Positions 1 through 35,045 of a stretch of 35,045 nucleotides of DNA are shown here, in pieces. The position numbers were made by a program, and so were the translations under genes. A model generated the notes under the pieces. It was not told where the DNA came from. It did not search any database and saw nothing but the letters and a program-made list of their open reading frames with translations. Position 1 is the stretch's first letter. Each line of letters opens with the position of its first letter. The stretch comes from a virus: positions 1 through 35,045 of IMG/VR virus record IMGVR_UViG_3300042430_002095, one strand, 5' to 3'.

Positions 1-170
1 CTAAAAAATTAATGGACTAGCGTGTTGATAGGGGTGACCTCCCAATAGTAGCACCGTAGTAATACGGTAAAGGATAGATAAGGACTAGTACGCCGGTGAC
101 GAACACGACGAATTCCGGAATTCCCATGTAGCCCGCTACGACCCGAGGGCGGGGTTGTTAAACTTTTTTA
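1..170 (+). ncRNA. structured non-coding RNA, unidentified (left end open)
   Basis: No convincing reading frame. The stretch is visibly richer in G and C than the surrounding genes and folds locally. ACCGTA/TACGGT (53-58/63-68) closes a GTAA tetraloop, AATTCCGGAATT (110-121) is palindromic, and CCCGC/GCGGG (132-136/149-153) is followed by a run of T at 164-169 that could terminate transcription. The heptamer GGACTAG occurs at 14-20 and again at 82-88. I could not fit a tRNA, tmRNA, RNase P or 6S RNA to it. Strand is assigned only from the terminator-like 3' end. Confidence 0.4.
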
Positions 171-296
171 ATAATATTACTTATGATTAAAATACCTTCA
201 CCTCGAAGAAATTATCCATTTCCGATAATTGTTAAAACAATATTATCTATACCGGTTTAAAAAAAAATGTATTTGAATAGTAATTCATTATGTTAA
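171..296. other. AT-rich intergenic region with small hairpins
   Basis: No gene seen. AATTATC/GATAATT (210-216/224-230) forms a 7-bp hairpin with a 7-nt loop, and ATTGTT/AACAAT lies directly after it. It may be a 5' leader of the gene at 310 or the tail of the structured RNA before it. Confidence 0.3.
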
Positions 297-306
297 GATA
301 TTTATT
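297..306 (+). promoter_or_regulatory. TATTTAT box (candidate late promoter)
   Basis: GATATTTATT, ending 3 nt before the ATG at 310. One of 18 copies of the same oriented box just upstream of start codons in this window. Confidence 0.55.
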
Positions 307-309
307 AGT

Positions 310-696
310 ATGAGAAAATTTATAATTACCGAAGAAGAAAAAGACGATATATTAAACCAACACAAAGAAATGATGGATAAACCAAAACTTCCGGAGAATA
401 GAAAAATATTAGATTTTGATATAACTCCAATGAGTTTACTTAAATTTAAGTCTCAGGGGTTAACACCGTATTATTACGATGGAGATACCAATATTATTGA
501 AATAACAAGTCCAATTATAGGGAAGACATATAACACTATACCAAAAGAAGTGTTCTTATTAACTCCGGATGAATACGATAAGATTAAAAAATTATCTGAC
601 AATATTAAGGAAATGATTGAACTTAAAATGAATGCAATTAAATTGTTTAAACAATACATTCCGGCTGTTTTAGATGAACTTATAGAAAATAAATAA
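310..696 (+). CDS. hypothetical protein with putative prohead-targeting leader
   Basis: Unrecognised soluble protein of 128 residues; no signal peptide or membrane segment. The N-terminus reads MRKFIITE and continues as a charged helix to about residue 20. This basic-hydrophobic-(I/L)xE leader recurs on the proteins starting at 4776, 14271, 16322 and 30880. In T4-type phages comparable leaders (capsid-targeting sequences) carry proteins into the prohead and are cut by the head protease; that role here is inference. Residues 45-75 look beta-rich and residues 82-126 helical. The ATG at 310 sits 3 nt after a TATTTAT box, which suggests late expression from a very short leader. A hairpin at 707-726 follows the gene. 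Confidence 0.75.
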   Translation: MRKFIITEEEKDDILNQHKEMMDKPKLPENRKILDFDITPMSLLKFKSQGLTPYYYDGDTNIIEITSPIIGKTYNTIPKEVFLLTPDEYDKIKKLSDNIKEMIELKMNAIKLFKQYIPAVLDELIENK

Positions 697-706
697 TTAA
701 TACTTG

Positions 707-726
707 ACACTTTTATAAAAAGGTGT
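707..726 (+). terminator. hairpin after the 310 gene, weak terminator
   Basis: ACACTTTT / AAAGGTGT with an ATAA loop, 8 bp. There is no good U-run after it, so termination is uncertain. Confidence 0.3.
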
Positions 727-735
727 ATATTTATT
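726..735 (+). promoter_or_regulatory. TATTTAT box (candidate late promoter)
   Basis: TATATTTATT, 22 nt before the ATG at 758. Confidence 0.45.
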
Positions 736-757
736 AGAAATTACAATAACACAGAAA

Positions 758-832
758 ATGCAAACTTTAAACATATTACTTACGATAGCGGGAACTGAGG
801 GTAGAGATACGACTTGGAAGGAGATGGTATGA
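758..832 (+). CDS. putative 24-residue small protein
   Basis: An ATG at 758 opens a 24-codon frame beginning MQTLNILLTIAG and ending TTWKEMV before TGA. Support comes from context only: a TATTTAT box lies upstream and a good terminator (863-895) closes the unit. There is no Shine-Dalgarno sequence and nothing recognisable in the peptide. It could equally be a short untranslated RNA. Confidence 0.35.
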   Translation: MQTLNILLTIAGTEGRDTTWKEMV

Positions 833-862
833 TATATATTTAAGTAAAAAAAAATATTTAAA

Positions 863-895
863 AATCCATCTTCAAAAAAGGTGGATTTTTTTTTT
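863..895 (+). terminator. Rho-independent terminator
   Basis: AATCCATC / GGTGGATT stem (863-870/880-887) followed by a run of T to 895. Confidence 0.75.
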
Positions 896-902
896 GTTTT
901 TA

Positions 903-933
903 TTTGGTAGAATGAAATAATGTATTACCTTTG
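903..933 (+). promoter_or_regulatory. Bacteroidetes-type promoter for the lipoprotein gene
   Basis: TTTG (903-906), 19-bp spacer, TACCTTTG (926-933). This fits the known Bacteroidetes consensus TTTG-N19/20-TAnnTTTG. The spacer is almost identical to that of the promoter at 1423. Confidence 0.75.
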
Positions 934-950
934 TAACAAATAAAAGGATT

Positions 951-1193
951 ATGAAAAAATTAATTTTAATTATGTCCATCCCACTATTCTTATCTTGTTC
1001 TGTTGATGGATATGTGAGTTGTAATTGTGGGCTAGTAATTAGTAATAGAGTGAGAGATTATTCTGTTGTAATTAGAAATGAATGTACCGGAGATGATAAA
1101 TTATTTTATCTATACCCGAATGATTGGAGAAACGCCCAAGTGGGTTCACAATTTTGTATTTATAACACCAATAATTGGAGAAAATCAAATTAA
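951..1193 (+). CDS. small lipoprotein
   Basis: An 80-residue protein with a lipoprotein signal: MKK, a hydrophobic stretch and lipobox LFLSC with Cys16 as the predicted lipidated residue. The mature part has further cysteines (CNCG near 24-27) and no recognised domain. The promoter at 903-933 sits 17 bp upstream, suggesting expression by unmodified host polymerase. Lipoproteins of this size in phages include Rz1-type outer spanins and superinfection-exclusion proteins; the sequence does not decide between them. The next gene encodes a single-span membrane protein, so a spanin-like pair is conceivable but unproven. Confidence 0.75.
   Translation: MKKLILIMSIPLFLSCSVDGYVSCNCGLVISNRVRDYSVVIRNECTGDDKLFYLYPNDWRNAQVGSQFCIYNTNNWRKSN
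1155..1164 (+). promoter_or_regulatory. TATTTAT box inside the lipoprotein gene
   Basis: TGTATTTATA, 33 nt before the ATG at 1198. It lies within the preceding coding region, so chance occurrence is possible. Confidence 0.3.
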
Positions 1194-1197
1194 AGTT

Positions 1198-1329
1198 ATG
1201 GAAGAATATACAGGAGAACAAATATTGGTCATAATGGGTGGATTGTTGGTATGTTTACTGGTATTGATACTCGCAGGTAAAAAATATATTGATACAATAA
1301 CTAAAAATAATAATAACAGGTATGATTAG
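1198..1329 (+). CDS. single-span small membrane protein
   Basis: A 43-residue protein starting MEEYTGEQ. One transmembrane segment (about residues 8-28, ILVIMGGLLVCLLVLILAG) is followed by a basic, Asn-rich cytoplasmic-type tail. The frame is open further upstream, but that part overlaps the lipoprotein gene and has no hydrophobic or conserved character, so the ATG at 1198 is preferred. It starts 4 nt after the lipoprotein stop and overlaps the next small gene by 8 nt, indicating translational coupling in one unit. Candidate roles are spanin partner, holin-like or exclusion protein; none can be chosen from sequence. Confidence 0.6.
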   Translation: MEEYTGEQILVIMGGLLVCLLVLILAGKKYIDTITKNNNNRYD

Positions 1330-1420
1330 AGAAGAGTTGGTTATGGATTACTCACCGATATTGGGAGTAACCTACGGATTAAAAAATGTTTTAGTCGAAG
1401 AAGAAAAAAAAGAAGAGTAA
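1322..1420 (+). CDS. hypothetical 32-residue protein
   Basis: ATG at 1322 overlaps the end of the preceding frame. The peptide begins MIREELVMDYSP, has a short hydrophobic middle and ends in a run of Glu and Lys. No family recognised. The overlap and lack of gap before the next promoter (1423) support it as a real third gene of the unit. Confidence 0.45.
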   Translation: MIREELVMDYSPILGVTYGLKNVLVEEEKKEE

Positions 1421-1422
1421 AG

Positions 1423-1453
1423 TTTGGTAGAATGAAATAAAGCATTATCTTTG
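1423..1453 (+). promoter_or_regulatory. Bacteroidetes-type promoter for the tRNA array
   Basis: TTTG (1423-1426), 19-bp spacer, TATCTTTG (1446-1453). It differs from the 903-933 promoter at only three positions over the 31 bp. The first tRNA starts 46 bp downstream. Confidence 0.75.
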
Positions 1454-1499
1454 TACCATCAAAAAGAAACAAGTTAATTGAAATATTGGTTATTCATAA

Positions 1500-1571
1500 G
1501 CTGCCATCATCTAACGGTCAGGATATATGGTTTTCATCCATAAAATCGGAGTTCGATTCTCCGTGGCAGTA
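1500..1571 (+). tRNA. tRNA-Glu (UUC)
   Basis: Acceptor GCTGCCA/TGGCAGT (G-U at 1:72), anticodon stem TATGG/CCATA with loop TTTTCAT giving UUC, T arm CGGAG-TTCGATT-CTCCG. CCA is not encoded. Confidence 0.9.
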
Positions 1572-1635
1572 CAAGGGTTATGAGCAACGTGTCCCCTAAT
1601 TACACAATGTTGACGATTCGGAAAGACGAATAATT
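1572..1635 (+). other. structured spacer pairing with the 5' end of tRNA-Ala
   Basis: CCCC (1593-1596) and AATTA (1598-1602) can pair with TAATT (1631-1635) and the first four G of tRNA-Ala (1636-1639), with one bulged T. An inner hairpin ATTCG/CGAAT lies between. This would compete with the tRNA acceptor stem and may be a processing element. Confidence 0.35.
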
Positions 1636-1709
1636 GGGGCTGTAGTTCAATTGGCTGAATAGCTCGTTTGCAACGAGAAGGTATGCGGGTTCGACCCCCG
1701 TCAGTTCCA
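1636..1709 (+). tRNA. tRNA-Ala (UGC)
   Basis: Acceptor GGGGCTG/CAGTTCC, anticodon loop TTTGCAA (UGC) on a CTCG/CGAG stem, T arm GCGGG-TTCGACC-CCCGT, discriminator A. Confidence 0.9.
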
Positions 1710-1809
1710 CAAAAAACAGAAAGACAGAATACGGGAAGTCACTACCCGGGAAACACGGTTCTTTCTCCTTCAATTGTTATAGGATAGTCACCTTTGAATT
1801 GAAAATTTT
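1710..1809 (+). other. structured spacer between tRNA-Ala and tRNA-Asp
   Basis: No gene. GAAAGA/TCTTTC (1719-1724/1760-1765) encloses CGGG/CCCG (1732-1735/1745-1748), and CAATT/AATTG (1771-1775/1797-1801) forms a second hairpin. Possibly a small RNA; no family recognised. Confidence 0.3.
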
Positions 1810-1885
1810 GGTCTTGTGAGCCCCATTGGTAGGGGAATTGCACTGTCACTGCTCTAAAATGAGGGTTCGAAACCCTCCGGGACCG
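1810..1885 (+). tRNA. tRNA-Asp (GUC)
   Basis: Acceptor GGTCTTG/CGGGACC, T arm GAGGG-TTCGAAA-CCCTC, discriminator G as usual for Asp. Anticodon loop CTGTCAC gives GUC; the anticodon stem is weak (GCA/TGC plus mismatches). Confidence 0.85.
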
Positions 1886-1902
1886 CAATTAAATAATACA
1901 TC

Positions 1903-1976
1903 GCGAGTGGGGGGCATAGAGTTTCCGCAAGTCTCATAAACTTGACATAAGACAGGGGCGGTACCTGTACTTCGCT
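1903..1976 (+). tRNA. tRNA-like element with CAU anticodon, abnormal T loop
   Basis: A perfect anticodon arm CAAGT-CTCATAA-ACTTG gives CAU with U33. A 5-bp T stem ACAGG/CCTGT is present, but its loop is GGCGGTA rather than a TTCNANN loop. The acceptor pairs only partly (GCGAG with TTCGC, then mismatches). It may be a decaying tRNA-Met or tRNA-Ile2, or a specialised tRNA mimic. Confidence 0.5.
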
Positions 1977-1993
1977 ACTAAAAACAAATAAAT

Positions 1994-2065
1994 TGCAGGT
2001 TAGAGCAGAGGTAGCTCGGGAGGCTCATAACCTCTAGGTCGTTGGTTCGAATCCAGCACCTGCTA
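1994..2065 (+). tRNA. tRNA-Met type (CAU)
   Basis: Anticodon arm GAGG-CTCATAA-CCTC (CAU), T arm GTTGG-TTCGAAT-CCAGC, acceptor GCAGGT/ACCTGC with a T-T mismatch at 1:72. The unpaired first position is initiator-like, but the three G-C pairs of initiator anticodon stems are not complete. Met, fMet or Ile2 cannot be separated by eye. Confidence 0.85.
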
Positions 2066-2144
2066 CGAATGTGTCTCAATTCCCTGAAGAAATTCAAACT
2101 TGAGGTCCCGGTAGACAGTACTAGTCTGAATCTACCCAAAAAAT
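2066..2144 (+). other. structured spacer between tRNA-Met and tRNA-Gly
   Basis: CTCAA/TTGAG (2075-2079/2100-2104) encloses TGAA-GAAA-TTCA (2085-2096), a GNRA hairpin. GGTAGA/TCTACC follows, with AGAC/GTCT nested inside it. Confidence 0.3.
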
Positions 2145-2218
2145 GACGGTATCGCCTAGTAGGTATGGCACCACACTTCCAATGTGGAATAAGGTCGGTT
2201 CGAGACCGACTATCGTCT
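2145..2218 (+). tRNA. tRNA-Gly (UCC)
   Basis: Acceptor GACGGTA/TATCGTC, anticodon arm CCACA-CTTCCAA-TGTGG (UCC), T arm GTCGG-TTCGAGA-CCGAC, discriminator U as common for bacterial Gly. Confidence 0.92.
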
Positions 2219-2231
2219 CAAAAAAAAAAAC

Positions 2232-2304
2232 GTCCTTATGATGTAATGGATTGGCATACAAATCTTCTAAATTTGTCGTTTGGGTTCGAATCCCGATAAG
2301 GATA
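2232..2304 (+). tRNA. tRNA-Arg (UCU)
   Basis: Acceptor GTCCTTA/TAAGGAT, anticodon arm CAAAT-CTTCTAA-ATTTG (UCU), T arm TTGGG-TTCGAAT-CCCGA, discriminator A. Reads AGA, abundant in AT-rich genes. Confidence 0.92.
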
Positions 2305-2311
2305 CAATAAT

Positions 2312-2385
2312 ACCCTCGTGGGCAAACGGGAAAGCCGCTTCACTTAGGATGAAGAGTTTTGTGAGTTCGACTCTCACCGGGGGTA
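2312..2385 (+). tRNA. tRNA-Leu (UAG) with a short variable loop
   Basis: Acceptor ACCCTCG/CGGGGGT, anticodon arm CTTCA-CTTAGGA-TGAAG (UAG, G37), T arm GTGAG-TTCGACT-CTCAC, discriminator A. The variable region is only about 6 nt (AGTTTT), whereas bacterial Leu tRNAs carry a long variable arm, as the Leu-UAA tRNA at 3061 does. The 5' half resembles Leu tRNAs, so the arm seems to have been lost. Confidence 0.8.
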
Positions 2386-2421
2386 CAAATACATTATCAT
2401 AACTCGGTGTGATACACCGCC

Positions 2422-2552
2422 AAACTACCTCCTTAAACAACGTGGGAACTGCGGTTCTCCCAATGTGGCCGAAGTGATGATGTTAAAAGAAACAGAGAAA
2501 AATCTGGACAGCGAAAGCAGGATAGACCTTGGACAGTTTCTTTTAGTAGTTT
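2422..2552 (+). ncRNA. structured RNA A in the tRNA array
   Basis: About 131 nt closed by AAACTAC/GTAGTTT (2422-2428/2546-2552). Immediately inside lies a perfect 9-bp helix AAAAGAAAC/GTTTCTTTT (2485-2493/2536-2544). The 5' part has a GGGAAC-TGCG-GTTCTCCC hairpin, and the inner loop contains GC-GAAA-GC. A hairpin GGTGT-GAT-ACACC lies just before it and CAGAGT/ACTCTG (about 2560-2590) just after. No reading frame and no RNA family recognised. Confidence 0.45.
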
Positions 2553-2597
2553 AAGAGACAGAGTTGACTTCTACTTAAAAAAAATACTCTGCAACAG

Positions 2598-2671
2598 GGT
2601 TCCTACGCATAAAAGGTGGTGCACGGGTTTTGTAACCCCGAATAGAGTCAGTTCGATTCTGACAGGAACCT
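2598..2671 (+). tRNA. tRNA-Thr (UGU)
   Basis: Perfect acceptor GGTTCCT/AGGAACC, T arm GTCAG-TTCGATT-CTGAC, anticodon loop TTTGTAA (UGU) on a CGGG/CCCG stem. Confidence 0.88.
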
Positions 2672-2675
2672 CAAT

Positions 2676-2765
2676 TGTTAGATGATATAGTGGTAGTATT
2701 TGGTCGTCGATTCACGAAAGTGGGGTATCTTCGGCAGAGCACGGGTTCGATTCCTGTTCTAACAA
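2676..2765 (+). tRNA. tRNA-like element, 90 nt, anticodon unassigned
   Basis: Acceptor TGTTAGA/TCTAACA (7 bp), D arm ATAT-AGTGGTA-GTAT, T arm ACGGG-TTCGATT-CCTGT and discriminator A are all good. The middle (2700-2741) does not give a regular 5-bp anticodon stem with a 7-nt loop; instead CAC-GAAA-GTG forms a GNRA hairpin. The length would suit a class II tRNA, and GTCGATT (CGA, Ser) is the best but poor anticodon-loop candidate. Confidence 0.55.
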
Positions 2766-2767
2766 CA

Positions 2768-2968
2768 AATGAGATAGAGATACTCAATGATTTGGCATCG
2801 TTCGAAATAATGATGTAGCTGACGCCTCATACGGTTTTACAGAGGGGGTCTGTCGGAATAAAGGGAACTGACAACAATCCCTCCGAGTAGTTGTTGACTT
2901 TTAAGCGGTAAGACGCGATGGGTTTTGAATAGAAAAACTGTGGACATCTACACCAAAATAATCTCATT
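2768..2968 (+). ncRNA. structured RNA B in the tRNA array
   Basis: About 200 nt closed by a perfect 8-bp helix AATGAGAT/ATCTCATT (2768-2775/2961-2968). Inside are ACAGA-GGGGG-TCTGT and CAACAA/TTGTTG hairpins among others, with no reading frame. The closed multi-hairpin layout resembles independent structured RNAs, but I could not match RNase P, 6S, SRP or tmRNA signatures. Confidence 0.5.
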
Positions 2969-2979
2969 GGTGGAAGGAT

Positions 2980-3055
2980 TGGTAAGAAGTTTTGTTGGCG
3001 AAACACTCGGTGGGTAACTGCCGAGAGTCCGTGGGTTCGAAACCCACCTTATCAA
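2980..3055 (+). tRNA. tRNA-like element with a 10-nt anticodon loop
   Basis: Acceptor TGGTAAG/CTTATCA, D arm GTTT/AAAC and T arm GTGGG-TTCGAAA-CCCAC are good. The anticodon arm is 20 nt instead of 17: CTCGG/CCGAG with loop TGGGTAACTG, which can zip further to 8 bp around a GTAA tetraloop. No anticodon can be assigned. Confidence 0.55.
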
Positions 3056-3060
3056 CAACT

Positions 3061-3145
3061 ACCCGGGTGGTGGAATGGTATACACGCTAGACTTAAAATC
3101 TAGTCCTCCGTAAGGGGGTTGAGGGTTCAAGTCCCTCTCCGGGTA
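3061..3145 (+). tRNA. tRNA-Leu (UAA)
   Basis: Acceptor ACCCGGG/TCCGGGT, anticodon arm CTAGA-CTTAAAA-TCTAG (UAA), class II variable arm CCTCC-GTAA-GGGGG, T arm GAGGG-TTCAAGT-CCCTC, discriminator A. Confidence 0.93.
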
Positions 3146-3199
3146 CAAAAAGGTAATCGTAAAAAATAATTAAAAAACTTAAACTTTGTGTAGGTTCGA

Positions 3200-3209
3200 G
3201 ATATTTATA
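3200..3209 (+). promoter_or_regulatory. TATTTAT box (candidate late promoter)
   Basis: GATATTTATA, 13 nt before the HNH gene. The leader AAAGGAAC at 3212-3219 is one of the few Shine-Dalgarno-like sequences here. Confidence 0.5.
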
Positions 3210-3222
3210 ATAAAGGAACATT

Positions 3223-4020
3223 ATGAAATATAAACACACAAAAGAGAGTTTAGAACAAGTTATTAAAGAATCGTTGTCAATATCTGAAGTTTGTAAAAAA
3301 TTAGGGATTATTGCTGCTGGTGGAAATTATAAAACACTCAGAAATAAAATTACAGAATTTAATATTGATACATCCCATTTTACCGGACAAGGTTGGAATC
3401 AGGGTGATAGATATAGAAAAGTTATCCCACCAATGAGTTTGGATAAAATATTAATTAAAGGTTCTGTTTATGGGAGTCATAATTTAAGAAAACGATTAAT
3501 TGAAGACGGGTTAAAAACTAAAACCTGTGAATGTTGTGGATTATCACAATGGATGGAACAACCAATTAAATTAGAATTACATCATATAAATGGTGATTCA
3601 AATGATAATAGATTAAATAATTTACAAATATTATGCCCTAATTGTCACGCTATGACTAATAATTATCGAGGTAAAAATGTAAAAACAAAAAAATCAGAAC
3701 CATCCATAGAGTGGTTAAATAATTTAACAAATGCCGAGTTAGTTAAATTACCACCAAAGGAAAAAGAAATTAAACAATGTTTAACTTGTAACGGAGAATA
3801 TACTGGAAAAAGTAAAAAATATTGTTCTATTGAGTGTTATTATGAAGGAAAAAGAATAAATAACATAATCCCAAAAGTTCCTGAATTATTGGAAATTTTT
3901 GAGAAACACAAGACATTTACATCCGTTGGTCGTCATTATAATGTTAGTGATAATGCGGTTAGAAAATGGTGTAAAAATTATGGGATTATGGAAATGATAA
4001 AAATTGTCCAAAATAAGTAA
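3223..4020 (+). CDS. HNH homing endonuclease with helix-turn-helix ends
   Basis: A 265-residue HNH nuclease. The core runs about 100-145: zinc pair CxxC (102-105), HHINGDSNDNRLNNL (120-134) with the catalytic His and Asn, and second zinc pair CPNC (138-141) followed by His142. The N-terminus (5-30) and C-terminus (222-256, ELLEIFEKHK through VSDNAVRKWCKNYGI) look like helix-turn-helix or recruitment helices, typical of DNA-binding parts of homing endonucleases. A further CxxC...CxxxC cluster at 186-205 suggests another zinc site. It is free-standing between tRNA-Leu and a structured RNA, and tRNA arrays are common targets of such elements. I see no intron ends, so a group I intron is not supported. 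Start: ATG at 3223 after AAAGGAAC. Confidence 0.88.
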   Translation: MKYKHTKESLEQVIKESLSISEVCKKLGIIAAGGNYKTLRNKITEFNIDTSHFTGQGWNQGDRYRKVIPPMSLDKILIKGSVYGSHNLRKRLIEDGLKTKTCECCGLSQWMEQPIKLELHHINGDSNDNRLNNLQILCPNCHAMTNNYRGKNVKTKKSEPSIEWLNNLTNAELVKLPPKEKEIKQCLTCNGEYTGKSKKYCSIECYYEGKRINNIIPKVPELLEIFEKHKTFTSVGRHYNVSDNAVRKWCKNYGIMEMIKIVQNK

Positions 4021-4122
4021 TATTAAACATTAAAGTGACATTGCAGAAGTAAACCAGTGAGGCACACATAAAATTGGACCCGTTGAAAATGTGAGGTGAT
4101 AGACCACCATATGTTTAATATT
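4019..4122 (+). ncRNA. 104-nt RNA closed by a 12-bp helix after the HNH gene
   Basis: AATATTAAACAT/ATGTTTAATATT (4019-4030/4111-4122) is a perfect 12-bp pair that overlaps the HNH stop codon. Inside is GGTG-ATAGAC-CACC and further G/C-richer sequence unlike the flanking coding DNA. It could be a structured 3' end of the HNH mRNA or an independent RNA. Confidence 0.45.
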
Positions 4123-4184
4123 TCTTTTAATTAGAAAATGTGTAAATTATCAATATGAAAAACCAAAATCCGAACTCCACATAG

Positions 4185-4203
4185 TTTTAGCTATTAGCTA
4201 AAA
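4185..4203 (+). promoter_or_regulatory. hairpin just before the 4207 start codon
   Basis: TTTTAGC/GCTAAAA (4185-4191/4197-4203) with a TATTA loop ends 3 nt before the ATG. An eight-codon frame (4155-4181, MKNQNPNST) lies just upstream. The pair may form a translational control element. Confidence 0.35.
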
Positions 4204-4206
4204 TTT

Positions 4207-4437
4207 ATGACTCAGAAATTGAGAATTTGGAGAGTAGTTCCCGTTAGAAACGGTGTTCAGGCTCCCACGTTTTTTGTTGAAACAACAGAAGACGGACGTG
4301 AGAAGGCAGAAGAATCTGCGATTAAACAAGCAAGAGTAAAATCGGGCTTAGGAAAGTTCAAAGAATGGAACTTTAGATTGGAGAAACTCTCTGTGAGGGT
4401 GGATAAGTTTGGTCGGTATATAAAACACCACCAATAG
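4207..4437 (+). CDS. hypothetical basic protein
   Basis: A 76-residue basic protein starting MTQKLRIWRVVPVRNG. It has two beta-like segments and a helix rich in Glu, Lys and Ala (residues 28-45), and ends with FGRYIKHHQ. No known domain, membrane segment or signal. It stands alone between two structured RNA segments inside the tRNA region. The 19-nt hairpin that almost touches its start codon suggests translational control. The composition would suit a small nucleic-acid-binding protein, but that is only inference. Confidence 0.6.
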   Translation: MTQKLRIWRVVPVRNGVQAPTFFVETTEDGREKAEESAIKQARVKSGLGKFKEWNFRLEKLSVRVDKFGRYIKHHQ

Positions 4438-4528
4438 GTTAACAATTAAACCGCTGAGGGTTTTAAATTACTCAGTGTACTTTTTAGGTTAAAGTCGTGT
4501 AGGGTGTTTACACCAAAACCTAATTTAA
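4438..4528 (+). other. structured spacer before the last tRNA
   Basis: CTGAG/CTCAG around 4453-4475 is followed by TTAGGTT/AACCTAA (4484-4490/4517-4523) enclosing GGTGT-TT-ACACC. No reading frame. Confidence 0.3.
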
Positions 4529-4601
4529 GGTCTCGTAACTCAGAGGTTAGAGTGCTACACTCATAATGTAGAAGTCGGGATATCGTAATTCTCCGGGGCC
4601 A
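4529..4601 (+). tRNA. tRNA with CAU anticodon (Met or Ile2)
   Basis: Acceptor GGTCTCG/CGGGGCC, perfect anticodon arm CTACA-CTCATAA-TGTAG (CAU), discriminator A. The T stem GGATA/TCTCC has a mismatch and the loop is TCGTAAT, a departure from TTCNANN. Confidence 0.78.
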
Positions 4602-4714
4602 CAATAGATATTTGAGTGTAAGTATAGTATAATATCAGTCGTTGGACTCTTACAGGTCGCGAACGATGGTCTGATTGTCGTTAATCAGTTTAGGTACCCG
4701 GCAACCCTACATAT
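4602..4714 (+). other. structured segment between the last tRNA and the terminator
   Basis: AGTC-GTTG-GACT (4637-4648) and CTGATT/AATCAG (4671-4676/4683-4688) hairpins; no reading frame. It may be a further small RNA ending at the terminator. Confidence 0.35.
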
Positions 4715-4742
4715 AACCTCCGAGGAAACTTGGGGGTTTTTT
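4715..4742 (+). terminator. strong Rho-independent terminator ending the tRNA region
   Basis: AACCTCCGAG (4715-4724), GAAA tetraloop, CTTGGGGGTT (4729-4738), then T residues to 4742; 10 bp. Confidence 0.85.
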
Positions 4743-4751
4743 ATTATACGT

Positions 4752-4761
4752 TATATTTATA
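4752..4761 (+). promoter_or_regulatory. TATTTAT box (candidate late promoter)
   Basis: TATATTTATA, directly after the terminator and 14 nt before the ATG at 4776. Confidence 0.55.
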
Positions 4762-4775
4762 TTAAAACAATTAAA

Positions 4776-5081
4776 ATGGATAAGAAAATATTAACTGAAG
4801 AATTAGGTGATATAAAATACCTTTTTGGGTATAAATCAGGAAAGGTTATTTCAGAACAATCTCATTATGAAACCACCAAAAAACGACCTGAAAGATTAGT
4901 AAAAGACATTGAAACCGGTAAAATTGTTGGTACCTACCAACACGGACTTGGATTTCACCCAAATTCTTATGGTGAAGAATTAGGTTACGAATCTCACCCA
5001 AAAGACATCCCATATGGAACAAAAATGGGTGGCACTGAAGTTGGTGAATTTGATTACGATGACAACGATTTTATGGAATAA
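4776..5081 (+). CDS. hypothetical protein with putative prohead-targeting leader
   Basis: A 101-residue protein starting MDKKILTE, one of five proteins here with a short leader ending in (I/L)xE. A second possible site follows near residue 27 (KVISEQ). The remainder is hydrophilic and rich in Gly, His and Asp (GTYQHGLGFHPNSYGEELGY) with an acidic C-terminus, and has no membrane segment. It forms its own transcription unit: terminator 4715-4742, TATTTAT box 4752-4761, gene, terminator 5101-5136. That isolation and the late-type box suit a virion-associated or internal head protein; function is otherwise unknown. Confidence 0.72.
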   Translation: MDKKILTEELGDIKYLFGYKSGKVISEQSHYETTKKRPERLVKDIETGKIVGTYQHGLGFHPNSYGEELGYESHPKDIPYGTKMGGTEVGEFDYDDNDFME

Positions 5082-5100
5082 AAAAAAATAAGGATTATAA

Positions 5101-5136
5101 AAACCCTCAGATTATTTTTAATTTGGGGGTTTTTTA
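5101..5136 (+). terminator. Rho-independent terminator
   Basis: AAACCCTCAGATT/AATTTGGGGGTTT (5101-5113/5120-5132), 13 bp with G-U pairs, followed by T residues. Confidence 0.85.
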
Positions 5137-5167
5137 TTTGGTGTAATGAAAAAAAGTATTATCTTTG
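5137..5167 (+). promoter_or_regulatory. Bacteroidetes-type promoter for the 5184 gene
   Basis: TTTG (5137-5140), 19-bp spacer, TATCTTTG (5160-5167), starting right at the end of the preceding terminator. The spacer again resembles those at 903 and 1423 (AATGAAA near its start). Confidence 0.75.
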
Positions 5168-5183
5168 TCAAAAATATAAAAAT

Positions 5184-5729
5184 ATGAAATTAAATTCGAA
5201 TTCAATCAGTTCAAAACTGTACAGATGGTTCTACGGAACAAATGTTTTACCAAACAACTTATGTCCTTATTTTTGGAAATTGGTGTTAGCTTGGTTAGTG
5301 TTAATCCCTTATTCTTTGGTTGGTCTTCCATCGATTGTTATGGAACTTTATGATAAAGATTACGAATATAATGATAATAGTACCGGAAAGCGTATTGGGA
5401 TTGGAGTGTTGTTTTATTTTTTATTGTTCTTCATCTTTTGCATGTTGTCATTTATTGGTTGGTTTTTTATATTACCAACTAAAGATAGTTTTTATGATTT
5501 TATGGGAACAATAGGTGCTATATTATGGATGGCATCAATTATGATTGGGGTTATTGAAGGTGTTACAGCTCTTAAAGACCGGAACCGAAAACGTAAGATA
5601 AAATACGATGAGAATGGTCGGAGAATATGGAGTGAACCAAAAGAAGAAAAAACTTATTTGGTGGTGGAATTCGCAAAGGCAAAATATAACAAATACTGTC
5701 CTAAAATTGATTGGATGGATAATAAATAA
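5184..5729 (+). CDS. membrane protein with three or four spans
   Basis: A 181-residue integral membrane protein. Hydrophobic segments lie near residues 29-52 (WKLVLAWLVLIPYSLVGLPS), 72-97 (IGIGVLFYFLLFFIFCMLSF and on) and 108-130 (MGTIGAILWMASIMIGVIEG). A basic cytoplasmic-type tail (DRNRKRKIKYDENGRR) follows. No enzyme motif is visible and the family is not recognised. It is read from a host-type promoter 16 bp upstream, so it is probably made early, and it begins a plus-strand run that continues through 5735 and 6330 with minimal spacing. Confidence 0.7.
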   Translation: MKLNSNSISSKLYRWFYGTNVLPNNLCPYFWKLVLAWLVLIPYSLVGLPSIVMELYDKDYEYNDNSTGKRIGIGVLFYFLLFFIFCMLSFIGWFFILPTKDSFYDFMGTIGAILWMASIMIGVIEGVTALKDRNRKRKIKYDENGRRIWSEPKEEKTYLVVEFAKAKYNKYCPKIDWMDNK

Positions 5730-5734
5730 AAGAT

Positions 5735-6343
5735 ATGATAGATAATATTGACGTAGTAAAATCCTTATTAAATTTTTCCGAACCGGGAGACTTCTATATG
5801 TTGTATGTATTCAAAAGGAAAAAAGACCAACCTGAAGGGGAGAGAGATAATCACCAATCAGTGAGAACTATTAAAACTTACTGCGTCGATAGTCTTGAAT
5901 ACCTTGATAAAAGGTATGATGAGATTAAACAACTTTGTGAGATGTTTAAAGCCCGAGCGTATATCCATGTTCAAAAACAAAATCACCGAGATGTATCATT
6001 GGAGATGTTGTCAACCTTGGCCCAAAGGATTAAGAATGGTGCTCAGGTCCAAAAAGGGTTATTTGATTCAGTTGTTGGACAAATTAAAACTCAGGAAAAG
6101 AGATGGATTATCGATATCGACACTAAGGATAAAAAATTCTTGAGGGACATTACCATGGACCTTATGGAGATTCAGCCAGTTGGGAGTAAAGTTGAAAAAG
6201 TGATTCCCACTAAAAATGGGTTCCATTTAATCACTCAAAAATTCAATGTGATGGAGTTTAGTAAACTTTATCCGGATGTTGACATTCAAAAAAAGAATCC
6301 GACATTATTGTATTACCCTAATATATTGGATGATGGAAAATGA
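5735..6343 (+). CDS. hypothetical protein, weak primase-polymerase (AEP) resemblance
   Basis: A 202-residue protein starting 5 nt after the previous stop. The segment RWIIDID (123-129), followed about 35 residues later by PTKNGFHLIT, resembles the hhhDhD and sxH motifs of archaeo-eukaryotic primase-like enzymes. The third acidic motif is not clear and the protein is short for a complete PrimPol. The N-terminal part (FYMLYVFKRKKDQP) has the alternating beta pattern expected for such a fold. Treat as a structural hypothesis only; a phage-specific unknown is the alternative. Its end overlaps the start of the next gene. Confidence 0.6.
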   Translation: MIDNIDVVKSLLNFSEPGDFYMLYVFKRKKDQPEGERDNHQSVRTIKTYCVDSLEYLDKRYDEIKQLCEMFKARAYIHVQKQNHRDVSLEMLSTLAQRIKNGAQVQKGLFDSVVGQIKTQEKRWIIDIDTKDKKFLRDITMDLMEIQPVGSKVEKVIPTKNGFHLITQKFNVMEFSKLYPDVDIQKKNPTLLYYPNILDDGK

Positions 6344-6680
6344 AGAATTAAATCCAAATTTCTTTAAACAAAGGAAGACCAAAATTAAGAAAATAGTTAA
6401 GGAATATAAAACCGCAACTCGTCGTGAAATATTCGAAGGAGTAAGAGATAATTTTATATTTGGATTCCTTGGTGCTACGCTTGTAGTGTTTATTTCGACA
6501 AGGGCAGATATTGCAGTATTCTTAGGGTATTTAACTTATTACTTCTTCATGGGTAAAATAGTTAATCGTCCCAAATATGTTACTGATTTGGGACAGTTAA
6601 TTGTTTTCCCAATTCCATCCGCTCTTGGGGCGTTCACCGGATATAAATTATCGTATATATTATTACAATTGATAAACTAA
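6330..6680 (+). CDS. small membrane protein
   Basis: The start is taken at the ATGATG of 6330, overlapping the preceding stop by 14 nt; the frame is open upstream, but that part only duplicates the other gene's DNA. The product is 116 residues. A basic N-terminal helix (FKQRKTKIKKIVKEYKTATRR) is followed by two or three hydrophobic segments (FIFGFLGATLVVFIS, IAVFLGYLTYYFFMG and a C-terminal one ending in KLSYILLQLIN). No family recognised. The overlap implies coupled translation with the gene at 5735. Confidence 0.65.
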   Translation: MMENEELNPNFFKQRKTKIKKIVKEYKTATRREIFEGVRDNFIFGFLGATLVVFISTRADIAVFLGYLTYYFFMGKIVNRPKYVTDLGQLIVFPIPSALGAFTGYKLSYILLQLIN

Positions 6681-6681
6681 T

Positions 6682-6691
6682 GATATTTATT
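6682..6691 (+). promoter_or_regulatory. TATTTAT box (candidate late promoter)
   Basis: GATATTTATT, 21 nt before the ATG at 6713. Confidence 0.5.
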
Positions 6692-6712
6692 GCTAAACAA
6701 AAATAGTAAATT

Positions 6713-7177
6713 ATGAACGATAAAATAACAATGACCAAAGAAATGCTCTTTAAGGCAATGAGATTAAGTGAACAAGAAAGTAAAAAAGAAGAAAATACGA
6801 ACACTAAAAGTAATTCAGGGTTTAAAAATATGGTATCAACATTACTACATTCACAAACTCAAGTTCACATTTTTCATTTACAAACCAAATCGTATTCTGA
6901 ACATAAGGCATTACAAGGATACTATGAAGGGATTGATACATTGGTAGATGGTATTATTGAAAGTTACCAAGGTAAGTACGATGTTATTAAAAATTACGAT
7001 TCAATTAAAACCGAGGACTACAAGAGTTCTGAACAAGTGATTAATTATTTCAAATCATTAGATACAATGATTGATAATGCAAGAAAAGGTGTTAAAGAAT
7101 CGTTCATCCAAAACCAAATTGATACAGTTCAGGAACTGATATTTTCCACAGTATATAAGTTAAGATTTTTAAAATAA
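6713..7177 (+). CDS. DUF5856-like helical protein
   Basis: A 154-residue protein, helical throughout. Residues about 45-88 (from STLLHSQTQVHIFHLQTKS through SEHKALQGYYEGIDTLVDGI to IESYQG) match the pattern I associate with DUF5856 proteins of T4-like phages. They also loosely recall Dps/ferritin-like proteins (spaced His and acidic residues on helices). Whether the metal-binding residues are complete cannot be judged by eye. It lies alone between a TATTTAT box and the bidirectional terminator at 7201-7226. Confidence 0.65.
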   Translation: MNDKITMTKEMLFKAMRLSEQESKKEENTNTKSNSGFKNMVSTLLHSQTQVHIFHLQTKSYSEHKALQGYYEGIDTLVDGIIESYQGKYDVIKNYDSIKTEDYKSSEQVINYFKSLDTMIDNARKGVKESFIQNQIDTVQELIFSTVYKLRFLK

Positions 7178-7200
7178 AAATAGATTATTAAATATAAAAA

Positions 7201-7226
7201 AAAAACCATCATTAAAGATGGTTTTT
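7201..7226. terminator. bidirectional terminator between convergent genes
   Basis: AAAAACCATC/GATGGTTTTT around an ATTAAA loop, with A-runs before and T-runs after, serving the 6713 gene and the minus-strand 7229 gene. Confidence 0.82.
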
Positions 7227-7228
7227 TT

Positions 7229-7867
7229 TTATAATAATTTTTTAATCCTATCTATTTCTTCTTTAAGACCAACCATTGAACGAACATCGATTGATGTTCC
7301 TACCGGCATTATCGTTTTAGCTACATTACCCGCCCAATTTGATAAATAACCATCTTCTTCTGATGGGGTTTCAGTCCCGGTTTTTGAGTCTATTGATGAG
7401 GAACTTGACTCTTTAGAATATTTAGATTCTATCCATTTAATTAATTCCGTAATTTTAATTTGGTTACCACTAATATCAACAGCCATCCCAACTGTCGGAG
7501 TTCCCGGAAAATTTTTGTAATGTAAACTCCCCCCTGTGTGAACATTGTCAACTTTATTATTAGGGTCTTTTTTTGCGTATGGGTTTTCAGTAGTTTTTAA
7601 TCCCATCGAATGTGCTTTATCTATGATTGCTATTGCGGCATTACGGTCGGTAAAACCTATGTGTAAATGATTTTCATGACCGGACCAAGTCATCCCTTCT
7701 TTTCGTTGTCCATTGTCATATCCGTATCCTATCTCCCCGCCTTTTTTTGTTACAGGATTGTAAACTAATTCGTCAACACCATTAATGTCGGTTGCCTCAG
7801 TTACTTTATTTTTTTTCATATCAGAAATGATATTATATGTTCGAGTTATTTTATTAAATTCATTCAT
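7229..7867 (-). CDS. M15-like zinc peptidase domain protein, motifs in permuted order
   Basis: A 212-residue protein with two metal-binding motifs typical of peptidase M15 (D-Ala-D-Ala carboxypeptidase/endolysin type). HENHLH lies at 64-69 and SLHY...GMAVDIS at 114-133 (His116, Asp131). In M15 enzymes the SxH...AxD motif normally comes first and HxH last; here the order is reversed. The C-terminus (150-212) is Ser/Thr-rich then helical. A cell-wall-degrading role, as lysin or tail-associated enzyme, is plausible. It is the last gene of the minus-strand cluster and has its own TATTTAT box 3 nt before the ATG. The N-terminal region also contains KVTEA, loosely like the (I/L)xE leader sites. Confidence 0.68.
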   Translation of the reverse strand: MNEFNKITRTYNIISDMKKNKVTEATDINGVDELVYNPVTKKGGEIGYGYDNGQRKEGMTWSGHENHLHIGFTDRNAAIAIIDKAHSMGLKTTENPYAKKDPNNKVDNVHTGGSLHYKNFPGTPTVGMAVDISGNQIKITELIKWIESKYSKESSSSSIDSKTGTETPSEEDGYLSNWAGNVAKTIMPVGTSIDVRSMVGLKEEIDRIKKLL

Positions 7868-7870
7868 AAT

Positions 7871-7880
7871 AATAAATACC
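7871..7880 (-). promoter_or_regulatory. TATTTAT box (candidate late promoter), minus strand
   Basis: Reads GGTATTTATT on the minus strand, 3 nt before the ATG at 7867. Confidence 0.55.
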
Positions 7881-7891
7881 TCATTATTAGA

Positions 7892-7922
7892 TAAAAAAAA
7901 AATCCGACTAATTGTCGGATTT
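7892..7922 (-). terminator. Rho-independent terminator for the 7908 gene
   Basis: AATCCGAC/GTCGGATT stem (7901-7908/7914-7921) with nine A on the plus strand before it, which reads as a U-run on the minus strand. It contains the stop codon of the 7908 gene. Confidence 0.75.
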
Positions 7923-8270
7923 CTTACTATATGTTAATCTTTTGATTTCAGGTGTTGGTTGTTCCTCTTCTTTAATAACTCTTGGTTCTTGTAAAGGTGG
8001 TGTATGATAAGTCTTTTTAAAAACTCTTTTAGTTTTTTCCTTAACCGGAATAGATTTAATCAAACCAAAAGTAATCCATCTATACCAAACTCTTTCATGA
8101 ATATAATATTGTATTGGCTTATAAATTAATTCCGCAATTCCAAAGGCTGCGCCAATTTTAATAGAACCGGATATTACCCACATTATTAAAAAACCAATTA
8201 CAGTACTGATTATTCGATAACTTATTGTTTTTGCTAAATGTCGTTTAGCAGATACTTTAACTTGACTCAT
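7908..8270 (-). CDS. DUF2061-family membrane protein
   Basis: A 120-residue protein whose first 75 residues match the DUF2061 pattern: AKTISYRIISTVIGFLIMW, a second hydrophobic stretch with the IAELIYKPIQYYIHERVWYRW segment, and a Gly-containing turn. Two transmembrane segments are expected, then a basic, Pro-rich hydrophilic tail (PVKEKTKRVFKK onward). DUF2061 is a small membrane protein family of unknown function found in bacteria and some phages. It begins 5 nt after the stop of the 8276 gene, so the two are probably co-transcribed and may act together in the envelope. Confidence 0.8.
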   Translation of the reverse strand: MSQVKVSAKRHLAKTISYRIISTVIGFLIMWVISGSIKIGAAFGIAELIYKPIQYYIHERVWYRWITFGLIKSIPVKEKTKRVFKKTYHTPPLQEPRVIKEEEQPTPEIKRLTYSKKSDN

Positions 8271-8275
8271 ATAAA

Positions 8276-8797
8276 TTAATATTTCTTATTTTTAATCCTA
8301 TTTTTCAACTCATGTAACGCCGATATTGCGAGTTCAGTATTATCTTCCATAATTGATTCTGTATTTTCATCCGGAATAACTCTTATTGTATCGACCTCAA
8401 TAGTATCATTAGTTCGTTTCATTGCCAATACACGAGGGTTTTTAACCATTGTACGAGGATTCATATTTCTTATTATCTTTTCTAACTCATCAATTTGAGT
8501 AATAATCTCCTTTTCTCTTTCTATCCTTTTATAAGAACATTCCGATTGTCCATCAATCACTTCTTGAGTCAAATCATTAACTCTGAAGGTCAAACTGTCT
8601 AATTGGGTATTCAGAGATGTAATCATAGTTCTTTGTCTCTTAATTACCAAATTCTGTTGTGTGAAGTCCGGTTTTAACGCGTCAATTATATCTGAACCGA
8701 ATGTTATTAAAAATACGGATATACATAAAATAATCAAAGCCCAAATACGTTGGGCTGTTGAAAATGTTTTAAGGATTTCTGTGAAGTATTGAATCAT
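8276..8797 (-). CDS. membrane-anchored coiled-coil protein (inner-spanin-like architecture)
   Basis: A 173-residue protein. One N-terminal transmembrane segment (about 17-38, IWALIILCISVFLITFGSDI) is followed by a long coiled coil (50-110) and a hydrophilic C-terminus with an acidic stretch. This topology is shared by Rz-type inner spanins and by other phage membrane proteins; size and topology are the only evidence. A partner lipoprotein would be expected beside a spanin; none overlaps it, though a lipoprotein gene exists at 951. A TATTTAT box lies 3 nt before the ATG, suggesting late expression consistent with lysis. It is followed by the DUF2061 gene. Confidence 0.65.
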   Translation of the reverse strand: MIQYFTEILKTFSTAQRIWALIILCISVFLITFGSDIIDALKPDFTQQNLVIKRQRTMITSLNTQLDSLTFRVNDLTQEVIDGQSECSYKRIEREKEIITQIDELEKIIRNMNPRTMVKNPRVLAMKRTNDTIEVDTIRVIPDENTESIMEDNTELAISALHELKNRIKNKKY

Positions 8798-8800
8798 ACT

Positions 8801-8810
8801 GATAAATATC
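8801..8810 (-). promoter_or_regulatory. TATTTAT box (candidate late promoter), minus strand
   Basis: Reads GATATTTATC on the minus strand, 3 nt before the ATG at 8797, overlapping the end of the 8809 gene. Confidence 0.55.
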
Positions 8811-9396
8811 AGTCATTCAGGTATTGTAATAATTTTTCTTTAATGCCTGATTGTTTAATTCCTTCATTCATTCTTGGCGTGTGAACGAAGTTGGATAAAC
8901 CCCACTTTTGTTCTCTATCGTGAGTATCTTTTTCACCTAACTCTAAATCATCGATACAAGCCCAATGTGTAACTTCAGGATGGTCGGTTAGATATTGTCT
9001 AACTTCTATACATCTTTGTTGTTCGTACATTGTTCTTCTAACCCATTCAAACTCATCAGGTTTATCACAACCGATGTATCGTTTGGTAAATGCAATTGGA
9101 GCTTTTAAGATTCCTTGAGAGAGATAGTATTCTCCGATTTCTTCTAATGTTGCGTGTAATCTCCAATCAGAGGAAACAACGATTTCCGCTCCGGTCTCTT
9201 CTAATACTTGATTTAATACTTTGATGGCCTTTTTATCAAAATCATCAAACCTCACATCGACGGGCGCCGTAGTATCACTGGTCGCCTCGGGATTAAGTTT
9301 TTTATACTTATCCCATTTTTTGGTTCTCCCACCCCAATTATTGGAGAGACAGATTACCCCATCATTATCCAAAAACAATATTTTTTTAGTTTCCAT
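8809..9396 (-). CDS. HAD-superfamily phosphatase-like protein 1
   Basis: A 195-residue HAD-fold protein. Motif I is FLDNDGV (8-14, nucleophile Asp10, general acid Asp12), motif II is VVSSDWR (about 93-99), and the acidic motif ACIDD lies near residue 150. The overall layout, with SSDWR and a late IDDLE, resembles the HAD domain described with Swiss-army-knife RNA repair proteins (Pfam HAD_SAK type) rather than sugar phosphatases. A 5'- or 3'-phosphate clean-up role on nucleic acid is a family-based guess. It overlaps the upstream gene by 11 nt. A second, divergent paralogue lies at 11930-12538. Confidence 0.78.
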   Translation of the reverse strand: METKKILFLDNDGVICLSNNWGGRTKKWDKYKKLNPEATSDTTAPVDVRFDDFDKKAIKVLNQVLEETGAEIVVSSDWRLHATLEEIGEYYLSQGILKAPIAFTKRYIGCDKPDEFEWVRRTMYEQQRCIEVRQYLTDHPEVTHWACIDDLELGEKDTHDREQKWGLSNFVHTPRMNEGIKQSGIKEKLLQYLND

Positions 9397-9781
9397 CTAT
9401 TTCTCCAATTTCTTTTTTCCAAATGTAAGTTCTATACTTAGGTATTATTCTTATTTCATACGGGATTCTTAAAACCGCTAATTTAACGTCTGAAAAATGA
9501 TTAACATACTTATCTATATCTTCAGCAAATAGAGGTAAGTTTTTTTCTCTGGCTCGTATTACCCATTCTAATTTATGTTCTTCAATACAGAGATATTTTC
9601 GTCTTTCAACTAACTCCCATAACAATTCAGGAGTTAAAAGACCTAATTTCTCTAAAGTTATAATTGATTCACTAGTTGAGGTATCCAACGATTTAATGTT
9701 TATACTTTTCCCTTTTGCTCGTTTGTAATTCAATTTTTTTAATGAATCAAAACTTCTAACTTTTATAATCCCTTTCATCAT
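9386..9781 (-). CDS. hypothetical protein
   Basis: A 131-residue basic protein, no signal or membrane segment. The N-terminal 25 residues are Lys/Arg-rich, the middle is helical (TPELLWELVERRKYLCIEEHKL and on) and the C-terminus is beta-like and aromatic (RIIPKYRTYIWKKE). Residues 36-70 and 84-105 could form short helical repeats of the kind seen in phage proteins with degenerate repeats, but I cannot assign a family. It is translationally coupled at both ends: ATGA overlap with the 9778 gene and 11-nt overlap with the HAD gene. Confidence 0.65.
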   Translation of the reverse strand: MMKGIIKVRSFDSLKKLNYKRAKGKSINIKSLDTSTSESIITLEKLGLLTPELLWELVERRKYLCIEEHKLEWVIRAREKNLPLFAEDIDKYVNHFSDVKLAVLRIPYEIRIIPKYRTYIWKKEIGEIDGN

Positions 9782-10029
9782 TTTTGAACTTTCGTTATTA
9801 CACCATCATAAATTAAATCATCAACAAAACCTTCCAAATGTATTTTGAAATGTTCTAACTTTTTTTCCGGGAGGGGTGATAAATCATTAACAATATCGTT
9901 AATGTCGTTTATACTTCTATAATCCTCCACAACACAATACAAAACCTCTAAATAGAATTGACGAACAACATCAATATCTAATTGACCTTCCACTAGTTGT
10001 GATATGTCTGTTATTTTTACTTTATTCAT
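9778..10029 (-). CDS. hypothetical acidic protein
   Basis: An 83-residue acidic, largely helical protein (DIDVVRQFYLEVLYCVVEDY...NDINDIVNDL) of unknown family. Overlaps its neighbours on both sides by 4 nt (ATGA), which supports coding and a shared mRNA. Confidence 0.65.
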   Translation of the reverse strand: MNKVKITDISQLVEGQLDIDVVRQFYLEVLYCVVEDYRSINDINDIVNDLSPLPEKKLEHFKIHLEGFVDDLIYDGVITKVQK

Positions 10030-10313
10030 TCTTCATTGCATTTACTTATTTCGTCCCAAATTTCTTGTGATGTTGCAACTTCATCCATTTCTCCGGCAAA
10101 CCCTTTAATTCCTTTTCTATATCCGTTTGGAAACCATTCTCCTTCACCATTTAATCTAATAAATGTTGTGAATGAGTTTAGGTTCCAACGAGGTTCAATT
10201 TCACTATTTGGGTTATAAGCACAATCACCATACCAAACATCAATACATCCTTCAACACAAGGTATTCGTGAAAATTTAACCCACCCTTCTTGTAAGTTTT
10301 CAAAATTTACCAT
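10026..10313 (-). CDS. hypothetical protein
   Basis: A 95-residue protein rich in Trp, Gly and Asn with three Cys in the first half (CVEGCIDVWYGDC) and one near the end, mainly beta by pattern. No known domain. The cysteines have no CxxC spacing, so a zinc finger is not clear. It starts 2 nt after the upstream stop and its end overlaps the 9778 gene by 4 nt. Confidence 0.62.
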   Translation of the reverse strand: MVNFENLQEGWVKFSRIPCVEGCIDVWYGDCAYNPNSEIEPRWNLNSFTTFIRLNGEGEWFPNGYRKGIKGFAGEMDEVATSQEIWDEISKCNEE

Positions 10314-10315
10314 AA

Positions 10316-10729
10316 TTAAATAGGTTTAGCAAATTTCCAATAATCGATTGATTCAAATTCCTCTTCTGTATGTAAACACGTTTTTCTTCCTTCAGAGGTA
10401 ATATAGATTCCTTTTGACAATGCAATTACATTTCTTCTTTCCCAATTTTTCCCATCCATACTAACCATCATTGGTATGTTGACTAATTCGGGAAGTGTTT
10501 CTTGTTTTGATATAGGCATCGGTACTTCCAGTACTCCCAATTCTTGGATGGGCTCTCTTACTATAAAATACATAAATTCAAGACATTCATAAACACTAAT
10601 ATTCTTTTCATAACAATCAATAATATGGTAAATGTAGTTTTTAAAATCCTCATCACTGTATTTGTAATCTCCTTCGGTGCGTCTGTCTTTTAATCTCTGT
10701 AAGTATTCTTCAAATGTCTCTTTTTCCAT
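10316..10729 (-). CDS. hypothetical protein
   Basis: Start taken at the ATG of 10729 (MEKETFEEYLQRLKDRR), giving 137 residues. A TTG at 10747 would add six residues, overlapping the upstream gene. The first 65 residues are helical and charged (EDFKNYIYHIIDCYEKNISV) and the second half is beta-like, with SMDGKNWERRNVIALSKGIY before ITSEGRKT. That part recalls small ligand- or nucleic-acid-binding folds in phage unknowns. No family recognised; same operon as its neighbours. Confidence 0.62.
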   Translation of the reverse strand: MEKETFEEYLQRLKDRRTEGDYKYSDEDFKNYIYHIIDCYEKNISVYECLEFMYFIVREPIQELGVLEVPMPISKQETLPELVNIPMMVSMDGKNWERRNVIALSKGIYITSEGRKTCLHTEEEFESIDYWKFAKPI

Positions 10730-10739
10730 TTCTTTATTA

Positions 10740-10925
10740 TTAATCAATTTTCTCTTCCCATTTATCTTCTAATTCTTTAAATATTTTTAACATTTCAGGG
10801 TCTGTCTCATTATAATATCTACGATTCATATCATCCCAATGTTCTTTAATCTCACTTGGTACTAAACAACACCATTGCAAAAATACATAAAATAAATTAA
10901 TTCTTAATTTTATTTTTTCTTTCAT
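10740..10925 (-). CDS. hypothetical small protein
   Basis: A 61-residue protein with a short hydrophobic aromatic patch (LFYVFLQWCCLVPSEI, residues 11-26) and a charged helical C-terminus (MLKIFKELEDKWEEKID). The patch is rather short for a membrane span. Its ATG shares one base with the stop of the 10925 gene (TAATG), implying coupled translation. Confidence 0.58.
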   Translation of the reverse strand: MKEKIKLRINLFYVFLQWCCLVPSEIKEHWDDMNRRYYNETDPEMLKIFKELEDKWEEKID

Positions 10926-11101
10926 TATCGATACGTTTCTCTAATTTCATTATCATCTAAATCGTCCCAATCCAATTCATCATCTTCTAATTCATTTGCT
11001 TCAAATATTTTAGAAGAACTTAAATTGTATAGAACATCTCCCAAACTATCCTGTGATAGGATGTACTTCCTAATCTCATCTATTGTAAATGTTTCTCTCA
11101 T
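10925..11101 (-). CDS. hypothetical acidic protein
   Basis: Start taken at the ATG of 11101 (MRETFTIDEIRKYILSQDSL), 1 nt after the stop of the 11103 gene. The frame is open upstream, but that part overlaps the neighbour and lacks coding character. The product has 58 residues and a strongly acidic C-terminal half (ELEDDELDWDDLDDNE). No family recognised; such small acidic proteins in phages sometimes mimic DNA, which is only a possibility here. Confidence 0.55.
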   Translation of the reverse strand: MRETFTIDEIRKYILSQDSLGDVLYNLSSSKIFEANELEDDELDWDDLDDNEIRETYR

Positions 11102-11102
11102 C

Positions 11103-11360
11103 TTATATGTAGGTATTAACTTTATACGCTTCATAATCATAAAGATTTGCGGAGTAATGTGAATATTTTGGGTCAACCAAATAATTGATTGTTTTACCTG
11201 TTTTCATATTTTCACTTTCCCATTCATATTGACCTGACTCGTTTATTCTTGGTAAGGTTGTTACTTGACATTTAATTCCCATACCATAGTCATATTCATA
11301 ATGAATATCACCAATTTTAATCTCCTCAACAATTACGCTTCCTTTTGTGTGTGTTTTCAT
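11103..11360 (-). CDS. hypothetical beta-rich protein
   Basis: An 85-residue protein of beta-type pattern (GSVIVEEIKIGDIHYEYDYG; CQVTTLPRI) ending in a Tyr-rich stretch (YSHYSANLYDYEAYK). No known domain. Its ATG overlaps the TGA of the zinc-ribbon gene upstream. Confidence 0.6.
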   Translation of the reverse strand: MKTHTKGSVIVEEIKIGDIHYEYDYGMGIKCQVTTLPRINESGQYEWESENMKTGKTINYLVDPKYSHYSANLYDYEAYKVNTYI

Positions 11361-11509
11361 TTTTTCTTTTTAACTTTAGGGGTTAATTCACTTATTGGTT
11401 TACCGCATTTGGTACAAACCGGGTCTTTCTCAAGGTCCCACACCTCTTCCATAATAAATGAATGGTTACATTTAACATCAGAGAACTTCTTGAATAATTT
11501 CTTGAACAT
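11357..11509 (-). CDS. small zinc-ribbon-like protein
   Basis: A short 50-residue gene between its larger neighbours. The protein begins MFKKLFKKFSDVKCNHSF and carries Cys14, His16 and then CTKC at 32-35 (VCTKCGKPI), a plausible single zinc-binding knuckle, with a Lys-rich tail. Its stop overlaps the next start (ATGA) and its start lies just after the upstream gene, so it fits the operon exactly. The probable role is nucleic-acid or protein binding; the partner is unknown. Confidence 0.62.
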   Translation of the reverse strand: MFKKLFKKFSDVKCNHSFIMEEVWDLEKDPVCTKCGKPISELTPKVKKKK

Positions 11510-11514
11510 ATTAA

Positions 11515-11925
11515 TTATTTTCCATTTGGTTCAAGTTTATGATATTTGTTCTTTAGACGCTCATACTCTATTCTCTCTTTTTCTTCTGTTTGTTCTATTA
11601 ATAATTTGTCTTTATTCTCTTTAATTTGTCTAGTTTTTTCTTTGTCAAATTCAATTATTCTATTAGCATCTTCTATAATTTCATCATCCGACATAAACAA
11701 ATAATCCGAATTAAAGTCCATTGACGTTGAATCATAACTTCCTCTAAAATAATCGTGAGTGTTTAATGAAACTGAATCATCATAAAAATACATCTCTCCG
11801 GAATCTGAATACATTCCCCACATTGACGAATTTAATTTATTTAATAGAGTTGATACCTCATACGCTCTATTTTCTACCACTTCTTTAGTTTTAATTAAAT
11901 CTAAATACTTTTCTTTTGTTATCAT
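11515..11925 (-). CDS. hypothetical protein with C-terminal coiled coil
   Basis: A 136-residue protein. Residues 1-30 are helical. The middle (34-75) is rich in Ser, Asp, Tyr and Met (SSMWGMYSDSGEMYFYDDS). From about residue 80 to 130 a long charged coiled coil runs (IIEFDKEKTRQIKENKDKLL and on). No enzymatic motif. It is 5 nt downstream of the zinc/HAD protein stop. Confidence 0.62.
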   Translation of the reverse strand: MITKEKYLDLIKTKEVVENRAYEVSTLLNKLNSSMWGMYSDSGEMYFYDDSVSLNTHDYFRGSYDSTSMDFNSDYLFMSDDEIIEDANRIIEFDKEKTRQIKENKDKLLIEQTEEKERIEYERLKNKYHKLEPNGK

Positions 11926-11929
11926 CTTA

Positions 11930-12538
11930 TTACACGTTTAATATTCTAATTGATTTGTTTGTACATTCATTCGTTAATCCATATCCGATGTCCAACGCAT
12001 CCGGATGATTGATATTGTTTGCCGTTCTAACAAAATTACCTCGTTGGTGGGGTAAGAAATCGTTATCATCATCTAAGATAACATATCTTTCCACTTCAGG
12101 ATGTTCATCCAACCAATATTGTACTTCGTGACCTCTTTCAACTTCATCTATCCATTCAAATAAACCTTCATTATGTAAGTAAGTACAATCCGGTGTGATA
12201 TCAATCACCTCACCAGGTAAGTTCCTCTTTTCCCACATATCTTTCATCCTCTGTAATCCACCATATCTCCAAGTTGATGATATTACAATCTTGGCACCCG
12301 TTTCTTCAATAACTCGTTTAAGGTTATTAACAAATTGGGGTTGAAATTGACTACCAAACTCATCGTGGTCGTGGGAGTAAACATTAAGAACTCCATCGAT
12401 ATCAAGGAATATTATTTTAATCTTTTCCATCTTATTTATTATTTTAGTTGAATTAAACCTCTCATTATCGGTTAATCCCTGACATTTCCAACACCATTCA
12501 TCAGATGTGGTATCAATATGTTGATAACATTTAACCAT
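11930..12538 (-). CDS. HAD-superfamily phosphatase-like protein 2 with N-terminal Cys/His knuckle
   Basis: Start taken at the ATG of 12538 (MVKCYQH), which overlaps the previous stop by 8 nt; an internal ATG at 12430 is the alternative. The first 35 residues hold Cys4, His7 and CWKC (18-21), a possible zinc knuckle. The HAD domain follows: FLDIDGV with nucleophile and acid Asp, VISSTWR, and a late ILDDDND. It resembles the HAD protein at 8809 in motif order, so both probably belong to the HAD type linked with RNA repair. Two divergent copies in one operon suggest different substrates. About 202 residues. Confidence 0.75.
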   Translation of the reverse strand: MVKCYQHIDTTSDEWCWKCQGLTDNERFNSTKIINKMEKIKIIFLDIDGVLNVYSHDHDEFGSQFQPQFVNNLKRVIEETGAKIVISSTWRYGGLQRMKDMWEKRNLPGEVIDITPDCTYLHNEGLFEWIDEVERGHEVQYWLDEHPEVERYVILDDDNDFLPHQRGNFVRTANNINHPDALDIGYGLTNECTNKSIRILNV

Positions 12539-12944
12539 TTTTTTTCTTTGGTATTTCGTAATTATTATCCAACCATTCAAATAATTCGTCAGGTAATTGA
12601 CACGGGTAAAAATCTATAAAATCAAATAAGATTTCTTCCCAATCCATTATAATAACATCAACATTAATGTTATATATTTCCTCCATTTCTTCCGGCATAA
12701 TGCCGTATAATGTGTTGATTCTTTCACTATTACCACCTTTGAAGTATTCCCGAACCATATCTCGTCTTCTTCCCTCAGTTTGGTTTAACCACCAAGTTCT
12801 AATTTCTTTATTGGTATAGGTCTCTTCATACCCCATATTTCTCATTTCAATTTCAGTTGATTCCAACTCTTCCGGAGTAATGTTTGATAATACATCTTCT
12901 AATATTTTTGAATGATATACTCTTGGTTTTTTGTTCTCACCCAT
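12531..12944 (-). CDS. hypothetical acidic protein
   Basis: A 137-residue, mostly helical acidic protein. Features are a Trp-rich turn (EIRTWWLNQTEGRRRDMVRE), a repeated-looking acidic segment (MPEEMEEIYNINVDVIIMDW) and a C-terminus LPDELFEWLDNNYEIPKK. No known domain. It overlaps the zinc/HAD gene by 8 nt and follows the 12948 gene after 3 nt. Confidence 0.63.
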   Translation of the reverse strand: MGENKKPRVYHSKILEDVLSNITPEELESTEIEMRNMGYEETYTNKEIRTWWLNQTEGRRRDMVREYFKGGNSERINTLYGIMPEEMEEIYNINVDVIIMDWEEILFDFIDFYPCQLPDELFEWLDNNYEIPKKKNG

Positions 12945-12947
12945 TCC

Positions 12948-13679
12948 TTACTCTTTATTTAATTGTTCAATAATATATTGAATACCTTTTTCAGTTAATT
13001 TATAACTATCAGGGAATTCTCCATGACCATTACTTGTCATTTGTAAATGGGCGGGATTGACTAAACTTAAATCTTTTAAAACTTTATGTTGATGAATTAC
13101 TCTTTTAACCCCTTCTCTTTTCTCATCGTTGAAGACATCCTCAAATTTGATTTTTTTTACTAAAGCAGTACTACCTTTTGTAACAGGATTATTTTGGTCG
13201 ATTTGTTCATACAACCCCAATTCTTCATCATCCTTCATCATATCAATTAGATGTTGTTTTTGTTCTTCTTTTCCAAAATATTCTTTTGGAATCATAGTTG
13301 CTCGAACCATCTCATCACTAACCCCAATTCCCATTTTGGTTGTATAACCCAAATCTTCTTTTTCCGATAAAGAGGGTCTGGCATACCATATACATTTTGA
13401 GTGATTTTGACCTAAATTATTTGGGTCAACTTCTCTACCTATAGAATTAACCAATACTTCGGTAAATTCAACTTCATAACCATCGTAAAATTTGTATCCT
13501 TTAACCCAAACATAATCTGTCATTGTAATAAAATTGGGGTGTAATGGTAAAGTTTTTTTACATACTTTTTTGGTGTAACTACCTAATTGTTTTGGATTGC
13601 CACCACTATATGAAATACCGGAGTATTCAACAACCCACTTATCATCTATTTTCTTTAATTTACCTTTCATTTCACGCAT
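12948..13679 (-). CDS. hypothetical protein, first gene of the minus-strand cluster
   Basis: A 243-residue protein. The N-terminal 110 residues are beta-rich and contain KKIDDKWVVEYSG and a LPLHPN turn. The middle is helical and charged, and the C-terminus (FPDSYKLTEKGIQYIIEQLNKE) looks like a winged-helix or phage-specific tail. No family assigned. A TATATTTG hexamer-like element lies about 20 nt upstream (13690-13697, minus), resembling a -7 box, but no TTTG stands at the matching upstream distance. The promoter of this long operon is therefore uncertain. Confidence 0.65.
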   Translation of the reverse strand: MREMKGKLKKIDDKWVVEYSGISYSGGNPKQLGSYTKKVCKKTLPLHPNFITMTDYVWVKGYKFYDGYEVEFTEVLVNSIGREVDPNNLGQNHSKCIWYARPSLSEKEDLGYTTKMGIGVSDEMVRATMIPKEYFGKEEQKQHLIDMMKDDEELGLYEQIDQNNPVTKGSTALVKKIKFEDVFNDEKREGVKRVIHQHKVLKDLSLVNPAHLQMTSNGHGEFPDSYKLTEKGIQYIIEQLNKE

Positions 13680-13689
13680 ATTTTATCTT

Positions 13690-13697
13690 GCAAATAT
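13690..13697 (-). promoter_or_regulatory. possible -7 element of the minus-strand operon
   Basis: Minus strand reads TATATTTG, a match to TAnnTTTG, 10 nt before the 13679 start. No TTTG at the -33 position. Confidence 0.3.
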
Positions 13698-13741
13698 AAA
13701 TAAAAAAAATGGATATAATGATATGATTTTAGAAAATTAAT

Positions 13742-13779
13742 AAAAAAAAAATCCATCATATGATGGATTTTTTTTTTAT
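13742..13779. terminator. bidirectional terminator at the 3' end of the tmRNA
   Basis: Palindrome AAATCCATCAT/ATGATGGATTT (13749-13770) flanked by A- and T-runs. On the minus strand it follows the tmRNA 3' end (13785) by a few bases. Confidence 0.8.
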
Positions 13780-13784
13780 TAAAG

Positions 13785-14194
13785 TGGAGATGCCGATTTC
13801 GAAATCGGGTGTTGTCCATCCTAAGTGTTTAGGTCTACACGTTTATTCAATTAATTCTCAACTGACAAATAAGAAGGTTTTAATTTTTCCATCATTACCT
13901 ACAACTGTGGGAGGTTCACTTTAATAGGTAGACCCTCAAACGAGACCTTGACACTCTTCGGGTGGTATCACACCTTAAGATATTTCTGTTGCAAGGTACA
14001 TATATCCGTCGACCCCAATGTGTGTTTGCTTACGCTACGTTCACAAGCTCATCTTGACGTACAAGACCTACTAGAGCCATTTTGTTTAAAATGTTGCCAT
14101 TTATAATTTTGTCATCCATAGATTTAAGTGATAGGAAACTTCTCACTACGTGCCCTAAATAAGTAGATATGTCAGTCAATTCCATTTCATCCCC
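13785..14194 (-). ncRNA. ssrA: tmRNA (transfer-messenger RNA), phage-encoded
   Basis: Minus-strand RNA of 410 nt. The 5' end GGGGATGAAATGGAATTGAC fits the tmRNA 5' signature (GGGGnTGnnnnTGGnnTnGAC). The first seven bases pair with CATCTCC at the 3' end (13786-13792), leaving discriminator A at 13785 with no encoded CCA. A long H2 helix can be drawn between CTACTTATTTAGGGCACG (14166-14149) and CGTGTAGACCTAAACACTTAG (written here only as its pairing cores TTTAGG/CCTAAA and CTA/TAG). AGTGA/TCACT after it suits pseudoknot 1. The T arm CCGAT-TTCGAA-ATCGG has a 6-nt loop, one short of normal. The best tag frame ends QDELVNVA followed by TAA (near tmRNA nt 163-165), not the usual ALAA; the resume codon is not assigned. 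A Bacteroidetes-type promoter and a terminator flank it. Confidence 0.85.
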
Positions 14195-14208
14195 CTATTA
14201 TTATGGTA

Positions 14209-14239
14209 CAAAGATAAACATAAATATTGAAATTCCAAA
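14209..14239 (-). promoter_or_regulatory. Bacteroidetes-type promoter of the tmRNA
   Basis: Minus strand: TTTG (14239-14236), 19-bp spacer, TATCTTTG (14216-14209). The mature tmRNA 5' end at 14194 is 15 nt past the -7 box, leaving a short leader for RNase P to remove. Confidence 0.75.
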
Positions 14240-14246
14240 CAAAAAA

Positions 14247-14256
14247 AGTATTTATT
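14247..14256 (+). promoter_or_regulatory. TATTTAT box (candidate late promoter)
   Basis: AGTATTTATT, 14 nt before the ATG at 14271; back to back with the tmRNA promoter. Confidence 0.55.
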
Positions 14257-14270
14257 GTAAAATCATTTTA

Positions 14271-15410
14271 ATGAAAGTAATAAAATTAACTGAATCAGAC
14301 CTTAATCATATTATCAGAAGGGTCATACAGACAGAGCAAGACACTGAAAAAGAGGAAGATAAGAACTTAGTTGTCGGTCTTAGAAATTTTTCTAAAGGTA
14401 GAATTAGTACTGACGAGTTATATAATATCGATAATACTATAGACTATATTCAAACTAAGGAACCTTTAGGTCAATCTATTATAACCATTAAATTTGAAGA
14501 TGATAAAGAATTTTTAGAAGAAATTGACATGGACGAATCAGATGTTTGGTTCATGCAAGCTATTAATTCATACAATGGATATGATTTTCAAGATTCATAT
14601 CAAATAGAACAAGATTTTAAAGAAGGGTACAATGTGTATTATGAATTGAACGATGAGAATAAAGAAACTCTTAAGGACATCGCATCCACAATATTACCTG
14701 AAAAAGAATTTAATCTCGAGAGTGAAGAATACAGACAAGAATTATCCGAAATGTTACTTGATTTATTTCCTAATGAAATTGATTATATCCTCGGGGATTT
14801 TCAATCTGAAAAAGAGCACGAAATGAATACTGTCGCAAAAAAGGCAATCGAAGATGAATTTAATAAACCGTTAGAGGAAAATGGTATTAACCTTAATTAC
14901 AATATGGATGAAGTGGAAATCACTCTTGCCGATTTATATTTGGGTGCGTTACAACTAAATTTATTTAATTCTAATGCCAAAGAGATTGTTACAAAAATAA
15001 TAAATAAGTCTTTTGGAGGGTCAACTCCTGGTGGTTGGTATGAGAAAATTTACGAGTTTCAAGATGAACAATATTTCGATTCAGTATCATTTAATAATGA
15101 GGTTACAAGACAATTTGAAAAGATTATTGAAAAATTAGATGAAAAAAGTGACGAAGAATATACAATTCAAGACTTTGTTGAATTTAGAAACCGAGTTGTA
15201 TCTAAATATAAATTAAAAACTTGGTATGAAACCCCTAAAGACGACAATATTATTTTTCAAATTGAATCGTTTAATCCGGGTAATATGTCAGTTAAATTAA
15301 TTGTCAAAACTAAAGATACCGGATTATTTAAAAAACTTGAATTGGAAGAAGAAGAATTTAACAATTTTTTATATCAAAATACCTTATTTAATTTGGATGA
15401 CATGTATTAA
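14271..15410 (+). CDS. large acidic unknown protein with LTESDL-type leader
   Basis: Start taken at the ATG of 14271 (MKVIKLTESDLNHIIRRVIQ), because it directly follows a TATTTAT box; the open frame reaches back to 14169 through DNA that is tmRNA on the other strand. The protein has 379 residues, is strongly acidic and has no membrane segment. The leader (basic, hydrophobic, LTE, amphipathic helix) is one of five similar ones in this window and could be a prohead-targeting sequence cut after LTE. The rest alternates helical acidic blocks and ends with a beta-like domain (FNPGNMSVKLIVKTKDTGLF). No family recognised. The end of the gene contains the TTTG of the next promoter. Confidence 0.75.
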   Translation: MKVIKLTESDLNHIIRRVIQTEQDTEKEEDKNLVVGLRNFSKGRISTDELYNIDNTIDYIQTKEPLGQSIITIKFEDDKEFLEEIDMDESDVWFMQAINSYNGYDFQDSYQIEQDFKEGYNVYYELNDENKETLKDIASTILPEKEFNLESEEYRQELSEMLLDLFPNEIDYILGDFQSEKEHEMNTVAKKAIEDEFNKPLEENGINLNYNMDEVEITLADLYLGALQLNLFNSNAKEIVTKIINKSFGGSTPGGWYEKIYEFQDEQYFDSVSFNNEVTRQFEKIIEKLDEKSDEEYTIQDFVEFRNRVVSKYKLKTWYETPKDDNIIFQIESFNPGNMSVKLIVKTKDTGLFKKLELEEEEFNNFLYQNTLFNLDDMY

Positions 15411-15423
15411 TTTATTACCTTTG
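15392..15423 (+). promoter_or_regulatory. Bacteroidetes-type promoter of the peptidase gene
   Basis: TTTG (15392-15395), 20-bp spacer, TACCTTTG (15416-15423). The ATG follows only 4 nt later, so the mRNA is probably leaderless or nearly so. Confidence 0.65.
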
Positions 15424-15427
15424 TCCC

Positions 15428-16270
15428 ATGACAAACGATATATTATTACTAAAAGAAGTTCTTAGTGTTCCAACCGTAACTTATAAAGAAGACCTAATGG
15501 TTGAATTTTTACAGAATTGGTTGACCGAAAACAATATAGAACATTATGTTGATGAACACAAAAATGTTTATGCAACCAAACAAGAACTTGAAACACTTCC
15601 TGAGGACTTTTACTTCCCTTGTGTTATTGCACATACTGACACAGTCCACAGATTAGACAATATAATAGTTCATGAAGAACAATTACCTAATGCTCAAGGT
15701 GAGATTAAAGATTCGTTGAAAGCTTACAACTTACATGGATTACCAACCGGAATCGGTGGTGATGATAAATGTGGAGTATTTGCTTGTTTAAAATTACTAA
15801 AAGAATTACCAAATTTAAAAGCCACTTTCTTTGTATCTGAAGAAACCGGATGTCACGGTTCCAAAAAGGCTGACCCTGAATTCTTCACTAATGTTGGTTA
15901 TGGAATTCAATTTGACGCTCCGGAGAACTGGATGATTACCGAAAAATGTTTCAGTCAAGATTTATTTGATAGAGAGTCAGAATTCTTTGAAGTTTGTGAC
16001 CAAGTATTAACCGAAGGGATGCATAACGAAGATATGCAATACATGGTTCATCCATATACTGATGTTTATGCGTTGAGAAGTAAATTTAGTTTTTCTTGTA
16101 TCAACTTTTCAATTGGGTATTACGATTACCACACACCAAACGAATATGTGGTGATTGAGGATGTTTTCAAAGGGATTGAAATGGGAAGACAAATGATTGA
16201 AAAACTTGGGAATAAGTTACACTACAAAGAAGTAGTTGAGATTCCAAGATATAATCACAGATTCTTCTAA
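15428..16270 (+). CDS. M20/M28-type zinc metallopeptidase (peptidase T-like)
   Basis: A 280-residue co-catalytic zinc peptidase. Ligand motifs appear in the family order: IAHTDTVH (His69, Asp71), IGGDDKCG (bridging Asp112), SEETGCHGS (catalytic Glu138, ligand Glu139), FDAPE (Asp163) and DYHTPNEYV (His235). The set is complete, so activity on di- or tripeptides or short peptides is expected; no signal peptide, so cytoplasmic. The length is short for M20 because the dimerisation domain is reduced, as in M28/M42-like enzymes. It lies between the tmRNA and the ClpC-like gene, a position fitting final degradation of peptides released by a protease. Terminator at 16276-16304. Confidence 0.85.
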   Translation: MTNDILLLKEVLSVPTVTYKEDLMVEFLQNWLTENNIEHYVDEHKNVYATKQELETLPEDFYFPCVIAHTDTVHRLDNIIVHEEQLPNAQGEIKDSLKAYNLHGLPTGIGGDDKCGVFACLKLLKELPNLKATFFVSEETGCHGSKKADPEFFTNVGYGIQFDAPENWMITEKCFSQDLFDRESEFFEVCDQVLTEGMHNEDMQYMVHPYTDVYALRSKFSFSCINFSIGYYDYHTPNEYVVIEDVFKGIEMGRQMIEKLGNKLHYKEVVEIPRYNHRFF

Positions 16271-16275
16271 AATAT

Positions 16276-16304
16276 AAAAGAGACCAAATGGTTTCTTTTT
16301 TGTT
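16276..16304 (+). terminator. Rho-independent terminator
   Basis: AAAAGAGACC-AAAT-GGTTTCTTTT (16276-16299), 10 bp, then T residues. Confidence 0.8.
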
Positions 16305-16308
16305 TTAG

Positions 16309-16318
16309 GGTATTTATT
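16309..16318 (+). promoter_or_regulatory. TATTTAT box (candidate late promoter)
   Basis: GGTATTTATT, 3 nt before the ATG at 16322 and just after a terminator. Confidence 0.6.
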
Positions 16319-16321
16319 AAT

Positions 16322-16663
16322 ATGAAAATATTAATTAACGAAAATAGGGTTGATAGTCTAATCAACAAGTGGTTGGAAGATGAATATGGAGGGTTAAAAC
16401 ACAAAGTTTCTGTTGATTATCCTGACCTTTATTATTTTATGAAAAATGGTGATGTTGTTATGGAATATTATGAAAAATACGGTAGACTCGGACTTGATGA
16501 TAGTATTATAACTTTCATTATGAAAATGTTTAATAAACCGTGGTTGGAAACTAAAGAGATGGTTGCAGTATGGTTCCAAAATTCATATAATTTAGATGTT
16601 GATATTGTCATAGAACCATTATCAACTACAAGGACTATTTGGAAGTCATATTCCGACAATTAA
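16322..16663 (+). CDS. hypothetical protein with putative prohead-targeting leader
   Basis: A 113-residue protein starting MKILINENRVDSLINKW. The leader contains LINE, the same tetrapeptide as the predicted head-protease site of the capsid protein (LINE at 57-60), which makes it the best leader candidate of the five. The remainder is compact, with aromatic and charged residues (DYPDLYYFMKNGDVVMEYYE) and no membrane segment or known domain. It is a single-gene unit: terminator before, TATTTAT box, gene, and a terminator shared with the convergent ClpC-like gene after it. Confidence 0.72.
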   Translation: MKILINENRVDSLINKWLEDEYGGLKHKVSVDYPDLYYFMKNGDVVMEYYEKYGRLGLDDSIITFIMKMFNKPWLETKEMVAVWFQNSYNLDVDIVIEPLSTTRTIWKSYSDN

Positions 16664-16674
16664 CCATATAAAAA

Positions 16675-16698
16675 AAAGGGGATTTTCATCCCCCTTTC
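16675..16698. terminator. bidirectional terminator between convergent genes
   Basis: AAAGGGGAT/ATCCCCCTTT (16675-16683/16688-16697) with flanking A- and T-runs. Confidence 0.8.
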
Positions 16699-16701
16699 TT
16701 A

Positions 16702-18717
16702 TTATTTTCCTTTTTTCTGAATTGTGATGTCCTCACCCTTCATTTTGATTTGGTAGGATTTACCCTCAACCATTTTACCGGTTAATACTTCTTCGGATAA
16801 CAAATCCTCAATTTTGTCTTGGATTGCTCTCTTCAATGGTCTTGCACCATATACTTCATCGTATCCAATTTTAGATAGGTATTTAACAACCTCATCATCG
16901 TAGGTTACGGTGTATTTCATCTCACCAAGACGAGTCATTAATTTCTTTAACTCAATATCGGTGATTTTATCGATATCTTCAGGAGTTAATGAATTAAAGA
17001 CAATAGTGTCATCAATACGGTTAATGAACTCAGGAGAAAAGAAATTCTTCATCTCTTTCATCAAGATTTCTTTCTTAGCTTCTTCGTCGGCGTAAGAGTT
17101 ATTAGAGAATCCAATACCAGTACCGAAGTCTTGTAATTTCTTAACACCTAAGTTAGATGTAAGGATGATTAAGGTATTCTTGAAGTTAATCTTTCTACCT
17201 AAACTATCGGTTACGTGTCCATCATCTAATATTTGAAGTAATACCGTGAAAACATCTTTGTGAGCTTTTTCAACCTCATCAAATAAGATTACAGAATATG
17301 GTTTGTTTTTAACTTTCTCAGTTAATAAACCTCCTTCTTCGTAACCAACATATCCCGGAGGTGCTCCAACCAATTTAGAGATGGTGTGTTTCTCTTGGTA
17401 TTCTGACATATCCACACGGATAAGTGAATCTTCTGTTCCAAACATCTCTTTAGCTAATTGTTTGGCCAAGTGAGTTTTACCAACACCGGTTGAACCTAAG
17501 AAAATAAATGAACCAATAGGTCTGTTAGGGTCTTTGATACCCAAACGGTTTCTCTTGATTGATTTTGCAATCTTAACAACAGCAGCATCCTGACCAATCA
17601 CTTTACCCATGATTGATTTATCTAAATTCATCAACGCTTTGGAATCATCAGCATCCATTTTACTCACAGGGATTTTAGTCATACTTGACACAACTTGATA
17701 TACGGTTTCAAGAACAATAGTTTGTTTCTCCAAATCCATTTGTTTTGCAAACTTATCTTTTTCCGCCTCAAGTTTAATCAATAACTTTTTCTCCTTATCT
17801 CTAAGTTGTGCTGCTTGTTCGTAGTTTTGTTTTTTAACCACTTCCATTTTTTCAATCTTAATCTCAGCGGCTTTCTTTTTTAATTCCTCAATAACATCAG
17901 GAACTTTAATCTCGGTTTGCATACGAGCACCAACCTCATCTAAGATGTCAAATGCTTTATCCGGGAACTCACGGTCGGTGATGTAACGGTCAGCCAACTT
18001 AACACAAGTTTCCACAACTTCGTCACTATACAACACTTTGTGGTATGATTCGTATTTATCACGAACATTCTTAAGGATTTCGATTGTTTCTTCAACTGTG
18101 GATGGCTCCACAATTACTTTTTGGAATCTTCTTTCCAAGGCTCCGTCTTTCTCAATGTTCTTACGGAACTCATCAAGAGTTGTCGCACCAATACATTGAA
18201 CCTCTCCACGGGCAAGTGCCGGTTTGAAGATGTTTGAACCATCCATTGAACCTGAAGAATTACCGGAACCAACCAATGTGTGAATCTCATCGATAAACAC
18301 AATGATATTTGGATTAGCACTAAGTTCCTCGATAATCACTTTCATTCTTTCCTCAAATTGTCCACGATACTTTGTACCAGCAACAACTGAAGTTAAATCA
18401 AGGTTCACGATTCTTTTGTCCACTAAGTTTCTTGGACATTCTCCACTCACAATTTTCATAGCCAAACCTTCAACCAATGCGGTTTTACCACATCCGGGTT
18501 CACCTATGATAATAGGGTTATTCTTTTTTCTACGAGAAAGGATTTGTGCGATTCTCAAAATCTCGGCATCTCTACCAATAACCGGGTCTAATTTACCCGC
18601 CTCAGCTAGTTTATTTAAATCTCTACTGAAGTTGTCTAATACAGGTGTGTTTGTATCCATAGCTTGTTTTTGTGCTTTGTTCCCTGATTTGTCGTTGTCG
18701 TCCATTAAGTCGTTCAT
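16702..18717 (-). CDS. clpC: ClpC-like double AAA+ unfoldase lacking the N-domain
   Basis: Start chosen at the ATG of 18717 (MNDLMDD); a TTG at 18750 would add 11 residues. 671 residues: a short linker instead of the Clp N-domain, then D1 (Walker A GEPGCGKT at 72-79, Walker B VFIDEIH at 140-146). A ClpC-type middle region contains a UVR-like helix pair (283-314, ending NYEQAAQLRDKEKKL). D2 follows (Walker A GSTGVGKT at 408-415, Walker B VILFDE at 476-481, pore loop GYVGYEEGG) and then the C-terminal small domain. GIGF at 534-537 matches the ClpP-docking loop of ClpC/ClpA. It is shorter than host ClpC (about 800 or more) because the substrate/adaptor N-domain is missing. No clpP lies here, so it would use host ClpP. 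Divergent from the UVR gene. Confidence 0.93.
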   Translation of the reverse strand: MNDLMDDNDKSGNKAQKQAMDTNTPVLDNFSRDLNKLAEAGKLDPVIGRDAEILRIAQILSRRKKNNPIIIGEPGCGKTALVEGLAMKIVSGECPRNLVDKRIVNLDLTSVVAGTKYRGQFEERMKVIIEELSANPNIIVFIDEIHTLVGSGNSSGSMDGSNIFKPALARGEVQCIGATTLDEFRKNIEKDGALERRFQKVIVEPSTVEETIEILKNVRDKYESYHKVLYSDEVVETCVKLADRYITDREFPDKAFDILDEVGARMQTEIKVPDVIEELKKKAAEIKIEKMEVVKKQNYEQAAQLRDKEKKLLIKLEAEKDKFAKQMDLEKQTIVLETVYQVVSSMTKIPVSKMDADDSKALMNLDKSIMGKVIGQDAAVVKIAKSIKRNRLGIKDPNRPIGSFIFLGSTGVGKTHLAKQLAKEMFGTEDSLIRVDMSEYQEKHTISKLVGAPPGYVGYEEGGLLTEKVKNKPYSVILFDEVEKAHKDVFTVLLQILDDGHVTDSLGRKINFKNTLIILTSNLGVKKLQDFGTGIGFSNNSYADEEAKKEILMKEMKNFFSPEFINRIDDTIVFNSLTPEDIDKITDIELKKLMTRLGEMKYTVTYDDEVVKYLSKIGYDEVYGARPLKRAIQDKIEDLLSEEVLTGKMVEGKSYQIKMKGEDITIQKKGK

Positions 18718-18838
18718 AGTTTCTAATTTTATTTTACAAAGGTGTATCAAATTTTATTCTTATCCTAATTTTTAGACAAATTGTCAGTAAGTTTTTTTTA
18801 ACCTGACATATTGACATATTTTTTGGTTTGGTATATTA

Positions 18839-18870
18839 TTTGAATAATACAAAGGTATAAAATAAATTTG
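18839..18870 (+). promoter_or_regulatory. Bacteroidetes-type promoter of the UVR gene
   Basis: TTTG (18839-18842), 20-bp spacer, TAAATTTG (18863-18870), 17 nt before the ATG at 18888. The divergent clpC-like gene has only a partial -7 match (CACCTTTG on the minus strand near 18740) and no clear -33 element. Confidence 0.6.
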
Positions 18871-18887
18871 AATTAAAAAATAAAATT

Positions 18888-19268
18888 ATGTTTGGAAACA
18901 GAAAAAATTTTAATGACATTTTGAGAGAATTTGATAATATGTTCTCTCAGTTTGATTCTTCTCAGTTAGGGGAATGGAAATCAGAAACAAGAGTATCTGA
19001 AGATGGTACGATAAAAGTGACTTCATTCTATAGAAGTTCAGAACCAAAAACACCTAAAGGTAGTAATGGTTTAAAACGACAACTTGAGTTGGCAATCGAA
19101 AATGAAGACTTTGAGAAAGCGGTTGAGATTAGAGACCAAATCAGAAAAATGGAAACTAATCAAGAATCTATCTCTAAACTTGAAGAAGAATTAAAACAAT
19201 CAATTAAAGACCATAACTTTGAACGGTCAATTGAAATTCGTGATGAATTAAAAAAATTAAAACTTTAA
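18888..19268 (+). CDS. double UVR-motif protein (McsA-like adaptor candidate)
   Basis: A 126-residue protein with two UVR motifs: 62-89 (LKRQLELAIENEDFEKAVEI then RDQIRKME) and 98-125 (LEEELKQSIKDHNFERSIEI then RDELKKL). UVR motifs are paired helices in UvrB, UvrC, ClpC and McsA, where they mediate protein-protein contacts. The N-terminal 55 residues (MFGNRKNFNDILREFDNMFS and on) are novel. There is no cysteine at all, so the zinc fingers of McsA are absent. Its position, divergent from and next to a ClpC-like gene whose middle domain also has a UVR-like pair, suggests an adaptor or activator of that unfoldase (inference). A terminator follows at 19273-19301. Confidence 0.82.
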   Translation: MFGNRKNFNDILREFDNMFSQFDSSQLGEWKSETRVSEDGTIKVTSFYRSSEPKTPKGSNGLKRQLELAIENEDFEKAVEIRDQIRKMETNQESISKLEEELKQSIKDHNFERSIEIRDELKKLKL

Positions 19269-19272
19269 AATC

Positions 19273-19301
19273 AAACCCCACCCTCACCGGTGGGGTTTCT
19301 T
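19273..19301 (+). terminator. Rho-independent terminator
   Basis: AAACCCCACC/GGTGGGGTTT (19273-19282/19289-19298) around CTCACC. Confidence 0.82.
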
Positions 19302-19315
19302 ATTCTAATATACAC

Positions 19316-19325
19316 CATATTTATT
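19316..19325 (+). promoter_or_regulatory. TATTTAT box (candidate late promoter)
   Basis: CATATTTATT, 3 nt before the ATG at 19329. Confidence 0.58.
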
Positions 19326-19328
19326 AAT

Positions 19329-19661
19329 ATGAAACCATTTGAAAAATTTTTAAATAGTAGCGTTGGTTTACAACGATTAAGTGAATTATATCTTGAAATT
19401 AGACAATATTTTCAATCTCAAGGATGGAGTGAAAAAGATTTAGAAAAACCACCGTATTACGAAAATCGTTTAATGAAATTATATCATAATTTTGGTGATG
19501 AACAAAAAGCTTTATTTCAACAGGTAAAAGACTTAGGTTTTGATGTAGATTGGAATGACTTCACTAGTTATTTAACACCTATATTACAAAACATAAACGA
19601 ACTAACACCACTAAGCGATGGGGATTACGAGAGAGGAAATCAAGGGGACGAAGATTATTAA
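19329..19661 (+). CDS. hypothetical helical protein
   Basis: Start at the ATG of 19329 (MKPFEKFLNSS), immediately after a TATTTAT box; the open frame upstream overlaps a terminator and is rejected. The 110-residue protein is mostly helical (LQRLSELYLEIRQYFQSQGW), with an acidic C-terminus (LSDGDYERGNQGDEDY). The first residues recall T4 internal-protein leaders (MKTYQEFI) but no (I/L)xE site follows. Its 3' end overlaps the KTSC gene by 44 nt. Confidence 0.65.
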   Translation: MKPFEKFLNSSVGLQRLSELYLEIRQYFQSQGWSEKDLEKPPYYENRLMKLYHNFGDEQKALFQQVKDLGFDVDWNDFTSYLTPILQNINELTPLSDGDYERGNQGDEDY

Positions 19662-19860
19662 TGAAATTAAATCGTCAAACATTAAAAGAACAGAATACGA
19701 TACTGAAACAAAAAAATTAGTTGTTGAATTTAACAATGGATTGAAGTATGAGTATGATGAAGTTCCACACCAAACATACACTAAATTTAGGGCTGCAGAA
19801 TCCCAAGGAAAATTTTTTGTAACAGAAATATCAAAAGCCTACAAGTATAAGAAAGCGTAG
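19618..19860 (+). CDS. KTSC-domain protein
   Basis: An 80-residue protein in which residues 17-78 match the KTSC domain: SSNIKRTEYD, LVVEFNNGLKYEYDEVP, then FRAAESQGKFFVTEISKAYK. The family is named for a Lys-Thr-Ser-Cys-type C-terminus in part of its members and occurs in phages and bacteria, sometimes fused to lysyl-tRNA synthetase-like or phage head proteins; function unknown. The first 16 residues overlap the previous gene in another frame. An internal start is possible but no ATG is available near the domain. Confidence 0.75.
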   Translation: MGITREEIKGTKIINEIKSSNIKRTEYDTETKKLVVEFNNGLKYEYDEVPHQTYTKFRAAESQGKFFVTEISKAYKYKKA

Positions 19861-19868
19861 TATTTATA
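19859..19868 (+). promoter_or_regulatory. TATTTAT box (candidate late promoter)
   Basis: AGTATTTATA, 3 nt before the ATG at 19872, overlapping the previous stop codon. Confidence 0.55.
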
Positions 19869-19871
19869 ATA

Positions 19872-20603
19872 ATGAGTAAATTCCAACAAATACTTAATAG
19901 TTTTTCTATTAAAGAAACCCTTAACCCAAAAGTATGGGAAAATCCGGATAACCCGAAGAAGGCGACTATGATTCCTAAGGTTAAAGAAGCCCTTGAGCGT
20001 ATCGCCGAAGAGTTTGTAGATTATTTGGGTGATAATGTATTTGTTGAAGATGTCGTTCTAACCGGTTCATTATCAAATTTTAATTGGTCTGAATTTTCAG
20101 ATTTTGATTTACATGTTATTGTGGATATGGATGAATACGGAGACGAGGATGAATTATACAAAGAACTTTTCAATTTAAAAAAACAACTTTTTAATATAAA
20201 TCATAACATTAAAATCTTTGGTTATGATGTGGAATTATATGCTCAAGACGCCGAAGAACCCCATATTAGTTCAGGAGTATACTCTATTATGAATAATGAA
20301 TGGATTAATGTTCCAAAAAAAACAAATTTAGAAATAAATAAAAAAGCTCTTGAAGATAAAATCAAAAATTGGACTGAGAAAATTGATACTTCCGTTGAGA
20401 ATGGGGACATTAAAATTCTTGAATCAATTAAAGATAAATTAAAAAAATATCGTCAATCAGGATTGGATGATGGCGGAGAACTATCTTACGAAAATTTAGT
20501 GTTTAAATACCTAAGAAGGTCAGGACATGTTAAAAAATTATTCGATTCGATTAATAAAGGGACAGATAAAAAACTATCTATTGAAAGAAAAATTGAGGAT
20601 TAG
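19872..20603 (+). CDS. nucleotidyltransferase-fold protein
   Basis: A 243-residue protein. Residues 61-85 hold the nucleotidyltransferase signature: LTGS (63-66), then SDFDLHV with Asp77 and Asp79 as metal ligands, and a third acidic site in YDVELY (Asp119, Glu121). A helical C-terminal half (150-243) follows, with EKIDTSVENGDIK and a basic end. Substrates of this superfamily vary widely (tRNA CCA addition, antibiotic modification, AMPylation, (p)ppApp), and nothing here chooses between them. N-terminal MSKFQQILNSFSIKETLNPK is amphipathic. The gene is in the late-type group, so it may be carried in the virion; that is inference. Confidence 0.75.
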   Translation: MSKFQQILNSFSIKETLNPKVWENPDNPKKATMIPKVKEALERIAEEFVDYLGDNVFVEDVVLTGSLSNFNWSEFSDFDLHVIVDMDEYGDEDELYKELFNLKKQLFNINHNIKIFGYDVELYAQDAEEPHISSGVYSIMNNEWINVPKKTNLEINKKALEDKIKNWTEKIDTSVENGDIKILESIKDKLKKYRQSGLDDGGELSYENLVFKYLRRSGHVKKLFDSINKGTDKKLSIERKIED

Positions 20604-20634
20604 GTACTAAATTTTCAATAATTGTTAATATTCA

Positions 20635-20644
20635 TATATTTATA
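20635..20644 (+). promoter_or_regulatory. TATTTAT box (candidate late promoter)
   Basis: TATATTTATA, 12 nt before the ATG at 20657. Confidence 0.5.
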
Positions 20645-20656
20645 AATAAAAAAAAA

Positions 20657-20863
20657 ATGGCGGAAATTAGTGTTAATTCTCAATATGAGTACTCAGTTGG
20701 TATATTAGGTAATTTTAGTGGCGGGTCTATTAATGTTGGAGGGCCAGCAAATGGAGTTGCACCACATCCAGTTGCTATGTCGACATCAACAGGTCTTACA
20801 GGGAATACCGTAACCGATTTGAGTGCAATCGCTCTTGGAGGTTTTAACGGACTAAATAATTAA
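20657..20863 (+). CDS. small Gly/Ser/Asn-rich protein
   Basis: A 68-residue protein low in charge and rich in Gly, Ser, Asn and Val (GNFSGGSINVGGPANGV; STGLTGNTVTDLSAIALGGF), with no Cys and no clear membrane span. The composition suits a small structural or decoration protein, but no family is recognised. It follows a TATTTAT box and precedes a run of acidic putative structural genes. Confidence 0.6.
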   Translation: MAEISVNSQYEYSVGILGNFSGGSINVGGPANGVAPHPVAMSTSTGLTGNTVTDLSAIALGGFNGLNN

Positions 20864-20886
20864 AAACAAAAACAAATTAATATACG

Positions 20887-22395
20887 ATGGGAAATTTAAA
20901 ACCAATTGGTAGTGAAAAACTAACAGGGGACCAAAAACTAAAAAGAATAATGGAAATTGCTCGTTTTAACGAAGTAATACCAAACCGTATAAATGAAACT
21001 GCGAAATCAGAATATTCTATTGGTCTTGCAGATGGTAATAAATATGAAATTGTTAAAGAGAGACAAGGGTATATTATTAAAAAAACAATTTCAGAATCTG
21101 AAACTGATTATATTGAGCCGATGAAAAATAGAAAATACTATTCTTCATATTCTCAAGCATTCAAAAGGTTAAATCTTGTTGCGGGTGAGTTAAATCGACT
21201 TAATGAAAATGAAGAAGGTTTGTCTCTTTATGGTGAACAAAAAAAATTCACCTTGAAAACCCCAAAACCTCAAATGGATATGCCGTCACCTGCTGAAACC
21301 CCTTCTGCACCACCATCGGTTCCGACACCGGAATTACCTCCATCCCCAATGGATGATATAGGTATGGAAGATGATATGGGTATGGAAGATGATATGGGTA
21401 TAGACACTGAAATCGATACTAATGTTGATACGGATATTGAAGATGAGGGTGGTTCTAACGGACAAGTAACTTTTAAAACAATCCAAAAGTTAACAGGTAA
21501 ATTAACTCAAAAAATCAGAACATTAGAAAGTGAGGAAGGTTTGACTTCTGAGAATATTAAATATGTTATCAATATGGTACTATCTTCATTTGATTTAAGT
21601 GAATTAAGTGAAGAAGATAGAGAAGATATTTTATCTAAATTTGAAGATGAAACTGAAGATTTAGGTGGAGATGACATGGATGGTGAGGATTTCACTGATG
21701 ATAGTGAAGTTGAAGATATTCAATCTGACATGGACATTCCAATGGAAGGTGAATTGGATGAGTTTTTCTATGATGGTGTTGATATAAATTCTGATGAAAT
21801 AAGTGAACCATATACTCGTAAGTCAAGTAAAGGCAATAAATTTGGTTCATTTGATGATGAGAATTGGTATGACAATGATGATGTTAACTATAGTGGTGAT
21901 TTTGACTTTGATTATGATGAAGAAGAAGTTCATGATTTTCCTTCATTTAAAGAAAAACACGGTGATACTAGATGGTTTGGAAATGGAGACCAAGGTGAAA
22001 AATGGTTTAATAGATATAAACAATTATCAGGGGGAAAACCATTCAAAGTTAGAACTAAAAAACCTAGTTTAGGTAATGGGGCAATCTTTGATAGTATCTT
22101 TGGAGAATCCAAAGTAGATAAAGTATTGTCAAGATATTTTGAAGTTTCTAAAAAAGAAATTGTTGAAAATAGACAGAAAACTGCATCGAAAAAAACAAAA
22201 TCAATTACTGATGTTAGAAGACAAATGAAATCGGTTATTAAATTAACAGAAACTATTGAACAAGAATTAGCTTCTCAAAAATTTTTAGAAGAAAATTCAT
22301 CAGCTAAAATTATTGGGAAAACAAACAAAAATAATTTAATTTTTGAAAATAAAGGAAAAGAAATTAAAATCACACCTGAAGGGTTATTATCATGA
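20887..22395 (+). CDS. long acidic protein with Pro-rich linker, putative structural
   Basis: A 502-residue protein. The N-terminal 115 residues are a mixed domain (YSIGLADGNKYEIVKERQGY). A Pro-rich linker (126-155, SPAETPSAPPSVPTPELPPS) leads to the acidic repeats GMEDDMG twice. A helical segment (195-240) is followed by a second very acidic stretch (245-360), and the C-terminal 100 residues are basic and helical. No known domain. Alternating acidic and helical parts resemble phage scaffold or head-core proteins, but this is compositional evidence only. The stop overlaps the start of the 22392 gene (ATGA). Confidence 0.7.
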   Translation: MGNLKPIGSEKLTGDQKLKRIMEIARFNEVIPNRINETAKSEYSIGLADGNKYEIVKERQGYIIKKTISESETDYIEPMKNRKYYSSYSQAFKRLNLVAGELNRLNENEEGLSLYGEQKKFTLKTPKPQMDMPSPAETPSAPPSVPTPELPPSPMDDIGMEDDMGMEDDMGIDTEIDTNVDTDIEDEGGSNGQVTFKTIQKLTGKLTQKIRTLESEEGLTSENIKYVINMVLSSFDLSELSEEDREDILSKFEDETEDLGGDDMDGEDFTDDSEVEDIQSDMDIPMEGELDEFFYDGVDINSDEISEPYTRKSSKGNKFGSFDDENWYDNDDVNYSGDFDFDYDEEEVHDFPSFKEKHGDTRWFGNGDQGEKWFNRYKQLSGGKPFKVRTKKPSLGNGAIFDSIFGESKVDKVLSRYFEVSKKEIVENRQKTASKKTKSITDVRRQMKSVIKLTETIEQELASQKFLEENSSAKIIGKTNKNNLIFENKGKEIKITPEGLLS

Positions 22396-22787
22396 GCTAT
22401 TTGATTTACGTAAATGGTTTAGGTCCTAATTATAAAGGAGACAATCTTTACGAATTCATATTTTCTAATAATTTGGATGTGTGGGGCGAATCGTGGGACA
22501 ATCGTCCATCTAATGGATACCCTCAACCACCTGATTTAAAATATATTAAAAAAGTAGGAGTTTTGAGAGATACTGATGTAAAATTGGAATTGATTCAAAA
22601 CTCCGATTTTTTTTCCATAACAGATGCAATGGATGATGTTATCGCATTAGCCTGGGAATCGGACGATGATAATATCAAAAAAAGAATGGTATTTAGATTC
22701 GGAACTCCGGAACAAGAAATAAAAGACAAACTTTATGAAAAAGATTTGTTATTAGAATTTGAAAAGAAAGTTATTTATGAAAATTAA
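22392..22787 (+). CDS. hypothetical protein
   Basis: A 131-residue protein beginning MSYLIYVNGLGPNYKGDNLY, beta-rich in the first half with several Trp (FSNNLDVWGESWDNRP), then helical and acidic. No known domain. Coupled by overlap to both neighbours (ATGA at the start, 11 nt at the end), so probably made in proportion to them as part of the head or neck gene set. Confidence 0.65.
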   Translation: MSYLIYVNGLGPNYKGDNLYEFIFSNNLDVWGESWDNRPSNGYPQPPDLKYIKKVGVLRDTDVKLELIQNSDFFSITDAMDDVIALAWESDDDNIKKRMVFRFGTPEQEIKDKLYEKDLLLEFEKKVIYEN

Positions 22788-23613
22788 TACGAAAGCATTA
22801 GAGCTTATTGAAAAAGGACTATCGTCAAAAACTGTCAGTAATTTAACTGAATCTCAAATTAATGTGTTACACAGTAAGCTTGTGAATGAACAAGTAGTTC
22901 AAAAACAAACTACAAAATACGAGATAGGACCTCAAGGGGGGAGCTTACCTTCAGCACCTAAAGGTTACGCTGTTAAAACAGACCCTGTCACTAAAAAAAC
23001 AATTGCGGTTGCAGCGGAAGGGGAAATTGAAGAAGATGAAACTCTTAATGTCACTAAAGACCCTGATGCGACCGACGATGGAATGGGTATTTTTGAAACT
23101 GAAAAAACAGGAAAATCAAACCCATGGGCTATTTGTCATGCACAAGTTGGTCCAAAAAAAACAAGAAAATTTGAAAGATGTGTACAATCTGTAAAAAAAC
23201 AGTTGGGGGAAGGAAAAAATGTTGTATCTTTGTTCCTTGAAAATGAAATTATGAAAATAGTAGAGAGAAATTTACCTCCAAGAATTACTAAAGGTGAACT
23301 TGTTAAATATCTTACAGAGGCCGAAACGGCACCTGCACCAACAAGAGTGAAACCGACAACAAAACCGGGAACAAGACCAAGTCATCCGGGTAAAAATCCA
23401 AACCCTGGTGTTAATCCAGCCCCAAAAGCTAAAGGAGATACTGAAGTTGCACCAACAAGAGTGAAACCGACAACAAAACCGGGAACAAGACCAAGTCATC
23501 CGGGTAAAAATCCAAACCCTGGTGTTAATCCAGCCCCAAAGGCTAATAGACCTTCTCCGGAAGAAGCTAAAGATAAAATCATGGATGTAATTATGCAAAT
23601 CTTAGAAAAATAA
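22777..23613 (+). CDS. hypothetical protein with a 38-residue Pro-rich tandem repeat
   Basis: Start at the ATG of 22777 (MKINTKALELIEKGLSS). 278 residues. The N-terminal helix contains NLTESQINVL. A central motif NPWAICHAQVGPKKTRKFER (about 122-141) followed by CVQSVKKQ has two Cys. The C-terminal third contains two near-identical Pro/Lys-rich repeats (starting APTRVKPTTKPGTRPSHPGK) and ends with a short helix. The repeats are encoded by DNA copies that are almost identical, so the duplication is recent. The long Pro-rich arm suggests an extended linker or tail-like spacer; function unknown. Confidence 0.68.
   Translation: MKINTKALELIEKGLSSKTVSNLTESQINVLHSKLVNEQVVQKQTTKYEIGPQGGSLPSAPKGYAVKTDPVTKKTIAVAAEGEIEEDETLNVTKDPDATDDGMGIFETEKTGKSNPWAICHAQVGPKKTRKFERCVQSVKKQLGEGKNVVSLFLENEIMKIVERNLPPRITKGELVKYLTEAETAPAPTRVKPTTKPGTRPSHPGKNPNPGVNPAPKAKGDTEVAPTRVKPTTKPGTRPSHPGKNPNPGVNPAPKANRPSPEEAKDKIMDVIMQILEK
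23334..23545 (+). repeat. 98-bp direct repeat, two copies, period 114 bp
   Basis: Copies at 23334-23431 and 23448-23545 differ at one position (AAAAGCTA against AAAGGCTA). They are in frame and encode the Pro-rich repeat of the 22777 gene. Confidence 0.9.
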
Positions 23614-23615
23614 TA

Positions 23616-24917
23616 ATGGCAAAGAAAATTAAAGAACAATTAGATTACGGGAATAGACCTGAAAGAATGGACCCAAATTTGGAAAGAAAACTTGCAAGTC
23701 CTGAGGGGTTATACGCTCAGAATCCTGCAATGAAAAAGAAAGAAGGTGATGTTCAAAGATTAATTAGTAATCGTTTCCAAAAAGTTGCGGAAAAATTAAG
23801 TGAAGTTACAGGTATTGAAAATTTAAGTTCTCAACAAACTCAAGGTATGATATACCAAGAAATGATGAGAAAATTACCAAACATCATGAGAATTGAGGCC
23901 GCTCATAGAGACGAGTTAGAACAATTGGCTATTGATGCATCTTTAGAAGAATCTGAAGTTCCTGATGATTGGTATAAAATTGAAGCTTATTTAAATCGAG
24001 AACCAATAGATACTTCAAACTTTAGAATGAAACCTGAAGAGGAAGAGGAGGATGAAGAAGAAAAAGAAGAAGGAATTGAAATCCCATCTTTTGAGGTTGA
24101 GGATTTAACTAAGGATGAAATTTTTGAATTAGAAAAACATAAAAGAAATATCATCAACGCAATTATTCAAGGTGCCGCAAAGAAAGGACATTATATGTTC
24201 CAAAAACCGGATATTAAGGCAAGACTTGATGAAATTGACCCATCTCTTTATAGAGATTATTTAGGGATTATGGCAATTAATGACTTCCTATATTTTAGTA
24301 TGGAACAAATGATTGAAATGATGAGTCAAACAGGTCAAGGAGTTGCAGGTAAAGTTGAGTTAGGTAGTAATGATGATGAAGATGGTGAAGAAGGAGAAGA
24401 AGGGGAAGAAACTCCTGATACTGTAATCAAAGCATTTGGTATGATTTTCCCTATTTTATGTCATGAAATTATTAAAGGTTTAGAAGAAGCCAAAGGTAGA
24501 CATGGATTACCAAAAGACCCTGAAATGGCTCAAAAAGTTATGGGACAAACAGATGTATTGAGTAATGAACCAATGCAACTAAGAATCGGTCCTGAAATTG
24601 TTGAACGAATTAGGTTTGCTTTACCTGATGATATATACGAACCTGAAAATAAAGGTTTGATAAACTGGTTTCATACTGTTTTATACCAAATTGAAGCTCA
24701 AGAATTTTTAGACATTATTGGAAATGCAATCTCTGAAGACTCTTCAAAAGTATCAAAAGCAACTTCAAGATTTAAAGAAATCATGAAAGAGGCTATTAAA
24801 ATGAAAGAAGAGTTTGAAAACTACAAAGAAGAAGAAGGGATTGAATCTGATGACGAAGATGACGACGATGGATTAGATGATTTCTTGGGTAGTTTAGGTA
24901 TATCGAGACCTAAATAA
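23616..24917 (+). CDS. hypothetical head-cluster protein upstream of terminase
   Basis: A 433-residue, mostly helical protein with three acidic low-complexity stretches: about 145-165 (EEEEEDEEEKEEG), 247-264 and 410-422 (SDDEDDDDG). Helical blocks between them (NIINAIIQGAAKKGHYMFQK; FGMIFPILCHEIIKGLEEAK) lack catalytic motifs. The position directly before the terminase large subunit is where many phages place the small terminase, but size and composition do not match a small terminase. A structural or packaging-accessory role is therefore only inferred from context. It begins 2 nt after the previous stop. Confidence 0.7.
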   Translation: MAKKIKEQLDYGNRPERMDPNLERKLASPEGLYAQNPAMKKKEGDVQRLISNRFQKVAEKLSEVTGIENLSSQQTQGMIYQEMMRKLPNIMRIEAAHRDELEQLAIDASLEESEVPDDWYKIEAYLNREPIDTSNFRMKPEEEEEDEEEKEEGIEIPSFEVEDLTKDEIFELEKHKRNIINAIIQGAAKKGHYMFQKPDIKARLDEIDPSLYRDYLGIMAINDFLYFSMEQMIEMMSQTGQGVAGKVELGSNDDEDGEEGEEGEETPDTVIKAFGMIFPILCHEIIKGLEEAKGRHGLPKDPEMAQKVMGQTDVLSNEPMQLRIGPEIVERIRFALPDDIYEPENKGLINWFHTVLYQIEAQEFLDIIGNAISEDSSKVSKATSRFKEIMKEAIKMKEEFENYKEEEGIESDDEDDDDGLDDFLGSLGISRPK

Positions 24918-24931
24918 CCAAAAAACAACTC

Positions 24932-26689
24932 TTGAATAAAGAACAATTAATTATTGAAGTAACGAAGTGCATGAGGAATACTCCCTACGCACTTCGTACT
25001 TATTTACAGACATACGATAATACGGTCTCAAAATACGTACCGTTAGACCTATTCCCCGACCAAATTACACTTATTGAGGATTATGATAATCACAATGAAA
25101 ATGTTGCACTAAAGTATCGACAAGCGGGTGTATCGACCGTAACTGCCGCTTGGGCATCAAAAAAATTGGCCTTTGCAAAAAAAACTAAACCTGAAAAAAT
25201 ATTAATCATTGCCAACAAGTTAGATACTGCGGTGGAGATGGCTAATAAAGTTAGAGGGTTTACTGAACAATGGCCCGCGTGGGTTGGTGTTGGATTCTCT
25301 CAAGAAAAAAATGCTCAACGTCACTTTAAACTAACTAATGGATGTGAAGTTAAAGCAGTTGCAACCTCTCGAGATGCTCTTAGGGGTTATACCCCAACTA
25401 TTCTGATATTTGATGAGGCGGCTTATATTGAGGCGGATGGAGATTTTTGGGCTGCTTGTATGGCATCCTTATCCACAGGGGGTAAGGTTATAGTTGTTTC
25501 CACACCTAACGGATACGACCCAATCTACTATGAAATTTATGACCAATCACTTAGAGGTATGAATGACTTCAAAGTGACTGAAATGTTTTGGCATCGTGAC
25601 CCACGATATACAAAAGATTTATATATGGTGAAAACAAATGACTTAGTCCATTTCTTATTAAATCGTGAAGAATATAATCTTGATGAGGTTGTAATTAACC
25701 TATCAACGCCTAACCCATTTGAAAGAGACCATTCAATAGTGACAAACTATATAGAACAAGGGTATAAACCATGTTCATCATGGTTTGAAGGGATGGTTAA
25801 GAAATTAAAATATGATAGACGTAAAGTTGCACAAGAGTTAGAATGTAACTTTTTAGGTTCCGGAGATAATGTATTTGATTCGGATATGATGCAAGATATT
25901 TCTAAAAACCAAGTTAAAGACCCGCAGGCTAAAATGATGGGTGGAGGTCTTTGGATATGGAAAGAACCGGAAAATGGTCATAAATATGTAATGGGTGTTG
26001 ATGTATCTCGAGGAGATTCCGAAGATTTCTCAAGTATTGAAATAATTGATTTTGACGCCCGTGAACAAGTATTGGAATATGTTGGAAAAATTCCACCAGA
26101 TGTATTGGCAGAAATAGCTTATAAATGGGGAACCATGTATAGCGCCTTTTGTGTTGTTGATTTAACTGGTGGTATGGGAGTTGCAACCGCAAGAAAACTC
26201 CAAGAAATGAATTACCAAGGTGGATTATATGTTGATGGTGTTGATATGACCAATAAATGGAAATACGACCCAAAAATAAATGAAAAAATCCCGGGAATTA
26301 ACTTTAACTCAAAAAGGGTTCAAATTATAGCCTCGTTTGAAGAAGCGATGAGACATAAGTTTAGAATTTATTCGAGTCGTTTGTATAATGAAATGAACAC
26401 ATTTGTTTATATTAATGGACGACCTGACCACCAAAAAATGCATCACGATGATTGTATAATGAGTATTGCTATGGCAATATATGTTGCTGAGAAATCATTC
26501 CAATCACTAGAAAAAGTTACTAATCACACAAGAGCAATGTTAAACTCTTGGTCGACAGCTGTGACTGAAAATAAAAACTCCTCAGAATTCTTTAACCCGA
26601 TGGTGCCTCAAATGGGTAGACAACATCCAATGAATCAGGGGTCAACGAGAGAAGACTATCAAAAATACGGGTGGTTATTTGGCGGGTAA
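24932..26689 (+). CDS. terL: terminase large subunit (T4 gp17-like)
   Basis: 585 residues counted from a TTG at 24932; the ATG at 24971 is the alternative and would lose 13 residues. ATPase domain: a deviant Walker A KYRQAGVST at 61-69 (Lys at the front, Val where T4 has Lys), Walker B ILIFDEAAYIE (157-167), coupling motif STPNG (190-194). Nuclease domain: GVDVSRGDSEDFSS (355-368, Asp357), VVDLTGG (Asp410) and HHDD (504-507), the acidic triad of RNase H-like terminase nucleases. It cuts and pumps DNA into the prohead through the portal encoded next. No intein or insertion is seen in this gene. Confidence 0.95.
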   Translation: MNKEQLIIEVTKCMRNTPYALRTYLQTYDNTVSKYVPLDLFPDQITLIEDYDNHNENVALKYRQAGVSTVTAAWASKKLAFAKKTKPEKILIIANKLDTAVEMANKVRGFTEQWPAWVGVGFSQEKNAQRHFKLTNGCEVKAVATSRDALRGYTPTILIFDEAAYIEADGDFWAACMASLSTGGKVIVVSTPNGYDPIYYEIYDQSLRGMNDFKVTEMFWHRDPRYTKDLYMVKTNDLVHFLLNREEYNLDEVVINLSTPNPFERDHSIVTNYIEQGYKPCSSWFEGMVKKLKYDRRKVAQELECNFLGSGDNVFDSDMMQDISKNQVKDPQAKMMGGGLWIWKEPENGHKYVMGVDVSRGDSEDFSSIEIIDFDAREQVLEYVGKIPPDVLAEIAYKWGTMYSAFCVVDLTGGMGVATARKLQEMNYQGGLYVDGVDMTNKWKYDPKINEKIPGINFNSKRVQIIASFEEAMRHKFRIYSSRLYNEMNTFVYINGRPDHQKMHHDDCIMSIAMAIYVAEKSFQSLEKVTNHTRAMLNSWSTAVTENKNSSEFFNPMVPQMGRQHPMNQGSTREDYQKYGWLFGG

Positions 26690-26690
26690 T

Positions 26691-26700
26691 ACTATTTATA
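26691..26700 (+). promoter_or_regulatory. TATTTAT box (candidate late promoter)
   Basis: ACTATTTATA, 28 nt before the portal ATG; GAGGAAAT at 26706-26713 might serve as a Shine-Dalgarno sequence but is 15 nt from the start. Confidence 0.45.
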
Positions 26701-26728
26701 TTACTGAGGAAATAAGTAAATTTAAATC

Positions 26729-29545
26729 ATGAGCGAACAACAAAATAATATGACGGTATGGCAGAGATTATCCCAAACATTTGGGCCTAATTCTCAATTA
26801 AACCAAGATTATCCAACTTTTAAGTTTGATAAAAAGGAATTACTACGTACCAAAAGTAAAGAAGAATACGAGAAAGAAAAGTTACAGGCGCAACAAACCT
26901 TTTATTTAACCAATCAATGGGCAAAAGTTGAGAATAATTTATATTCTCAGGCAATATATTATGAACCGTCAAGATTATCGGCACAATACGATTATGAAAG
27001 TATGGAATATTGCATCGCCGGAGACACAAAAATAGCAACTCCTGATGGTTTTATAACCATAAAAGAACTTGCTGACAAAGGCAGAGATTACGAATTTATC
27101 ACTTATTCGTATGACCACAATTTGAAAAAAGTCGTACCCTCAAAGGCTCGAAATGCACATTACACTCGAGATGAAATGACATATAAAGTTATTTTTGACG
27201 ATGGTTCATTTATTATCACAACATGGGAACACCAATTAATGAAAAGAGATGGGTCATTTGAGAGAGTTATGAACCTCAAAGACGGGGATTCTATGATGCC
27301 GTTTTATCGTAAATCATTTTATAATAACCAAAACTATAATTGGGTTTACACTTGCAATAAAGATGAAGGACACCATGGGTGGGTATCAGAACATAGTTTA
27401 ATTGCAAAATGGTATAATGAAGTAGAAATAAAAGACAACGAAGAAGTACACCATATTGATTTTAATGGGAAAAATAATCTTCCTGAAAATTTATTAATTA
27501 TGGATATTTCAGAACATAGAGCATATCATGCAAGATTGAATAATGAAAAATTATGGTCTAATCCTGAGTATAGATTAAAAATGTCTGAAGTTGCCAAACG
27601 TAAAGGTAAAATGACTTGGGGTGGAAAACGTAAAGGTAATAAAAATCCAGCATATTTTTCGATACCTTTTGACAATATCATTGAAACGGCGAGAATTGAG
27701 AAATCTTTGAAAAAAACATCTTTAAAGTTGAATGTTTCATACAGGAAATTACAAAGAGATATTACAAATTCCGGTTACAAAGATTGGTCAACATTCCTCG
27801 ACGCTTATGGTATTGAAAAATCAAAATACTCTACGTCAAAAAGTGTGGGGTCTTCAATTAATTTGAATCATAAAATAGTGTCAATAGAACCTAATGGAGT
27901 TATTCCTGTTTATGATTTAACAGTTCCCGGATATAAAAACTTTGCAACAGATACTATATTTTCCCATAACACTCCTGAAATATCAGCAGCGTTAGACATT
28001 TATGCGGAAGAATCAACCACAACAAATGAAGATGGGTTTATATTACAAATTTATTCAGAGTCAAACAGAATAAAAGGGGTATTAGCCGACTTGTTTAATA
28101 ACTCACTTGACATTAACACTAACCTACCAATGTGGACAAGAAACACTTGCAAGTATGGTGATAACTTTATTTTTTTAAAATTAGACCCTGAAAAAGGAAT
28201 TGTAGGTGTTCAACAATTACCAACAATCGAGATTGAAAGACATGAAGTAGGGGTAAGTGCAAAAATATCGACTGACATAACTAAAGAATTAGATAAAGAC
28301 AAAAAATCTCTTCATTTTACTTGGAAGATTAAAAACATGGAATTCCAAACATGGGAAATTGGTCATTTTAGATTATTAGGTGACGACAGAAAACTTCCTT
28401 ATGGTACTTCTATGTTAGAGAAAGCAAGAAGAATTTGGAAACAATTATTACTATCAGAAGATGCGATGTTAATTTATCGTACATCAAGAGCACCTGAAAG
28501 AAGAATGTTTAAAGTATTTGTTGGTAATATGAACGATGACGATGTCGAGGCATACGTACAAAGAGTTGCAAATAAATTTAAAAGAGAACAGGTTGTAGAT
28601 AATAAAACAGGTAATGTTGACATGAGGTTTAACCAAATGGCGGTAGACCAAGATTATTTCATCCCAGTTAGAGACCCTTCAGCACCTGACCCGATTACTA
28701 CATTACCAGGGGCGACCAACCTTTCAGAAATTGCCGATATTGAATATATCCAAAAGAAACTATTAACAGCTCTTCGTGTACCTAAAGCATTTTTAGGTTT
28801 TGAAGAAGTTGTAGGAGATGGTAAAAATTTATCTTTACAAGATATTCGTTTTGCTAGAACAATTAATAGAATTCAAAAAAGTATGGTTGCAGAATTAAAT
28901 AAAATTGCAATCGTCCATTTATTTTTATTAGGATTTGAAGACGAATTGGATAATTTCACATTAGGATTAAGTAATCCATCAACCCAAGCAGATTTATTAA
29001 AAATTGACGTTTGGAAAGAAAAAGTTTTATTATACAAAGATTTAGTTGCGGACCCAGGAAATGGTATTCAAGCGACTTCAGCAACATGGGCTAAGAAACA
29101 TATTTTTGGATGGTCAGATGAAGAAGTTCGTTTGGATTTACAACAACAAAGAATTGAAAGAGCGGTAGGGGAAGAGCTTAAGGCAACTGCTACGGTTATC
29201 ACTAAAACAGGTTTATTTGATAATATCGATAAACTTTATGGTAGTACCTCAGGAGGAACCCAAACAGCTTCAACTGAAACATCTGAACCACCTCCATCAT
29301 TTGGCGGGGGAGAATTTGAAACCTCCGATTTAGGCGGCGAAGAATTACCACCGGCAGGGGAAGAAACAGTTCCACCTCCACCAGTCGGAGGAGAAGCGGA
29401 AATAACCCCGGAATCTCGAATTAATAACTTAAATATGTTGGTTGAGAATAACTTAATAGAAGGGGCTCAAATGATTAATTTAGGTCATGGACAAGAATCT
29501 TTAGGAGAAATTTCAAAAGAATTGGATAAGTTACTAAATTCCTAA
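26729..29545 (+). CDS. portal protein (T4 gp20-like), split by an intein
   Basis: 938 residues as encoded, 618 after removal of the intein at 95-414. N-extein: residues 1-94, ending YDYESMEY. C-extein resumes TPEISAALDIYAEES and continues with the gp20-type core (LPYGTSMLEKARRIWKQLLL, then ...YRTSRAPERR...; IEYIQKKLLTALRVPKAFLG and FEEVVGDG). The C-terminus (855-938) is Pro/Gly/Glu-rich then helical. The portal is the dodecameric DNA channel at the head vertex and nucleates assembly with the scaffold. Position between terminase and protease matches T4. The insertion lies in a conserved portal segment, as usual for inteins. Confidence 0.92.
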   Translation: MSEQQNNMTVWQRLSQTFGPNSQLNQDYPTFKFDKKELLRTKSKEEYEKEKLQAQQTFYLTNQWAKVENNLYSQAIYYEPSRLSAQYDYESMEYCIAGDTKIATPDGFITIKELADKGRDYEFITYSYDHNLKKVVPSKARNAHYTRDEMTYKVIFDDGSFIITTWEHQLMKRDGSFERVMNLKDGDSMMPFYRKSFYNNQNYNWVYTCNKDEGHHGWVSEHSLIAKWYNEVEIKDNEEVHHIDFNGKNNLPENLLIMDISEHRAYHARLNNEKLWSNPEYRLKMSEVAKRKGKMTWGGKRKGNKNPAYFSIPFDNIIETARIEKSLKKTSLKLNVSYRKLQRDITNSGYKDWSTFLDAYGIEKSKYSTSKSVGSSINLNHKIVSIEPNGVIPVYDLTVPGYKNFATDTIFSHNTPEISAALDIYAEESTTTNEDGFILQIYSESNRIKGVLADLFNNSLDINTNLPMWTRNTCKYGDNFIFLKLDPEKGIVGVQQLPTIEIERHEVGVSAKISTDITKELDKDKKSLHFTWKIKNMEFQTWEIGHFRLLGDDRKLPYGTSMLEKARRIWKQLLLSEDAMLIYRTSRAPERRMFKVFVGNMNDDDVEAYVQRVANKFKREQVVDNKTGNVDMRFNQMAVDQDYFIPVRDPSAPDPITTLPGATNLSEIADIEYIQKKLLTALRVPKAFLGFEEVVGDGKNLSLQDIRFARTINRIQKSMVAELNKIAIVHLFLLGFEDELDNFTLGLSNPSTQADLLKIDVWKEKVLLYKDLVADPGNGIQATSATWAKKHIFGWSDEEVRLDLQQQRIERAVGEELKATATVITKTGLFDNIDKLYGSTSGGTQTASTETSEPPPSFGGGEFETSDLGGEELPPAGEETVPPPPVGGEAEITPESRINNLNMLVENNLIEGAQMINLGHGQESLGEISKELDKLLNS
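27011..27970 (+). mobile_element. HNH-containing intein in the portal gene
   Basis: 320 residues (Cys95 to Asn414). Splicing motifs: block A CIAGDTKIATPDGFITIKEL, block B TTWEH (Thr165, His168), block F VYDLTVPGYKNF, block G ending in Ser-His-Asn (penultimate His413, terminal Asn414), and Thr415 as the +1 nucleophile. A homing nuclease of HNH type sits in the middle: EEVHHIDFNGKNNLPENLL (239-257), followed by basic helices that probably bind DNA (KRKGKMTWGGKRKG). All residues needed for splicing are present, so it is probably active. Coding follows the same frame without interruption. Confidence 0.92.
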
Positions 29546-29553
29546 TATTTATT
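29544..29553 (+). promoter_or_regulatory. TATTTAT box (candidate late promoter)
   Basis: AATATTTATT, 17 nt before the ATG at 29571; it overlaps the portal stop codon. Confidence 0.5.
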
Positions 29554-29570
29554 TAATAAAATTACATATA

Positions 29571-30269
29571 ATGACCTTCGGAAACCTAAAATCCATAATC
29601 GAAAAAAATCTACTTGAGTCATATAATGACGAGAAAGATTTTAAAAAATCTCTAAGAGAGTTCAAACATAATGTATTGAACAATAAATCTATGTCGAAAG
29701 CCTATGCTTTATATGACCAATTAAGTACTCCTCAAGGTTTATCTGAACAGGATGCTAAAGAATTCTTAGAAGAAGGTATTAATCTGTTACATAAAATTTT
29801 ACCGACAATAAAATTACCTAAATCATTAATTGAATCCGTTAAAAATAATTACGAGGATTTAGATACTTTAGTTTATTCCAATAAGTTGGACTTAATCGAA
29901 AGATTAACAGTTAAGAAACAAATAATTAATGTTTTAAAAGAAAATAAAAAAGTAGTTAAAGGGTCAATTAATATACCAATTAAATCAATGGTTAGTATTG
30001 CTAACCAAACATTAAGAGGATATATTGATAATTTAGATGAAACAACAAAAAAAGAATTTTTCCAACTAATATCCGAAGATACTAAATCACTTGAAACCAA
30101 ATTTGAAGTTTTACGTGAAACCACTATTAGTAAATTAAAAGTGATTTTAGAAAAGGAACAAGAGTTTGAAATAAAAACAAAAATCTCCGAAACAATTGAT
30201 AGATTGGGGGATGAAAAGTTCGACCAAATGAATTTTTTAAAACTTAAAAGTTTAGAAGAATCTATTTAA
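29571..30269 (+). CDS. hypothetical helical protein between portal and protease
   Basis: A 232-residue, nearly all-helical protein, Lys/Glu-rich, with coiled-coil character near 130-215 and no Cys. In T4 the slot between portal and protease holds gp67 and gp68, small prohead core proteins. This protein is longer and shows no visible sequence similarity, but it could serve the same role. It starts MTFGNLKSIIEKNLLES. Terminator at 30295-30335 closes the unit. Confidence 0.65.
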   Translation: MTFGNLKSIIEKNLLESYNDEKDFKKSLREFKHNVLNNKSMSKAYALYDQLSTPQGLSEQDAKEFLEEGINLLHKILPTIKLPKSLIESVKNNYEDLDTLVYSNKLDLIERLTVKKQIINVLKENKKVVKGSINIPIKSMVSIANQTLRGYIDNLDETTKKEFFQLISEDTKSLETKFEVLRETTISKLKVILEKEQEFEIKTKISETIDRLGDEKFDQMNFLKLKSLEESI

Positions 30270-30294
30270 TTTAACATATTTTATCAAAAAAGAT

Positions 30295-30335
30295 AAGTGT
30301 TTTTACTATTCAATTAGTAGAAACACTTTTTTTTT
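30295..30335 (+). terminator. Rho-independent terminator
   Basis: AAGTGTTTTTACTA/TAGTAGAAACACTT (30295-30308/30315-30328), 14 bp, then T residues. Confidence 0.85.
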
Positions 30336-30378
30336 GACATCAATTATAATTTAACTTATATTTTCACTATAATCAATA

Positions 30379-30388
30379 AACATTTATA
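30379..30388 (+). promoter_or_regulatory. TATTTAT-like box
   Basis: AACATTTATA, one mismatch to the core, 13 nt before the ATG at 30402. Confidence 0.4.
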
Positions 30389-30401
30389 ATGAAAAACATT
30401 A

Positions 30402-30842
30402 ATGAAAAAAGGAAAAAGTGTAAAATTAAACTTATACGCTCCAATTAAATCGGTTTACGGAACAGTAGATTCGAAAAATTTAAAATCAATATACATAAAC
30501 ATTCAATCATGGGTAAACCCCAAAGATGAATATGACAATTGGAATCGGATAGTTTCTAATTTAAGTAGAGAAATAAAACATTCCGTCTATAAATCAATTG
30601 ATACCAATATCTTCCAAGATAAAAGTATTGTTGATTTAGACTTAAGGACAAGTGGCATTTCTCATGGAAAAAAATCATTTTTTAATTTAGAAATAAATTT
30701 ATATACCACAAATGAATTTGATTTCAAATCCGTAGAAATTAAAAATTCTGTAAAAAATATTGTCCAATCAATCTTTAATAATAATATTACCACCAATAAA
30801 TATTTTGAATTTTCTACTACAAAAAAAGAGGAATCCTTGTAA
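30402..30842 (+). CDS. hypothetical beta-rich protein
   Basis: A 146-residue protein of alternating beta pattern (VKLNLYAPIKSVYGTVDSKN; FFNLEINLYTTNEFDFKSVE) with no catalytic motif. It begins at the ATG of 30402, although an ATG at 30389 in another frame opens a 20-codon peptide first (ending at 30448), which could modulate its translation. It lies between two late-type boxes in the head gene block; function unknown. Confidence 0.62.
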   Translation: MKKGKSVKLNLYAPIKSVYGTVDSKNLKSIYINIQSWVNPKDEYDNWNRIVSNLSREIKHSVYKSIDTNIFQDKSIVDLDLRTSGISHGKKSFFNLEINLYTTNEFDFKSVEIKNSVKNIVQSIFNNNITTNKYFEFSTTKKEESL

Positions 30843-30856
30843 AGTACCATAATCGA

Positions 30857-30866
30857 TATATTTATC
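30857..30866 (+). promoter_or_regulatory. TATTTAT box (candidate late promoter)
   Basis: TATATTTATC, 13 nt before the protease ATG at 30880. Confidence 0.5.
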
Positions 30867-30879
30867 TTAAAAAGAATTA

Positions 30880-31596
30880 ATGAAACAATTAAGAATATTA
30901 GAAGCGACTGAAGTAGGACATGGTATATTAGTTGAAGCGGATGCCGGTTGGGTGTCTCCTAAAGACAAACATAATGAAAAAGTTTTACAAGAAGCTAAAG
31001 ACATGGATTATAGAAACCCATTTGAATTTTATGCTGTTTTACAAAAATACGATACACCAAATAGAAATGGTCGTTCATACCCTGAAAAGATATTAAGAAG
31101 AGAAGCGGACAATTATCAAAAAACAATTAACAAAGGTTTATCAACATCCGAATTAAACCACCCTGAGTCATCTTTAATCGATTTAGACCGAGTATCCCAT
31201 ATTATCACTGAAATATGGTGGGACCGAAATATTTTAATGGGAAAACTAAAATTATTAACTTCTCCGGGTTTTCACGAATCAGGAGTTGTATCCACAAAAG
31301 GGGATATAGCAGCGAACTTAATGAGACAAGGAGTAACCTTAGGTATATCATCAAGAGGGGTTGGGTCGTTAAAAAAAGTTGGAGAAAGAAATGAAGTTCA
31401 GGAAGATTTTGAATTAATCTGTTTTGACTTAGTATCGTCACCGTCCACACCGGGAGCTTATTTATTTTCAAATGCGGATGATAGAGAAAAATATGAGGAA
31501 AATTTAGACGAAGAAAAAAAACATAAACAAAAAGACGATTATGTTGAGAAGTCAGTTGATTTAATGAAAAAATTAAACGACTTTTTAGGAAAATAA
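30880..31596 (+). CDS. prohead protease (T4 gp21-like serine protease)
   Basis: A 238-residue protease. The catalytic set can be read as His94 (SELNHPE), the serine in GISSRGVGS (157-163; Ser158 by comparison with the T4 family) and the downstream ELICFDLVSSPSTPGA block. It matures the prohead by cutting scaffold, capsid protein and internal proteins after (I/L)xE. Its own N-terminus, MKQLRILE|ATE, contains such a site, suggesting autoprocessing. The acidic/Lys-rich tail (205-230) may be another removable segment. It lies between portal and scaffold as in T4 and is followed after 7 nt by the DUF4494-like gene. Confidence 0.92.
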   Translation: MKQLRILEATEVGHGILVEADAGWVSPKDKHNEKVLQEAKDMDYRNPFEFYAVLQKYDTPNRNGRSYPEKILRREADNYQKTINKGLSTSELNHPESSLIDLDRVSHIITEIWWDRNILMGKLKLLTSPGFHESGVVSTKGDIAANLMRQGVTLGISSRGVGSLKKVGERNEVQEDFELICFDLVSSPSTPGAYLFSNADDREKYEENLDEEKKHKQKDDYVEKSVDLMKKLNDFLGK

Positions 31597-31603
31597 AAAA
31601 CAC

Positions 31604-31813
31604 ATGGAAGAAAAGTATTTCGTAGCAAAAATTCAGTACGACTTACCTGATGAGAATACAGGTAAAATTAGAAAAATCAGAGAAGAAAAACTTGTAGAAG
31701 GGTATTCAGTAACAGATGTTGAGGCCAAGGTTACAAAAAAATATGAGGGGTTCACACACGAGTGGAGAATAACCGCAGTCTCTGAAAGTAAAATTGATGA
31801 GGTTATTCAATAA
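31604..31813 (+). CDS. DUF4494-like protein
   Basis: A 69-residue protein: EEKYFVAKIQYD, then a KIRKIREEKLVEGYSVTDVEA segment with the VTDVEAKVTKKY helix and a beta end (EWRITAVSESKIDEVI). This matches the pattern of DUF4494, a small family found mainly in Bacteroidetes and their phages, of unknown function. It follows the protease gene after 7 nt and is ended by tandem terminators. Confidence 0.78.
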   Translation: MEEKYFVAKIQYDLPDENTGKIRKIREEKLVEGYSVTDVEAKVTKKYEGFTHEWRITAVSESKIDEVIQ

Positions 31814-31834
31814 CTGATTTAATCATCAATAAAC

Positions 31835-31865
31835 AAAAAGTAGTCGTATTCGACTACTTTTTTTT
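31835..31865 (+). terminator. Rho-independent terminator, first of a tandem pair
   Basis: AAAAAGTAGTCG-TATT-CGACTACTTTTT (31835-31862), 12 bp with a T-run. Confidence 0.88.
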
Positions 31866-31875
31866 GCACTAAATT

Positions 31876-31919
31876 AAAGTTTATTTTGTCTATTAGTTAG
31901 ATAAAATAAACTTTTTTTG
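31876..31919 (+). terminator. Rho-independent terminator, second of a tandem pair
   Basis: AAAGTTTATTTT/AAAATAAACTTT (31876-31887/31903-31914) with inner TCTA/TAGA, then T residues. Confidence 0.75.
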
Positions 31920-31927
31920 TTTTTGGT

Positions 31928-31937
31928 AATATTTATA
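31928..31937 (+). promoter_or_regulatory. TATTTAT box (candidate late promoter)
   Basis: AATATTTATA, 22 nt before the scaffold ATG at 31960, directly after two terminators, so it should act as an independent start for scaffold and capsid. Confidence 0.6.
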
Positions 31938-31959
31938 ATGAAAATAACAATAATTTTTC

Positions 31960-33462
31960 ATGCAAGAAAATAATAAATTAGTACAGGAGGCACTTATTCA
32001 AATGAGACAAGTTGAAGAAGCTATAGCCGAAAACGCAAAAGGAATACTTGCTTCAACTATGAAGGAAGAAATCAATCAGCTAGTAAAAGAATCTCTTTCT
32101 GAACAAGAAGAAGACGGGATTGAATTAGATATGGATGTGGAAGACGATATGGATTCTGATGAAGAAGACATCGACTTAGATATGGACATTGATAATGAAG
32201 ACGAAGATGAAGATGATATGGACATGGATTTTGACATGGACATGGATTCTGATGAAAGTCCAATTGACTTAACAGGAGCTTCTGACGAAGAAATTCTTAA
32301 AGTGTTTAAAGCTATGGGTGAAAAAGATGGTATTATAGTTCAAAAAGACGGTAATGACATTCATTTAACTGATAACGATAATGACTCTGAGTATCTTGTT
32401 AAACTTGGGGAATCTGAAGAAGAAGAGGAAATGTTAGACGAAGAGGACGACATGGAATTTGATGAATTAGGTGAAATGGATGACCAAACTACAGATGACG
32501 TACTTGATGCGATTTTTGCGGGTGGTAGTACGAATGACATCGATTTAGACCAAGATGATGAAGAAATTATGTTTGAAATCGAATTTGAAGATGACATGAT
32601 GGACGACGAAGAAGAGGATTTAGAAGAGTCTTACAATTCAAGAAGAGCTGTGAGAGAAGCGAAATCAACAATCAAACCTAAAGGTGTTGGAATTGGAAAT
32701 GGACCAGGTAAAACTGAAATTAAAAAAGTGGCTGGAGGATTCAATGAAAAAAGAAAACAAGGGCCTAAATCAGTAGGGACAGGTAAACCTAAATTCGAAT
32801 ACAAAGCAGGGGCAAATATGGGGGGAAAATCCAAAGTTGTTAAGGTAGAAACAAAAGAAGGTGATTACGGAATGAATAAGGGTGATAAATCTAAAACCTT
32901 TAAAGGTGATAAAGATTACACTACTAAACAAGGTGACACTTTAAAAAGAAAAGCTTTTGAAAAAGAGGAAACTAAAGAAGCTGCCCACACTTATGGAATG
33001 GGTTCCAAAGAAGGTAGAGGATTAAGAAAAGGTATTACACCAAATCGTAATAAAGTTTATAAAGAATCTACTGAAGAAGTTTCGTTGTTAAGAGAGAAAA
33101 ATGAAGAGTATAGAAAAGCGTTAAATGTTTTCAGAGAAAAACTTAATGAAGTTGCAATATTTAATTCAAACTTAGCTTACGCAACAAGATTGTTCACTGA
33201 ACATTCGACTACTAAAAAAGAGAAAATTAATATCTTAAGAAGATTTGACGATGTTGAAACTTTAAAAGAATCTAAAAATCTTTATCAGTCAATTAAAGGT
33301 GAATTATCTAAACCAGAAATTAAAAAATCAATTAGTGAATCAGTAGGAAACAAAATTCAAAAAACAGTATCTACAGGTTCATCGACTACTCTACTTGAAT
33401 CAAAAACTTATGAAAATCCTCAATTCCTTAGAATGAAAGATTTAATGAGTAAATTAGGGTAA
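31960..33462 (+). CDS. prohead core scaffold-like protein (T4 gp22 position)
   Basis: 500 residues. The N-terminal helix (1-45) is followed by a very acidic region to about 225, rich in Asp, Glu and Met (DMDMDFDMDMDSDE). A basic, Gly/Lys-rich middle (226-375) contains AAHTYGMGSKEGRGLRKG. The helical C-terminus (378-500) has a coiled-coil part (LREKNEEYRKALNVFREKLN) and ends FLRMKDLMSKLG. Position between protease and capsid gene equals that of T4 gp22, the scaffold destroyed by the protease. Acidic composition and many xxE sites fit. Sequence identity to gp22 cannot be judged here. It has its own late-type box after two terminators. Confidence 0.78.
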   Translation: MQENNKLVQEALIQMRQVEEAIAENAKGILASTMKEEINQLVKESLSEQEEDGIELDMDVEDDMDSDEEDIDLDMDIDNEDEDEDDMDMDFDMDMDSDESPIDLTGASDEEILKVFKAMGEKDGIIVQKDGNDIHLTDNDNDSEYLVKLGESEEEEEMLDEEDDMEFDELGEMDDQTTDDVLDAIFAGGSTNDIDLDQDDEEIMFEIEFEDDMMDDEEEDLEESYNSRRAVREAKSTIKPKGVGIGNGPGKTEIKKVAGGFNEKRKQGPKSVGTGKPKFEYKAGANMGGKSKVVKVETKEGDYGMNKGDKSKTFKGDKDYTTKQGDTLKRKAFEKEETKEAAHTYGMGSKEGRGLRKGITPNRNKVYKESTEEVSLLREKNEEYRKALNVFREKLNEVAIFNSNLAYATRLFTEHSTTKKEKINILRRFDDVETLKESKNLYQSIKGELSKPEIKKSISESVGNKIQKTVSTGSSTTLLESKTYENPQFLRMKDLMSKLG

Positions 33463-33503
33463 TCAAAATAAATAAATAAAAATCAAAAACAAAATATTTT
33501 AAA

Positions 33504-35045
33504 ATGGGAGCATTATTAGAATCAGGATTAGTTGGTAACATCGGGTTAAAACACCTTAAAGTTATCAAAGAAGACACAATCAACAAATGGGATAAATTAG
33601 GATTCTTAGAGGGTCTTAAAGGTCACATGAGAGAAAACGTTGCACAATTATATGAAAACCAAGCATCGTATTTAATTAACGAAGCATCATCTACATCTGA
33701 TACAGGTGCATTTGAAACAGTGGTTTTCCCAATCGTTAGAAGAGTATTCTCTAAATTATTATCTAACGACATCGTTTCAGTACAAGCAATGAACTTACCA
33801 ATTGGTAAATTATTCTACTTCGTACCAAACATTCAAGCATACGAAACTCCGGGAGCTCACTACGCACCTTACGGAGCACCAAATGCAACTGAAGGTCAAA
33901 CACCAAACAGTGGATATGACTACAATAATACAAAAGACCTTTATGACAGATTCTATGAAGGTAATGAACCAGCTTTAGACCCACCAGGTTTATATGACTA
34001 TTCAAAAGGACAATTTTCCGCTATTACTGCGTCTGTTGCAACTGTTGCGTGGGCTGGAGACCAATTAGTTGTTTCAGGATATGGAACATCTGATTACAGA
34101 AAAGTATTAATCGTTATGTCAGGTTTCGCATCTGATGGAGCAGGTAAATTAATCGGTCCTGACGGTCAACCAATGGATAACGAATCTTTCTTAGCTGATT
34201 TAACTATTAAAGGCGCTGCTGGTAACCCAACAACTGCGGCTAACGTAAATAACCCTTATTTATTTAGAGTTGTAACTCAAAAATATGGTAAAGGTATTGT
34301 TGAATACGGAAATAATAACTCTACATTAGTATTCCCTGATAGTAAAACAGGAGGTGGTCAATATGACAACGTATGTGATGCTCAAGGTAAAATCTACTTA
34401 GAGGTTGACTTACAAGTACCAGTTTGTATTACTTGTGGTGGTTCAATGGACGGTTACACAGGTTCAACATTCTCATCTTCAACTGCTAATGATGCTGCAT
34501 TCACCGCATCTTATAAAATCTACAAAAACTTAGAGTTTGAAGATAAAATTGGTGAGGTTTCTTTTGACCTTATGTCAGTTACTGTTTCTGTAACAGAAAG
34601 AAAATTAAGAGCACAATGGTCTCCTGAAATGGCACAAGACGTTGCTGCATTCCACAACATCGATGCTGAAGCTGAATTAACAGCTTTATTATCTGAGCAA
34701 GTGGCGGCAGAAATTGACCGTGAAATCTTAAGAGATTTACGTAAAGGTGCTGCTTGGAACTTGAGATGGGATTACAATGGTTGGAAACGTTTAGGTTCTT
34801 CTGCTGTTCCTTATACTCAAAAAGACTGGAACCAAACGCTTATTACAGCGATTAACCAAATCTCTGCTCAAATCCACAAATCTACATTAAGAGGTGGAGC
34901 TAACTGGATTGTTGTTTCTTCTGAAATCTCTGCTATCTTTGACGATTTAGAATACTTCCACGTATCAAATGCTTCTCCTGAGCAAGACCAATACAACATG
35001 GGTATTGAAAGAGTTGGTACTCTTGCAGGACGTTACCAAGTTTAC
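33504..35045 (+). CDS. major capsid protein (T4 gp23-like), cut by the window end
   Basis: Open frame of 514 codons from the ATG at 33504 to the last base; the C-terminus lies outside. The N-terminus MGALLESGLVGNIGLKHLKV is followed by a segment to residue 60 that ends in LINE|ASST, the expected head-protease site; T4 gp23 is cut at residue 65 after an equivalent site. Then come FETVVFPIVRRVFSKLLSND (70-89) and IVSVQAMNLPIGKLFYF, characteristic of gp23-type capsid proteins. Later parts include VTERKLRAQWSPEMAQDV and EIDREILRDLR. It builds the head shell. No TATTTAT box precedes it, so it is probably co-transcribed with the scaffold gene 41 nt upstream. Confidence 0.93.
   Translation, partial: MGALLESGLVGNIGLKHLKVIKEDTINKWDKLGFLEGLKGHMRENVAQLYENQASYLINEASSTSDTGAFETVVFPIVRRVFSKLLSNDIVSVQAMNLPIGKLFYFVPNIQAYETPGAHYAPYGAPNATEGQTPNSGYDYNNTKDLYDRFYEGNEPALDPPGLYDYSKGQFSAITASVATVAWAGDQLVVSGYGTSDYRKVLIVMSGFASDGAGKLIGPDGQPMDNESFLADLTIKGAAGNPTTAANVNNPYLFRVVTQKYGKGIVEYGNNNSTLVFPDSKTGGGQYDNVCDAQGKIYLEVDLQVPVCITCGGSMDGYTGSTFSSSTANDAAFTASYKIYKNLEFEDKIGEVSFDLMSVTVSVTERKLRAQWSPEMAQDVAAFHNIDAEAELTALLSEQVAAEIDREILRDLRKGAAWNLRWDYNGWKRLGSSAVPYTQKDWNQTLITAINQISAQIHKSTLRGGANWIVVSSEISAIFDDLEYFHVSNASPEQDQYNMGIERVGTLAGRYQVY

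Follow-up and report, generated by a model that had tools for sequence, protein, structure and literature searches.

Phage-borne tmRNA genes have been described in mycobacteriophages, phage G, the OM43 phage Melnitz and the huge phages of Al-Shayeb 2020. One survey reports huge phages with both tmRNA and SmpB (PMC7162821), and another reports tmRNA in 402 of 18,146 phages (PMC9004378); each mentions ARAGORN in its methods or its results. The tmRNA described here is likewise phage-borne, but differs from these in lying in a conserved block with a Clp ATPase and a peptidase. A search of PMC literature, judged by titles and abstract beginnings of the papers listed, found no such arrangement and no phage-encoded ClpP associated with trans-translation. 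Phage tmRNA and phage SmpB are already known; the arrangement and the tag are a new form of this known kind of system. Why phages carry tmRNA is a standing question, and here a conserved non-host tag accompanies a phage unfoldase, a protease and sometimes SmpB.

The bacterial tmRNA-SmpB (SsrA) system, which operates with ClpXP/ClpAP, resembles the phage system in the fold of the tmRNA, in the G3.U70 acceptor and, for a sister group of phages, in an adjoining SmpB gene. The resume codon also falls at about the same position within the gene (91-96 in the phages versus 93-98 in Bacteroidota). The differences are that the present tmRNA is phage-encoded, is linked to a ClpC-like ATPase lacking the N domain, and specifies another kind of tag. 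A family of giant viruses, whose hosts are probably Bacteroidota bacteria, seems to encode an RNA for ribosome rescue, with a peptide tag that is unusually long and conserved, beside protein-degrading machinery of its own; the arrangement suggests that these viruses operate a bacterial quality-control pathway for their private use.

The window, that is, the whole 35,045-nt stretch of viral DNA analysed, carries the four parts that the initial annotation had recognised in it, each in its place: a tmRNA, a peptidase, a ClpC-like ATPase and a double-UVR protein, as indicated by Rfam, Pfam, PHROGs and PDB matches. A further gene, p14169, was absent from that annotation and also belongs to the block. 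The tmRNA and clp genes are on the minus strand and the peptidase and UVR genes on the plus strand; therefore, the locus is not one operon, and several transcription units extend across it on both strands. A 309-kb contig (G001) is near-identical to the window and identical at the compared genes.

The tmRNA gene (ssrA, one-piece; 13782..14194, minus strand) scores 50.6 bits against Rfam RF00023, whose cut-off is 47. Its acceptor stem, GGGGATG/CATCTCC, contains G3.U70, and its T loop has 6 nt. ARAGORN misses this gene and detects 16/40 of the related phage tmRNAs, which suggests that such tmRNAs are under-annotated. A tmRNA above the RF00023 cut-off was present in 42 of 50 related records, and a phage-trained nhmmer profile rescued five of the remaining eight (G010, G014, G035, G041 and G048), leaving one incomplete contig and two phages of 634-642 kb. 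In all 38 distinct sequences, window included, the acceptor stem (7/7) and the T stem (5/5) are fully paired, with compensatory changes, and the G3.U70 of an alanine tRNA-like acceptor is kept; changes on both sides were seen at 33 of 42 RNAalifold pairs. Since the stems covary across relatives and the tag is common to 77 distinct relatives, the locus represents more than chance. The phage tmRNA is predicted to be charged, to bind SmpB and to tag.

Decay of the tmRNA in the window lineage would be compatible with its low score (up to 98.6 bits in relatives, with only G037 lower among those above the cut-off), its 6-nt T loop and a 3' end that reads ACTT and not the ACCA found in 26/38 distinct sequences. 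We regard this explanation as most improbable, since every acceptor and T-stem pair is intact, as is the tag frame, and a 6-nt T loop occurs in 6/38 sequences, including one with ACCA and 80.6 bits (L219). Moreover, CCA can be added after transcription. An encoded 3' CCA is not universal among bacterial tmRNAs.

The tag reading frame (14030..14098, minus strand) encodes GNILNKMALVGLVRQDELVNVA followed by a stop. Located with a loose motif search, a conserved tag of 21-22 residues was found in 77/77 distinct tmRNAs, with K6 and G11 invariant, and ARAGORN independently read the same tag in 9/40. It lacks the YALAA/LAA ending of the bacterial system; the Bacteroidota tags have 9-10 residues (GENNYALAA type) in all 23 genomes, of 24, for which ARAGORN reports one. 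The third codon position is the most variable. Constraint on the tag is modest, with a pN/pS of 0.52 (0.44 for close pairs) beside 0.47 (10 pairs) and 1.42 (55 pairs) in the shifted frames. Long tags are also seen in other huge phages.

The clp gene (minus strand) encodes a double-AAA+ unfoldase with matches to Pfam AAA, AAA_2 and ClpB_D2-small. Its ORF spans 16702-18750, and the true start is probably the ATG at 18717, which gives a gene of 16702..18717. The best PDB match is to S. aureus ClpC residues 144-800, and the protein is 56-61% identical to its 80 best bacterial matches, mostly from Flavobacteriales and other Bacteroidota. Like ClpC of Bacteroidota and S. aureus, it has both AAA modules, a UVR-like motif in the middle domain and a GIGF loop. 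The ClpP-docking loop proposed initially is this GIGF (17107-17118, minus strand), kept in 80/80 homologues, as are both Walker A motifs and the middle-domain motif (Y..AA.LRD); the Walker B patterns, as defined, matched 64/80 and 75/80. It differs from ClpC in the N domain: Clp_N is absent from the 25 families shown by the Pfam search and the alignment starts at ClpC residue 144. Because this N-terminal domain is missing, we use the name ClpC-like and not ClpC.

The initial annotation considered clpP and smpB to be missing and to be supplied by the host. This holds for the 35-kb window but not for the near-identical G001, which has both genes. Dependence on the host is not supported: ClpP is encoded by the phage itself, as is SmpB in some lineages. 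ClpP was found in 31 of the 50 records, including each of the 11 that reach 129 kb or more. The Ser-His-Asp triad is present in 80/80 aligned viral ClpPs (the best 80 of 156), its positions being located by way of H. pylori ClpP, whose triad we take to be S99, H124 and D173. Loss of the catalytic Asp was considered and rejected, as it is kept in all 80 on this mapping. The best PDB and NCBIfam matches of the phage protein are to ClpP, the latter below the NCBIfam cut-offs, and its best PHROGs label is 'head maturation protease'. A role as prohead protease was rejected for the clade ClpP, because another head maturation protease (phrog_207; 30880-31596) adjoins the portal gene. In G085, a ClpP-like gene adjoins a tmRNA of 41.4 bits, below the Rfam cut-off; for this gene NCBIfam favours the head-maturation model, below its cut-off. 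ClpP was not found in G087 (228 kb).

SmpB was found in 4 of the 50 records. In the sister group, a direct scan placed a tmRNA 93-2226 nt from smpB in 35 of 52 smpB loci, and 22 of these 35 also carry p14169, peptidase and clp within a 6-kb flank. Two phage SmpBs, which are not window genes, exceed the PF01668/TIGR00086 cut-offs (161.8 and 177.4 bits for one; 154.1 and 171.2 for the other). These observations bear on the idea that the phage tmRNA is a sensor or decoy, which would blunt host trans-translation by drawing SmpB and stalled ribosomes away from the tmRNA of the host, with no dedicated degradation route. Titration of host SmpB by a phage tmRNA is conceivable, PMC4131195 likens the TLD-only tmRNA of phage DS6A to an inhibitor, and smpB was not detected in three large in-clade contigs (G014, G030 and G043; 317-326 kb). 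However, a decoy would need no tag, and all 77 distinct sequences keep a full-length, conserved tag frame; in many relatives, moreover, a phage smpB gene adjoins the tmRNA. We therefore judge a decoy role very unlikely.

The peptidase (280 aa; 15428..16270, plus strand) is of the M20 type, passing the Pfam M20 cut-off only just (24.8 versus 24.6 bits) and matching phrog_4191 'peptidase' with an E of 4e-31. It had been described as keeping all its metal ligands, and the putative ligands H69, D71, D112, E138/E139, D163 and H235, which we assigned on the assumption of the M20 pattern, are invariant in 29/29 aligned homologues. In a fold search the highest-ranking structures were those of peptidase T, with an E of 2e-11 and a TM-score of 0.65-0.69, so that PepT tripeptidase (M20B) is its closest likeness in fold and putative ligands. 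The phage protein has 280 residues versus 373-416 in the PepT matches, and the lid/dimerisation domain is apparently missing. It falls far below all cut-offs of the NCBIfam models for PepT, beta-Ala-His dipeptidase and lysine/ornithine deacetylase. The family also stands alone in 318 INPHARED records, which makes its link to tag processing weak. When 15 other peptidase loci were scanned with Rfam, 14 showed no tmRNA. In the divergent phages G086 and G087, which were recovered through SmpB and tmRNA searches and not through the peptidase, a tmRNA does lie near a PepT-like gene; in G087, smpB is 2.4 kb from clp. Both PepT-like genes score below the curated cut-offs of every M20/PepT model, with M28 just at the cut-off for G086 and no Pfam match for G087. 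Peptidase-tmRNA adjacency was rejected as a general proof, since tmRNA was present in 5/60 G086-type loci by ARAGORN (60 of the 79 retrieved; G086 and G087 are among the five) and in 1/15 by Rfam.

Between the tmRNA and the peptidase, p14169 encodes a conserved protein of 378 aa (14274..15410, plus strand; the longest ORF starts at 14169). Its AlphaFold model has a pLDDT of 88 and a pTM of 0.71, with no PDB fold match at E <= 0.001, and tblastn gave no INPHARED match at E <= 0.001. Divergent from clp is the gene for the UVR protein (126 aa; 18888..19268, plus strand), in which the two UVR stretches described earlier were recovered (Pfam UVR, E 1e-14), and which is a candidate Clp adaptor. UVR proteins are among the plastid ClpC partners (PMC8889267). 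Like the adaptors CLPF of plastids and McsA, the phage protein has UVR motifs, and its gene adjoins a ClpC-like gene; it differs from them in having two UVR motifs, no cysteine among its 126 residues and no other Pfam domain above the cut-off. Since it has no cysteine, it lacks zinc fingers of the McsA type, and it scores 41.5 against the McsA model (cut-off 210). No INPHARED match was found by tblastn. As a constant part of the module, this protein did not hold up: it is present in 50/80 clp contigs and missing in 23 of the 73 that could be assessed.

Independent distribution of these genes among related phages, with no co-occurrence, had been set initially as an outcome that would refute a module. 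Within the clade, among the best 80 of at least 582 IMG/VR relatives with a Clp gene, the tmRNA was present in 68/80 contigs, the peptidase in 77/80 and p14169 in 74/80, and the idea of a module survived. The misses occur only near contig ends (at most 110 nt from p14169 or the peptidase, or about 0.7 kb from clp); the six contigs without p14169 end before it. Insertions between the genes differ among relatives while the gene set remains together, and this comparison strengthens the reading as a module. One such insertion encodes a 113-aa protein (16322..16663, plus strand), a lineage-specific filler present in 5/80 clp contigs and for this reason rejected as a member.

Synteny, however, covers the whole region, terminase and portal included, so that much of the co-location could be explained by vertical inheritance. 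In two phages of 634-642 kb the gene cluster was not found: LR745206 and LR756502 encode Clp ATPase, ClpP and SmpB, but no tmRNA in them exceeded the Rfam cut-off, neither the peptidase nor a UVR protein was matched within 10 kb of clp, and Rfam (E <= 0.01) gave only tRNA-family matches in the 20 kb around smpB. These two phages, the free-standing peptidase and the frequent lack of the UVR protein disfavour tight coupling. The same observations, with the synteny, agree with a tmRNA that serves ribosome rescue only, its long tag being read by host proteases or selected for poor reading, while the phage Clp ATPase/ClpP has a separate job (degradation of host regulators or defence proteins, or assembly) and the neighbours are kept by block inheritance. 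We consider this unlikely, but to be taken seriously. It does not account well for a set that stays together while insertions vary, for the smpB adjoining tmRNA in the sister group, or for the tmRNA near PepT-like genes in G086 and G087.

Mirror-tree comparisons bear weakly against the same explanation, as tag distance follows Clp distance more than peptidase distance. They used 44 and 45 of the 80 contigs, after removal of clp duplicates and of contigs missing a gene or the full tag. Given terminase, the partial r with the tag was 0.32-0.34 for Clp, 0.39 for the Clp middle domain, 0.24-0.27 for p14169 and 0.08-0.09 for the peptidase; once six control genes were taken into account together with the tmRNA backbone, the values were 0.20, 0.24, 0.22 and -0.02, respectively. 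The control gene ktsc (r 0.22) likewise exceeded all 200 permutations, and the permutations ignore phylogeny, so that the tag-Clp covariation is a suggestive hint only.

We propose as the best reading, and a reasonably probable one, that the phage operates its own trans-translation and that the tag directs proteins to the phage ClpC-like/ClpP protease. An alanine-charged phage tmRNA, with phage SmpB where present and host SmpB elsewhere, would free ribosomes that have stalled because infection has led to cleavage of their mRNAs, and would add the phage-specific tag of 21-22 residues instead of the host tag of 9-10. The ClpC-like ATPase would unfold tagged proteins for degradation within phage ClpP. 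In phages that have it, the UVR protein would be the adaptor docking on the ATPase middle domain, and the PepT-like peptidase would trim the released peptides. At the sequence level this is supported by the conserved, covarying tmRNA, the conserved tag, the intact triad of the phage ClpP, the ClpP loop of the ATPase, the adjacency of smpB and tmRNA in the sister group and the stable co-location; charging and tagging activity, recognition of the tag by the phage Clp protease, and the parts given to the UVR protein and the peptidase are inferred. Besides the points raised above against tight coupling, the spread of the genes over both strands, the lack of a detected SmpB in G014, G030 and G043 and of a detected ClpP in G087, and the PHROGs label of the ClpP count against this reading. 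A bolder proposal, to which we give somewhat less than even credence, is an orthogonal circuit: the tag would be a long clade-specific degron, poorly read by host ClpXP and delivered via the middle domain, and the UVR adaptor where present, to the phage ClpC-like/ClpP, so that the phage would decide what becomes of the products of stalled ribosomes, and such phages would use long tags of their own (21-33 aa) as a general device. With one genome holding these genes, and much of them in one locus, a clean question can be posed: by which protease the tag is read, and which proteins receive it in infected cells.

The sequences flanking the tmRNA gene also carry signals. Upstream of it is a promoter-like box, TATCTTTG (14209..14216, minus strand), of the form TAnnTTTG, which we take to be the Bacteroidota promoter consensus. 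Among 75 distinct upstream sequences, 64 have this motif within 60 nt of the gene, at several distances (mean 6.6 and maximum 14 in 200 mono-nucleotide shuffles). The initial annotation had suggested that the module could act late in infection or could redirect host proteolysis. Since the motif is of the host type, strictly late expression of the tmRNA gains no support. Directly 3' of the tmRNA, a perfect hairpin with A/T tails (13739..13780, minus strand), recognised by eye, resembles a terminator.

The window, 35,045 bases long, is itself an IMG/VR virus record. At the places compared, its genes are identical to those of a 309,177-bp viral record (G001, IMGVR_UViG_3300033995_001164), so that it is a fragment of a jumbo phage genome. 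The block formed by the tmRNA, p14169 (a conserved protein), an M20 peptidase, a ClpC-like ATPase and a double-UVR protein (13782–19268) lies upstream of the genes encoding the terminase (24932–26689), portal (26729–29545) and head maturation protease (30880–31596). The 80 best bacterial relatives of the Clp ATPase are ClpC genes of Bacteroidota, mostly Flavobacteriales (56–61% identity), and the nearest named phage DNA in INPHARED is that of the uncultured phages LR745206 and LR756502 (634 and 642 kb), with about 68% identity across the Clp gene. PMC7162821 assigns those of its phages that exceed 634 kb to the Mahaphage clade, for which Bacteroidetes hosts are predicted; from both kinds of relatives we infer a Bacteroidota host. 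The portal ORF (938 aa) matches an HNH endonuclease at residues 194–282, before the portal match at 414–811, and this segment is likely to be an intein or a homing insertion of another kind. Two tRNA clusters also occur near the block (1500–3146 plus 4529–4601 in the window; L242:2861–6210), one directly ahead of clpP.

Among the 80 contigs best matching the clp gene, the peptidase was present in 77, p14169 in 74, the tmRNA in 68, the UVR protein in 50 and p16322 (113-aa ORF, 16322–16663) in five. Contigs missing the peptidase, p14169 or the tmRNA stop at or near that place. The profile search of ORFs (E ≤ 1e-4) did not find the UVR protein in 30 of the 80; the UVR side extends for at least 3.7 kb in 23 of these contigs and for less than 0.85 kb in the other seven. 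The set is kept together despite intergenic distances that differ by up to kilobases, and the co-location may in part be plain synteny.

The tmRNA is genuine; that of the window is scored at 50.6 bits by Rfam and missed by ARAGORN. Rfam tmRNAs above the cut-off occurred in 42 of 50 records, not dereplicated, reaching 98.6 bits; of the eight others, five (G010, G014, G035, G041 and G048) were recovered by a phage-trained nhmmer profile, and the G021 contig stops short of the tmRNA place. LR745206 and LR756502 gave only tRNA-like scraps and no tmRNA above the Rfam cut-off. All acceptor (7/7) and T-stem (5/5) pairs form in the 38 distinct sequences, with ten different acceptor combinations and a constant G3.U70, and RNAalifold showed both-side changes in 33 of 42 pairs. 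ARAGORN detected 16 of 40 tmRNAs, with the full tag in nine, a shorter piece of that frame or just its end in six and an unrelated frame in one. Of the 75 distinct stretches upstream of the tmRNA, 64 contain the motif TAnnTTTG; it is compatible with expression by the host RNA polymerase, and therefore with expression that is not specifically late.

The tag was examined in 163 nhmmer matches from loci L003–L191 (156 near-full copies, 77 distinct). Every copy yields a tag, with 21 residues in 65 distinct tmRNAs and 22 in 12. Since the search used a loose motif around the position where the resume codon was expected and allowed lengths of 15–28, an open frame was partly built into the result. Four observations were not: all 77 passed, the two shifted frames are open in just five and one of them, K6 and G11 are invariant (77/77), and ARAGORN independently read the same tag in nine tmRNAs. 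The window encodes GNILNKMALVGLVRQDELVNVA, and typical phage tags are GNTFAKMAALGLTREAVVVGA, GNTLAKMSALGLTREASVVTA and GNVLNKMALVGLVKQDELVAVA. The 24 Bacteroidota genomes examined all carry a tmRNA (24/24, Rfam) whose tag, reported by ARAGORN in 23, has 9–10 residues, as in GENNYALAA, although the resume site is about the same. E. coli ClpX reads the LAA end of its tag, whereas the phage tags end mostly in VVxA or VAVA and some in VVTI; given these endings, host ClpXP would plausibly recognise them poorly.

SmpB was found in four of the 50 records, including G001, distant from the block, and G004, adjoining the tmRNA. In G004, a 1098-aa ORF (L244:6220–9516) between smpB and phage-like genes resembles by eye a TonB-dependent outer-membrane receptor. 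A direct scan gave 52 viral smpB loci, 35 with a tmRNA at 93–2226 nt, always on the opposite strand. Within the stretch examined, these 35 included the peptidase in 34, p14169 in 30, clp in 26 and all of these in 22, with smpB-to-clp spans of 4.9–6.4 kb, the upper bound being set by the 6-kb flank. The other 17 include five of the window's lineage (L538–L542), with smpB elsewhere, and short or divergent loci.

All 80 homologues of the Clp ATPase retain both Walker A motifs, the GIGF loop and, in the middle domain, a UVR-like motif, and pore-loop patterns of our own definition matched 80 and 78 of them; the ATPase is classed as ClpC-like rather than ClpC because the N domain is absent. ClpP was detected in 31 of the 50 records, among them all 11 with a length of 129 kb or more; in G001 its gene is about 27 kb away from the tmRNA. 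The ClpP triad is preserved in 80/80 viral homologues (best 80 of 156). The predicted fold of the peptidase is nearest to peptidase T (PepT; five models, pLDDT 70.7–87.5), and sequence models do not single out a substrate. The UVR protein lacks cysteine and carries two UVR motifs. Because plastid ClpC partners include UVR-domain proteins (CLPF, and five UVR proteins trapped by CLPC1; PMC8889267), a role as Clp adaptor is a reasonable proposal.

We lean towards a trans-translation pathway run by the phage, whose products would feed a phage Clp protease. Its weakest links are tag recognition by the phage Clp, the UVR adaptor role, since that protein was not found in nearly one-third of assessable contigs, and the peptidase, since members of its family stand alone in other phages. 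The tag covaries with Clp, most of all with its middle domain, which is suggestive, but a control gene passed the same permutation test. Phage tmRNA has already been published, as has the combination of tmRNA and SmpB in huge phages (PMC7162821, PMC9004378, PMC4131195); the literature searched did not show a phage locus combining tmRNA, SmpB, Clp and peptidase, or tags of this long kind.

The 15 large smpB contigs contained a tmRNA above the Rfam cut-off in nine (below it, G076 45.6 and G085 41.4), a Clp ATPase match in 11 and ClpP in 10; Clp ATPase, ClpP and a tmRNA occur together in G076, G080, G082 and G083 (282–322 kb). Divergent huge phages pair the parts differently. In G087, smpB and clp are 2.4 kb apart and a PepT-like gene lies about 0.3 kb from the tmRNA; such a gene is about 0.1 kb from the tmRNA of G086. 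The tmRNA of G085 is next to a ClpP-like gene that is perhaps a head protease. The tags of G085, G086 and G087 are also long, with 29 aa (ARAGORN) and 28 and 33 aa (frames read by eye), ARAGORN giving only the last 14 residues of the 28-aa frame. Other long tags of huge phages (L643–L645, L633, L605/L598 and L600) are GNTNEVGSVEDLVFALRNNILKANRLAVA and ATSNEVGTAEDLVSALRNNQLAKAELV (ARAGORN), and GKTNELGTSEDLVAALANILPVKEVAFA and one of 33 residues (read by eye). Close to its full Clp gene, G083 has a further Clp fragment from the C-terminal part, in a 167-aa frame with 57% identity (G083:213213–213662).
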